From positions 1-42,162 of IMG/VR virus record IMGVR_UViG_3300017730_000022: DNA of 42,162 bases; one strand, given 5' to 3'. Within the stretch, counting starts at the first letter, position 1. Every line of letters starts with the position of its first letter. Source of the DNA: a virus. Shown here piece after piece: positions 1 to 42,162 of this stretch. Both the position numbers and the translations under genes were made by a program. The notes below the pieces were generated by a model, which saw only the letters and a list, made by a program, of their open reading frames with translations, had not been told where the DNA came from and made no database searches.

Positions 1-123
1 CTATTATTGTTATTAAACTGTATTACTCCTGTCTGCGTAACTGCTGTTAAATAATCTGTTTGTTCCTCGACTGGAGAAAATCTTAGGTAAAAAATACCAT
101 CAGTTTTTTCGATTGCACCTCCA
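1..123. repeat. Left copy of 123-bp terminal repeat
   Basis: Bases 1-123 are identical to 42040-42162. The repeat lies inside the coding sequence of the spike gene, which stays in frame across the join. That is what an assembler overlap of a circular sequence looks like, rather than a dedicated packaging repeat between genes. Confidence 0.97.
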
Positions 124-1766
124 TCGGCTGTGTTTCGGATACCTACTACCGAAAGTGAGTCCACACCTGATGCTGTTGCACCTGAAGAAAAAGATCCAAA
201 ACCTGACAAATTTGTATCATTTAAATAGATTTGTTCGAGCCTAGTTCTAGCCCCAACCGTTTGATTTATAGCGTGTTCGGCTTGTTTTTCTACAAAGTAT
301 AAATTAGTAACCTCTAGCCCTAGCGAATTAGCGTTATGTGCAATTGCCCGATCCTGAGTATGACCATATACAACTATATTATTTAGTCGATTGCCATTGC
401 CATTATCATTAATTACGTTATCCCAACGATCATTTCCTGATCCAGCAGAACCACTACGACACACTACTCCGTTAATAATATTGCCTGACGTTCCAGCCCC
501 TAGATTAATAAAACTCGAACTGGAGAAACAAGATGTGAGCTTTATCTGATTAATGTTTGTTATTAATCCATTGCTCACAGAACCACTTGCACCTAAAACT
601 CTAGTGCCAGAAGTCTGAAACGCATTGTCAGACCTACAACCAATTTCAAAATTTAAATTATCTATAATTGGATTAGCTGCACCCGATCCTAAATTGACAG
701 ATACACCATAGGTAAAATCGTAAAAATCATAAACAACCATGTCAGGACTGTTTGAGTAGATAGATCCCCTTGAGGTGCTTATACTAGGAGTTGTCGTTGC
801 TGCTTTATAACAAGTAATTACAACTTTTTCAAACTGTGGACTACTCGTTGCAGACGCATTAATAACGTGCTGATTGCCAACTAATTGCGTATCAATCCAA
901 AGATTGCTATGACTGCCAGCAGATGCAGAGTTACTTAAATTAAAACAGGCAGAGGTTGTTTCTGAAGTTTTTATTCCTACATTCGCCAAAGAGGGGGCTT
1001 GAATCTGATTTGGTAGCTGGAATATTTGATCGTCAGTCGAAACAAATGCACTGTTTGTAAGTTCTACTTTTTTAGCTGCTGTGCCTTGGAAAAAGAAACT
1101 GCCAGACCAAACGCATTTGTCCATCTTAATCTGCCCAGAATTACTGTAATCCCAAGCAAAAGCAGAAGAGGTAAAACTAGCTCCCACAGTAAAGAAAATA
1201 TTGGGCATATATACAGCTTGTCCGACAGGTACTGCTCGCTTAAATGTAACTGTATTTGCTGACGTATCGTGCTGAAATACATTCCCTCCAAACTCATGGT
1301 CTGTTGCGTTTGTGTAACCTCCTGAGTCTACTGATAGTGCTAAACGAGGTATGCTAGTTCCATTCCTCAATGTGTCAGTTCCATTAATCCAGAGAAACCC
1401 AATATCAGGTAAAGATTGCGTTCCTACACCGTTAGGTCCCTGAGCAAGAGGCACATTAAAAACTTGTCCAGCTACTCCAGTTCCAGTGCCTAGCGTAATC
1501 CACTCACCCTCTACGGTTGCAACACCAGCAGCTTCAAATCGGAATTGTGGATTTCCACCTGTGCTTCCTAATGCTACAACTATAGGAGTAGTTGTTGAGG
1601 TATTTTTGACTAAACACTCTCCAAAAGTTAAACAGCGGATATAACGCAAATCTACTGTAGATTGATCTATCGTTAATTTAGCACCATCCGTAATCAGTAT
1701 TAATTCGTTATCCGAGTAACCTCCGCTAATTGCTGAGTAGGTAGAGTCTGTCGATATAGTTGCCAT
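1..1766 (-). CDS. Tail spike / receptor-binding protein, N-terminal part (continues at 42039)
   Basis: This is the start of a 939-codon gene (938 residues) that crosses the circle junction and ends at 40989. The ATG at 1766 overlaps the stop of the preceding fibre gene (TAATG), so the two are translationally coupled. I read the minus frame from 1766 to base 1 with no stop. The first ~590 residues are rich in Gly, Ser, Thr and Asn with short alternating hydrophobic stretches, the texture of a right-handed beta-helix spike. The start MATISTDSTYSAISGG resembles spike shaft/neck beginnings. The role as host-surface spike is inferred from composition, length and position next to fibre and adaptor genes. 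No enzymatic residues were identified. Confidence 0.8.
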   Translation of the reverse strand, partial: MATISTDSTYSAISGGYSDNELILITDGAKLTIDQSTVDLRYIRCLTFGECLVKNTSTTTPIVVALGSTGGNPQFRFEAAGVATVEGEWITLGTGTGVAGQVFNVPLAQGPNGVGTQSLPDIGFLWINGTDTLRNGTSIPRLALSVDSGGYTNATDHEFGGNVFQHDTSANTVTFKRAVPVGQAVYMPNIFFTVGASFTSSAFAWDYSNSGQIKMDKCVWSGSFFFQGTAAKKVELTNSAFVSTDDQIFQLPNQIQAPSLANVGIKTSETTSACFNLSNSASAGSHSNLWIDTQLVGNQHVINASATSSPQFEKVVITCYKAATTTPSISTSRGSIYSNSPDMVVYDFYDFTYGVSVNLGSGAANPIIDNLNFEIGCRSDNAFQTSGTRVLGASGSVSNGLITNINQIKLTSCFSSSSFINLGAGTSGNIINGVVCRSGSAGSGNDRWDNVINDNGNGNRLNNIVVYGHTQDRAIAHNANSLGLEVTNLYFVEKQAEHAINQTVGARTRLEQIYLNDTNLSGFGSFSSGATASGVDSLSVVGIRNTADGGAIEKTDGIFYLRFSPVEEQTDYLTAVTQTGVIQFNNNN

Positions 1767-2515
1767 TACGTATAAGCCTTTGTAAAACTGATGACATAAT
1801 TGTCGCTGTCGTACGTCCAAGCTTTTGTCAGAGTTTTAGTGTTTATTTCGTCTGTCAAAACAGAGGCAGTCATATAGTTATCACTGTTATATGTGTAAGT
1901 CTTAGTAAAAAGCTTTGTTGCTTTTGCGGAGGTATCCCAAACATCGATCTGTGTCTTATACTTGTCTGAGTTATAAGTAACCTCTCCATACTGAGTTGTA
2001 TACGCAGCAATAAAAGCATCATTAATGTCATCTCGAATATTACCATCTGTATCAGAAATTGTGCTACTTACTGTTAGCACTGCCATAGTTGCACTGCCAT
2101 CTACAGATAAATCGTTTACAGTTAAACTATCTCCAACCTTTAAATCTCCACTTATGGTCCCATCTTGGCCCAATTGAAAATCTTTACTAATGATAAGATT
2201 AGCATTTATGTAAACATCTCCATTAAACTCTGATGTTTCAGATACCCTCAGACCTCTTCTTAAAGTAGCATCTCTAATTACATCTAAAGCCCCATCAATC
2301 CGAGCATCATTTGAAATATCTAAATCGTTACCAACACTTAAATCATTATTTACACTTAAATCACCATCTGGAGACTCTTCAACCAAGCGATAAATTCTTC
2401 CATTCTTAACGTATGCAAGATCCCTATTATCGTTAATTAAGTAAATATCTTTTTCGTCAATAGATTCTAAGCTATTGCTTTGCGTAAATTCTAGCTTATT
2501 AAAAAAGATACTCAT
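1766..2515 (-). CDS. Tail fibre / shaft protein with beta repeats
   Basis: 249 residues. The N-terminal ~30 residues contain SLESIDEKDIYLINDN, typical of a fibre attachment start. Residues ~50-150 are a run of short repeats built on NDLSV, GDLKV, DARIDGALDV and NDLSVDGSATM, the pattern of a repetitive beta-solenoid shaft. The C-terminal ~70 residues carry three divergent copies of a [YW]xYxSDxY unit (YNSDKYKTQ, YNSDNYMTA, YDSDNYVIS). It is followed, with TAATG overlap, by the spike gene, so the two probably form one adhesion device. Function is inferred from repeats and context. Confidence 0.75.
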   Translation of the reverse strand: MSIFFNKLEFTQSNSLESIDEKDIYLINDNRDLAYVKNGRIYRLVEESPDGDLSVNNDLSVGNDLDISNDARIDGALDVIRDATLRRGLRVSETSEFNGDVYINANLIISKDFQLGQDGTISGDLKVGDSLTVNDLSVDGSATMAVLTVSSTISDTDGNIRDDINDAFIAAYTTQYGEVTYNSDKYKTQIDVWDTSAKATKLFTKTYTYNSDNYMTASVLTDEINTKTLTKAWTYDSDNYVISFTKAYT

Positions 2516-2526
2516 TAAATATTGTT

Positions 2527-3018
2527 TTAATTAGAGGGCCAGCTTTCGATAAACGGTTGAGCATACTTGAAAATGATTTGCCCTGTAAATAAGGCTCCAA
2601 AACTAAAAATAAACCATCGTTCATGTTTGTTAATCTTGGTGTTTTGTTTTTCGTTAGCGTCAGACAAGTCTTTTACCTTATCTTGTAAGTCTGAAATTTC
2701 TTTCATTTTTAATTTCCAGTCAGTCACGGCAGGACTTTCGTTGTAACGGCCCACGAATTCTTGATGAGATTTAGCTACTCCCCGAAGTGATTCATGGATA
2801 TTTGTTAGGCTTTCGTTGATTATTGTTTTTGTGTTTTCAGATATGATTTTGAGTTCTCCGTAATTTTTCTCTAGTGCGGATACTGCTCTAACACAATCAG
2901 ACTGACCTTTTTCAAGCTCACCTATTACGTTTTGTAGATTAGCAGAAACAGAGTGTCTGTCTTGACGCATCTGTAAAAACTTCTCATCAAGCAATTTCTC
3001 AATATCTTTGTTTTCCAT
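2527..3018 (-). CDS. Coiled-coil protein with C-terminal membrane segment, probable lysis accessory (XhlA-like layout)
   Basis: 163 residues. Residues 1-125 are charged and heptad-rich (EKLLDEKFLQMRQDR, DLQDKVKDLSDANEKQN), so largely coiled coil. Residues ~133-155 form one hydrophobic segment (WFIFSFGALFTGQIIF) followed by a short tail. A cytoplasmic coiled coil ending in a C-terminal transmembrane helix is the layout of XhlA-type holin-associated proteins. It sits directly after the multi-spanning holin candidate. It could also be a tail-anchored virion protein. No catalytic residues are visible. Confidence 0.5.
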   Translation of the reverse strand: MENKDIEKLLDEKFLQMRQDRHSVSANLQNVIGELEKGQSDCVRAVSALEKNYGELKIISENTKTIINESLTNIHESLRGVAKSHQEFVGRYNESPAVTDWKLKMKEISDLQDKVKDLSDANEKQNTKINKHERWFIFSFGALFTGQIIFKYAQPFIESWPSN

Positions 3019-3019
3019 A

Positions 3020-3454
3020 TCATTTACCTCTAAAAAAAGCAGTCATCACAAAAATCTCAAACATCAAACAGGTGTAAACTACTCCTCCTGAGTTGATCGC
3101 CAGTACGGCTTTTCCCAAATCGGAGGACCAAGATGTAGAGTAAAAGAGGAGGTTGACATCGGTCCTGTGTGCATGCTCCGGGAGAAAGATTCGGAACTCT
3201 GCGTAGGGGAAGAGGAGACAGGTGACTGCTGTGGTTGCGAAGAGGAGGCACATGACGTTAGCAATAAAATTAGCAGTGTGCACATAGTCAGGGTTATCAA
3301 TAGGTAACCCGCATTCTCTTCCAGATATTTTCTGATTAATAGCTTCATTTCTTTTCTTCTTAGATTCGATAATTGCGTTAAGGATAGTAAAAACTATGCG
3401 GACAACTAGACCACCTCCTGCTGCTCCTGCCAATGGTCCTAGTAGTTCGGTCAT
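3020..3454 (-). CDS. Small multi-spanning membrane protein, holin candidate
   Basis: 144 residues with three likely membrane segments: residues ~8-30 (glycine/valine rich, after MTELLGPLAGAAGG), ~60-83 (NFIANVMCLLFATTAVTCLL) and ~115-140 (VYTCLMFEIFVMTAFF). A short charged loop (ESKKKRNE) follows the first. Size, topology and position beside another membrane-anchored protein fit a holin, but holins share little sequence and this is inference. Its start overlaps the end of the LamG gene (3451). An out-of-frame lipoprotein-like ORF (3079-3348) lies inside it. Confidence 0.5.
   Translation of the reverse strand: MTELLGPLAGAAGGGLVVRIVFTILNAIIESKKKRNEAINQKISGRECGLPIDNPDYVHTANFIANVMCLLFATTAVTCLLFPYAEFRIFLPEHAHRTDVNLLFYSTSWSSDLGKAVLAINSGGVVYTCLMFEIFVMTAFFRGK
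3079..3348 (-). CDS. Possible embedded o-spanin-like lipoprotein (out of frame within holin candidate)
   Basis: An 89-codon ORF in another minus frame, nested inside 3020-3454. It encodes a hydrophobic stretch (YLLITLTMCTLLILLLTSC) ending in a lipobox-like LTSC, then a Ser/Pro/Gln-rich tail (ASSSQPQQSPVSSSPTQ). Nested genes of this kind are known for Rz1 inside Rz in lambda. Against it: no clear ribosome binding site precedes the ATG at 3348, the first 15 residues are long for a signal n-region, and hydrophobicity in one frame can mirror that of another. It is listed because the lipobox is well placed. Confidence 0.25.
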   Translation of the reverse strand: MKLLIRKYLEENAGYLLITLTMCTLLILLLTSCASSSQPQQSPVSSSPTQSSESFSRSMHTGPMSTSSFTLHLGPPIWEKPYWRSTQEE

Positions 3455-6294
3455 ACTGCATAGCCTGCACTTTCTCTGCTGTAATCTATGAGTTTTTGTT
3501 GTTCTTGTGATGTCAACAATTTGTCAAACACATATACATCTCCCAATTCTCCGTTCCATTCGTTGGTATGTCCACCAATCCTAAAAGGTGATGTGCTATT
3601 AAATACTCCTGTTGTATGAGGATCTAATTGTTCAACTCCAATTTCGTTGCCCCCAATATCCCACATTCTAAACCCAATTTGCACACCGTTTTCGTGCCAA
3701 CCAAATCCAAAATACCATTCTCCAGCAACAATAGGTTTATCAGTGATAGCTGTGTTAGATTGGGTAGAACCATCATGAGAAACAGCAAACTGTATGCCTG
3801 CACCTGAAGAACCGATTCTAATGCCAAATGATCGAGAACCAGTAGACCCCCACACACCGATGGGAAAGCGAAATTGAGTCAATTCATCCTGCTTGAACCA
3901 ACAACCGATTGCGAAATCACCTGTAAAATTAAAAGGTTCTGGGTCGAGATCTAGCTCGCCATCTTTAAACGATCCTTTACTACCAAATCCGTTTTCGACA
4001 TAGGTTGCTGCATCTGCAATTGTTGTTTGCACAACATCAAACCCACTTGCTGAACGATCAGTCCATTTAGTCACTTCGTCACTACCAGCAGCAGCACCTT
4101 CAATGTGCCCTAAGGCTGCGTTTGAACTGTCGATAGATACTTCGGTAAGATCTAGGCTAGTCTCTCTCGCGGGTCCAACTGTAGGAGAACCGTTGACAGT
4201 TAAATGGTTTGTGCCATGACTATCCTTACCAAGATCCGCTGAGTTCTCAAAGTCATACCAAGCTACAAGGTTCGCTGTTGAGCCTGTGTAGTCGGAGTAA
4301 ATAGCATCTTTCCCTATAGCATGAATAACATCAACCTCACCAGTGGAACCGTTTCTTGTTATTACATCATCAAATACTGCAACAGAGTAAATGCCACCAT
4401 CGCTCCATAACCCGCTTCCGTTATTATACCCACTTACACTAAAAGGTATTGCAGTTGATAATCCTGATAAAGTGCCTGTTGTAGCTATATCAATTAGAGT
4501 TTCCTCTATCCCGTTTATGTAGAATTTTACACTACTCAAGCCATTATTTAAACCGTCATACGAAAAAGCCCAAGAAATAATACCTGTAGGAACTGTTGTT
4601 GTTTTCGCATCTATTTTATTACCACTGCCATCAGCAATAAAAATTCGAAAGCCCTGCAATGAATTGTCACGCTGAATCGCAAAACCTTCTGTGCCATATT
4701 TACTAACTAAAACTCTAATTCCTGCTACGGTACTATCAACCCACCCCGATATACTGAATGGTGTTGATTCAGAAAAGGAGTTCAGTATAGAGGAATTAGT
4801 TAAATACCCTGACTTAAAATACTGAATCCTAGCATCCTTAACACCTCCTACCAAATCTGATTCAGTAATACTAACAGGAGTCAAATTATTAGACCCATGT
4901 GAATCTCGTCCGATTAATTCTAAGTTCTGTTCGTTAAAAGAATAATCAGATACTAAATTGTCGGTGTGTAGCGTTCTTGCTGGTGCTACTATTCCACCGT
5001 TGTAAAGGGTTGTAAACTCTCCACTTGTCAACTCATCACTATAAATAGCCATTTCATCAAGTGTCATATCACTACCACTATATACAGACTCTAAACCTGC
5101 TATAGCGAAATCTTCAGTTGTCGTTGTTGAATTACTAGATAAATTATCAACTAAAGTTGTTAAAGACTCAGCAACACCATTAATATAAAAAGTAAAACCG
5201 CTCCCAAGTCCTGTACCGTCATAACTTAATCCAATATGATACCAAGTATTATCAAGCATATCTGTCGAACCATGTACAAAAATCCTATTAGATGTACTAG
5301 CACCAAATCGAGCTTCTAAAACTCGGCTACCACCTCTATCACCACTAAATAAGATCCATCCACTTGTTGTGCTGTTATTGTATTTTCCTGCAAACTTTCC
5401 ACCATCCGAACTACCTGTATTAAACTTAATCCAACCTGCAACGCTCCAAGGATCGTTATAATTAAAATTAAAATCAGATGGATTAGTTTTACTTAAATAA
5501 TCAGTACCTGAGACAACACTCACAGCGTGACTCTCACCATGATAATCTCTACCAAAGTTCTGGATCGTGTTGAAATCATACCAAGCTGCGATGCTTGAGT
5601 AATACGACTCTGTCCCGACTAGGTCCTTGTGATGGACTCCGTTTCCAGAGTTGTAAAGTGCGGTAATCTCTGAACTGCTAAGTGCTTTGTTGAAAAAGGT
5701 AACTTGATCTACATTAAAATCAGGCTCTAAAGTACCTTGAGTACAACCAATTCTAAATTGGGATGGACAGTTAATTCCTGATGGTGGTGAATTTGTTATA
5801 GTTGTTAATGATTCACCAACTCCATTAATAAAGATATTTAATCCACCGATTGTATTAGTTCCATCGTAACTAACTGCAATATTATACCAAGTATTATTTG
5901 CTAAAGTAGTTGAACCCTCAACATATAAACGATCACTTCCGTTTTTAGTTATTATCCATCTAACTTTATTATCTGCTGTATGAAAAACTTCATACCCTTC
6001 AACAGTTCCAAAATCTAAATTACTAATTAAGACTTTAATTCCTGATAAATTGTCAAACTTTACCCAACAATTAATAGAAAATGCATCTGTTTCAGACTTA
6101 TTAAAAGATGTATCTGTGCTTTCTAATAAGTCACCACTTGTACTAGTAATATATACAGCAAACTTACTCTTAGCGTATGCCTCTAAGCTATCGCCCCAAA
6201 AGACAGGGTTTAATGCTGCAACCTCTTGAGCTTTTGTAAGGATCAATGACCCTATTCTTCTTACGCTTGATACAAGTGATCCAATATTAAACAT
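3451..6294 (-). CDS. Four-LamG-domain tail/adhesin protein
   Basis: 947 residues with four copies of a laminin-G/concanavalin-A-like fold, at roughly residues 60-235, 275-440, 500-680 and 770-945. Each has a [FW]SixxWv strand (FSINCWVKF, WSVAGWIKF, FSISGWVD, FAIGCWFK). The first three have SYDG and the INGxxE[ST]L strand, and most end in xFxxxLtsxEixxLYNxG (ALSSSEITALYNSG, ELTSGEFTTLYNGG, LLTSQEQQKLIDYS). LamG modules bind carbohydrate or protein, so this is likely a virion adhesin or tail appendage. The first ~40 residues contain RRIGSLILTKAQEVAALNP, possibly the attachment part. TAATG overlap couples it to the upstream gene. Confidence 0.75.
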   Translation of the reverse strand: MFNIGSLVSSVRRIGSLILTKAQEVAALNPVFWGDSLEAYAKSKFAVYITSTSGDLLESTDTSFNKSETDAFSINCWVKFDNLSGIKVLISNLDFGTVEGYEVFHTADNKVRWIITKNGSDRLYVEGSTTLANNTWYNIAVSYDGTNTIGGLNIFINGVGESLTTITNSPPSGINCPSQFRIGCTQGTLEPDFNVDQVTFFNKALSSSEITALYNSGNGVHHKDLVGTESYYSSIAAWYDFNTIQNFGRDYHGESHAVSVVSGTDYLSKTNPSDFNFNYNDPWSVAGWIKFNTGSSDGGKFAGKYNNSTTSGWILFSGDRGGSRVLEARFGASTSNRIFVHGSTDMLDNTWYHIGLSYDGTGLGSGFTFYINGVAESLTTLVDNLSSNSTTTTEDFAIAGLESVYSGSDMTLDEMAIYSDELTSGEFTTLYNGGIVAPARTLHTDNLVSDYSFNEQNLELIGRDSHGSNNLTPVSITESDLVGGVKDARIQYFKSGYLTNSSILNSFSESTPFSISGWVDSTVAGIRVLVSKYGTEGFAIQRDNSLQGFRIFIADGSGNKIDAKTTTVPTGIISWAFSYDGLNNGLSSVKFYINGIEETLIDIATTGTLSGLSTAIPFSVSGYNNGSGLWSDGGIYSVAVFDDVITRNGSTGEVDVIHAIGKDAIYSDYTGSTANLVAWYDFENSADLGKDSHGTNHLTVNGSPTVGPARETSLDLTEVSIDSSNAALGHIEGAAAGSDEVTKWTDRSASGFDVVQTTIADAATYVENGFGSKGSFKDGELDLDPEPFNFTGDFAIGCWFKQDELTQFRFPIGVWGSTGSRSFGIRIGSSGAGIQFAVSHDGSTQSNTAITDKPIVAGEWYFGFGWHENGVQIGFRMWDIGGNEIGVEQLDPHTTGVFNSTSPFRIGGHTNEWNGELGDVYVFDKLLTSQEQQKLIDYSRESAGYAV

Positions 6295-6836
6295 TAGACT
6301 GCTACTGAATTAACGGTCGTGTCTTGTGTGCCGATTGATGTTGTAGCAATTATCTCAATAGCTGTATTGGTATCCCCGGTGAACCCCTGCCTTGGACAGA
6401 GTTGCACAGTTCCATTACCAGCTTTAAGGTTTGCCACCAATAAAGTGTTTGATCCTGAATAAATACTTACTCGAACATCGTCTGTTACTGAAACAAACAT
6501 ATCCCTAATCTGTGCCTTTAGTCCAGAACCTGGAGCAGCAGCTAATACTTGAGCAGCTCCAACAGCAGCACCTTTTAAGTTTGTAACCGTTGACGTTGAA
6601 GCTGGGCCATTATCAAGTTCAGTGATTGGTTCTGCATTTCCACCTGTCTTGATTGCTTGTAGCCTTGATAATACTGATGCAAGAGTTGTTTCAGTGGATA
6701 CTTTAGTATTTAAGGATGTCAAGGTTGTGTCGTTATTGCTTAAAACATTATTGATCTTCCTTAATGAACCTTTTTGACCATCATCAATATGAGCAGTTGT
6801 CTCTTCTAAAAATCGGTTGTCATTATAATTAGACAT
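6294..6836 (-). CDS. Virion protein of unknown role, possible head decoration or attachment protein
   Basis: 180 residues. The N-terminal ~65 residues are Asn/Thr-rich and likely helical (DDGQKGSLRKINNVLSNND). The C-terminal ~75 residues are beta-rich (DDVRVSIYSGSNTLLVANLK, NTAIEIIATTSIGT) and resemble small jelly-roll domains of decoration or fibre proteins. It is the first gene after the capsid gene, past two hairpins, and is coupled by TAATG to the LamG adhesin, so it may connect that adhesin to the virion. No family was recognised. Confidence 0.5.
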   Translation of the reverse strand: MSNYNDNRFLEETTAHIDDGQKGSLRKINNVLSNNDTTLTSLNTKVSTETTLASVLSRLQAIKTGGNAEPITELDNGPASTSTVTNLKGAAVGAAQVLAAAPGSGLKAQIRDMFVSVTDDVRVSIYSGSNTLLVANLKAGNGTVQLCPRQGFTGDTNTAIEIIATTSIGTQDTTVNSVAV

Positions 6837-6860
6837 TTTAATTCTCCCTTTATATTAAAA

Positions 6861-6888
6861 TGGGGTTACTAAATAAACAGTAACCCCA
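6861..6888 (-). terminator. Hairpin downstream of capsid gene, intrinsic-terminator-like
   Basis: A perfect 10-bp inverted repeat (TGGGGTTACT / AGTAACCCCA) with an 8-base loop. In the minus (transcribed) direction it is followed by TTTTAATATAA. It lies about 90 bp past the capsid stop and before the next gene. It could reduce read-through so that capsid mRNA exceeds downstream tail mRNA. Confidence 0.65.
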
Positions 6889-6904
6889 CTCATTGTGATT
6901 AACT

Positions 6905-6945
6905 GATGAGAGAGAACCAAAATTTGGATCAAAATCTCTCTCATC
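6905..6945 (-). repeat. Second hairpin downstream of capsid gene
   Basis: A perfect 11-bp inverted repeat (GATGAGAGAGA / TCTCTCTCATC) with a 19-base loop, between the capsid stop at 6976 and the terminator-like hairpin at 6861-6888. It has no U-run, so it may act as a 3'-end stabiliser or processing site rather than as a terminator. Confidence 0.6.
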
Positions 6946-6975
6946 GTATGCCTTGGATTAACTAATTTAATTAAA

Positions 6976-8391
6976 CTAGCTGATTTTATAGAGTAATGAT
7001 ACACCCATTTCTGGACGTATTGGCTTGGCTGCGAGTTGCCAGTCTGCTCTAAAGTAACCTTTATTTCCTTGATCGTTTGATCCTTTAAAGGTTCTGTTGT
7101 TTATCCAGTCAATTTCTGCTGTGTAGTTGATCGCATCAAATCCAGCTTTGTGATAACGAGTAGTATCAATCACTCTACAGTGACACTCGTAAATCTCTCT
7201 TGGGAGGATTGTTGCAACTTCATATACAGCACTTCCACCACTTGAAGTAGTTGGTTTGTAAGCTGGATTAGGAGCATTTTTAGTTCCTTCAGTTGCAGCG
7301 ATATTGATGGATGGGTAAATAAATTGCCCGGCAGCATCCAAACGAATTGGGAATGAATCTTTATTAGGAACAAACCCATTAACTGAGTGATTGATTCCTC
7401 TTGAAGTAAAGTTCTGAACTGGGTCCCAATACTTAACTGTTTCACGGAGATCCGTATCACTAGCAAAAAGCTTTCTCATGATTTCTGGACCCACGCAAAG
7501 AGGATAAATATCTTCACCTAATGCTTTACCTACAGCAAAAGAGTTTGCACCTCTACGTTCTAGTTCATCGTAACCATATTTCAATGATCCCCAATCTAGT
7601 TCGTTGGTTGGCAAATCAGTTGTCATCACTCTGAATTTATTTCCACTCGCTGGAGTAGTTGTAAATGCTGTGTTGACTGTTGCTGTTTTACTAGATCCTA
7701 CATAATCAGTAATTGATTTGCTCTCAATAATTGCACCTGTAGTTTCATTGATGATATGAACTTCTCTTCCGTTGTAAGCATCGTCTGATGAGGATGCAGA
7801 AGAGTCCAAAATGACTTCAGTTGAAGAAGCACCAGACTGAGAAGGAAGAACACTTGCTCTTGCAACTAAGATGGAGTCATAGTTCTCATTGCTGTTTTCA
7901 AATTGCTTAATAGATCCTGCACCATCTTGAATCCACTTGTTATCAACCATAGAAATATTATGGATACGATACCAGTCTGCCATTCTGCGAATTGCATATT
8001 GAGTCAAGCCTTCTTCGACATTGCGAATTACCTCTTTAGCTTGATAAGAAAATTCAAGGTCAGTCAAACAGACAACTGGGGATTCCCAAGCATCTACTTT
8101 TAAACCGTAGTTTCTGGTGTCTTGTCCAGAATTAACCTCTGTTGCTGTAACTTCACAACTTGATCCTGTTCCGCTTGATAATGCAAGAGCACTCAAATCT
8201 GTTGGATAACTTGTTGGTAGCGTGTGACGCAAATTAATAACAGTAGGATTTAAACCCTCTTTGTTATCAAACATTGACTTAGGTATTAATCCAGCAAATG
8301 GATTAGTCTGCCAATAGTGATCGTATTGTTTTTTAGTAAATTTGTCTCTTAAAGTAAGAAATAGTTTAGTTAAGTCTTCGGGTGAAGCCAT
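6976..8391 (-). CDS. Major capsid protein
   Basis: 471 residues, no signal peptide, mixed alpha/beta composition. The start MASPEDLTKLFLTLRDKF is followed by YWQTNPFAGLIPK; a capsid-like spine segment (YAIRRMADWYRIHNISM) lies at about 140-160. It is placed directly after the acidic coiled-coil scaffold-like gene and the portal, the standard order in podoviruses. It has the strongest ribosome binding site in the region (AGGAGG, 8 bases before the ATG) and an unusual leader, as expected for the most abundant virion protein. The assignment rests on order, length and general resemblance to podovirus capsid proteins; no single catalytic motif exists to confirm it. Confidence 0.8.
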   Translation of the reverse strand: MASPEDLTKLFLTLRDKFTKKQYDHYWQTNPFAGLIPKSMFDNKEGLNPTVINLRHTLPTSYPTDLSALALSSGTGSSCEVTATEVNSGQDTRNYGLKVDAWESPVVCLTDLEFSYQAKEVIRNVEEGLTQYAIRRMADWYRIHNISMVDNKWIQDGAGSIKQFENSNENYDSILVARASVLPSQSGASSTEVILDSSASSSDDAYNGREVHIINETTGAIIESKSITDYVGSSKTATVNTAFTTTPASGNKFRVMTTDLPTNELDWGSLKYGYDELERRGANSFAVGKALGEDIYPLCVGPEIMRKLFASDTDLRETVKYWDPVQNFTSRGINHSVNGFVPNKDSFPIRLDAAGQFIYPSINIAATEGTKNAPNPAYKPTTSSGGSAVYEVATILPREIYECHCRVIDTTRYHKAGFDAINYTAEIDWINNRTFKGSNDQGNKGYFRADWQLAAKPIRPEMGVSLLYKIS

Positions 8392-8399
8392 TGGATTGT

Positions 8400-8433
8400 C
8401 CTCCTAAATTGTTAAAAGTTAAGTTTTAGGAGG
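8400..8433 (-). promoter_or_regulatory. Hairpin sequestering the capsid-gene ribosome binding site
   Basis: CCTCCTAAA (8400-8408) and TTTAGGAGG (8425-8433) form a perfect 9-bp inverted repeat. In the mRNA the 3' arm is the AGGAGG Shine-Dalgarno sequence of the capsid gene, so the site is base-paired when the hairpin forms. This suggests control of capsid translation, for example by a protein, by ribosome loading or by mRNA processing. Confidence 0.6.
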
Positions 8434-8495
8434 TCGCTAACCCTCTCATATAGCAAGTTCTAGTATGATTTACTGTCCCTCGGTGGCTAACCCTC
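8432..8495 (-). repeat. Duplicated GGTSGCTAACCCTC motif in capsid leader
   Basis: GGTCGCTAACCCTC (8432-8445) and GGTGGCTAACCCTC (8482-8495) differ at one base and start exactly 50 bp apart. Similarity continues into ATATAGC a few bases later, giving about 24 bp of imperfect repeat. Both copies lie in the 210-bp noncoding leader of the capsid gene, and the first touches the SD hairpin. Confidence 0.6.
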
Positions 8496-8572
8496 GGAGA
8501 TATAGCCGTATATGAAAATTAGACTTACTGGAGCTACCAATAAATTAAGCTATCTAAAATATATGTTTAACA

Positions 8573-8587
8573 TTGCGTGTTACGCAA
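8573..8587. promoter_or_regulatory. Intergenic near-palindrome TTGCGTGTTACGCAA
   Basis: A 6-bp inverted repeat TTGCGT/ACGCAA with a 3-base spacer, between the scaffold and capsid genes. Close relatives occur in other intergenic gaps (12149-12162, 25984-25996, half-sites at 16754, 16919 and 39188), which suggests an operator or other protein-binding site. Confidence 0.45.
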
Positions 8588-8601
8588 GTAAAAAGTGTTA
8601 T

Positions 8602-9801
8602 TTACCCATAGATTTGATCTATTAACTGATTCGTAGATAGATCTTTACTCTTTGTTCCAGCTTGTCCAACACTAGACCTGGTGGTTGGTTTATTAGATTT
8701 TAAGTTTTTTAATTGATTTGTAACTTGTCCTAGTAAACCGACAACTTGTTGATATTCTTGTTCCATTCTTGGAGCACTATGGTTTACAAAAAAATCATAA
8801 TTAGCTGCCTTAAATGCAACTTCGCTCATCTTTCGGTCATCGAGTGGATCAAATACATATTTTTCAGCGTCCGATCTAATGCTTTCTATACCAGTATTAT
8901 ATGCCTCAATCTCTTTAATCTGATCATCACTTGCATTACTACTTGCCTCCAGCTTTTGCAGAGGTAAATTTTCTTCACTTGTTATTTCATCGTAAAGCGA
9001 GTCAAATGCTTGTTTTGTTCGGACGATAGACTCATTCCTATAGGACTCATTTATTTGATCTGCATTTTCGAGCATTGATTCTTTTTGAACCTTCAAATCA
9101 AAGTATGACTGCATACCATCTAAGAACTTTTGTTGTTTGAGCTTTGGTAGATTATCGACAATTTCATCGATACTACTGTCCATTTCGCTCTCTTCCATCC
9201 GTTCCAACTTTCTCAAATCTAGCCCTTCATCGACTTTTTTAATCTGTTGGTTTAGAGATTCTGACAATTCTATTATTGGATTTTCTATCTTATTAATAAA
9301 GTCAGGGTGATTCTGAAAGTCCGCTTTTTTAAGTTTAGCAGAAAGTTCTTCGTTTTGCTTTCTTAATTTATCGACTTCCGCATTACCACTCTGTGCCTGT
9401 GGAGATTCTTTGAGCTTTTTAACTTCTTTCTCTAAGGCTACTTTTTCACTCTTTAACCGTTTCCAGTTTAACTTACCTTTATCGTCTAAGTATTCTAAGT
9501 GAGGATCATTGTCTATCTCTTCACTTTGCTCTTGAGGTTCTTCAACTGCTTTTTCTTCTTTATTTTCTGATTCACTACCCTCATTTAATATAGATAAAGC
9601 TTCTTGAATAGGATCGATCTCTTCTGCCTCTTCGGACTCTGCATTGCTAGAATCTACCTCTTGCTCAACATTCTCAACTTCTCTTGGTTCTTCAACTGGG
9701 GTTTCTTTTTCTGTATTCGAGAATACATCCTCAATTAAACTTCCAACACTGTCATTAGACGTTAAAACATCACTCTCAACTGCACTTGCATCACTCATCA
9801 T
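8602..9801 (-). CDS. Scaffolding-like protein
   Basis: 399 residues, strongly acidic in the first ~110 (runs of Glu: EETPVEEPREVENVEQEVD, NKEEKAVEEPQEQSEE). Then a long heptad-rich helical region follows (KRLKSEKVALEKEVKKLKES and onward). The C-terminus is short and basic (TNQLKNLKSNKPTTRSS, ending STNQLIDQIYG). An acidic, coiled-coil protein with a basic C-terminal tail, placed between portal and capsid genes, is the classic phage scaffold: the C-terminal helix-turn binds the capsid protein during procapsid assembly. No protease gene was recognised, so it may leave without cleavage. Confidence 0.75.
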   Translation of the reverse strand: MMSDASAVESDVLTSNDSVGSLIEDVFSNTEKETPVEEPREVENVEQEVDSSNAESEEAEEIDPIQEALSILNEGSESENKEEKAVEEPQEQSEEIDNDPHLEYLDDKGKLNWKRLKSEKVALEKEVKKLKESPQAQSGNAEVDKLRKQNEELSAKLKKADFQNHPDFINKIENPIIELSESLNQQIKKVDEGLDLRKLERMEESEMDSSIDEIVDNLPKLKQQKFLDGMQSYFDLKVQKESMLENADQINESYRNESIVRTKQAFDSLYDEITSEENLPLQKLEASSNASDDQIKEIEAYNTGIESIRSDAEKYVFDPLDDRKMSEVAFKAANYDFFVNHSAPRMEQEYQQVVGLLGQVTNQLKNLKSNKPTTRSSVGQAGTKSKDLSTNQLIDQIYG

Positions 9802-9810
9802 TAACCTTTT

Positions 9811-10110
9811 TTATGTATTTTCGACTCGTCCCTCATCTGGAAAGTCATCTCTTATTGATTCTCTTGTTTTGTTTTTTTGGATCTCTAGTATGCCTAGAAA
9901 AACTCCTTTAAACATTTCCCAACCCTGCAATTGATGAAACCTATTATTCACTACTGCTTGAGACATTTCTGGAGATGTTATATTTAAACCACTTTCAGCA
10001 ATCAAAACACTTGGCTTGTGCTCCTCTGCCATAGATAAAACTTTATTAAATATTGGATCAGCGTATAGTACCCGGATCTTTTGCTTTTCTTGAACTGTTA
10101 ATTTCTTCAT
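9811..10110 (-). CDS. Small virion-region protein of unknown function
   Basis: 99 residues between portal and scaffold genes. It begins MKKLTVQEKQKIRVLYADP, is probably helical with one mildly hydrophobic stretch (WEMFKGVFLGILEIQ, residues ~68-82), and ends in an acidic tail. It is followed after 9 bases by the scaffold gene. Genes of this size between portal and scaffold in podoviruses are often uncharacterised assembly helpers. No motif identifies this one. Confidence 0.55.
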   Translation of the reverse strand: MKKLTVQEKQKIRVLYADPIFNKVLSMAEEHKPSVLIAESGLNITSPEMSQAVVNNRFHQLQGWEMFKGVFLGILEIQKNKTRESIRDDFPDEGRVENT

Positions 10111-10113
10111 AGA

Positions 10114-12138
10114 TTATTGTTGTGGTTGAACTTGCTGTGCTTGTGCTTGCTTGGCTAGATTAGCCATTATTGCTGTCGCTGTGTTAGCTACCCCTTGATA
10201 TGCCCTAAACAATTGTTGATAGGCCTGTTCTTTCATCTTGTCTTGCTTTAAAAACTCAAAGTGCTGCTCTAAGTGAGGAACAATGTTCTGGATCATTGCA
10301 ACTTGGTTCTCTTGAATCTGTCCAGTCTCTTGATATTGCTGTGACAACATCATCATTGGTTGTAAATGAGAAGTAATGTGAGCCTCGTGATCATGTCTTT
10401 GGTCCACATTAAAAGGTTGCCCACTTGCCATGTGCATATTCTCCATCAATGCCTTGTTTGTTGCATCTATATCGTATGGAGTCTCAGGAGGAAGCATTGC
10501 CTTACTCACTGCATCTGCTCCCAAGCGGTTAGCAACATAGTTTTCTAAGAAATACCGTTGATTCATTCCAGGTAGTGTAGACATTTCTAGCATTTCTCTG
10601 TATAGAGCACCCCTAAGAACACTGTTTGCCATACTACTTGAAGCTCCAGAGGTAACTCCGACTTCTATATCATGAAAAATCTCCTCTGGCATACCCTGAT
10701 CCATGCATCGTTTCTTAAACTTCTTGGCATCCTCATTGTCATTACCTTTAATCCTTAGTCTTCTAAAAGATTCTTTAAATATCGACTCCCCTAATTGACT
10801 GAGAAACAAACTTGAGTTGGCTTGACTGACTTGAGCCTCCATTTCTGCAAGGATTTCCGCTTGCTTTGCTGTATTACTTTGGGCAACTTGATCTCTTTGC
10901 TGTTTGTATTGATAATTATTCTCTGAATTATTGTAAGCGAGGAACTGCATTACATCCATAGCCCCTTTTGCACTAGGATATGTAGTGATTTGTCTTAATC
11001 CTTTAGGGAATACGTTGATTGCACCAAAATTCTCTATTACTGCACCCTCAAGAGTAGAATCATCCTGCCTTTCAAAGTTCATTCCCAAGCTCATATTGGT
11101 AGAATCCATAAGCAGAGACTTCATTCTGTTGCTCAACATAGAAAATCCATGATTTCTTATCCCAAATCCTTTAACTCCGTGGATCTGATTGTTGCCAACC
11201 TCCCAATACATAGTCCCAACAACTTGATCAAAGTTTTCAAACTCATCTTTTTTCTCATAAAGAAACTCATCGTCTTTATTTTCGCTTCCACCCTTCTCAG
11301 TAAAGATAAAACGTGAGATTTTTCCGTTGTGTTCTTTAACAAATAGATGAACAACTTCAACTCTATGACTTTGTTCAGAAACACCTAGGTCATTATTGCG
11401 TATCTCGTCCTGTAATTTTACCCAATCATCGTTTTTAATGTGAGTATTGTGACTCTTATAGGCACTAAGTATTGCTTTCTTTACATTATTTGTGTTCCAA
11501 CCTAAGTATTCACTGTTTTTTGTCTGTTTTTCAGAGGATATTTTGTAAAATAAATCACAAACAGTCATCTCTTGGGTAACCATACAGTAAACCCACTTTT
11601 GAGAACTTAACGGTGTCCTCTTTGGAAACAAAATGTCGTTATTAGAAACTACTTCCCATCTTGGATCTTCATTGTCTTGCCATTGACAGAATCCGGGACC
11701 ATGAGTGATGTATTCATTTGTCAATCCTCGGAACTGAATGATGTAATCCATTCCCCAATCTCGCAGAAATTTATCAAATCCATCTTGAAATATCTTTGCC
11801 AGCTTCTCTTTCTCCTGTGTCTCCTCATCGATTTCACAAGAAATTTTGTTGGGAACATTGTTTGCCATATCCCAGTAAGGTTGAACTGCTCGATCTCTAG
11901 CACTCTCGGCATCTCTAAAATTTACGTTAGTCCTCCAGCCCTCACCTCGCTCAGACAACTTACCCGGATCATAAGGAAGTCCCCCATCTAATTGATTCCT
12001 TACTCTTGAACGAACTTTTCTTCTTTGCTCGTCATTCCTATAGCACTCTTCGTAAATAGTCCTTGCAGTAGAAGCATCTTTAATTCTCAGTGGATCTGCT
12101 TCTTCTAGTTCTTCGTCAGTTATTGTTTCCTTTTTCAT
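10114..12138 (-). CDS. Portal protein (head-to-tail connector)
   Basis: 674 residues, the right size for a podovirus portal, which forms the dodecameric vertex through which DNA enters and leaves. An N-terminal charged helix-rich region (ARTIYEECYRNDEQRRKVR) precedes a mixed core (YWDMANNVPNKISCEI; ISRFIFTEKGG). A long helical C-terminal part follows (QVAQSNTAKQAEILAEMEAQ around residue ~425, resembling the portal stem/wing) and the end is Gln-rich (KQAQAQQVQPQQ), like barrel ends of P22-type portals. Its place between terminase and scaffold genes supports the call. The ATG at 12138 has only a weak ribosome binding site and lies just after the intergenic near-palindrome at 12149. Confidence 0.85.
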   Translation of the reverse strand: MKKETITDEELEEADPLRIKDASTARTIYEECYRNDEQRRKVRSRVRNQLDGGLPYDPGKLSERGEGWRTNVNFRDAESARDRAVQPYWDMANNVPNKISCEIDEETQEKEKLAKIFQDGFDKFLRDWGMDYIIQFRGLTNEYITHGPGFCQWQDNEDPRWEVVSNNDILFPKRTPLSSQKWVYCMVTQEMTVCDLFYKISSEKQTKNSEYLGWNTNNVKKAILSAYKSHNTHIKNDDWVKLQDEIRNNDLGVSEQSHRVEVVHLFVKEHNGKISRFIFTEKGGSENKDDEFLYEKKDEFENFDQVVGTMYWEVGNNQIHGVKGFGIRNHGFSMLSNRMKSLLMDSTNMSLGMNFERQDDSTLEGAVIENFGAINVFPKGLRQITTYPSAKGAMDVMQFLAYNNSENNYQYKQQRDQVAQSNTAKQAEILAEMEAQVSQANSSLFLSQLGESIFKESFRRLRIKGNDNEDAKKFKKRCMDQGMPEEIFHDIEVGVTSGASSSMANSVLRGALYREMLEMSTLPGMNQRYFLENYVANRLGADAVSKAMLPPETPYDIDATNKALMENMHMASGQPFNVDQRHDHEAHITSHLQPMMMLSQQYQETGQIQENQVAMIQNIVPHLEQHFEFLKQDKMKEQAYQQLFRAYQGVANTATAIMANLAKQAQAQQVQPQQ

Positions 12139-12148
12139 ATCATGAGTT

Positions 12149-12162
12149 TTGCGTGTTACGCA
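12149..12162. promoter_or_regulatory. Intergenic near-palindrome upstream of portal gene
   Basis: TTGCGTGTTACGCA, 14 of the 15 positions of the element at 8573-8587 and in the same orientation. It ends 11 bp upstream of the portal start codon, inside the 70-bp gap after the Cys-rich gene. Confidence 0.45.
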
Positions 12163-12208
12163 CTATTATTTAAATATTGACAACTTACTTTTTTTTGCAA
12201 ACTAAATT

Positions 12209-12829
12209 TCACTTCTGCCAACACCATTCTGGATATTTAAAGTTCTTTCCCTCATTGCTTTTCTTAACAACCTCCATCGGAACATTTGTTTTTGCTTGAA
12301 GACTACAACCACATATTCCGCAAATATCTAAACCTTCTCTTGGACTTCCTTTCTTTAAAACCAAATCATTTACAACTTTCATGAACTTATTACACAAACA
12401 ACTCTTAGCTGGTCTATTGAATGGACAACCTCTACAAATCTCAGCCCTTATTCCTGCCTCGTTGGGATCTGCAAATTCTCCCCCCATCTCCATAAATTTT
12501 AATAAGCTCTTACTAGCACTCTCAATGTTTGAAAGTTTAAGATTAAAGCCTTGGTCCTTGTAAACATCCCCCTCTCCAACACATCCATCCCCATCTAACC
12601 TCATACAGATTTGAGTCTCGATGTCGCTTGTTACACTTTCTAAATCACTAGGTTCAATCTCTTTGTATTTTCTATGAGCAGAAACCTTTACCGCAAGCTT
12701 TTCTAAACTGGTATTGTCATCAATCCACAATCCAGTCTCTTTCTGCTTATACTTCCAACCTCCAGGAGGTGTAGCATTTCGCTTATTCAGTTTATACTCT
12801 CGACTCACTCTTACTTCTTTCCTCTCCAA
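12209..12829 (-). CDS. Cysteine-rich protein, likely metal binding
   Basis: 206 residues. The C-terminal half carries paired cysteines: CRGCPFN (~132), SCLCNK (~144), CGICGC (~169) and a final WCW. Two more lie upstream (QICMR, DGCVG). The CxxC and CxC spacing fits zinc or iron-sulfur binding; CGICGCSL is a knuckle-like motif. Phage proteins of this kind are usually unannotated and found near terminase/portal genes. No reaction can be assigned. Its start overlaps the end of the upstream 77-codon gene, so it is in the packaging operon. Confidence 0.6.
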   Translation of the reverse strand: MERKEVRVSREYKLNKRNATPPGGWKYKQKETGLWIDDNTSLEKLAVKVSAHRKYKEIEPSDLESVTSDIETQICMRLDGDGCVGEGDVYKDQGFNLKLSNIESASKSLLKFMEMGGEFADPNEAGIRAEICRGCPFNRPAKSCLCNKFMKVVNDLVLKKGSPREGLDICGICGCSLQAKTNVPMEVVKKSNEGKNFKYPEWCWQK

Positions 12830-13044
12830 CCTACTCTAAAATCACGAGTCATAAATTCTTCAAGAATATCCTCCATCTCCATCAGATGATCATCCTCCAC
12901 ATCCATAAATAATCCACCGTCATTATTGAAATAAAGTTTGAGACCATACTTATCAATGATCTTCATCAATCCCTTATCCCTAGTAATGTCATCCATCATA
13001 AAGACTGGACTCTGAACATCTCTTAAAATCCTGTATTTAGTCAT
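12811..13044 (-). CDS. Small acidic protein of unknown function
   Basis: 77 residues: MTKYRILRDVQSPVFMMDD, then an acidic stretch (DVEDDHLMEMEDILEEF) and a basic end (RVGWRGKK). It overlaps both neighbours by a few bases, as expected for a coupled gene. Not recognised. Confidence 0.55.
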   Translation of the reverse strand: MTKYRILRDVQSPVFMMDDITRDKGLMKIIDKYGLKLYFNNDGGLFMDVEDDHLMEMEDILEEFMTRDFRVGWRGKK

Positions 13045-13225
13045 CGATCTTTAACTTCCATCCTTGATTCTTATAATCCTCAATCACTTTCTTTAATGTC
13101 CTCACTTCTCTCTCACACGCATACAACTTACCAAGAACAACTCCCAACTCAGACTCAAAAAAACGATTCTGTTTTCTCAACTCCATACACTCACGCATTA
13201 TATTGAATATCTTTAATAATTTCAT
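13037..13225 (-). CDS. Small coiled-coil protein of unknown function
   Basis: I prefer the ATG at 13225 (62 residues, MKLLKIFNIMRECMELRKQ) to the GTG at 13255, because an AAAGG lies at the proper distance upstream and the longer form runs into the terminase gene. The product is one predicted amphipathic/coiled-coil segment (CEREVRTLKKVIEDYKNQG). It overlaps the next gene by 8 bases. Not recognised. Confidence 0.5.
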   Translation of the reverse strand: MKLLKIFNIMRECMELRKQNRFFESELGVVLGKLYACEREVRTLKKVIEDYKNQGWKLKIDD

Positions 13226-13238
13226 CTTAACTAACCTT

Positions 13239-15059
13239 TTAACCATAATCTCCACTACTAAACATAGAATCCTCTAGGTATAACTCATTAGCCTTTTTGG
13301 CCCTATCCCTAAAAGCTCTCTTTGCATCAATCAAATTCCCATCCTCATCCTCACTCTTCCCTAAGTCATTCTGGAAACCACTAAAAATTCCTAACCTAGC
13401 AAACAACTCAGCAAACAGACAAAAAGCATCTCCAAAGTCAGGACTCCTACCCAATCTCTTCTTTAACTCCTTCTTGCTCTCAATCACTCTCTTATGACCC
13501 CTCAAAGTATATCTCCTAGATCCCATGTCTTCTATCGTCTTCTCATCCAATGCACTCAATCCATGCACCTGACCACTCAATATCCAATATGCAGCACGGA
13601 ACCATAACTCATCAGTAAACCACTGAAACAAATCATTACATGGGGTCTCATCTGTAGACAATAAAGGTCGATCTGTAGCAGCACCATAAAAGTCACAACC
13701 ATGAACCTCATGACTCCACTCACTACTCAACAATGCCCACAATGAACGTCCATTCCCAGTCCTATCCATTATCATATGCTTTGCCTCAACTCCAAACTCC
13801 TCGCATATCTCAATGATCTCCTTCGCCATGCTCATATCCTTTGTCATCGGCCTACCAGCTTTGTGATCAAATCTCTGAGTTCCCAAAACATCAATACTCT
13901 CAACTCCATTCACATGGACTACACCTTCTCTGTCTTTACCAAATTCCAATATCTGCAATGCACAATCATCTGCCTCATATGCCGGGTCCAACATAGCTAT
14001 CCTCTTCGGCTCATAATCAAACTCGTAAACTTCTTCACTCTTCTTCAATGCATCCAAATTAAAAACACGATTCACTAAACCCTCTGGAGGAAAAAACCCA
14101 CGAATATACATCCAATATTCCAATGTCCCCTCCTTAACACTCTTGATGTAATCCCCCTTCGGCTGAAATGGTAATAAATCCTCCTTATACTTCTCCTCAG
14201 TAATCTCACCCCTCTCAAGCTTATTAAATATCACCATATTATGGCACTTATAAGCATCCAAATGTAAACAGATATTCCCATCCCCTGTCTCCCAAAATAA
14301 ATCATCAACACTCACAGTGCTCCAACCACCTGTAGGTTCACACTTCTTCCCAAATTGACTTAACTGATCCACTGGATTTGCTAACCTAGCCCCCCTATAG
14401 CCCAAACCACCATCATCCGCAGACATAGCATTTACCTCCGCTACAAAATACTCAGGGCACTTCTCCTCAACCTCCTGAGACTCATCCGCTATCACCCTCC
14501 TCCACTCAGCGTGCTTACCCTGTATCCTCCCTTTTGCATCTTTAGTATTACTAACTGCAAATCCATCTATTTGGAATCGTTCTAAATTCCTGTTCTCAGC
14601 GTCACTCTTACTAGAATCCCATAGATGCTTGATCTTCGCCTCGTTACTCGTTGATACAATCTTATAAGGACACTGGAAACTTGCTGTCCCTATCGCTGTC
14701 ATCAAATCACTCCACATCCGATCCTTTAAACCACCAAATGTAACCGTGCAGATACTCGTCCATGTATTTAAAGGATTTGCACAGTAATCCAAATACAATA
14801 TATGTGCCAATGTATACGTCTTGCTCGCCCTAGTATGACCTATAACATTCGTTACCTTATAACGACACCATGCATCAATCTGTAACTCCACCCATGTATG
14901 CCACCTAAAATTTGGCCAAGTTAAATCAAAAGCCCTCTTAAAATGATCCACTGGACGATTGCCATCCAAACCTCCATGCCTATAAGCATACAACTCTATA
15001 CTCAATAAACTCTGCTCTGCTGGCCAATACTGACCATATACCTCGTGCCACTTACCCAT
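13239..15059 (-). CDS. terL: Terminase large subunit (packaging ATPase and nuclease)
   Basis: 606 residues. The N-terminal ATPase has a P-loop variant GHTRASKT at 74-81 (Ser where the usual second Gly stands) and Walker B with catalytic Glu, VIADESQE (D192, E193). The C-terminal RNase H-like nuclease has its acidic triad in LDPAYEADD (D358), IMDRTGNG (D432) and DFGDAF (D541/D544). It drives DNA into the procapsid and cuts the concatemer. The Mom-like gene overlaps its start by 8 bases, which indicates coupled expression. Headful packaging is suggested by the circular assembly but not shown by the gene. Confidence 0.92.
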   Translation of the reverse strand: MGKWHEVYGQYWPAEQSLLSIELYAYRHGGLDGNRPVDHFKRAFDLTWPNFRWHTWVELQIDAWCRYKVTNVIGHTRASKTYTLAHILYLDYCANPLNTWTSICTVTFGGLKDRMWSDLMTAIGTASFQCPYKIVSTSNEAKIKHLWDSSKSDAENRNLERFQIDGFAVSNTKDAKGRIQGKHAEWRRVIADESQEVEEKCPEYFVAEVNAMSADDGGLGYRGARLANPVDQLSQFGKKCEPTGGWSTVSVDDLFWETGDGNICLHLDAYKCHNMVIFNKLERGEITEEKYKEDLLPFQPKGDYIKSVKEGTLEYWMYIRGFFPPEGLVNRVFNLDALKKSEEVYEFDYEPKRIAMLDPAYEADDCALQILEFGKDREGVVHVNGVESIDVLGTQRFDHKAGRPMTKDMSMAKEIIEICEEFGVEAKHMIMDRTGNGRSLWALLSSEWSHEVHGCDFYGAATDRPLLSTDETPCNDLFQWFTDELWFRAAYWILSGQVHGLSALDEKTIEDMGSRRYTLRGHKRVIESKKELKKRLGRSPDFGDAFCLFAELFARLGIFSGFQNDLGKSEDEDGNLIDAKRAFRDRAKKANELYLEDSMFSSGDYG

Positions 15060-15819
15060 CTCGGCCCTTTAAAATAACATCAGTTGTCTTAACTCTTGGT
15101 TTAGTTAAGTAATAAATATAAATATGTTTACCATTGGTTTGTATATATTTAGCTAAACCTGTTTTTAATTTAGCTTTTAATCTTAATGCAAAAGGTTTTA
15201 ATTTTTTAATTTTATATTTATCTACATAATAATTTCTTATAGATTTATCATGAAAAGTTTTTCCTGCATCATCTTGAATTAATTTACGTTTAGCAGTTAA
15301 ACCAGAATAAATAAAATTTGAAGCTTTATAAATAGTCCCTTTATGATTATAAAATGTATCTGCATAAGATACTATTACCTTGATATTAGTATTCTTTTTA
15401 AGCCACTTTAAAGTAGCTCCAATAAAATAACTTTCAGTATTCTTAGGTGTTAAATCAATACACGCTAATCTTCTTAATTCAATTACATCCTCATAGTTTT
15501 GAGAATACTTTTTCCAGACATTAGCCATACCTAAATGTCCATAAATCATAGCTCCAATTAAAGTATCTTTATAAAATAAACCAAAGCAAAAAGATACGTT
15601 TAACCCATTAGTAGATTGAGAGTAATGCCATTTTTCAATAATGGTTGAAGCTTCTTGAATCGTTATTCGTTTAATTTTAAATTCTTTAACGGATACTTTA
15701 GTAACATCTAGTTCAGTTTTTATCTCGGCCTTTATGTGTGGGGAATTTGTGCTGAGGGTGTTATTATATATATCAGGTTTCAAAACTGGGGGGTGGGGGG
15801 ACAGGTGGGGGGTGGTCAT
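15052..15819 (-). CDS. mom: Mom-like DNA adenine modification protein (GNAT-related)
   Basis: 255 residues. From residue ~58 the sequence matches the Mom family that makes N6-carbamoylmethyl-adenine in phage Mu: WHYSQSTNGLNVSFCFGLFY, LIGAMIYGHLG, VIELRRLACIDLTPKN, WLKKN and SYADTFYNHKGTIYKASNF. This GNAT-fold core covers ~55-185; the rest is Lys-rich. The modification shields phage DNA from many restriction enzymes. The gene starts at an ATGA overlap with terS and overlaps terL, so it is inserted neatly in the packaging operon. It is visibly more AT-rich than both neighbours, and its first ~30 residues (Pro/His-rich) come from a G-run tract, both signs of a recently acquired cargo gene. Whether the base made is the Mu one is unknown. 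Confidence 0.78.
   Translation of the reverse strand: MTTPHLSPHPPVLKPDIYNNTLSTNSPHIKAEIKTELDVTKVSVKEFKIKRITIQEASTIIEKWHYSQSTNGLNVSFCFGLFYKDTLIGAMIYGHLGMANVWKKYSQNYEDVIELRRLACIDLTPKNTESYFIGATLKWLKKNTNIKVIVSYADTFYNHKGTIYKASNFIYSGLTAKRKLIQDDAGKTFHDKSIRNYYVDKYKIKKLKPFALRLKAKLKTGLAKYIQTNGKHIYIYYLTKPRVKTTDVILKGRDG
15788..15815 (+). repeat. G-run tract (G-quadruplex-like) at start of mom-like gene
   Basis: On the plus strand three runs of six G (15788-15793, 15795-15800, 15807-15812), then TGG, lie within 28 bases of the mom start codon. The tract sits in codons 2-11 of the gene. It could fold as a G-quadruplex in the template strand or slip during replication. Confidence 0.6.
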
Positions 15820-16712
15820 GATCGCTTGCTTGCTCCTCTCCTAGTCTTCTTTTTGGCTCGTTTCTTTGCTCGTTTGACAGTCTTCTTTGCAGGCTTCGGA
15901 CTATGCTGACCCGACCCGATTCCAGTATCTATAGGGGTTCCGAGCTTGTCATAGAGTTCTGGTTGCCCTTTAGTTGCCTTTTCCCTAGCAATCTCCTGCA
16001 ATTCGGTTACATCCTCAACCTCGATGATCCCCGGCATCCCATCGACCTTTCTGACAGGCTTGTAATCATTTGATACCAGGATAACGTTGATCGCTTTCCC
16101 TTGCTGCTCGGCCTGTATTCCGTTTACAGCCTCATTATAGCCGTGTAGATCTTTGAGGGTCCCGACAATCCCTTTTGCAGCCTGGACGCTCGCATTGGTC
16201 CTAAATGGATCCCCTCCTGCTATCTCCGTGTCAACCTGGTCCCAGATATTTAACCCGGCTTTTTTAGCTCTGTCTTCCATTTTTTTAAGCCAGGTCTCGT
16301 TATTAGCAATCTCAGCGTTAACTTGATCGGTCATAATGCCCTCGATTTTAGCCCGGTCAAGCTGTGCCTGTTTGGCCTGTCTTGCCTCTGTTCTCATTTT
16401 AGACCATTGGTTCCGGATGACTAACTGATTGACAGTCCCAATGGCTAAATCACAGACTCCCGAGATCACAGTATTTGCAACTCCCAGCATATACATCTCC
16501 CGGATATACGGTTTCATCGCAAAAGTTATGGTCCTTTTAGGTTTGCCTGCCATTTGTCTCTTGATCTCCTTAATCTTGCGATCTATCGAGTCCGGGATAG
16601 GATTTTCTCCCCTCAAAATCTTGGTTGGCCTGCTTGTTGCGTTGGTAACTATATCCTTGCGACTTTCCCTCTGTCTGGAGGGTTTAGTGTCTAGTTGTGA
16701 TACGGTCGGCAT
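15816..16712 (-). CDS. terS: Probable terminase small subunit
   Basis: 298 residues from the ATG at 16712; a TTG at 16733 would add 7 residues and neither start has a clear ribosome binding site. Near residue 70-105 a helix-turn-helix-like stretch (YIREMYMLGVANTVISGVCD then AIGTVNQLVIR) precedes a long basic helix (WSKMRTEARQAKQAQLDRAK), matching the DNA-binding plus oligomerisation layout of small terminases. The C-terminus is Lys/Arg-rich (KKTVKRAKKRAKKKTRR), which could contact DNA or the large subunit. It sits just upstream of mom and terL. The gene is noticeably more GC-rich than the genome average. A different DNA-binding role cannot be excluded. Confidence 0.6.
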   Translation of the reverse strand: MPTVSQLDTKPSRQRESRKDIVTNATSRPTKILRGENPIPDSIDRKIKEIKRQMAGKPKRTITFAMKPYIREMYMLGVANTVISGVCDLAIGTVNQLVIRNQWSKMRTEARQAKQAQLDRAKIEGIMTDQVNAEIANNETWLKKMEDRAKKAGLNIWDQVDTEIAGGDPFRTNASVQAAKGIVGTLKDLHGYNEAVNGIQAEQQGKAINVILVSNDYKPVRKVDGMPGIIEVEDVTELQEIAREKATKGQPELYDKLGTPIDTGIGSGQHSPKPAKKTVKRAKKRAKKKTRRGASKRS

Positions 16713-16753
16713 AGTATTATCATTATTAGTCAACTATGTGACTGTCAATTATT

Positions 16754-16936
16754 AACACGCAATAACAGATTTAATGACTGTTGTCTTGCTGTAATCACGT
16801 CATTCAGTCGGCTTGTGGCCTCAGTCATTTGTTGGCTCGGAGGTAACCGAGGTAGTGAGTTGTTTCGCTTGTGGATAAGCGAATTTTAAAAAGTAAAAAA
16901 TGGGTGTCAAGCTTATTATTGCGTGTTGTTATGCAA
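16754..16936. promoter_or_regulatory. Two half-sites of the TTGCGTGTT element upstream of terS
   Basis: TTGCGTGTTA on the minus strand at 16754-16763, and TTGCGTGTTGTTATGCAA on the plus strand at 16919-16936, an expanded inverted repeat with a longer spacer. Both lie in the large noncoding gap in front of terS. Confidence 0.4.
16870..16878 (-). promoter_or_regulatory. Consensus DnaA box TTATCCACA
   Basis: Exact match to TTATCCACA on the minus strand, overlapping a 7-bp hairpin. It is the only copy I noticed in the noncoding gaps. It would recruit host DnaA if functional. Confidence 0.4.
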
Positions 16937-17045
16937 TTCGTTCATAGATAATTTGCAAAACTTTTGATATTTCAGGTCATGCTAAAATAAAAAAAATATT
17001 TAATTTTTAAATAGTTGTTTATTAGTAGTTTGTCTCTTTTTGTAG

Positions 17046-17156
17046 TTGATCTCCAAAAGGACCATAGAGAATTATTTTATAGATCGTGGCAAAGTCCAGG
17101 TTCATGTTCTCAATGTTCTCAAGGATGCCTTGGAAGACCTGGAGGAAACAGAATAA
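17046..17156 (+). CDS. Possible short plus-strand ORF or gene remnant
   Basis: A 36-codon frame (TTG at 17046, TAA at 17154-17156) encoding a protein-like sequence, FIDRGKVQVHVLNVLKDALE, ending acidic (DLEETE). There is no ATG in frame and no convincing ribosome binding site. It is followed by a strong plus-strand terminator, so a plus transcript likely exists. The DNA also contains a 9-bp tandem repeat (ATGTTCTCA twice) and nested inverted repeats, so a structured small RNA is an equally good reading. Confidence 0.25.
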   Translation: MISKRTIENYFIDRGKVQVHVLNVLKDALEDLEETE

Positions 17157-17166
17157 TATTATGCCA

Positions 17167-17211
17167 TAGCCTTTACCCGAACTTTTAAAATTAATCGGGT
17201 AAAGGTTTTTT
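17167..17211 (+). terminator. Intrinsic terminator, plus strand
   Basis: An 11-bp perfect inverted repeat CCTTTACCCGA / TCGGGTAAAGG is followed immediately by TTTTTTTT on the plus strand. No long plus-strand gene precedes it, so it must end a short transcript from the noncoding region, or it insulates the convergent minus gene at 17223. Confidence 0.75.
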
Positions 17212-17222
17212 TTACATTGTTA

Positions 17223-17462
17223 TCAAAGTTTTTCGAGCTGTTGTATCAATTTAAATATAGAGTCAGATCCTTCGGTTAAGGAGTTGCCACCAGCATTTAA
17301 TAAATGCCATTTTTTATTTTTCCATCCTAAATGCCATCCTAGTGTTATCTGTAACTCTAACTCTCTACAACCGTAAACAAAAACAGTTTGAGTATTTTTT
17401 TTACCTTCCTGATATCCTGTAAGATACACTGAATCTAAATTTGATAATTCATCCTCAGTCAT
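17223..17462 (-). CDS. Small early protein of unknown function
   Basis: 79 residues. I place the start at the ATG at 17462 rather than the TTG at 17477, because a GGAGGAGG ribosome binding site abuts it and the ATGA overlaps the stop of the upstream 55-codon gene. The sequence (TEDELSNLDSVYLTGYQEGK, GWHLGWKNKKWHL) is not recognised. It is the last gene of the replication operon. Confidence 0.5.
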   Translation of the reverse strand: MTEDELSNLDSVYLTGYQEGKKNTQTVFVYGCRELELQITLGWHLGWKNKKWHLLNAGGNSLTEGSDSIFKLIQQLEKL

Positions 17463-17626
17463 ACCTCCTCCTCCCAATAATCGTCAGGTGTCTCAAGGGG
17501 ATCGGGGTTCCAAAATCTTCTATCAGGAGGAAACTCTCGCCTCAGATCGTCTACATCTACATTGTTAAACCAGTGAGGCATCTGCTCAATCTGGTCTTTT
17601 AAGTCTTGTCTCATTTCCTCGTGCAT
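17459..17626 (-). CDS. Tiny acidic ORF (55 aa) in replication operon
   Basis: Found by reading the minus strand: ATG at 17626, TGA at 17461-17459. The product is acidic and Trp/Pro-rich (QMPHWFNNVDVDDLRREFPP; PDPLETPDDYWEEEV). It fills the gap between two neighbours exactly and overlaps the next start by ATGA, which argues that it is translated. Function unknown. Confidence 0.5.
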   Translation of the reverse strand: MHEEMRQDLKDQIEQMPHWFNNVDVDDLRREFPPDRRFWNPDPLETPDDYWEEEV

Positions 17627-17628
17627 AA

Positions 17629-17847
17629 TTAGCAAATTACAGCATATCCATAAACCTGAGCATTTCCAAAAACTTGAGCATTTTCATAAACCCAACAATC
17701 ACCTTCTTGGCTCAAGTTAGATTCTGATTCTATAAAACCGCCTAAGTCGCCTTTTTTTACATTAGCAAAATCTTTAATTGCTCTAATTTGAGTTAGATGT
17801 CCTCTTTTATTTGTTGTTAGTTCGTATTTCATATTTTCGTCATTCAT
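17629..17847 (-). CDS. Short beta-helix (hexapeptide-repeat-like) phage protein, probably truncated
   Basis: 72 residues from the ATG at 17847, which overlaps the previous stop (ATGA) and has GGGGG at the right distance; a longer start at 17859 is possible. The sequence follows a common phage family: YELT...AIKDFANVKKGDLGGFIESE, then SNLSQEGDCWVYENAQVFGN and further NAxVxGxA turns of a left-handed beta-helix. Family members usually continue for many more turns; here the frame stops after about two, so it may be a shortened allele. The family's role is not established. Confidence 0.6.
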   Translation of the reverse strand: MNDENMKYELTTNKRGHLTQIRAIKDFANVKKGDLGGFIESESNLSQEGDCWVYENAQVFGNAQVYGYAVIC

Positions 17848-18020
17848 TTTGTCCCCCATTTTCTGATTGTTTTAGTTTCAAGTGATCTAATATTTTTAAT
17901 TAAGTACCCCATTTTTTTTATATCGGTTTTAAGATTGTGGATTGTTTCAATCGATGTAGTCCCAGGCTCAATATATATATCAAGCGATATCGTTGATTGT
18001 CTTTTTCTTTTATAAGCCAT
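17844..18020 (-). CDS. Small basic ORF (58 aa) after helicase
   Basis: Found on the minus strand: ATG at 18020, TGA at 17846-17844. It begins MAYKRKRQSTISLDIYIEPG and continues as a probable helix (IETIHNLKTDIKKMGYLIKN). It lies 1 bp after the helicase stop and overlaps the next start, so it is part of the operon. Not recognised. Confidence 0.5.
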   Translation of the reverse strand: MAYKRKRQSTISLDIYIEPGTTSIETIHNLKTDIKKMGYLIKNIRSLETKTIRKWGTK

Positions 18021-18021
18021 T

Positions 18022-19299
18022 TTATTGATACGTTTTAGTTGGTCCGAAAAATGTGGACCAGTGATTTACTGCTTTAGGTCCGTTCCTGCATTTTCTCTGG
18101 AGGATAAGGTGATCATATTCAGGCCCGGTGTACTCTCCCTCTTTTTGACTTGATCCAGATCGACTTTTTTCTGGTCGGCATAAGAACAAACAGCGAGTTG
18201 CATCTTGTTCAATAGCTCCAGATTCGCGGAAGTCTGACAGTTTCGGTAATCTCCCATCCTTTTCAACCTCACGGCCTAATTGGCAGAGGACAATGACCGG
18301 GATCTCGGTTGAGATTGTAAACTCTCGCAGGGTCCGAGATATAAGTGCAATTTCTCTTTCTCTGCTGTAACTTTTATCGCTCTGAATGAGTTGCAAATAG
18401 TCTATTATTACGCAATCAATCGCATTCTGTAGATTTTTGATCGTAGCATCCTGGATGATTGCATTAAGGGATCTGACAGAGTCCTCAATAATAAGATTGT
18501 TTGATATTTTCTGATCGATTGCTTTGACATAATCGTCCATGTTTTGTGCAAAATCAAAAAAAGCTTGAAGAGGTTTTTGCGTAATCTGGACAACAATATT
18601 TTGGACCATTTCATCGACAGGGGTTTCGAGGCTGTAAAGGACTATTCTCTTACCTTTTTGAGCGTTATGAATTGCTAGTTGACTGACAAAACTGGTCTTT
18701 CCAATTGATGGTCTTGCTCCAATTGCGACAAACTCAGCAGTTTTTATCGCCTGGAACCGTTCGTTCATTGCTTTGATTGGCCAAAACAACTTATCAATTG
18801 CAAATTTTTTCGGGTCCTCGTGATAATTTTCGAGAGTTTTAATTTGTTTTTTGTGGATCTCCAGTAGCGTGTGGTTGCGTGTGGTTTTCTCACATTTCTT
18901 TAAAGTCTCAAAAAAGGTGCTAGAAATCGTTTCCTTAGTGGTATTAGTGTATTCACTCTCAAGGATAATTTGAATGGATTTTAGACCCCCTGAGAGTGCT
19001 AATTTCTCATAATTTAATTCTATGACCTGCTTAGCATTGTCAAAATGGAATGAAGTCTCAATATTTTCGGTGATTTTATTGGTCAGTTTCCAATCGTTTA
19101 GATGAGATCCAAGGCTAATTTCGTCAACAACCTCGCCATTTCGGAGGAGAGTTGTCATCGCTGTGAATGCTGTTCTATGGTCTGGAACCGTGAAATGCAT
19201 AGCGGTAAGGTCCTTAATGCCTCTGTGCAGACAGTCATCGTCAAGAAGCATAGATGCTAAAAGTATCCGTTCATGCTCGTTAATTTTGAGTTCGGTCAC
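18022..19299 (-). CDS. dnaB: Replicative DNA helicase, DnaB type
   Basis: 425 residues. An N-terminal DnaB-like helical domain (~5-100: EHERILLASMLLDDDCLHRG, HRTAFTAM) precedes a RecA-like motor with Walker A GARPSIGKT (194-202), SLETP (224-228), Walker B VIIDYLQLI (D300) and GREVEKDGRLPKLSDFRESG with an arginine finger. It would unwind the phage fork as a hexamer and load onto the host replisome. The start is a GTG overlapping the upstream stop (GTGA), so translation is coupled to the replisome-organiser gene. No loader of DnaC type was recognised; the upstream protein may do that job. Confidence 0.92.
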   Translation of the reverse strand: MTELKINEHERILLASMLLDDDCLHRGIKDLTAMHFTVPDHRTAFTAMTTLLRNGEVVDEISLGSHLNDWKLTNKITENIETSFHFDNAKQVIELNYEKLALSGGLKSIQIILESEYTNTTKETISSTFFETLKKCEKTTRNHTLLEIHKKQIKTLENYHEDPKKFAIDKLFWPIKAMNERFQAIKTAEFVAIGARPSIGKTSFVSQLAIHNAQKGKRIVLYSLETPVDEMVQNIVVQITQKPLQAFFDFAQNMDDYVKAIDQKISNNLIIEDSVRSLNAIIQDATIKNLQNAIDCVIIDYLQLIQSDKSYSREREIALISRTLREFTISTEIPVIVLCQLGREVEKDGRLPKLSDFRESGAIEQDATRCLFLCRPEKSRSGSSQKEGEYTGPEYDHLILQRKCRNGPKAVNHWSTFFGPTKTYQ

Positions 19300-19874
19300 A
19301 GTGCGAGCCTCTCAATTTCGCTTGATTCAGATGTTATTGCTTTTTGGGATGGGAAAAATTTTCCCGCTTTCCAGCTTCTAATCGTGCTTTTCCAGCATAA
19401 GATCGGTTTGTTTCCATTCGTCCATCCATTGCCTTGCCATTTGTGCCACAACCATTCTGCGTCAGAAGATGCTAGATTTTTCTCAGTCACGAATTGAGCA
19501 AGTTGTTCAAAATTCTCAGGTTTCTTTTTATCTAATTTTTCTTTTATATTTTCATTACCATTAACATCTACATTAACATTAACATCTTCATTAGGTTTTG
19601 CTTTGGTTTTACCTTGGTTACGTTTTGGTTTTACTTTGGTTTTAGGTCTACCTCCCTTCATGCCATTTGCATACCGTTTGTTATTGGCATCAATGTTTGG
19701 TTTTATAAGGGTTAGCAGTGCATTAACCAATGGTTCCGTTTTGGTTACGTTTTGGTTTAGTGCTAACTCACAAATTGCAGTAAATAAATCTGCTTTTTGT
19801 TCTTTATTTAAGGGTAAACTTGCCTCATAAAAACTCCTATAAAATATAAAACTATCTCTTGTTATTTTTGTCAT
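19296..19874 (-). CDS. Replisome organiser-like protein (replication initiator)
   Basis: 192 residues. The N-terminal ~85 residues (FIFYRSFYEASLPLNKEQ, LFTAICELALN, NALLTLIKPNIDANNKRYAN) match the DUF6291 domain seen at the start of phage replisome organisers. A Lys/Asn-rich linker (NVNVDVNGNEN) follows. The C-terminal part (EWLWHKWQGNGWTNGNKPIL, WKSTIRSWKAG) resembles the end of DnaD/DnaA-like phage initiators. Placed immediately before the helicase and coupled to it, it most likely binds the origin and loads DnaB. Catalytic residues are not expected. Confidence 0.65.
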   Translation of the reverse strand: MTKITRDSFIFYRSFYEASLPLNKEQKADLFTAICELALNQNVTKTEPLVNALLTLIKPNIDANNKRYANGMKGGRPKTKVKPKRNQGKTKAKPNEDVNVNVDVNGNENIKEKLDKKKPENFEQLAQFVTEKNLASSDAEWLWHKWQGNGWTNGNKPILCWKSTIRSWKAGKFFPSQKAITSESSEIERLAL

Positions 19875-19891
19875 ATTTTATTTCTTAGTCA

Positions 19892-20239
19892 TCAATACGG
19901 AACCTCATCAAAATCCTCAGTGCTCTCAACTGATTCAATTTTTGCTTGATGGACTGGGACCTCTTTTAACGCTCCCACAACCCTTATAAAAACACCACGA
20001 ATCCCGGTAAAATACTTGCCTTGCCATTCTCTTGTTGAAGCATAACCCTTGACCTCCACGGTGTCCCCTTTAGATACTCTCGACCGTAGATTTTCACTCT
20101 TAAAATCAAATGCCATAAGAAGAGGATATTTTCCTGTCGTGTCGGCAACTACTATTTTTTTATATCCCTTACTTTCAGTTATTTGAAGAGCTTGACCCTT
20201 GATTGATACTGAGTTATTCGTTTCTATTTTTTCGTTCAT
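19892..20239 (-). CDS. OB-fold single-stranded DNA-binding-like protein
   Basis: 115 residues. The pattern SIKGQALQITESKGYKKIVV ... KYPLLMAFDFKSE ... KGDTVEVKGYASTREWQGKY is an OB-fold layout close to DUF3127-type proteins. The acidic end (STEDFDEVPY) recalls the C-terminal tip with which SSB proteins recruit partners. It sits among RuvC, replisome organiser and DnaB genes, so it is the likely phage SSB. It lacks the classic SSB aromatic motifs, so an OB-fold helper is an alternative. Confidence 0.6.
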   Translation of the reverse strand: MNEKIETNNSVSIKGQALQITESKGYKKIVVADTTGKYPLLMAFDFKSENLRSRVSKGDTVEVKGYASTREWQGKYFTGIRGVFIRVVGALKEVPVHQAKIESVESTEDFDEVPY

Positions 20240-20391
20240 AATATTATTTCTATTAAAATTATAATTGTCCCCATTATTGAGGCCCCGATTGCTACACCCA
20301 TCGCTAGGTATCTAGCTCTTGTTCGATTATTTGAATTGAGAGTTAGATTTTCACGTTCCATTTTCTCTATAACTTCTCGTATATGTTTCAT
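20236..20391 (-). CDS. Small membrane protein (51 aa)
   Basis: Found on the minus strand: ATG at 20391, TGA at 20238-20236. A charged N-terminus (HIREVIEKMERENL) precedes one clear transmembrane helix at ~30-50 (MGVAIGASIMGTIIILIEII). Both ends overlap neighbouring genes by ATGA. Function unknown; early single-pass phage proteins of this size may act at the host membrane. Confidence 0.55.
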   Translation of the reverse strand: MKHIREVIEKMERENLTLNSNNRTRARYLAMGVAIGASIMGTIIILIEIIL

Positions 20392-20822
20392 CGATTTTTA
20401 CTCCTACAATAGTTAAGAATTAACAGTGCGTCACAAGTTTTCAGAGTAGGCTTATGTGCAGGAAACATTCTTCCAGCAACGTCCTTCAGATTCCGCTTGT
20501 GTTGCGACTTATTTTTCTCCTTAGGCAGTCCTAAACCTCTTTGCCACTCTTGAGGCCTGACGAGTAAATAAGGGATCTTTGCATAATCCAAAACCCCTTC
20601 CCACCAGCCAGCATTTTTCCCAAATTTAAATGTGGAAGCAACACCTTGACCCGGCATCGAATGTACTGCTTCCAGGACCGCAAAGGCTCCCCCGGCAAGA
20701 GTCATTATATTTAGTAATTCATCAGCTAAATCCCTTGAAAATGGGTAGACAGATACCTCGCCATCGATTGACACTGCCATTGCCCCTGAGACACCGGGGT
20801 CGATTCCAATTCTTACTTTCAT
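20388..20822 (-). CDS. ruvC: RuvC-like Holliday junction resolvase
   Basis: 144 residues. The RuvC/RNase H-like fold is indicated by GIDPGVSG (D8), VLEAVHSMPGQG (E51), TFKFGKNAGWW (the FG segment contacting DNA) and CDALLI (D131), giving the expected acidic catalytic set. The Lys/His-rich stretch KEKNKSQHK precedes the last motif. It would resolve branched replication and recombination intermediates before packaging. It is coupled by ATGA overlap to the upstream small gene. Confidence 0.85.
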   Translation of the reverse strand: MKVRIGIDPGVSGAMAVSIDGEVSVYPFSRDLADELLNIMTLAGGAFAVLEAVHSMPGQGVASTFKFGKNAGWWEGVLDYAKIPYLLVRPQEWQRGLGLPKEKNKSQHKRNLKDVAGRMFPAHKPTLKTCDALLILNYCRSKNR

Positions 20823-21013
20823 AGATCGTAAATTCCCTTTGTCTCAAATTTCATTTCTACTGCAAGAATGGATTTTAAGACATAAGTTTTTTCTTTTTGT
20901 TGCATTGCGATTTTTTGAGCATAATCCTCTGCTTCTTCCCTACTCTTAAAGATTCTCTGGCAAGCTCTTTGGTCTTTCACCATAACTATATAAATCGGTT
21001 TTTCGTCAAACAT
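20819..21013 (-). CDS. Small protein of unknown function between exonuclease and RuvC
   Basis: 64 residues from the ATG at 21013, which has AAGGA at good spacing; a TTG at 21028 would overlap the exonuclease gene. The sequence (FDEKPIYIVMVKDQRACQRI, FKSREEAEDYAQKIA) looks like a small alpha/beta fold. Not recognised. Confidence 0.5.
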   Translation of the reverse strand: MFDEKPIYIVMVKDQRACQRIFKSREEAEDYAQKIAMQQKEKTYVLKSILAVEMKFETKGIYDL

Positions 21014-21017
21014 AACT

Positions 21018-21908
21018 TTATCCTTCAATTAATCCCATTTTCTTTAATTCCCAGTCTGTAATTTCAATCTCCGAGGTTTCCGGGATCTTTGGCAGCTTGC
21101 CACCGAACCATTGCGTAATGTCTCCAATTAGCTTAATTACCTGTCCTTTGCTCATTTCTACAACATAGTCAGGTATTTTGATTAACTGTGTTGCATGAGG
21201 ATAATTTTTAGACGTAAAACAAAACAAAAAATGCTTTGGAGGATGTGAACAAATCGCCATCACCTGTCTGTAATATGCCTCTTGTAGGTCGTATCTGTAG
21301 TCTATTATCGATTTCTTATTCCAGAGATGCGAATCCTTGGATGTTTTAAGGTCAATTACAACTCGGTCCCCTTCATTAATACCAAGCTCTGGAATTGAAA
21401 TGCAATTTTCGATTAGCATATCAGTTTTGCACTGATAAAAAATTGCTCCAGCATCATGGCGAAACGTGACTTGGAACTCAGGACTACATTTTTCCATGAT
21501 TATGCTCATAATATCATGGGCAAAAAAACTTGTTACCATCTCAGCAATCATTGAGTCTTCTGCCTGTGTCAGCACATACTTACCATTTGATTTTTGCAAA
21601 AACTCAGCCCATTTTGCCTTTCCGACTTTTGTTCTTTTGTCGCATTTTGGAGCTACAATGTAGATTTTTGAATATTCCTCAGGCTTATTACTAACAAGCT
21701 CCTCAAAGACGTTTCCAATTTTGAACGCATCGTTGTCTCCAGGTTTTTGAATTTCTCCAGTTATGTATTTACCGATGAAATCCCAAGGATCTGTCGCTGT
21801 TTTAATGCTGCTACTGCCAATTGCTGGTTTTTTAGTATCGATGTTAGTCAATGAGTGATAATACTCGTTGCTCTCACCTCGAATTATGCCTGTTTTAATT
21901 TTACTCAT
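21018..21908 (-). CDS. PDDEXK (RecE/YqaJ-like) exonuclease
   Basis: 296 residues. Motifs of the RecE/exodeoxyribonuclease VIII-like nuclease fold: IGNVFEELV (~64-72), YQCKTDMLI (D163), VVIDLKTSKDS (D186, K188) and YDLQEAYYRQV (Q209/Q215). It would degrade one strand of phage DNA ends to feed recombination. It follows the probable annealing protein with a short overlap (21901-21908), the usual exonuclease-annealase pairing. Confidence 0.82.
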   Translation of the reverse strand: MSKIKTGIIRGESNEYYHSLTNIDTKKPAIGSSSIKTATDPWDFIGKYITGEIQKPGDNDAFKIGNVFEELVSNKPEEYSKIYIVAPKCDKRTKVGKAKWAEFLQKSNGKYVLTQAEDSMIAEMVTSFFAHDIMSIIMEKCSPEFQVTFRHDAGAIFYQCKTDMLIENCISIPELGINEGDRVVIDLKTSKDSHLWNKKSIIDYRYDLQEAYYRQVMAICSHPPKHFLFCFTSKNYPHATQLIKIPDYVVEMSKGQVIKLIGDITQWFGGKLPKIPETSEIEITDWELKKMGLIEG

Positions 21909-22671
21909 TCTCTATTTTTGTTGGGAGTTCTGTTGCTTCAATTTTAATTTCTGGAAAAGCCTCATCTAGTGTAATCTCTTTGTCTTTAATCGCTGTTTTT
22001 AGTCCAGTTAAGGTGACTAAATGCTTTTCTCCAATGTCCTCGACACCATCAACCTTTAAGCTACCAAATACTCTTTCATTAGATATTTTTAAACTTTGAA
22101 TCCACTTGTAAGCTCCATTCCTTCTGTCTTCTAAGCTTGCACCGCCATTCATGACATCTTTAGCTTTCTCTACTAACTTCTTGCAGAGAGCTTTCGGTAT
22201 AACTTGAAATGTTGCATCTCTTCGTGCCTTCGACAAACACGCTTTAGCAACAACAATCCTCATCCTTTCGTCATATGGGTCACCATTCTTTTTAATTGTA
22301 GACTCTATGCACTCGGATGTAACTAATGTGTTAGATTCAAGGTCATGAGCCACACCTTGACACTTAACCATTCTTTCAGACTGCTCAACTATCCTGGCTG
22401 CAATACGAATATTGCCATAAGTAGCACTTACTATTTCTGCAAGTCTTACACTTTCTCCTTCGGCATATTTACCTCCACCGACTGGTCTACTGTAAACGCA
22501 GCTTTCAGCAGTCTCTTTATCGAGACTCACCATATCTATAGCTCTGCTTTGAAAGGCAGCAAGACTCCGAGGGAACTTGTGAGCAGTTGCAATTTGGCAG
22601 TCAATCTCTGACTTGTTAATAATTTCTAGGGAACTTGGTTCCACTACTTCTAATTCTGTTGTTTCGCTCAT
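21901..22671 (-). CDS. Probable single-strand annealing / recombination protein
   Basis: 256 residues. It belongs to a common phage family with the core ATAHKFPRS, ETAESCVYSRPV, GESVRLAEI, YGNIRIAARIV and KACLSKARRDATFQVIP, always found next to a PDDEXK exonuclease. That pairing and the position suggest an annealase working with the exonuclease (RecT/Erf-like role). The sequence is not RecT itself, so the activity is inference from synteny. It is coupled by ATGA to the upstream lysozyme-like gene. Confidence 0.6.
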   Translation of the reverse strand: MSETTELEVVEPSSLEIINKSEIDCQIATAHKFPRSLAAFQSRAIDMVSLDKETAESCVYSRPVGGGKYAEGESVRLAEIVSATYGNIRIAARIVEQSERMVKCQGVAHDLESNTLVTSECIESTIKKNGDPYDERMRIVVAKACLSKARRDATFQVIPKALCKKLVEKAKDVMNGGASLEDRRNGAYKWIQSLKISNERVFGSLKVDGVEDIGEKHLVTLTGLKTAIKDKEITLDEAFPEIKIEATELPTKIENE

Positions 22672-23024
22672 ATTTTTTTATTTAGTTGTTTGATAAATTT
22701 GTTTTCATAATTTTTCGTTGCAAGCCTTCTCCAGCCCTTCGGCCCACCATTCCAGATTCTTGCAGCATCAATTGGTGTAGGTTGTCTTCCGATACGCTCG
22801 GCAGTGCAGTAATGATTTAAATACTGCAATGCAATCGCTATTGATTTTTGCTTATCATAGCGATCTCTGAGGGTGTATGTCGTTTTGTAGATTCGATTAA
22901 CATCCTCTATTACACAGCTATGAATTTGTAGGACTCCGACTGCTCTGCCACCATCCCCAACGGCATGGGTATCCCCTCCTGACTCAATCTGAATCAGGAT
23001 AAGTATGATTTCTAGTAAGGTCAT
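22668..23024 (-). CDS. Lysozyme-like / SLT transglycosylase, early-operon
   Basis: 118 residues from the ATG at 23024 (a start at 23081 would add 19 residues overlapping the previous gene; AAAGG supports 23024). The core IQIESGGDTHAVGDGGRAVG then VLQIHS is the SLT/lysozyme active-site region with the catalytic Glu at position 14. WNGGPKGW and a YLNHYC segment complete a small muramidase domain. It may be the endolysin, but it lies in the early recombination operon rather than beside the holin candidate, and it has no obvious cleavable signal (the first 12 residues are hydrophobic, as in signal-anchor types). Confidence 0.75.
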   Translation of the reverse strand: MTLLEIILILIQIESGGDTHAVGDGGRAVGVLQIHSCVIEDVNRIYKTTYTLRDRYDKQKSIAIALQYLNHYCTAERIGRQPTPIDAARIWNGGPKGWRRLATKNYENKFIKQLNKKI

Positions 23025-23025
23025 T

Positions 23026-23271
23026 TTACACCTTTGGTTTATTAAGTAGCCCCTCGATGTCTGACCTCCAGTATAGAGCACCCTTTTTCATGTGCCTTCT
23101 AATCGGTTGAAGATCCCCACGGTTTTTCATTTTTTTGAGGCCAGTAATACTAGTGTGCAAAATCTTACAAGCTTGCTCCTCTGTGACTGTGGGGGGAATG
23201 AATGACTCCTTTTGTCCTAATGCCTCTTGTACTGCCTCCCGGACAATTTCTTTAAGTTCTAACGTATCCAT
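23026..23271 (-). CDS. Helix-turn-helix (MerR/excisionase-like) DNA-binding protein
   Basis: 81 residues. The N-terminal helix (LKEIVREAVQEALGQ) precedes a winged-HTH of the MerR/Xis family: VTEEQACKILHTSITGLKKM, then RGDLQPIRRHMKKGALYWRS and DIEGLLNK. Proteins of this form act as early regulators or excisionases. Start chosen at 23271, preceded by GGTGTAAA, the same upstream sequence as the next gene (23024). Excisionase is possible, since integrase is nearby on the other strand. Confidence 0.65.
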   Translation of the reverse strand: MDTLELKEIVREAVQEALGQKESFIPPTVTEEQACKILHTSITGLKKMKNRGDLQPIRRHMKKGALYWRSDIEGLLNKPKV

Positions 23272-23522
23272 TTTACACCGTAGTTTGGATGCTGAAAGTC
23301 AGTGTCTATTGCCAAACGAACTTCGTTTGACCAATTAAGGCCGTAGAATGCTCCAACGACTAGAGTTTGACCTTCGCTGTCTAATCGGAAAATCCTAATT
23401 GGATCATTTCTGTGAACGTGGCCTTGGCCACCATCAACTCCCAGTTTTACTTGGGGTTGTTTTTTCAATAGTCGTTTGACTATTTTTTTTGATAGGTGTT
23501 TATTTAATTCTATATCATTCAT
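23259..23522 (-). CDS. Small early protein of unknown function
   Basis: 87 residues, basic N-terminus (NKHLSKKIVKRLLKKQPQVK) and a beta-rich remainder (RIFRLDSEGQTLVVGAFYG; DTDFQHPNYGVKWIR). It overlaps the next gene by 13 bases. It is the second gene in the early operon after the RHH gene. Not recognised. Confidence 0.5.
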   Translation of the reverse strand: MNDIELNKHLSKKIVKRLLKKQPQVKLGVDGGQGHVHRNDPIRIFRLDSEGQTLVVGAFYGLNWSNEVRLAIDTDFQHPNYGVKWIR

Positions 23523-23529
23523 GGTGGTA

Positions 23530-23763
23530 TTATTTATTTAGGGTCCGAGTTGCAGCTCGGGCCTTTTTATTTTTATTGGGTAGTTGGTTGTCAAGCTCAC
23601 GAACCATTTCCTCATGTATTATCTGCTGAACGACACGAGAAAACATACCGCTGTAATGTCTCTGTGCAAGATCCTCAATATACCTTATTTGATTGTCGGG
23701 TAAGCTGATTGATTTTTTAGTTGCTAATCTCATCGGGGTTAATTGAGTAAAAATAGCTACCAT
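23530..23763 (-). CDS. Ribbon-helix-helix regulator, first early gene
   Basis: Up to 77 residues (start 23763), possibly 67 from the ATG at 23733 (MRLATKKSISLPDNQIRYIE). It is a compact ribbon-helix-helix: strand ATKKSISLP, helix IRYIEDLAQRHY, turn SGMF, helix SRVVQQIIHEEM. The ATKKS[IV]SL strand is shared with the divergent plus-strand RHH gene at 23945, so the two are probable paralogues that bind the same operator family. A Cro-like role is inferred from its place as first gene of the lytic operon. Confidence 0.65.
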   Translation of the reverse strand: MVAIFTQLTPMRLATKKSISLPDNQIRYIEDLAQRHYSGMFSRVVQQIIHEEMVRELDNQLPNKNKKARAATRTLNK

Positions 23764-23944
23764 TGGTCAATAGTTTTTTTAATACTTTTATTAGTTTTTT
23801 TACTACCTTTTTATATATAATTAACAATCAATAAATTATAAAATAGTAAAAATATTAATAAGTTTAAAATATTTACTACTTATAGATACTTTTATTTGAT
23901 TTTTTCGGTTTTTTTTAATATGTTACTATATGTTACTATAAATT
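23764..23944. promoter_or_regulatory. Divergent promoter/operator (immunity) region
   Basis: 181 bp, very AT-rich, between two divergent RHH genes. TTACTA occurs at 23800, 23873, 23923 and 23933 on the plus strand and inverted at 23844-23849. The last two copies (in TGTTACTATA repeated directly) are exactly 10 bp apart, one helical turn, just before the plus-strand start codon. Such phased half-sites suit RHH dimers. No consensus -35/-10 pair stands out on either strand, although TATAAT-like sequences are frequent. Confidence 0.6.
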
Positions 23945-24370
23945 ATGAGGCCTACTAAACCAGCTGCAATTAGTGCAACTAAAAAGAGTGTAAGTCTATA
24001 CCCAGATCAGTGGGCATGGATCGACAAAATTGCATCAGAACGATTCAATGGAAACAGAAGTAAAGCTATTCAAGAGCTGCTTAAAAAAGCAATTGAACTA
24101 GAATCTAATACTTATAATCAAAAAGAATTAAAGATTTCATCATCCCAAGAAAATCAATCTAATTATGGCCCAGAATTTAGAGATCAATTTTCCAAATTAG
24201 AAAACAAAATTGATAAATTGGTTGCTGAGAGTTTGGTTACAAGGGCTTTAACTGGTCCAGAAATTAATCAAAAGGAACTGTCATTGATGTTAGCTGAGGG
24301 ATTTTTGCAGCTCACACTTGAAAAAAATAAAAAAAATGATCACAAACCAACAATAAAAACAATGTTATAA
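23945..24370 (+). CDS. Ribbon-helix-helix regulator, candidate lysogeny repressor
   Basis: 141 residues. Residues 10-55 are a ribbon-helix-helix: strand ATKKSVSLYPD, helix WAWIDKIASERF, loop NGNRS, helix KAIQELLKKAIELE. The C-terminal ~85 residues are helical and charged (FRDQFSKLENKIDKLVAESL), suited to oligomerisation. It is divergent from the early operon and read toward the integrase, the place of a prophage repressor. It shares the ATKKSxSL strand with the minus-strand RHH gene. Repressor function is inference. Confidence 0.6.
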   Translation: MRPTKPAAISATKKSVSLYPDQWAWIDKIASERFNGNRSKAIQELLKKAIELESNTYNQKELKISSSQENQSNYGPEFRDQFSKLENKIDKLVAESLVTRALTGPEINQKELSLMLAEGFLQLTLEKNKKNDHKPTIKTML

Positions 24371-24469
24371 TTGCGACAAAGAGCAACCAAATAAGACATA
24401 TCGAACCTCTAAAAAGAGCAACTTTAGGCAACTAAAAAGTCACAAACCCTCTAAAAACAGGAAAGACCT

Positions 24470-24489
24470 AAGTCTCTCTGGCCCGACCA
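24470..24489 (+). other. Candidate attP core resembling tRNA-Pro 3' end
   Basis: AAGTCTCTCTGGCCCGACCA fits a tRNA 3' end: T-loop end (AAGT), 5-nt T-stem strand CTCTC, 7-nt acceptor strand TGGCCCG, discriminator A and CCA. An acceptor ending in G before ACCA (C1-G72 pair) is characteristic of bacterial tRNA-Pro. The preceding T-stem (GAAAG) and loop are degraded, as expected when a phage carries only the crossover portion. It lies 135 bp upstream of integrase, a common attP place. Confidence 0.45.
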
Positions 24490-24570
24490 ATTATTTTTAT
24501 AAATCACCCTTAAACCCCTTATAAACAAAGCCTTAACAAAGATTTAGAACACTTCAAAAAATAAAAATAA

Positions 24571-24601
24571 TTGACAAAAAAGGACAAAAGATGCCTATTA
24601 G
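24571..24601 (+). promoter_or_regulatory. Possible integrase promoter
   Basis: TTGACA at 24571-24576 and a weak -10 (TATTAG at 24596-24601, 19-bp spacing) lie just upstream of the integrase start. The -35 is exact, the -10 and spacing are poor. Confidence 0.3.
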
Positions 24602-24624
24602 ATGCTTTAAAAGGCACTTGAAAG

Positions 24625-25764
24625 ATGCCTATAATAAGCACCTATAAAGCACTTAGACTCGACCACATGAAAGTCACGTTATTAAAAGACTCAAAACGAA
24701 AATCCCCTTGGGGTTCTCAATGGAGATTACAAGGAAAACGATTCCACAAATGGTTTAAATCAAGATCAGAACGAGATAAATTCGTTCGTGATATAACCGA
24801 AAAAGCCAAGTTTGATGGAATTGATTCAATCTCTGTTTCAAAGGAAGATCAATACCTCCTGAAAAAAATTAAAGAACTCTGTGGAGAAACAGATCCGCTG
24901 GATGCAATCAGATTCTTTTTAGAGCACGGACCCAAGAATGATGTCAGTGTAAATGATGCACTGATTAAATTTCATGAGCATCGTGAGAAGCTACTCCTAG
25001 CATTAGACACATATCGCCATGATCGAAATATATTAGGAAGATTTGAAGATTCCTATGGCACACATCTACTGCATACAATAACTCACAACCAAATTCAAAA
25101 TTGGCTTGATTTACTTCCTTATGACAATCCAACTACGGTCCACAACTACCGCAAGACAGTAAAAACTTTTTTATCTTGGTGCGTCAAACAAGAATACATC
25201 GCAAAAAATCCTTGTGATCTGCTAACAATAGCAAAGAAAAAACCCCAAGAGGTTACAATTCTACCCCCGGAAACCATAGCAAAGGTTTTTGAACTTTCTA
25301 AAGACGATTGTGATCTTTGTGGGTTGATGGCAATCGGTTTCTTTTCTGGATTGCGTTCATCATCAATAGAAAGACTGGAGCCAACTGACATTAATTTAGA
25401 TGAAAGAATGATAATTATGGAGGCTGGCAAGTTTAAAACTGGAAAAAGACATCTGATTGATGGCTCCATGATTCCAGATACTCTTTGGTTGTGGCTTGAA
25501 CGAGCGGATTTAGATGCATTGTGCAGCATTAAGAAATCAGTATATAACAATCGTAGAGGTAAAGCATTCGCAAAAGCTGGTATTACTGAGATCCCCCACA
25601 ACCTGGCCAGACACTCATTTGCCTCTTATCACTGTGCCTTAGACATGTCTGCAAGCAAAACCGCAATGGTTCTTGGTCATACCTCTGAGGCCATGCTCTG
25701 GAACCATTATAAAGGAATCGCAACAAAAACTGACGCTAAAAAATACTTCGCTATAAAACCATGA
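24625..25764 (+). CDS. int: Tyrosine site-specific integrase
   Basis: 379 residues. N-terminal arm-binding part ~15-75 (SQWRLQGKRFHKWFKSR), core-binding SAM-like part ~105-200 (LIKFHEHREKL, TTVHNYRKTVKTFLSWCVKQ), catalytic domain ~205-379. Full catalytic set: R244 in SGLRSS, K271/K274 in KFKTGKR, H325 and R329 in PHNLARHSF, H352 in LGHTS and Y362 in NHYKG. It would integrate the phage at a host att site. The ATG at 24625 overlaps a putative arm repeat; M15 at 24667 is an alternative start. The 3' end overlaps the next gene by ATGA. Confidence 0.92.
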   Translation: MPIISTYKALRLDHMKVTLLKDSKRKSPWGSQWRLQGKRFHKWFKSRSERDKFVRDITEKAKFDGIDSISVSKEDQYLLKKIKELCGETDPLDAIRFFLEHGPKNDVSVNDALIKFHEHREKLLLALDTYRHDRNILGRFEDSYGTHLLHTITHNQIQNWLDLLPYDNPTTVHNYRKTVKTFLSWCVKQEYIAKNPCDLLTIAKKKPQEVTILPPETIAKVFELSKDDCDLCGLMAIGFFSGLRSSSIERLEPTDINLDERMIIMEAGKFKTGKRHLIDGSMIPDTLWLWLERADLDALCSIKKSVYNNRRGKAFAKAGITEIPHNLARHSFASYHCALDMSASKTAMVLGHTSEAMLWNHYKGIATKTDAKKYFAIKP

Positions 25765-25970
25765 CTGCCAAAAAAAAGATACCACCCAAAAGAAAACCAG
25801 GAATTAAATATCCATCCAAGCAAAGGAAAGAGACGAACACTGTTATAAATTGGTCTTGCTCTAACCAAATGAAAGAAAGAGTCAGAAATGCTGCTCTTGC
25901 AGACAATCGAAGTGTTTCAAGTTGGTTGTCCAATTATGTGGACCAGATGTTAAAAATTCAAAAAATGTAA
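25761..25970 (+). CDS. Small Arc-type RHH protein, possible recombination directionality factor
   Basis: 69 residues, ATG overlapping the integrase stop (ATGA). A basic N-terminus (KKKIPPKRKPGIKYPSKQRK) precedes a ribbon-helix-helix: strand TVINWSCS, helix QMKERVRNAALA, turn DNRS, helix VSSWLSNYVDQML. Coupling to integrase suggests a role in integration/excision or in autoregulation of int. No excisionase family signature is visible beyond the fold. Confidence 0.6.
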   Translation: MTAKKKIPPKRKPGIKYPSKQRKETNTVINWSCSNQMKERVRNAALADNRSVSSWLSNYVDQMLKIQKM

Positions 25971-25983
25971 CATTTTCTCTTGA

Positions 25984-25996
25984 TGCGTAACACGCA
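25984..25996. promoter_or_regulatory. Intergenic near-palindrome TGCGTAACACGCA
   Basis: The reverse-strand version of the element at 8573-8587, 14 bp after the small RHH gene and before the terminator. Confidence 0.4.
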
Positions 25997-26065
25997 TTAG
26001 GTGTATTCTGTTTCTATTAGGTGTTGTGGCCTAGTTCTATGTGTATAGTGCGTTAGTTATATACA

Positions 26066-26110
26066 GCCCTGCCAAGCGATAACGGTATCATTGCTTGGTG
26101 GGGCTTTTTT
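26066..26110 (+). terminator. Strong intrinsic terminator of the integrase operon
   Basis: A 12-bp stem GCCCTGCCAAGC / GCTTGGTGGGGC (two wobble pairs), with an inner GATA/TATC extension, is followed by TTTTTT on the plus strand. It stands between the convergent integrase operon and the giant minus-strand gene (ending 26122). A weak bidirectional role is possible because the minus-side trailer is TGTATAT. Confidence 0.85.
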
Positions 26111-26121
26111 ATTACGGAGTA

Positions 26122-29100
26122 TTATTTAATTTCAAAGTTTATACCCTTTTTAATTCCTGCTCTAATGATTCTCTGATGTATTACATTTTGCTTTTGTTCC
26201 AATTTAGCAATGACATCTCTATTATTTGTTGCAGCAATTAAATCATCTATTTTCCGTAGTGCTCCATTTGACGATTTAAAAAGAATATTTAGACCAATTT
26301 CTGTTTTGTATTTTTTGACAAATTCTTTTTGTTCTTCTCCTGATAAGCTTTTTGCCTCATCACTAAATGCTTTTACGTGACTTTCCATTGATCTATAATT
26401 AATTCTATCGACATAAGGTTTGTTTTTACCAGTAAATCGTCTTTTAAAAATTATTTCGTTTTCTTCCAAATCCTTGTCATCAATTAATTTTAAGGGTGTA
26501 TTTACTAAAGTTTTAAGAAAACTTCCAGCACCACCAGTAAAAAATCCAAATGTATGATCAATTGCCTCTGGGTTATAGTCAATTTTTCCACTTCTGAAAT
26601 CAGAACCTCCAGTAATTTCATTTAATTTTTTAGTAATTATCCTGGATGGTTCGCTAACAGAACTGAAGTATAACTGACTATTTGGTTTGTTTGCTTTACC
26701 AATATTTTCCTTTCTTATTGGAGCACCCATGAAATTTTCGTTGAGGCCATACTCAATCAATGGATCCAGTAATGTTGGACTAATCTGTTTTAGTAGAGTA
26801 TCACTACCACCGACAGGATTGAAACTATTAAGAACAGTAGCAGAAAGATTCATAGCTTCACTTGTTGGGCTGAATGGTTTTCCACTGAAACCGTTTGCAA
26901 CTGCGGATGCTAATGTATCTCCAAATGCATAGAGAGTATTGTAACCGTAAGGCAATGGAACTCTGATGTATTTAGATTTTCCAAACTCGTCCTCTTCTCC
27001 AGTCAGGAAAACCATACTGTGATGCCGGGTAAAATTATTGACTTTATCGAAATTATATCGGTCATCCTCATCCTCACCTCCTATTATTCGTTGTATAATG
27101 CCATTCACGAAACCAAAAAGAACACCACTTAATGCTAATTTTTGAACTTTCTTGTTTTTCATTGCACTCATAATCCTTGCTGAACCTTGGATACCAGCGT
27201 TAAAAAACATATACAATGCGTTAGCGTGTTGAGATGAATTTCCCTTTTTGTCAAAATTAACTGTCAGATTTTTAGCGTAAGCTGCTGCCTTGCTTTTTGA
27301 TTCTCCTTTGTCTAATAATGCCTTGTATGTTGCTAGTCGGATACCAGTTTCAATTACGGTATTATAATCTTCAACAAACTTTATAAATGATTTAAATCCA
27401 CCAATCAACGAGGGCCTTTTAGATATCCTATTGAGTTCTTTAGTGAGGTTGGAAGTAATCGATTCCACGTCTTGTAACCCCATAAAATTTACTTTACCAC
27501 CGTTAGCACTGAAGTCTTCATAAATTTTACTCCATTCTGTTGATGTATCCTTGTTTCGAATGTAATGCCTAGCACCAGCTAAAGCTTTTGGTATAGACAA
27601 GATAACATCTTTAGTAATTGCTTGCCCACTATCCGAAAGATTGGTTAAACCAAAAATAACATCCCTAATAAAATTCGTAAATGCAAACTCAGGATTATAA
27701 CTTGTATTGTTGGTTTTAATCATTCTAAGCAACTTGCCAAGAGAGGTTGTAATCAAGTTCGTTTGAGTTGCCCCTAAATTCTTAATGGCTTCTGCGATCC
27801 TTGCGTGTTCATTACTAAATTCTATAAACACTTTTTTTCCAGATTGTCTTACAGTGACTACATTTTTTTCAGTAGGATATCCTGTATCTACTGTTTGTTT
27901 TACTTTGCCATCAATAAGAGTTTTCCTCATTGGTAATTCTGTGCTTACTTTGTAAGCATTTTCGTCTGGATTTTCTTGAACAAAATTAAGCAGACGATTC
28001 ATTACGATATTTTTTTCTTCTCTAATGATACTTTCTTCTGCTTGGAGAAACACGTTTGCTACTATGTTTTCTGCTCTTGATTTTCGACCTAAAGCATTGA
28101 TAATCCCTTTTGCATTTTGATCGAAACCTTTTCCTGTTTTAGCTGTAGCCAGTCCATCGTCATCGTGTTTTAGAGGGACATAAAAATCATAACGGTTTGT
28201 GAGTTTATTGTATTCATCAGAGGTAATGATTCCAGATTCATACCGTGTGTATAAAGATCCCTTATTAATTTCAGAAATTTGTTTTTGTAATTCATCTAAA
28301 TTAGTAAAATCACTTGAAGCTTGTTCTTGCATTATTATTGCATCTGCTTCTGCATCAGTCATTCCAGACCCGGACTGATTATCGCCATCTGTTATTTCAG
28401 CAATTCTTTTGTTTCTTTCTTTTGCGTGGAGAGCATAGAGGTAGTTCTCTAATCTTTCTAAACCAATTTCTTTTGATCTTAGATTTTTAGCAAATGACTC
28501 TAGCTTATCCTCCCTAAATTTAAGTATTCGAGAACCGACTTTGCCATGATAAAGGGTTTCTCCCTGATATGGGTTGGCATAGTCATTGATAGTAATTCCC
28601 TTATCCTCTAAACTCTGCTGATATTTCTTTAAATCTATAAAATTATCCTGGAACTCATACCTAAATGATCCAAATTTATCTTTAATATCGGATGCTAAAC
28701 TAAATCTAATTGGATCAATTGAATTGTATTTATCATCAATATTAGGCTGGATAGACTGCTTGGAGAACCTAAGTTGATTCTGAGAATCTGGTGAAACTAT
28801 TTCTTTTAATGTGTTAGTTTCAATCATGTTTGCCATGATCGTAGATTCTTCATCAGTGTATTTATTGAAATTTGAATCAAACTCCTGATTTGCAAATTTA
28901 TCCATGATAGTATCTTGCATATCAATACCAGCAAAATCCTTTAGAGTCCTTACGAAATTCTTGTATAAGAGTCTCATTACCCCAATAAATGTAGATAAAT
29001 CTGGATCTGTCTCACTGATAAAATCAAAATATCTATCAGTCATCATTTCAGCGAAATACTCCAAGAAATTATCATAACGGTAGTCACTCTCATTGAACAT

Positions 29101-32100
29101 AAATACATAGTTTAATCCATCTTTACGGAAGTATTTATTAACAGTTTCGGTCCCTACATTGTCTGCAAGTTGTGAAAACTCTTTATTGTTAAGAATTAAA
29201 CTAGAAATAGGGATTTCAGTAGGTTCTTTAAATTTGAATGTAAGGCCCTTTAGTGCTGGATGATTTTTTATAAATGAAGTTTTTGATTTAATGTATTGAT
29301 TATTAAATTTTTCTTTAAATTCTGTTGGAACAAATCTCATTAGATGATGAAAAAATTCATGCACATAAGTATGAGGCTGATTGATTCTATTTTTATTAAT
29401 GCTTACAATATTATCAAAAAATCTGTAAGTCCCCTGTGTATTTTCAGATAATTTAACAAATTGAATTGCAGTCCCATCAAAGTAACTGTGCCCAATAACA
29501 TCAAAAAACTCACGAACTAAATCTGATATATTTTGGTTGTCAATATTAGATGCTAAATTAAACCGATTTGTTTTGCTTAATTTTTCAAACCTAATTTGTG
29601 CTTCAACTCTTTTTAATATAGAGTCAACACCTGTATCGTAAAGCTTATATACCCTGTCTTTTTCGGCATCCCAAGCTACCCTATTTTCGATTGGTCTAAA
29701 AACAAACTGTTCAGAGATGTTTTTCTTTAGATCCTTTATTTGTTTATTTCTTTCTACAATTGGTAATGCCAACAATTCGTCAAGTGTAGGACTGTCTTTT
29801 CCAATGATTCGACCTTGCCGAAATCTTCTAGGATTTACCCCATTAGGTAGTTCTTTTTTATTACGTTCGTAAGTATCCTTAATTAGCTCAATCTGTTCGG
29901 GACTAAAATTACTAGCATCAATTATAGAAATATCATCTAAGTCTTTTGAGACTTGTGAATTAACTAATGGATTTTCAGACTGCTTTGAGAACCTAATGCC
30001 ATCAGTATCTATCTGTAACCCTGTTTGTGATTTAAGTATATTTAAGTCACGATCATTAAATATGACATAATTATATTTGCTAGATCCTGGTGCAATAGTG
30101 GTGAACTTCTTTCTGCTTTTACTATCTGCAAATCTTAATCCTTTAACCCCTTTACTATTTAAATACTTAGATGTTTTTTTATCACCTCCAAGGTTTCTGG
30201 ACATTACCCTATAGTAATCAGATCCTTTTCCATCTCTTCCTTTTAACTGGTCGAATAAGTTTTTATCTTTTATAAAATCAGCAAATACTTGCTGAATTAA
30301 AGGACTCTGTCTGTGCATATGCACATCATACTCAAGTATGTTTGTTTTGTTCGCATTAAAAGCAACTTTATATAAATTACCTCCACCTTCTTCTTTTATT
30401 AAGTAATCTTTATTTGAATCAATATCATTAATTAACTCTTGGTTCTTATTAATTTCTTTATCAATACTATCAAGCTTAGTAAAAATATTTCTATCAATAT
30501 TAGGAACATTTCCCCCTAACTTATTCCATATTTTTATTTTATTCCAAAAACTAGATTCCCATTTATCTTGATCTAATTTCCTATCTCTTAATTGCTTATC
30601 TTCAACTTTTAGTAAATTTATATTTTTATTAGCTTCTAATTTTATAGCATCTAATTCAGATTGTTTTACTGTTTGTTTTCTTGAAGCTTTTAATAAAGCA
30701 CTATTCTTATACTCTGATAAATAATTATCTCCTAATATTTTAGTGAATTTAGCTTTTGGTTTAGGGCTAGTATCCTTTGATAAGACTTTCCTATACCAAT
30801 TCGCAATATACTTATCTTCAGCGAAATAAAGACCATAGCCAAATGCCTGTCTACCTTCGCCTGTTCCAATCTTTTCTAAGCTAAATTTATCAACGTTGTG
30901 CGGAGTTCCATGATATAAGTTAATATCACTAGATTTATTGGTTGAATATCGATAAGGTGATACTGGATTTTCAGACTGCTTGGAGAACCTAATGTCATCA
31001 GATGAATCGTCAAATCTTTTACTTAATGGGATTACGTTTCCTTTATCGTCATAAGTTACAGGGTCAGCTAATTTAATTTGGTTAGGATTAAAAGGTATAT
31101 AATGTTTTCCACTTGAAGGTCCAAAATCGTCAGGAGTTATTACACCATCATGCCCTTTTAATTTTAATGATTTAAATAATTCTTTATCAAATTTTCCGTT
31201 TATTTTTCCTCTTGCTAGTTTTTTGCCTTGCTCAATATTTAATTCAGCAGGGTTTTTCATTTTTATATAATAATTATTAACTCTTGGAAACTCATTGAAT
31301 GGTTGTGCTTTAATAACTTTTAAGTCCTTGAACTCTCCATCTGGAAAACTTGCTTCATAATCTTTAATTAAAGCATATTTATTCCCCCCAAAATCGTCTT
31401 CACCTAAATATTTATAAATTCCTTTATTACCAAAATTAGCTAACATCCCTATTTCTGGAATAGATTGTTCATCAGACAGTTCATCAATATCTCGCTCATT
31501 TGGTTTTTTACCCAGTGTAATAGTTTTACCCTTCCAATCAATTCTGTCGTTCATTGGGAATGAATACATATTTGCACCAACTCCAAAATATGCTGGTGTT
31601 TTAAATTTTGTAAAATACGGAGCAATAGTTCCATGTGGCTCAGGTCCAAAATTATACCCTGCACTTTCAGCAGCAGAATCCACCATTGACTGCAACTTAG
31701 CCTCATTCTTTTGTGGATCTTTGGATAACTCTAAATACTTAGAGTCAGACTGCTTGGAGAACCTTAGTTCTGGTTTAGTAACTTTAACACCAGCACCACC
31801 GTAAGGAGTTCTGGATATTTCAGCACCCGGTAACTCATTAGAAACAAACTCTACAAATTGTGCATGGGTATATCCTTTTTGAAATGTCCCAATAGTAGTT
31901 ATAATTTCTCTAGGACCAACAATACGAACACCACGAGTTTTAAGTCTGGCCTTAATGCTACCCCAGTCCATAACTTGCACATAAGCTGTTCCTCCTGGTT
32001 TTAATACACGGTATATGTCAGATAATATCTCTTTCCTTTTAGACTCTGGAACTACATTTAGAACCGCATTATTGATTACATAATCATAAGTATCACTAGG

Positions 32101-34641
32101 AATTTGAGATGCCTTTGTAAATTCTGGATCTACCTTTCTTTTATCTGGTTGACTGAATGGTTCATATCCATCTATGTCATAAGCTTGATCTCTTAATGCC
32201 TTGGTCCCTTTCGCTATACCAGCACTAAAATCTAAAATCTTAGAGTCTTTAGGTAGGCCCTCAGTCTCAGCGATCTTAATATAAGTTTTTTCAGTAGATT
32301 CATTTTGAGTATCCTTAGAATCTTCTGGTTTGTAATCGTTTTGACTTAAGGTTTCCAAAGTAGCAGGAGCTAAATCTCCTCCTTCCTCTTTGGGGATCTT
32401 AGAAAATCTTAGTTCTGGTTTAGAATCTATAACAGTCTCAGAAGTAGTCTGAGGAGCAGTAGTTTGCTCTATAACTGGATTTGCTGACTTGAGGTTTTTA
32501 TAGCTCTGACGTAGCAATTGTCTAGCCTCTGCCTTTGTCATATTCTCTGTAACTACACCAAATGCACGAAGACTTTTAGTTAATATTTCAACGACTCGAT
32601 CCCATCTACTATCATCAAGATTTGTATTCTCTGCCATTTTTGACAAAAACTCTTCCGCAGCAAGTCTCGTATCGTCATTGTTACCAGACAGGTCCATCTC
32701 AGCATCATCAGAAAATGAATCGTAAACATTATCTAACATTTCGTTGAATGATGTTGAATTGCTCTTTAACTTTCTAAGTCCAAGGTGGCCAACCACTTCA
32801 TGACTTACCACTTTTTGTGTTCTGTCTGTAATAGAAATTTGCTCGTTTTTAGCCCCTAGCTGTATACCATCAACGAAAAATAAAACCTTATTATCAGTCG
32901 TAAGATATACTCCCTCCGCAAGCTGAGTTCCTTGGCCATTTTTAATCTCATTTTTGAGATCCCCATCAGGCATTGAGTCAACATTTTCATAAAGTGTATA
33001 ATCAATGTTCTCAAATTCCTGAGTTGCATTTTGCAGAGACTCATTGACCTGATTAAATTCTGGAGTGCTTTCAAATGATGTTGGATTCTCTGGTGCAACA
33101 TTAGGTGTTACCTCTGTTTCCGTAGGTGTTACCTGTATTTCAGCATTTGAGCTTTCTGTAGTCTCTAAATTGACTTGTTCTGGATTAAAAGGTTTAGGAG
33201 CAAATCGTTTGTCAGAATTGTCATCAATTTCATTTGAGTCTAAATTAGACACATCGACATTGTTTTCAGACTCTGTCTCAAATACATAATCTGGAGTTGT
33301 TTGATTTTCTAATTCAATCAAATTTCCTTCAAGACTTAATCCATTAGCTGAAAGATCAGATTTAAAGTTTTGAGGATTATCAATTGCAAATATTTTACTT
33401 TTAACAGTTCCATCATTATCCCTTACATCAGCTTGAAAGAATCTTTTTACACTTACTTCTACACCACTTTCAGACTGTTGTTGCGTGTTATTTTCAGTAT
33501 TGTTTACAACATTCTCTCCATTTTGTGGAGAAGTAGTTTCTTCTTTTGGATTAAATTTGTTATTTGCTAAACTCACTGCTTGTGTGCCTAGTTGCATTGA
33601 GGTGCCTGTAGCTGCTCCCATCTTCATAGTCTTAGCCATCTCTGCTCTAGTATAGAAAGGATTTTCTAGCATAAGCATTGCTCCCTCCATTGCAGCTTCC
33701 TCCCCTGCATTAACTCCAGTTGCAGTTGTAACCCTTGCTCCTTTGGTAAACATTCCTTTGGTAATTCCTTTTTTGGCAAGTGTTCTAGCAGCAGCAGAAC
33801 CTATCCCATATCCAACTATAGTAAGGGCAGCATCACTAATATACTCTTGAGGAGTATTACCCATCATATAGGTTTCCTTCATGAATTTATTTACAGCACT
33901 TGATCCCATATCAATGTTGTCAATAGTATCCAGTGAATCCTTCATGAGAAAATTAATCTCCTCATCGTATTTTTTTATCTTATTAGATTCTGTCATCCTA
34001 CTCTTTAAAGTGGTAAGAAGGGCTGGATCTCTTGTAAGTTTATATTTATTTAAAAGGGCACTATTTTCCTTACTAAAGAAATTTCTAAAATCCTGTTTGT
34101 CATATACTTTTTGATTCTCTCCATTAAATTGAGCAGAGATACTGTTAAAGTTATTGTTCAGAACCTTTGCAACTCTAGTCCGTTCTTCAATAGGTAGTTT
34201 ATTAAAGTCATCACTTTCAAAGATATCAATAATTTCATCAAATTGATCATTAAGAAGATTTTTTTCTGTTGTCCTTGTGACTCTTTTAATTTGATTGCCA
34301 AACTTTTTTAATTGAACACCCCTTGCTTTGGCTTGATTCGACAACTCTTGATCGTAAATTGCTGTACTAAAATCGGACATACCTTGAGCACTAGCAACTG
34401 CAATACCACCAATGCTTTGTGCCGCTGAACGAGCGACTTCTCCCATAGAAATACTAGAGTCATCAAAATCTTGATACTTTTCTTTAACTTTGCCTTCCCA
34501 CTTTTTAAAGTCCTCTGGTTTTAGTTTTGACTCTACTTTGGGCAAAGTTTCTTCTACCCATTTTTGATATACATATCTTTTTTTATTTTTAGGTAATTCA
34601 ATATATCTAGGGTCATTGCTAATTTCTTTCCAATATATCAT
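26122..34641 (-). CDS. Giant polyvalent internal virion protein (2839 aa)
   Basis: One frame of 2839 residues. The N-terminal ~600 residues are helical with a glycine/alanine-rich segment, typical of ejected virion proteins. Domains are spaced by an [LI]RFSK(QS) motif at R745, R960, R1218, R1550 and R1958, with RFSL at R1979. Order: zincin 1 with HEVVGH (614-619); SAM methyltransferase with ILDFSAGIAKG (~802-812) and RVLKPGGTAYVQ; ADP-ribosyltransferase-like module 1 (~970-1215, ending DPVTYDDKGNVIPLSKRF); module 2 with YHGTPH (H1244), GEGRQAFGYGLYFAED; zincin 2 with HEFFHH (1761-1766); LPD38-like C-terminal region (~1990-2839, SGIITSDEYNKLTNRYDFYV). This matches polyvalent proteins of phages and conjugative elements, which carry effectors into cells. 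The ATG at 34641 lacks a good ribosome binding site. Individual activities are predictions. Confidence 0.85.
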   Translation of the reverse strand: MIYWKEISNDPRYIELPKNKKRYVYQKWVEETLPKVESKLKPEDFKKWEGKVKEKYQDFDDSSISMGEVARSAAQSIGGIAVASAQGMSDFSTAIYDQELSNQAKARGVQLKKFGNQIKRVTRTTEKNLLNDQFDEIIDIFESDDFNKLPIEERTRVAKVLNNNFNSISAQFNGENQKVYDKQDFRNFFSKENSALLNKYKLTRDPALLTTLKSRMTESNKIKKYDEEINFLMKDSLDTIDNIDMGSSAVNKFMKETYMMGNTPQEYISDAALTIVGYGIGSAAARTLAKKGITKGMFTKGARVTTATGVNAGEEAAMEGAMLMLENPFYTRAEMAKTMKMGAATGTSMQLGTQAVSLANNKFNPKEETTSPQNGENVVNNTENNTQQQSESGVEVSVKRFFQADVRDNDGTVKSKIFAIDNPQNFKSDLSANGLSLEGNLIELENQTTPDYVFETESENNVDVSNLDSNEIDDNSDKRFAPKPFNPEQVNLETTESSNAEIQVTPTETEVTPNVAPENPTSFESTPEFNQVNESLQNATQEFENIDYTLYENVDSMPDGDLKNEIKNGQGTQLAEGVYLTTDNKVLFFVDGIQLGAKNEQISITDRTQKVVSHEVVGHLGLRKLKSNSTSFNEMLDNVYDSFSDDAEMDLSGNNDDTRLAAEEFLSKMAENTNLDDSRWDRVVEILTKSLRAFGVVTENMTKAEARQLLRQSYKNLKSANPVIEQTTAPQTTSETVIDSKPELRFSKIPKEEGGDLAPATLETLSQNDYKPEDSKDTQNESTEKTYIKIAETEGLPKDSKILDFSAGIAKGTKALRDQAYDIDGYEPFSQPDKRKVDPEFTKASQIPSDTYDYVINNAVLNVVPESKRKEILSDIYRVLKPGGTAYVQVMDWGSIKARLKTRGVRIVGPREIITTIGTFQKGYTHAQFVEFVSNELPGAEISRTPYGGAGVKVTKPELRFSKQSDSKYLELSKDPQKNEAKLQSMVDSAAESAGYNFGPEPHGTIAPYFTKFKTPAYFGVGANMYSFPMNDRIDWKGKTITLGKKPNERDIDELSDEQSIPEIGMLANFGNKGIYKYLGEDDFGGNKYALIKDYEASFPDGEFKDLKVIKAQPFNEFPRVNNYYIKMKNPAELNIEQGKKLARGKINGKFDKELFKSLKLKGHDGVITPDDFGPSSGKHYIPFNPNQIKLADPVTYDDKGNVIPLSKRFDDSSDDIRFSKQSENPVSPYRYSTNKSSDINLYHGTPHNVDKFSLEKIGTGEGRQAFGYGLYFAEDKYIANWYRKVLSKDTSPKPKAKFTKILGDNYLSEYKNSALLKASRKQTVKQSELDAIKLEANKNINLLKVEDKQLRDRKLDQDKWESSFWNKIKIWNKLGGNVPNIDRNIFTKLDSIDKEINKNQELINDIDSNKDYLIKEEGGGNLYKVAFNANKTNILEYDVHMHRQSPLIQQVFADFIKDKNLFDQLKGRDGKGSDYYRVMSRNLGGDKKTSKYLNSKGVKGLRFADSKSRKKFTTIAPGSSKYNYVIFNDRDLNILKSQTGLQIDTDGIRFSKQSENPLVNSQVSKDLDDISIIDASNFSPEQIELIKDTYERNKKELPNGVNPRRFRQGRIIGKDSPTLDELLALPIVERNKQIKDLKKNISEQFVFRPIENRVAWDAEKDRVYKLYDTGVDSILKRVEAQIRFEKLSKTNRFNLASNIDNQNISDLVREFFDVIGHSYFDGTAIQFVKLSENTQGTYRFFDNIVSINKNRINQPHTYVHEFFHHLMRFVPTEFKEKFNNQYIKSKTSFIKNHPALKGLTFKFKEPTEIPISSLILNNKEFSQLADNVGTETVNKYFRKDGLNYVFMFNESDYRYDNFLEYFAEMMTDRYFDFISETDPDLSTFIGVMRLLYKNFVRTLKDFAGIDMQDTIMDKFANQEFDSNFNKYTDEESTIMANMIETNTLKEIVSPDSQNQLRFSKQSIQPNIDDKYNSIDPIRFSLASDIKDKFGSFRYEFQDNFIDLKKYQQSLEDKGITINDYANPYQGETLYHGKVGSRILKFREDKLESFAKNLRSKEIGLERLENYLYALHAKERNKRIAEITDGDNQSGSGMTDAEADAIIMQEQASSDFTNLDELQKQISEINKGSLYTRYESGIITSDEYNKLTNRYDFYVPLKHDDDGLATAKTGKGFDQNAKGIINALGRKSRAENIVANVFLQAEESIIREEKNIVMNRLLNFVQENPDENAYKVSTELPMRKTLIDGKVKQTVDTGYPTEKNVVTVRQSGKKVFIEFSNEHARIAEAIKNLGATQTNLITTSLGKLLRMIKTNNTSYNPEFAFTNFIRDVIFGLTNLSDSGQAITKDVILSIPKALAGARHYIRNKDTSTEWSKIYEDFSANGGKVNFMGLQDVESITSNLTKELNRISKRPSLIGGFKSFIKFVEDYNTVIETGIRLATYKALLDKGESKSKAAAYAKNLTVNFDKKGNSSQHANALYMFFNAGIQGSARIMSAMKNKKVQKLALSGVLFGFVNGIIQRIIGGEDEDDRYNFDKVNNFTRHHSMVFLTGEEDEFGKSKYIRVPLPYGYNTLYAFGDTLASAVANGFSGKPFSPTSEAMNLSATVLNSFNPVGGSDTLLKQISPTLLDPLIEYGLNENFMGAPIRKENIGKANKPNSQLYFSSVSEPSRIITKKLNEITGGSDFRSGKIDYNPEAIDHTFGFFTGGAGSFLKTLVNTPLKLIDDKDLEENEIIFKRRFTGKNKPYVDRINYRSMESHVKAFSDEAKSLSGEEQKEFVKKYKTEIGLNILFKSSNGALRKIDDLIAATNNRDVIAKLEQKQNVIHQRIIRAGIKKGINFEIK

Positions 34642-34659
34642 AGGATTTATTTTTTATAT

Positions 34660-35343
34660 TTAATCGTTAAGATCAAGGATTTGCCTTAAAAATTCATTAT
34701 CATTATCTGACTTAAATGTAACGGCATTGTCACCTAATTTAACGCTTTTCACATCTTCCGAAATGCCTCTAATATTACTTACATTACTCATAAAACGCTG
34801 AGTTGCTTCTTTAGATTCTTGTTGCTTAATCTCTTTCTGCCTTTGTGCTATATAGTTCTTTATAACCGTTTGAGCATGAGACAGTATCATTTTATATTCA
34901 TTTCCAGTTTCGCCATATCTATTAGGGTCAGTATATGCAATAATAGAACTTTCAAATTTCTGTAAATCATCTATTTTATCGTCTAAAGTTTTATAAGCTC
35001 TTTGACCTGTGAAATTTGCTTGAGTTGTTCCTATGACTGGAGCCTTAATTATACTTTCTAAAGCTTCGTCAACTCTGTATTTGTTGTCTTGCAAATCTTT
35101 TGTCTTTAATCGAATTGCAATGTTTTGATCATATTCTGCTTTGTTTTTAGCATTTTTATAAAAATCGTCTACAACTTGAGCTTGCATAAGTTGTTCGGTT
35201 CTTTTGTTGAGTAGCTCATTTCTTCTACGATCCATTCGCAAACGCTGTTTACGCTCTCTCATCGATTGTTTCTGATCATCGATGTCTCTCATGTAATCGC
35301 CTAAACCATCTGTAGATCCAAATTTTACATCATACATAATCAA
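34660..35343 (-). CDS. Coiled-coil internal virion protein
   Basis: 227 residues, highly charged and helical throughout (RERKQRLRMDRRRNELLNK; QRQKEIKQQESKEATQRF), no membrane segment. It sits between the glycine-zipper protein and the giant protein, the order of ejection proteins in podoviruses. Function inferred from position. Confidence 0.6.
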   Translation of the reverse strand: MIMYDVKFGSTDGLGDYMRDIDDQKQSMRERKQRLRMDRRRNELLNKRTEQLMQAQVVDDFYKNAKNKAEYDQNIAIRLKTKDLQDNKYRVDEALESIIKAPVIGTTQANFTGQRAYKTLDDKIDDLQKFESSIIAYTDPNRYGETGNEYKMILSHAQTVIKNYIAQRQKEIKQQESKEATQRFMSNVSNIRGISEDVKSVKLGDNAVTFKSDNDNEFLRQILDLND

Positions 35344-35353
35344 TCCTTTCTAT

Positions 35354-36328
35354 TTATTTTAAAAATCTAGCTAATTCACTAGCGATTTCTGAACCACTAA
35401 AACCCGCATTTTTCATATTTAAAACCATGTCAGCAGTATCACTGGAAGAATACATTCCAGCTAAATCACCTAATGAACCCATAATATTTGCTGTAGACTT
35501 TGTATTAGCGTCTTGCTGTTGATTGAATACAGAAGCTTGTCCACTCATTATACCCATCTTCCTGTCACGATCTAAGCTTGCCATGCGATTTCGCTCAGAC
35601 TGTGCGTAATTAAACTGATCTTGCATTGCACTTGTCCTCATATTGTTTTGAGCAATATTAGCTTGTGCGTAGCTTGATTGCTGTTGAGGAGTAATCATCA
35701 TGCCCATCGGACTCGCAGGATTTATATGTGCAGCAGTATTGTACAAATTGTTATAAAGTTGAGTCCCTTGATTTATTCGTTGTTGAGCATAAGATAGGTT
35801 ATCAATCCCAAAATCGTTTATAAGACTAAAATCATCAAATTGACCAGATGTGCCTCTTTTGACTCCCCGCTCGGCTGCTAATTTTTTAAGGTTTGTTTGT
35901 ATTTCTTCTGGTAGTTCATAGGGATTATTTAAACTTTCTCTGGCAAGACTTGACATACGATTTCGCAAATCGCCATAACCCGGAATTGCTTTTTCGAGGT
36001 AACTGCTTTGCTCATCAAATTTGTATTGATTGACCCTTTTAAGAAGTTCCTCGGTAGAATCAAATGATTCAGCATTACCAGCAATGGCAAGTCTCTGTTG
36101 CTCTTGTGGGTCGAATCCTGTTGAGTATTGATTGGAAAAATCTTTAAAGTTTTTATCAAAGCCAGCATCTATATAAGTTGGTCCCTTTTTCTTTTTGCCA
36201 CCACCGAACAAGCCAACTGCTCCACCTATTAAAGCACCAGCTACTGTTCCAGCACCGGGCATAATCATACTACCTATTTTTGCCCCACTTGCTGCACCAC
36301 TTACCCCTCCTGCTATATTTGCACTCAT
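35354..36328 (-). CDS. Internal virion / DNA ejection protein with N-terminal glycine zipper
   Basis: 324 residues. Residues 1-45 are Gly/Ala-rich (GGVSGAASGAKIGSMIMPG, VAGALIGGAVGLFGGGKKKK), a glycine-zipper stretch able to enter membranes, followed by a Lys patch. The remainder is Gln/Asn-rich and helical (YAQANIAQNNMRTSAMQDQF). This is the standard look of podovirus proteins that leave the virion and help form a DNA conduit across the envelope. The next genes (34660, 26122) would complete the ejection set. Confidence 0.65.
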   Translation of the reverse strand: MSANIAGGVSGAASGAKIGSMIMPGAGTVAGALIGGAVGLFGGGKKKKGPTYIDAGFDKNFKDFSNQYSTGFDPQEQQRLAIAGNAESFDSTEELLKRVNQYKFDEQSSYLEKAIPGYGDLRNRMSSLARESLNNPYELPEEIQTNLKKLAAERGVKRGTSGQFDDFSLINDFGIDNLSYAQQRINQGTQLYNNLYNTAAHINPASPMGMMITPQQQSSYAQANIAQNNMRTSAMQDQFNYAQSERNRMASLDRDRKMGIMSGQASVFNQQQDANTKSTANIMGSLGDLAGMYSSSDTADMVLNMKNAGFSGSEIASELARFLK

Positions 36329-36338
36329 AATTAAATCC

Positions 36339-37208
36339 CTAGCTTAATGTTCCGAATCCGCTAAATCCTTGGATCTTTTTTCTTATTAAATAAAATGCGA
36401 TGAAAGGACTCATATTATCATGACCACCTCCACTATTTGTTGACCCTGATAAAGTGTGAGTATGTGAAGATCCACCTCCAGCAGCAGCCGAAGTCACACT
36501 TACTGGTCCCCCTGTCCCACCAAAGGATGGGTGAACTGGTCCACCTCCACCAGAATCATTACTAACAGGGTGTGTGACCGTATGCGTGTGAGATGGCATT
36601 TCTGCAACTGTTAAAGTGTGACCCCCTGTTGTGCTAGGCATACCGTGTGCGTGTGTAGGTGCTGTTTCTAACCCTCCTACGTCTTCTGGATCTCTATTAG
36701 TTAAACCAGAACCAAATCCAGCGACTATTGGAACTCTACCGTAAGCTTTTTGAACTCTCTCCCATCCGGGATTATAAAGAAGTAGCGTTGTCTCATCTAG
36801 GGCATGGGTCCATTTTAAATCCCCTGGTGATCCTGCTGCGGTAATCCACTCTGTATTATCCCATACAAGCAAGGTTTTAAGAGTTGAATCCCAAAACAAT
36901 TGTCCTTGCTCTGGGTTTACAGGCTTTTCACTGCTTAACCCCGATGCAGTAGGGTAAACCAACGGAGTCCAAGCTGATCCATCCCAGACTCTCCATTTAA
37001 GAGGTTCTCCTGTTGTTCCATCTGTCTCCAACCAAGGTTTGTCTCGATCTGAAACACTTGGTGTAGAACTACCAAAATTGATTCCATTAAAATCACCAAT
37101 ACCCATGACACTTAGGTATTGAGCAATTTGGATTAACATATCATCTACAGTTCCAGGAAACTCAGTAGAAGGAGGAGTTGAATTTGCTTGTAGATATAAA
37201 TTAGGCAT
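36339..37208 (-). CDS. Tail fibre tip protein with collar-type C-terminus
   Basis: 289 residues. The N-terminus (YLQANSTPPSTEFPGTVDDM) looks like an attachment part. The middle holds two short DGSAWTPLV / WDNTEWITAAGSPG repeats. The C-terminal ~100 residues have the His-Thr-His and glycine-loop signature of phage collar/receptor-tip domains (ALDETTLLLYNPGWERVQ, AEMPSHTHTVTHP, SSHTHTLSG, GGGHDNMSPFIAFYLIRKK). Role: receptor contact or fibre tip. It is adjacent to the nozzle gene. Confidence 0.75.
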   Translation of the reverse strand: MPNLYLQANSTPPSTEFPGTVDDMLIQIAQYLSVMGIGDFNGINFGSSTPSVSDRDKPWLETDGTTGEPLKWRVWDGSAWTPLVYPTASGLSSEKPVNPEQGQLFWDSTLKTLLVWDNTEWITAAGSPGDLKWTHALDETTLLLYNPGWERVQKAYGRVPIVAGFGSGLTNRDPEDVGGLETAPTHAHGMPSTTGGHTLTVAEMPSHTHTVTHPVSNDSGGGGPVHPSFGGTGGPVSVTSAAAGGGSSHTHTLSGSTNSGGGHDNMSPFIAFYLIRKKIQGFSGFGTLS

Positions 37209-37209
37209 A

Positions 37210-39177
37210 TTATGTATTCCAGTTTATTATTAAATGTTTGTTACCACCGTTCATATTGATTGTGTATGGGCCTGTTCCAGATCCACTAACCTCTGCACTA
37301 TTAGGTCCAGAAAAATTATTAAATGATCCTCCAACGATATTAAAAGTAACCGTGCCATCGGATTGTTGAGTATTTTTTCCAATGTCTATAGTGCCAACAT
37401 TTGTGTAAACTCCAGTCCCATTGGTGAACAGTAGATTAAATAAAATATCAGTGTAAGGAATCTCGTAGTTCATCGGTTGTAAATCAACGATTGTTTCCGT
37501 GCAAGAAGAGTAGTCCTGTCTATCTGCATACACTGGTTGAGTCACATTTTTATCTGCGTGTAAGATGATCCGATCCATCACACAATCACCATCGATCTCA
37601 AGTCTCAGTTGAAAGTCTTGCCCTACCATGTTTGCAGTAGGAGCAGTTAATGTCCTGATGTGAGGAGCATTCCTTTTTCCAAGCTGTTTAAATACGTGAG
37701 GGGCTGAAGTGCTTGCATCGGTTGTTTTACTGCAAAACTGAATTGTGTCCCAATAAGTAAATTGAGAATCAAAATCTTTTTTGAAGTAAACTTTTACATC
37801 CACTAATCCATTAATGTCAGTTGCCCAAAAATCAACTCTGTCTAGTCTTTTATAGTGCTGTCCAGATTGGAATAAAAACTTGCGAGTATCTATTACTCTT
37901 TTAATTCTTTGAGGTGTAGCTGTTCCAGACAGATAGTAAATATCTCTCCTGTCTTTTGGCATAATCTCAAAAAGTCTGTTGTTGTCATCTTGGTCTAATG
38001 TAACCATAAATGCTCTTTCAATCCCATCAAAGTAACCCTTAACCATGTGTGTCACTGAAATACCATCCCACTCTCCATCATAAACAGGACTACTCTTACC
38101 CTTCATTGTCGTTGTTGGAGCCATATCCATTGATACAACGTCTTTATAGCTTGTTTCTCCGTATATATTAATGAACGGACTCGCACCTATTAACAATCGA
38201 TTGTCAAAAATCATTGAAGGGCAATTATCCAATAAATTTGTAGAATCTTGATCGATTAAAAATGAGACTTCTTTGCTGAGAGATCCAATACCTGGAGTTG
38301 AAGAATCAATTCTTGCTTGTCTTAAACTCCTAATCTCACCTTTACCATCTCTCCAGTAAATGTCTTGATTGAATGCAACAATGCTCTTACTAGAAATGCA
38401 TCCAATGTGAGGAAGAACCACCGTTTGAAATCCTTGTGTTTGTTGCCACAAATCTCTCTGTGTAATGTCTGCCCTAAATGCAATGACGTAATCTCTACCA
38501 AATACAAGTAGTGGACCATACCCTGTCTCAGAGTCATTTATAGGGATAAATTGCATACCTGTTGCTTCACCCGGTAATGCGAAATACCCACCTCCTAAAA
38601 GATAGGTTGTCTCAGTAAAATTAAGTTCACTATCTGTTGCAACTCCAGCAATATCTCCAACATACATTCTACCTCTTCCATTATGGACCCACAATCTTCC
38701 GTTGGCATAGGCCATGTGTTTACCTCTTGGAACTTGACCTCTTTTGTTTACATGGACTGCATCGGCTCCATCGTATTTAATTGCTGTATCAATTCCGTTT
38801 TGAATTACCAAACTGCTACTACACTCGACCATATAGGCTTGAGATTCGATGTCGCAATTAGGAAAATCAAGGGATATTGATTCAACTGCAAAAGTTGTGG
38901 ATGTGTTAGGCTTAATTCTAAACAATAAACCGTTTATCATGGCAACGAGCATACCACCATGACGAGAGTAGTATTCGATCCCTTGGACTTTACCTTTTGT
39001 TAATATGGATCTTTCATGATAACCAGATCGTGGTTTTAAAAGACCATCTCGACAACTTGTATTCCTTGCCCATGCCAATTGATTTGACTCTATATACTCA
39101 GGAGCAAATGCAGAACTTACACCACCAGTAATATATGCTTGTGCTTCTTTTAACCACTGATCATGACTTGTTGGCAT
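37210..39177 (-). CDS. Tail nozzle-like protein (tail tubular B-like)
   Basis: 655 residues. The start (LKEAQAYITGGVSSAFAPEY, then ARNTSCRDGLLKPRSGYHER) and the many short beta repeats (MVAMINGLLFRI; HMAYANGRLWVHNG; IVAFNQDIYWRDGKGEIRSL) match podovirus nozzle proteins built around a beta-propeller, which close the tail tube below the adaptor. It follows the adaptor gene directly. A half-copy of the TTGCGTGTT element (39188-39197) lies just before its start. Confidence 0.7.
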   Translation of the reverse strand: MPTSHDQWLKEAQAYITGGVSSAFAPEYIESNQLAWARNTSCRDGLLKPRSGYHERSILTKGKVQGIEYYSRHGGMLVAMINGLLFRIKPNTSTTFAVESISLDFPNCDIESQAYMVECSSSLVIQNGIDTAIKYDGADAVHVNKRGQVPRGKHMAYANGRLWVHNGRGRMYVGDIAGVATDSELNFTETTYLLGGGYFALPGEATGMQFIPINDSETGYGPLLVFGRDYVIAFRADITQRDLWQQTQGFQTVVLPHIGCISSKSIVAFNQDIYWRDGKGEIRSLRQARIDSSTPGIGSLSKEVSFLIDQDSTNLLDNCPSMIFDNRLLIGASPFINIYGETSYKDVVSMDMAPTTTMKGKSSPVYDGEWDGISVTHMVKGYFDGIERAFMVTLDQDDNNRLFEIMPKDRRDIYYLSGTATPQRIKRVIDTRKFLFQSGQHYKRLDRVDFWATDINGLVDVKVYFKKDFDSQFTYWDTIQFCSKTTDASTSAPHVFKQLGKRNAPHIRTLTAPTANMVGQDFQLRLEIDGDCVMDRIILHADKNVTQPVYADRQDYSSCTETIVDLQPMNYEIPYTDILFNLLFTNGTGVYTNVGTIDIGKNTQQSDGTVTFNIVGGSFNNFSGPNSAEVSGSGTGPYTINMNGGNKHLIINWNT

Positions 39178-39187
39178 ATTAATGTTA

Positions 39188-39197
39188 TTGCGTGTTA
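39188..39197. promoter_or_regulatory. Half-site of TTGCGTGTTA element upstream of nozzle gene
   Basis: TTGCGTGTTA on the plus strand, in the 22-bp gap between adaptor and nozzle genes. Same half-site as in the capsid and portal leaders. Confidence 0.35.
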
Positions 39198-39199
39198 TT

Positions 39200-40195
39200 T
39201 TAAATTAAGGATTCAAACCCTCCTATTGCAAAATTCTTGCTGTATTGGATCACTGGGTTTTTGTTCTTCTCGTTGTATTTAGTTGATTCTTCCTTCATTA
39301 ACTCAACTGCAATACGTCTCATACTTGCATACTCATTCATCTCTTGATTCCGCCTCTTTTGTTGGGCCATTATCATGAGTTCTAAGGCATCCATATTAGG
39401 GATTAGAACGAGATCAGAATCATTGACTGCTGGAACAAATCTTTTAGTCCCTCTTACACTTGCAGTGTGAGTTTTACCGTCATCTAGGTAAGGAATGTAA
39501 TATCGTCTGTAATTGATGTTTGTCTCTTGTGGATAATAATCAGCGAGTAATAAATCAGTTCGAAGGGCATTAGAAGTGTAAAGCTTAATAAACCCTTTTG
39601 TTGCTGGTTTGATTACTTCTGTAAGAGATGAAAAATTATTTGTTGTAAGTGTTTCGTATGGACTTGCATCACCATTAATCTCTACATACTCACCATCTAT
39701 ATACTGCCCACCATCAAGAGTCCTCACCCATTTGTTATTCTCATCATAACCTTTGAGCAGTATGCGAGGTCTTACCGATGCAACCCTTTCATCAATCGCA
39801 TCTGCAACAACCTTGATTTGATAATTCGTATCTGTAGGAATTTTGCGGATAGTAACTGCTTCTTCACGATCCAAAACCATTTCAGTGTCAGTTTTTTGAT
39901 CGATTGGTCCTATCCCAAATTTACTAAATTCAAACCATGCATTTTTTCTATCCAGAACCAATTGATCAATTGCTATACCATCTGCTCTTTGCAAATAGAA
40001 TGGAAGGGTCAAATATCCATCGATTACTGTAAACTCGTATCTGTCTGTGATACAAGGATACTCACCTGTCCTCATCAATTCTTCAATCGCTCTATTGATG
40101 TCAGTTGTCAACCGGGTATCGCTAGTTGAGTATCCTGTCTGTCCTGACAATACACTCAATGCTGTTTTAGCCTCGCTTAAAGTTCGGTATATCAA
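39200..40195 (-). CDS. Head-tail adaptor (tail tubular A-like)
   Basis: 331 residues. The N-terminal helical part (YRTLSEAKTALSVLSGQ, RLTTDINRAIEELMRTGEYP) is the alpha-helical domain that docks under the portal. A beta-rich rest (YEFTVIDGYLTLPFYLQRAD) is followed by a C-terminal helix (ELMIMAQQKRRNQEMNEYA). The start is TTG at 40195, preceded by AAGGA at ideal spacing; no ATG is better. A plausible promoter lies just upstream. Confidence 0.7.
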   Translation of the reverse strand: MIYRTLSEAKTALSVLSGQTGYSTSDTRLTTDINRAIEELMRTGEYPCITDRYEFTVIDGYLTLPFYLQRADGIAIDQLVLDRKNAWFEFSKFGIGPIDQKTDTEMVLDREEAVTIRKIPTDTNYQIKVVADAIDERVASVRPRILLKGYDENNKWVRTLDGGQYIDGEYVEINGDASPYETLTTNNFSSLTEVIKPATKGFIKLYTSNALRTDLLLADYYPQETNINYRRYYIPYLDDGKTHTASVRGTKRFVPAVNDSDLVLIPNMDALELMIMAQQKRRNQEMNEYASMRRIAVELMKEESTKYNEKNKNPVIQYSKNFAIGGFESLI

Positions 40196-40213
40196 TTTAG
40201 TCCTTAGTTTTTT

Positions 40214-40242
40214 ATATTATTCCGTATTATCAATTTAGACAA
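40214..40242 (-). promoter_or_regulatory. Candidate promoter for the tail/ejection operon
   Basis: On the minus strand TTGTCT (40242-40237), 17 bp spacing, TAATAT (40219-40214), in a 96-bp AT-rich gap directly upstream of the adaptor gene. This would give a separate transcript for adaptor through giant protein. Confidence 0.4.
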
Positions 40243-40291
40243 ATTTTATGTTTTTACAATTTATAAAAATAAAGTTTGACTAAATAATAGT

Positions 40292-40558
40292 TTACCATTT
40301 CACCCGATTAGCCCAATAAGCTGCTGACATTTTCCCTTTTGATATATTTTTCCCATGCCTTGCCTTAAAAGATTTAGCTCTTTTCGTCATGGTCCGATCT
40401 CCACTAACACCTTGTTGTCCAAATCTGATTGTTTTAATTTTATCGCCCTCTTTGGCAACAACAACATGAGATTTCTTAGGATGACTTGGAGTTTTCTTAG
40501 GCTTATTGAACCCAGTAACCCCAGCCCTCGCTAATCTTGGATCTTTTTTAGTAGGCAC
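40292..40558 (-). CDS. Small basic phage protein (DUF6321-like)
   Basis: 88 residues, rich in Lys/Arg, with a layout common in marine and soil podoviruses: KKDPRLARAGVTGFNKPKKT, KSHVVVAKEGDKIKTIRFG, FKARHGKNISKGKMSAAYW. The conserved end AAYWANRVKW is distinctive. The function is unknown; the charge and genomic place next to tail genes suggest a packaged DNA-binding protein. It overlaps the upstream small basic gene by 11 bases. Confidence 0.65.
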   Translation of the reverse strand: MPTKKDPRLARAGVTGFNKPKKTPSHPKKSHVVVAKEGDKIKTIRFGQQGVSGDRTMTKRAKSFKARHGKNISKGKMSAAYWANRVKW

Positions 40559-40799
40559 TACGTTTTACTCCTTTGTGTAGTCCGTGTTTTGCATACTGCT
40601 TGCCTTGAGATGTTGCCTTTTTTTTCTTTCGATTGGCAGTAGCTAGTTTTTTTCTCCCGGAAGCAGAGGATTTTAGACTAGCAATCGTTCTTGCTGGTGC
40701 ATAAACCTCACCTGTTTCAGAGGATTTCTTACCAGATGCGGTCCTCCACTTTTGCGATGTCCACTTTTTGAGTGATTGTTGCTGTTTTTTAAGTGCCAT
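40548..40799 (-). CDS. Small basic phage protein (DUF5872-like)
   Basis: 83 residues, about a third Lys/Arg. The arrangement QQSLKKWTSQKWRTASGKKS, ETGEVYAPARTIASLKSS, GKQYAKHGLHKG matches DUF5872-type proteins found beside the neighbour. It is coupled to the upstream gene by TAATG overlap. Function unknown; possibly DNA-binding in the virion. Confidence 0.65.
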   Translation of the reverse strand: MALKKQQQSLKKWTSQKWRTASGKKSSETGEVYAPARTIASLKSSASGRKKLATANRKKKKATSQGKQYAKHGLHKGVKRSAY

Positions 40800-40987
40800 T
40801 ATTTATATCCTCCTCCTGATGATTTATATTTTTTAGCTAACATTTGTGCTTTTCGTGCTGACCACTGCCCAGGTTTGCCACCCTTGCCTCCTGATTTAAT
40901 ACTGTTAAACAATCTTTTACGCATAGTTGGCTTAGTGTAATTACCAGCGGAATTTACTGATGACTTTTTTTTCTGTTTATGATACAT
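40799..40987 (-). CDS. Small basic phage protein
   Basis: 62 residues, Lys/Gly-rich, with SAGNYTKPTMRKRLFNSIK, GKGGKPGQWSARKAQMLAKK and a Gly-rich end (SSGGGYK). This family is found with the two following basic genes in other podoviruses. It starts 1 bp after the spike stop. Role unknown. Confidence 0.6.
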   Translation of the reverse strand: MYHKQKKKSSVNSAGNYTKPTMRKRLFNSIKSGGKGGKPGQWSARKAQMLAKKYKSSGGGYK

Positions 40988-40988
40988 A

Positions 40989-42162
40989 TTACGGATAATC
41001 TAGTAGGTTCACGGTTTGTCGTTCGATCTTGTTCAGTTTTTCCATGACTTTATCAGAATCGGCTAGACTTACTTGGTTTCGCCAAACAGCATCCAAACCA
41101 TATCCAGATGTTGTAGGTTCTTTAATTGGATAACCATCTCCTGTGTCTCGGAAAAATCTTCTATTGTCTGTCTGTTTGTAAGATGCACTTGTTGTGTTGT
41201 CTAAAAACAAATTTACTATGGCAGTATTTATTCTAAAATTAGCTTCGTCTATTGCGGTAATGCCTCCAAAAAACTGTCGAATACCCTGTTCTGTCGTTAA
41301 ATTATAACTCCACCAAGCGTACAGTTCCGACATCGTCCAATCTGTCCCAATCACTAAATCCACTTCGTTGTCTACATAATCTGCGTTAAATTTAGAAATT
41401 GTAGAACCATCAACTGCTAAAGCATTATAAATTGTATCATCTTCTTGTGTGTCGATAATTGACAGGCCTGTAGAAGTAAGGATACCCAGAGCAGTAAACT
41501 CCTTTTTAGCCGTTACTCCGCTTACATATTTTGCTGTAAGGCGAAACGTATCTCCTACATCTGCGGTTGCCGCAAAAACGTCTACTTGTGTAGAATATCC
41601 ACTACCTCCCGAAACAACACTGTTATCAACCTCGGCAGATTTAGTTACGTTATACAGTCTAGCTCTTGTACCGTCTAGTAGATTTGGAGCGGTTACAGGT
41701 AGATTGTTTTTAAAGGGATAATCGTCCCCTGTTAGTGTAATATTACACCTAAGACGATCCAGATAAGCAGATAAATTTGTTGCTGTTTTTTCTATTCTGA
41801 ATTTAAACTGAACTCTGTTTTGAGTGTCAGCGGCTAGACTTGCATATGCTGTCTGCATATCAGTTTGAGTAGTTGCTACGTAACTCGTGTATGTTCCTCC
41901 AGGTCTTCGCATTTTTACAGTTACAGCAAAGTTGCCTGTGCTATTGCCCTGCAACTCAATTCCTGTCGCAATTGCAGAGACATTGTTATGCACAAATGAT
42001 TGTAGTTCAATTACATCTCCAGAGTTTTGTATATAAAGTCTATTATTGTTATTAAACTGTATTACTCCTGTCTGCGTAACTGCTGTTAAATAATCTGTTT
42101 GTTCCTCGACTGGAGAAAATCTTAGGTAAAAAATACCATCAGTTTTTTCGATTGCACCTCCA
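40989..42162 (-). CDS. Tail spike / receptor-binding protein, C-terminal part
   Basis: This is the continuation of the gene that starts at 1766. A GTG at 41993 could look like an independent start, but the frame is open upstream through 42039 into base 1. The shorter 334-residue reading is therefore an artefact of the window edge. The C-terminal section holds a beta-rich region followed by a compact end with RRFFRDTGDGYPIKEP and LDAVWRN, then a short predicted helix (KVMEKLNKIERQ). This tail looks like a trimerisation or attachment module shared by phage and host surface proteins. The stop at 40989 is 1 base before the start of the next gene (40987). Confidence 0.8.
   Translation of the reverse strand, partial: GGAIEKTDGIFYLRFSPVEEQTDYLTAVTQTGVIQFNNNNRLYIQNSGDVIELQSFVHNNVSAIATGIELQGNSTGNFAVTVKMRRPGGTYTSYVATTQTDMQTAYASLAADTQNRVQFKFRIEKTATNLSAYLDRLRCNITLTGDDYPFKNNLPVTAPNLLDGTRARLYNVTKSAEVDNSVVSGGSGYSTQVDVFAATADVGDTFRLTAKYVSGVTAKKEFTALGILTSTGLSIIDTQEDDTIYNALAVDGSTISKFNADYVDNEVDLVIGTDWTMSELYAWWSYNLTTEQGIRQFFGGITAIDEANFRINTAIVNLFLDNTTSASYKQTDNRRFFRDTGDGYPIKEPTTSGYGLDAVWRNQVSLADSDKVMEKLNKIERQTVNLLDYP
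42040..42162. repeat. Right copy of 123-bp terminal repeat
   Basis: Exact duplicate of bases 1-123. Removing it gives a 42,039-bp circle with an uninterrupted spike gene. Confidence 0.97.

Follow-up and report, generated by a model that had tools for sequence, protein, structure and literature searches.

Mom of phage Mu adds a methylcarbamoyl group to the N6 of adenine in DNA, and in phage Mu this modification protects the DNA from restriction. The Mu gene is a single gene located away from terminase and controlled by Dam, C and Com. Orphan phage DNA methyltransferases and late-operon morons are likewise single, horizontally gained genes thought to protect phage DNA. The neighbourhood of the terminase genes is also known to gain genes, since hotspots of homing endonucleases have been reported at terminase loci (PMC10448857), which is the closest published idea that we found to the arrangement described here. 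Our literature search returned no earlier description of a slot for modification genes between the terminase genes, an absence that does not prove novelty.

Here, we analysed a 42,162-bp viral record (hereafter the window), which has a 123-bp direct terminal repeat and is thus probably a complete phage genome; it also encodes an integrase. In contrast to Mu mom, the mom gene of the window lies inside the terminase operon, its product has extra tails at both ends and no Com homologue accompanies it. Com takes part in the control of mom in phage Mu (PMC6483171), and the window gave no match to its profile PF10122 at E-values up to 10, so that control of the Mu type would be at least incomplete, which fits a simpler control of the gene.

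The preliminary description of this DNA had recognized a Mom-like gene at 15052–15819 (minus strand, 255 aa) lying between, and overlapping, terS and terL, and our analyses bear out both its identity and its position. The protein matches PF25680 (E-value 5.8e-40; score 137.6 bits, cut-off 27.1; profile positions 1–188 of 202), PHROG 1384, annotated as "Mom-like DNA modification protein" (E-value 5e-62), and the sequence of Mu Mom itself (8bv8, E-value 2e-8), with the family core spanning approximately residues 42–241. Its AF2 model has a pLDDT of 84.6 overall and of 93–97 in the core, and a Foldseek search with this model ranked 8bv8 first (E-value 8e-13), followed by acetyltransferases. The window protein thus belongs to the same sequence family as Mu Mom and is predicted to have a GNAT-type fold like it. 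A 17-row alignment revealed 19 columns that are invariant from Mu to the window Mom, including H65 and Y66, E114, D122, S151, D154 and Y164; the numbering of the inactivating S124A substitution of 8bv8 could not be confidently transferred to the window protein. The gene is, by prediction, an ordinary Mom enzyme found at an unusual and recurrent place.

This place is defined by three overlapping genes on the minus strand: a 305-aa gene (15816–16733) that overlaps mom by 4 nt (ATGA), mom itself, and terL (13239–15059, 606 aa), which mom overlaps by 8 nt. The identity of terL is confirmed by distant homology only: a Pfam search gave no match, but tblastn recovered the TerL of phiV10/epsilon15 (E-value 3e-7), the protein shares 44% identity with the TerL of an uncultured member of its lineage (L204, see below), and nuclease-motif residues such as D358, D432 and D544 are kept in the alignment. 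The upstream gene is putatively assigned as terS from its position, which is the usual one for this gene, and from an HTH-like region judged by eye. Searches of the Pfam and PHROG libraries gave no family match for its product, a search for relatives found none, isolated phages included, and no significant match was obtained with the TerS-like gene of L204; its fold model was uninformative (pLDDT 49). The portal protein likewise had no match among isolated phages. Upstream of terS, a promoter-like sequence on the minus strand (TTGACA-16-TAAAAT, 16883–16910) has 11 of 12 matches, which is weak evidence as the promoter scan returned 12 sites against 10.0 expected, and promoter and terminator scans of the window gave numbers at chance level. 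A G-rich tract on the plus strand, GGGGGGTGGGGGGACAGGTGGGGGGTGG (15788–15815), lies exactly at the terS/mom junction, and no other four-run G motif like it occurs in the genome (37% GC); it may be a packaging element, form a G-quadruplex or be left over from the old spacer. Elsewhere in the window, a 2839-aa gene (26122–34641, minus strand), which probably encodes a giant virion protein, contains repeated LRFSKQS-like linkers that appear as direct repeats at 28753, 29977, 30973 and 31747.

The contrast in base composition noted between an AT-rich mom and a GC-rich terS was confirmed, the two having the lowest and the highest GC content among 31 genes compared (28.8%, z -2.7, and 46.8%, z +2.4, for a genome at 37.1%); the GC3 of mom (19%) is also the lowest. 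Part of this AT-richness is a family trait, as Mom genes in 114 other contigs average 3.5 GC points below their own contig (sd 3.9). The window gene is 8.3 points below its genome, a value as low as in 12% of the Mom loci, and its AT-rich core is 12.2 points below, a value reached by 3.5% of them. The richness in lysine reported along with the AT-richness is real (13.7%, the top value in a comparison of 15 window proteins), but it is largely a trait of a family whose members average 11.7%.

Maximum-likelihood segmentation placed this AT-rich core, of about 25% GC, at 15068–15723, with limits within 2 lnL at 15065–15100 and 15689–15737, and we take it as the inserted segment. The segmentation used base composition alone, and its limits coincide with two copies of a 13–14 bp repeat, ATCTCGG(C)CCTTTA, a GC-rich motif that itself contributes to fixing them. 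Copy 1, ATCTCGGCCCTTTA (15058–15071), comprises the start codon of terL together with its leader, as read on the minus strand, and copy 2, ATCTCGGCCTTTA (15722–15734), lies within codons 29–33 of mom and is proposed to be the former terL leader. The 9-mer ATCTCGGCC occurs twice in the whole window, only within these two copies, and an exact 9-mer is common to about 0.5% of comparable pairs of 31-nt windows; in plain local alignment, scores as good as that of the repeat are reached by 8% of genome pairs. The repeat is weak by this measure alone and is thus considered only in combination with the segmentation, the start of homology and the disorder. Homology to other Moms begins at about residue 35, just past copy 2, and the residues beyond the AT-rich core have no family homology. 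The N-terminal extension (15731–15819, minus strand) is richer in GC (48%), falls outside the family domain and is predicted to be disordered, the model showing disorder at residues 12–30 as well as at residues 245–255. That this extension is wholly unique to the window was considered and rejected: relatives have such extensions too, and these can be aligned only from about residue 35. We read this as an insertion of the mom core at the start region of terL, with the old spacer now encoding about 34 residues of N-terminal extension, because the composition limits, the repeat, the start of homology and the disorder coincide. Recombination would have placed the core there while generating a second copy of about 13 bp of terL leader, copy 2 being the former leader with its start codon now read ATA, and the conversion of the old spacer into coding sequence would have coupled the translation of mom to that of terS. 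In the corresponding empty site, a spacer of about 90 nt is predicted to separate the stop codon of terS from AAAGGCCGAGATG at the terL start.

The Moms nearest to that of the window are 61–67% identical to it, and the contigs that carry them have no match to 14 other window proteins. More broadly, searches of the Mom contigs, including L107, L109 and L112, with window proteins other than Mom gave no match, so that the backbones of these phages differ from that of the window. No relatives were recovered when exact peptides of TerL, MCP and the putative TerS were searched for; the lineage of the window phage was recovered with a C-terminal TerL fragment around LGRSPDFGDA, which identified L204, L205–L208, L210–L214 and L218, and a scan of bacterial genomes with the TerL fragment returned short-motif matches only. 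The nearest relative is L204 (TerL 44%, MCP 50% and portal 40% identical), in which the order on one strand is a TerS-like gene (weak PHROG TerS matches, best E-value 4e-4), a Mom (PF25680, E-value 2e-36), several small genes, an N6/N4 DNA methylase (PF01555, E-value 1e-30) that overlaps terL by one base, and terL. The cargo of L204 thus differs from that of the window, and these two phages, the most similar ones available, hold different modification genes in the same interval. One of the small genes of the L204 interval (3361–10219) is weakly Lar-like (E-value 0.009). In the other members examined, the genes upstream of terL are on the minus strand, without a same-strand gene at the site and without such a slot, and a search for an empty site with adjoining terS and terL found none in the window's own lineage. 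The comparison of relatives that had been suggested to check the capture of mom thus did not reveal a gene carried by all of them with matching composition. In contig L023 (10001–13681), about 3.7 kb contain three separate regions that match the Mom family.

Empty and occupied sites are both found in a second lineage, unrelated to that of the window. The Mom contigs L107, L109 and L112 belong to T7-like podoviruses, in which terS (PF11123, E-value 1e-16) is followed by mom and then by terL. We examined 80 IMG/VR loci whose TerL is at least 93% identical, of which 72 could be scored on the TerL tree; the contigs of this T7-like marine lineage are L107, L109, L112 and L120–L198. The gap is empty, terS abutting terL, in 31 of the 72 tree contigs; it contains a phrog_757 DNA methyltransferase in 19, a C5 methylase (PF00145) in 15, a Mom in 2 (4 contigs in all), a Trm1-like methyltransferase in 2 (PF02005 just above its cut-off) and a short ORF alone in 3. 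DNA methyltransferases, Moms and Trm1-like methyltransferases therefore account for 38 of the 41 occupied slots on the tree, these counts being of contigs and not of independent events, as contigs are often fragments and some are possibly near-duplicates. The number of changes on the tree is a safer measure: on a TerL tree built without the first codons, the content of the slot changed at least 29 times, for a minimum possible of 5. The junctions are precise, with the terS stop, the cassette and a terL start that reads ATGCAACC or TTGCAACC. In L139, L161, L179 and L180, the slot contains a short Cys-rich, zinc-ribbon-like ORF (MNCWHCNTELIWGG...CPKCHC...), either by itself or behind the Trm1-like gene. 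Taken together, these comparisons of gene content show that the terS–terL gap of the T7-like marine lineage works as an exchangeable slot for predicted DNA-modification genes, and the same slot is indicated in the window lineage from two phages, the window and L204. Compared with orphan methyltransferases and morons, the position is here fixed between terS and terL, and enzymes of the adenine and cytosine types replace one another at a precise junction within one lineage.

Among isolates, a small gene, annotated as DNA maturase A in the CRP phages, directly abuts terL in P-SCSP2, CRP-125, CRP-114 and Bylgja. The TerL of P-SCSP2, an MPP-C cyanopodovirus, shares 78.5% identity with the TerL of the slot-bearing T7-like contigs, and in P-SCSP2 and P-SCSP1p the neighbour of terL abuts it directly, unlike in the occupied slots. 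The report on the MPP-C cyanopodoviruses P-SCSP1 and P-SCSP2 makes no mention of methyltransferases (PMC9860041).

We thus favor, at a probability of roughly 0.7, the reading in which the window carries a horizontally acquired adenine-modification gene of the Mom family between terS and terL, read as part of the packaging operon, so that Mom would be made with terminase and would mark the DNA before or during packaging. Three other explanations have to be weighed. In the first, the terS–terL gap is merely a tolerated insertion point, and Mom is an ordinary anti-restriction gene caught there by chance, without any link to packaging in timing or in mechanism. The slot is indeed restricted to few phage groups. 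In a third group, represented by L028 (5234–7287), mom overlaps a Terminase_6-type terL by 4 nt, the gene upstream being not recognizable as terS; of 39 genes that lie immediately upstream of diverse TerLs, most encode the terminase small subunit and the sole methyltransferase reported is that of L204, a background indicating that the slot is not general and belongs to particular lineages. Most Moms are located elsewhere in their genomes, and the L204 interval also contains small genes without known link to DNA modification. However, modification genes predominate in the slot, both among the T7-like occupants on the tree and in the interval shared by the window and L204, which argues against a purely neutral insertion point, and we regard this explanation as unlikely, though it fares best of the three.

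The second explanation, to which we give distinctly less weight, holds that mom is an old vertical resident of the packaging operon of this lineage, its odd composition and its tails reflecting fast evolution. The Mom of L204 is also located between a TerS-like gene and terL, and a grouping of the window Mom with that of L204 is not rejected by the AU test (p 0.12, 22.8 log units worse). Neither is a single clade uniting the Moms of the window and L109 (p 0.38), and the Mom tree, which includes long branches, cannot prove separate acquisitions. Against vertical residence, the two Moms are only 30% identical, less than their TerL and MCP, the closer Moms at 61–67% identity occur in contigs without any other tested window gene, and the other lineage members lack a same-strand gene at the site. 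The third explanation, that mom came in alongside a homing endonuclease that acted at terminase loci and was lost afterwards, draws on the reported hotspot (PMC10448857) and on the match of the L204 Mom to a homing-endonuclease PHROG (E-value 1e-8), but the cargo here consists of modification enzymes and no nuclease gene is seen between terS and terL of the window or among the ORFs of the T7-like slots, making it the least probable of all.

Capture of a cargo gene into the terminase operon, as put forward in the preliminary description, is thus well supported by the AT-rich core bounded by repeats, by the kin of the window Mom in contigs without other common genes, by the different cargo of L204 and by the empty and occupied sites of the second lineage. 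Following this capture, Mom would be translated together with the terminase subunits and would modify adenines of the progeny DNA before or during packaging, which would shield this DNA against restriction once it enters the next host. As the preliminary description also supposes, the enzyme may be toxic, and its late placement may stand in for the control circuits of Mu. The presence of a slot in the packaging operon suggests, from gene order, that phages may mark their DNA at about the time when it is packed. A more tentative extension, which we consider possible but doubtful, is that different phages have convergently come to use the terS–terL gap as a dedicated slot coupling an exchangeable modification enzyme to packaging, the DNA being modified as it is packaged and its disguise switched by a swap of cassettes.

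Anti-restriction DNA marks are usually studied one enzyme at a time. A fixed slot of the packaging operon in which Mom is exchanged with cytosine- and adenine-type methylases would show a quick change of the DNA disguise of these phages, would tell where new modification enzymes may be sought and would make the link between modification and the timing of packaging directly testable.
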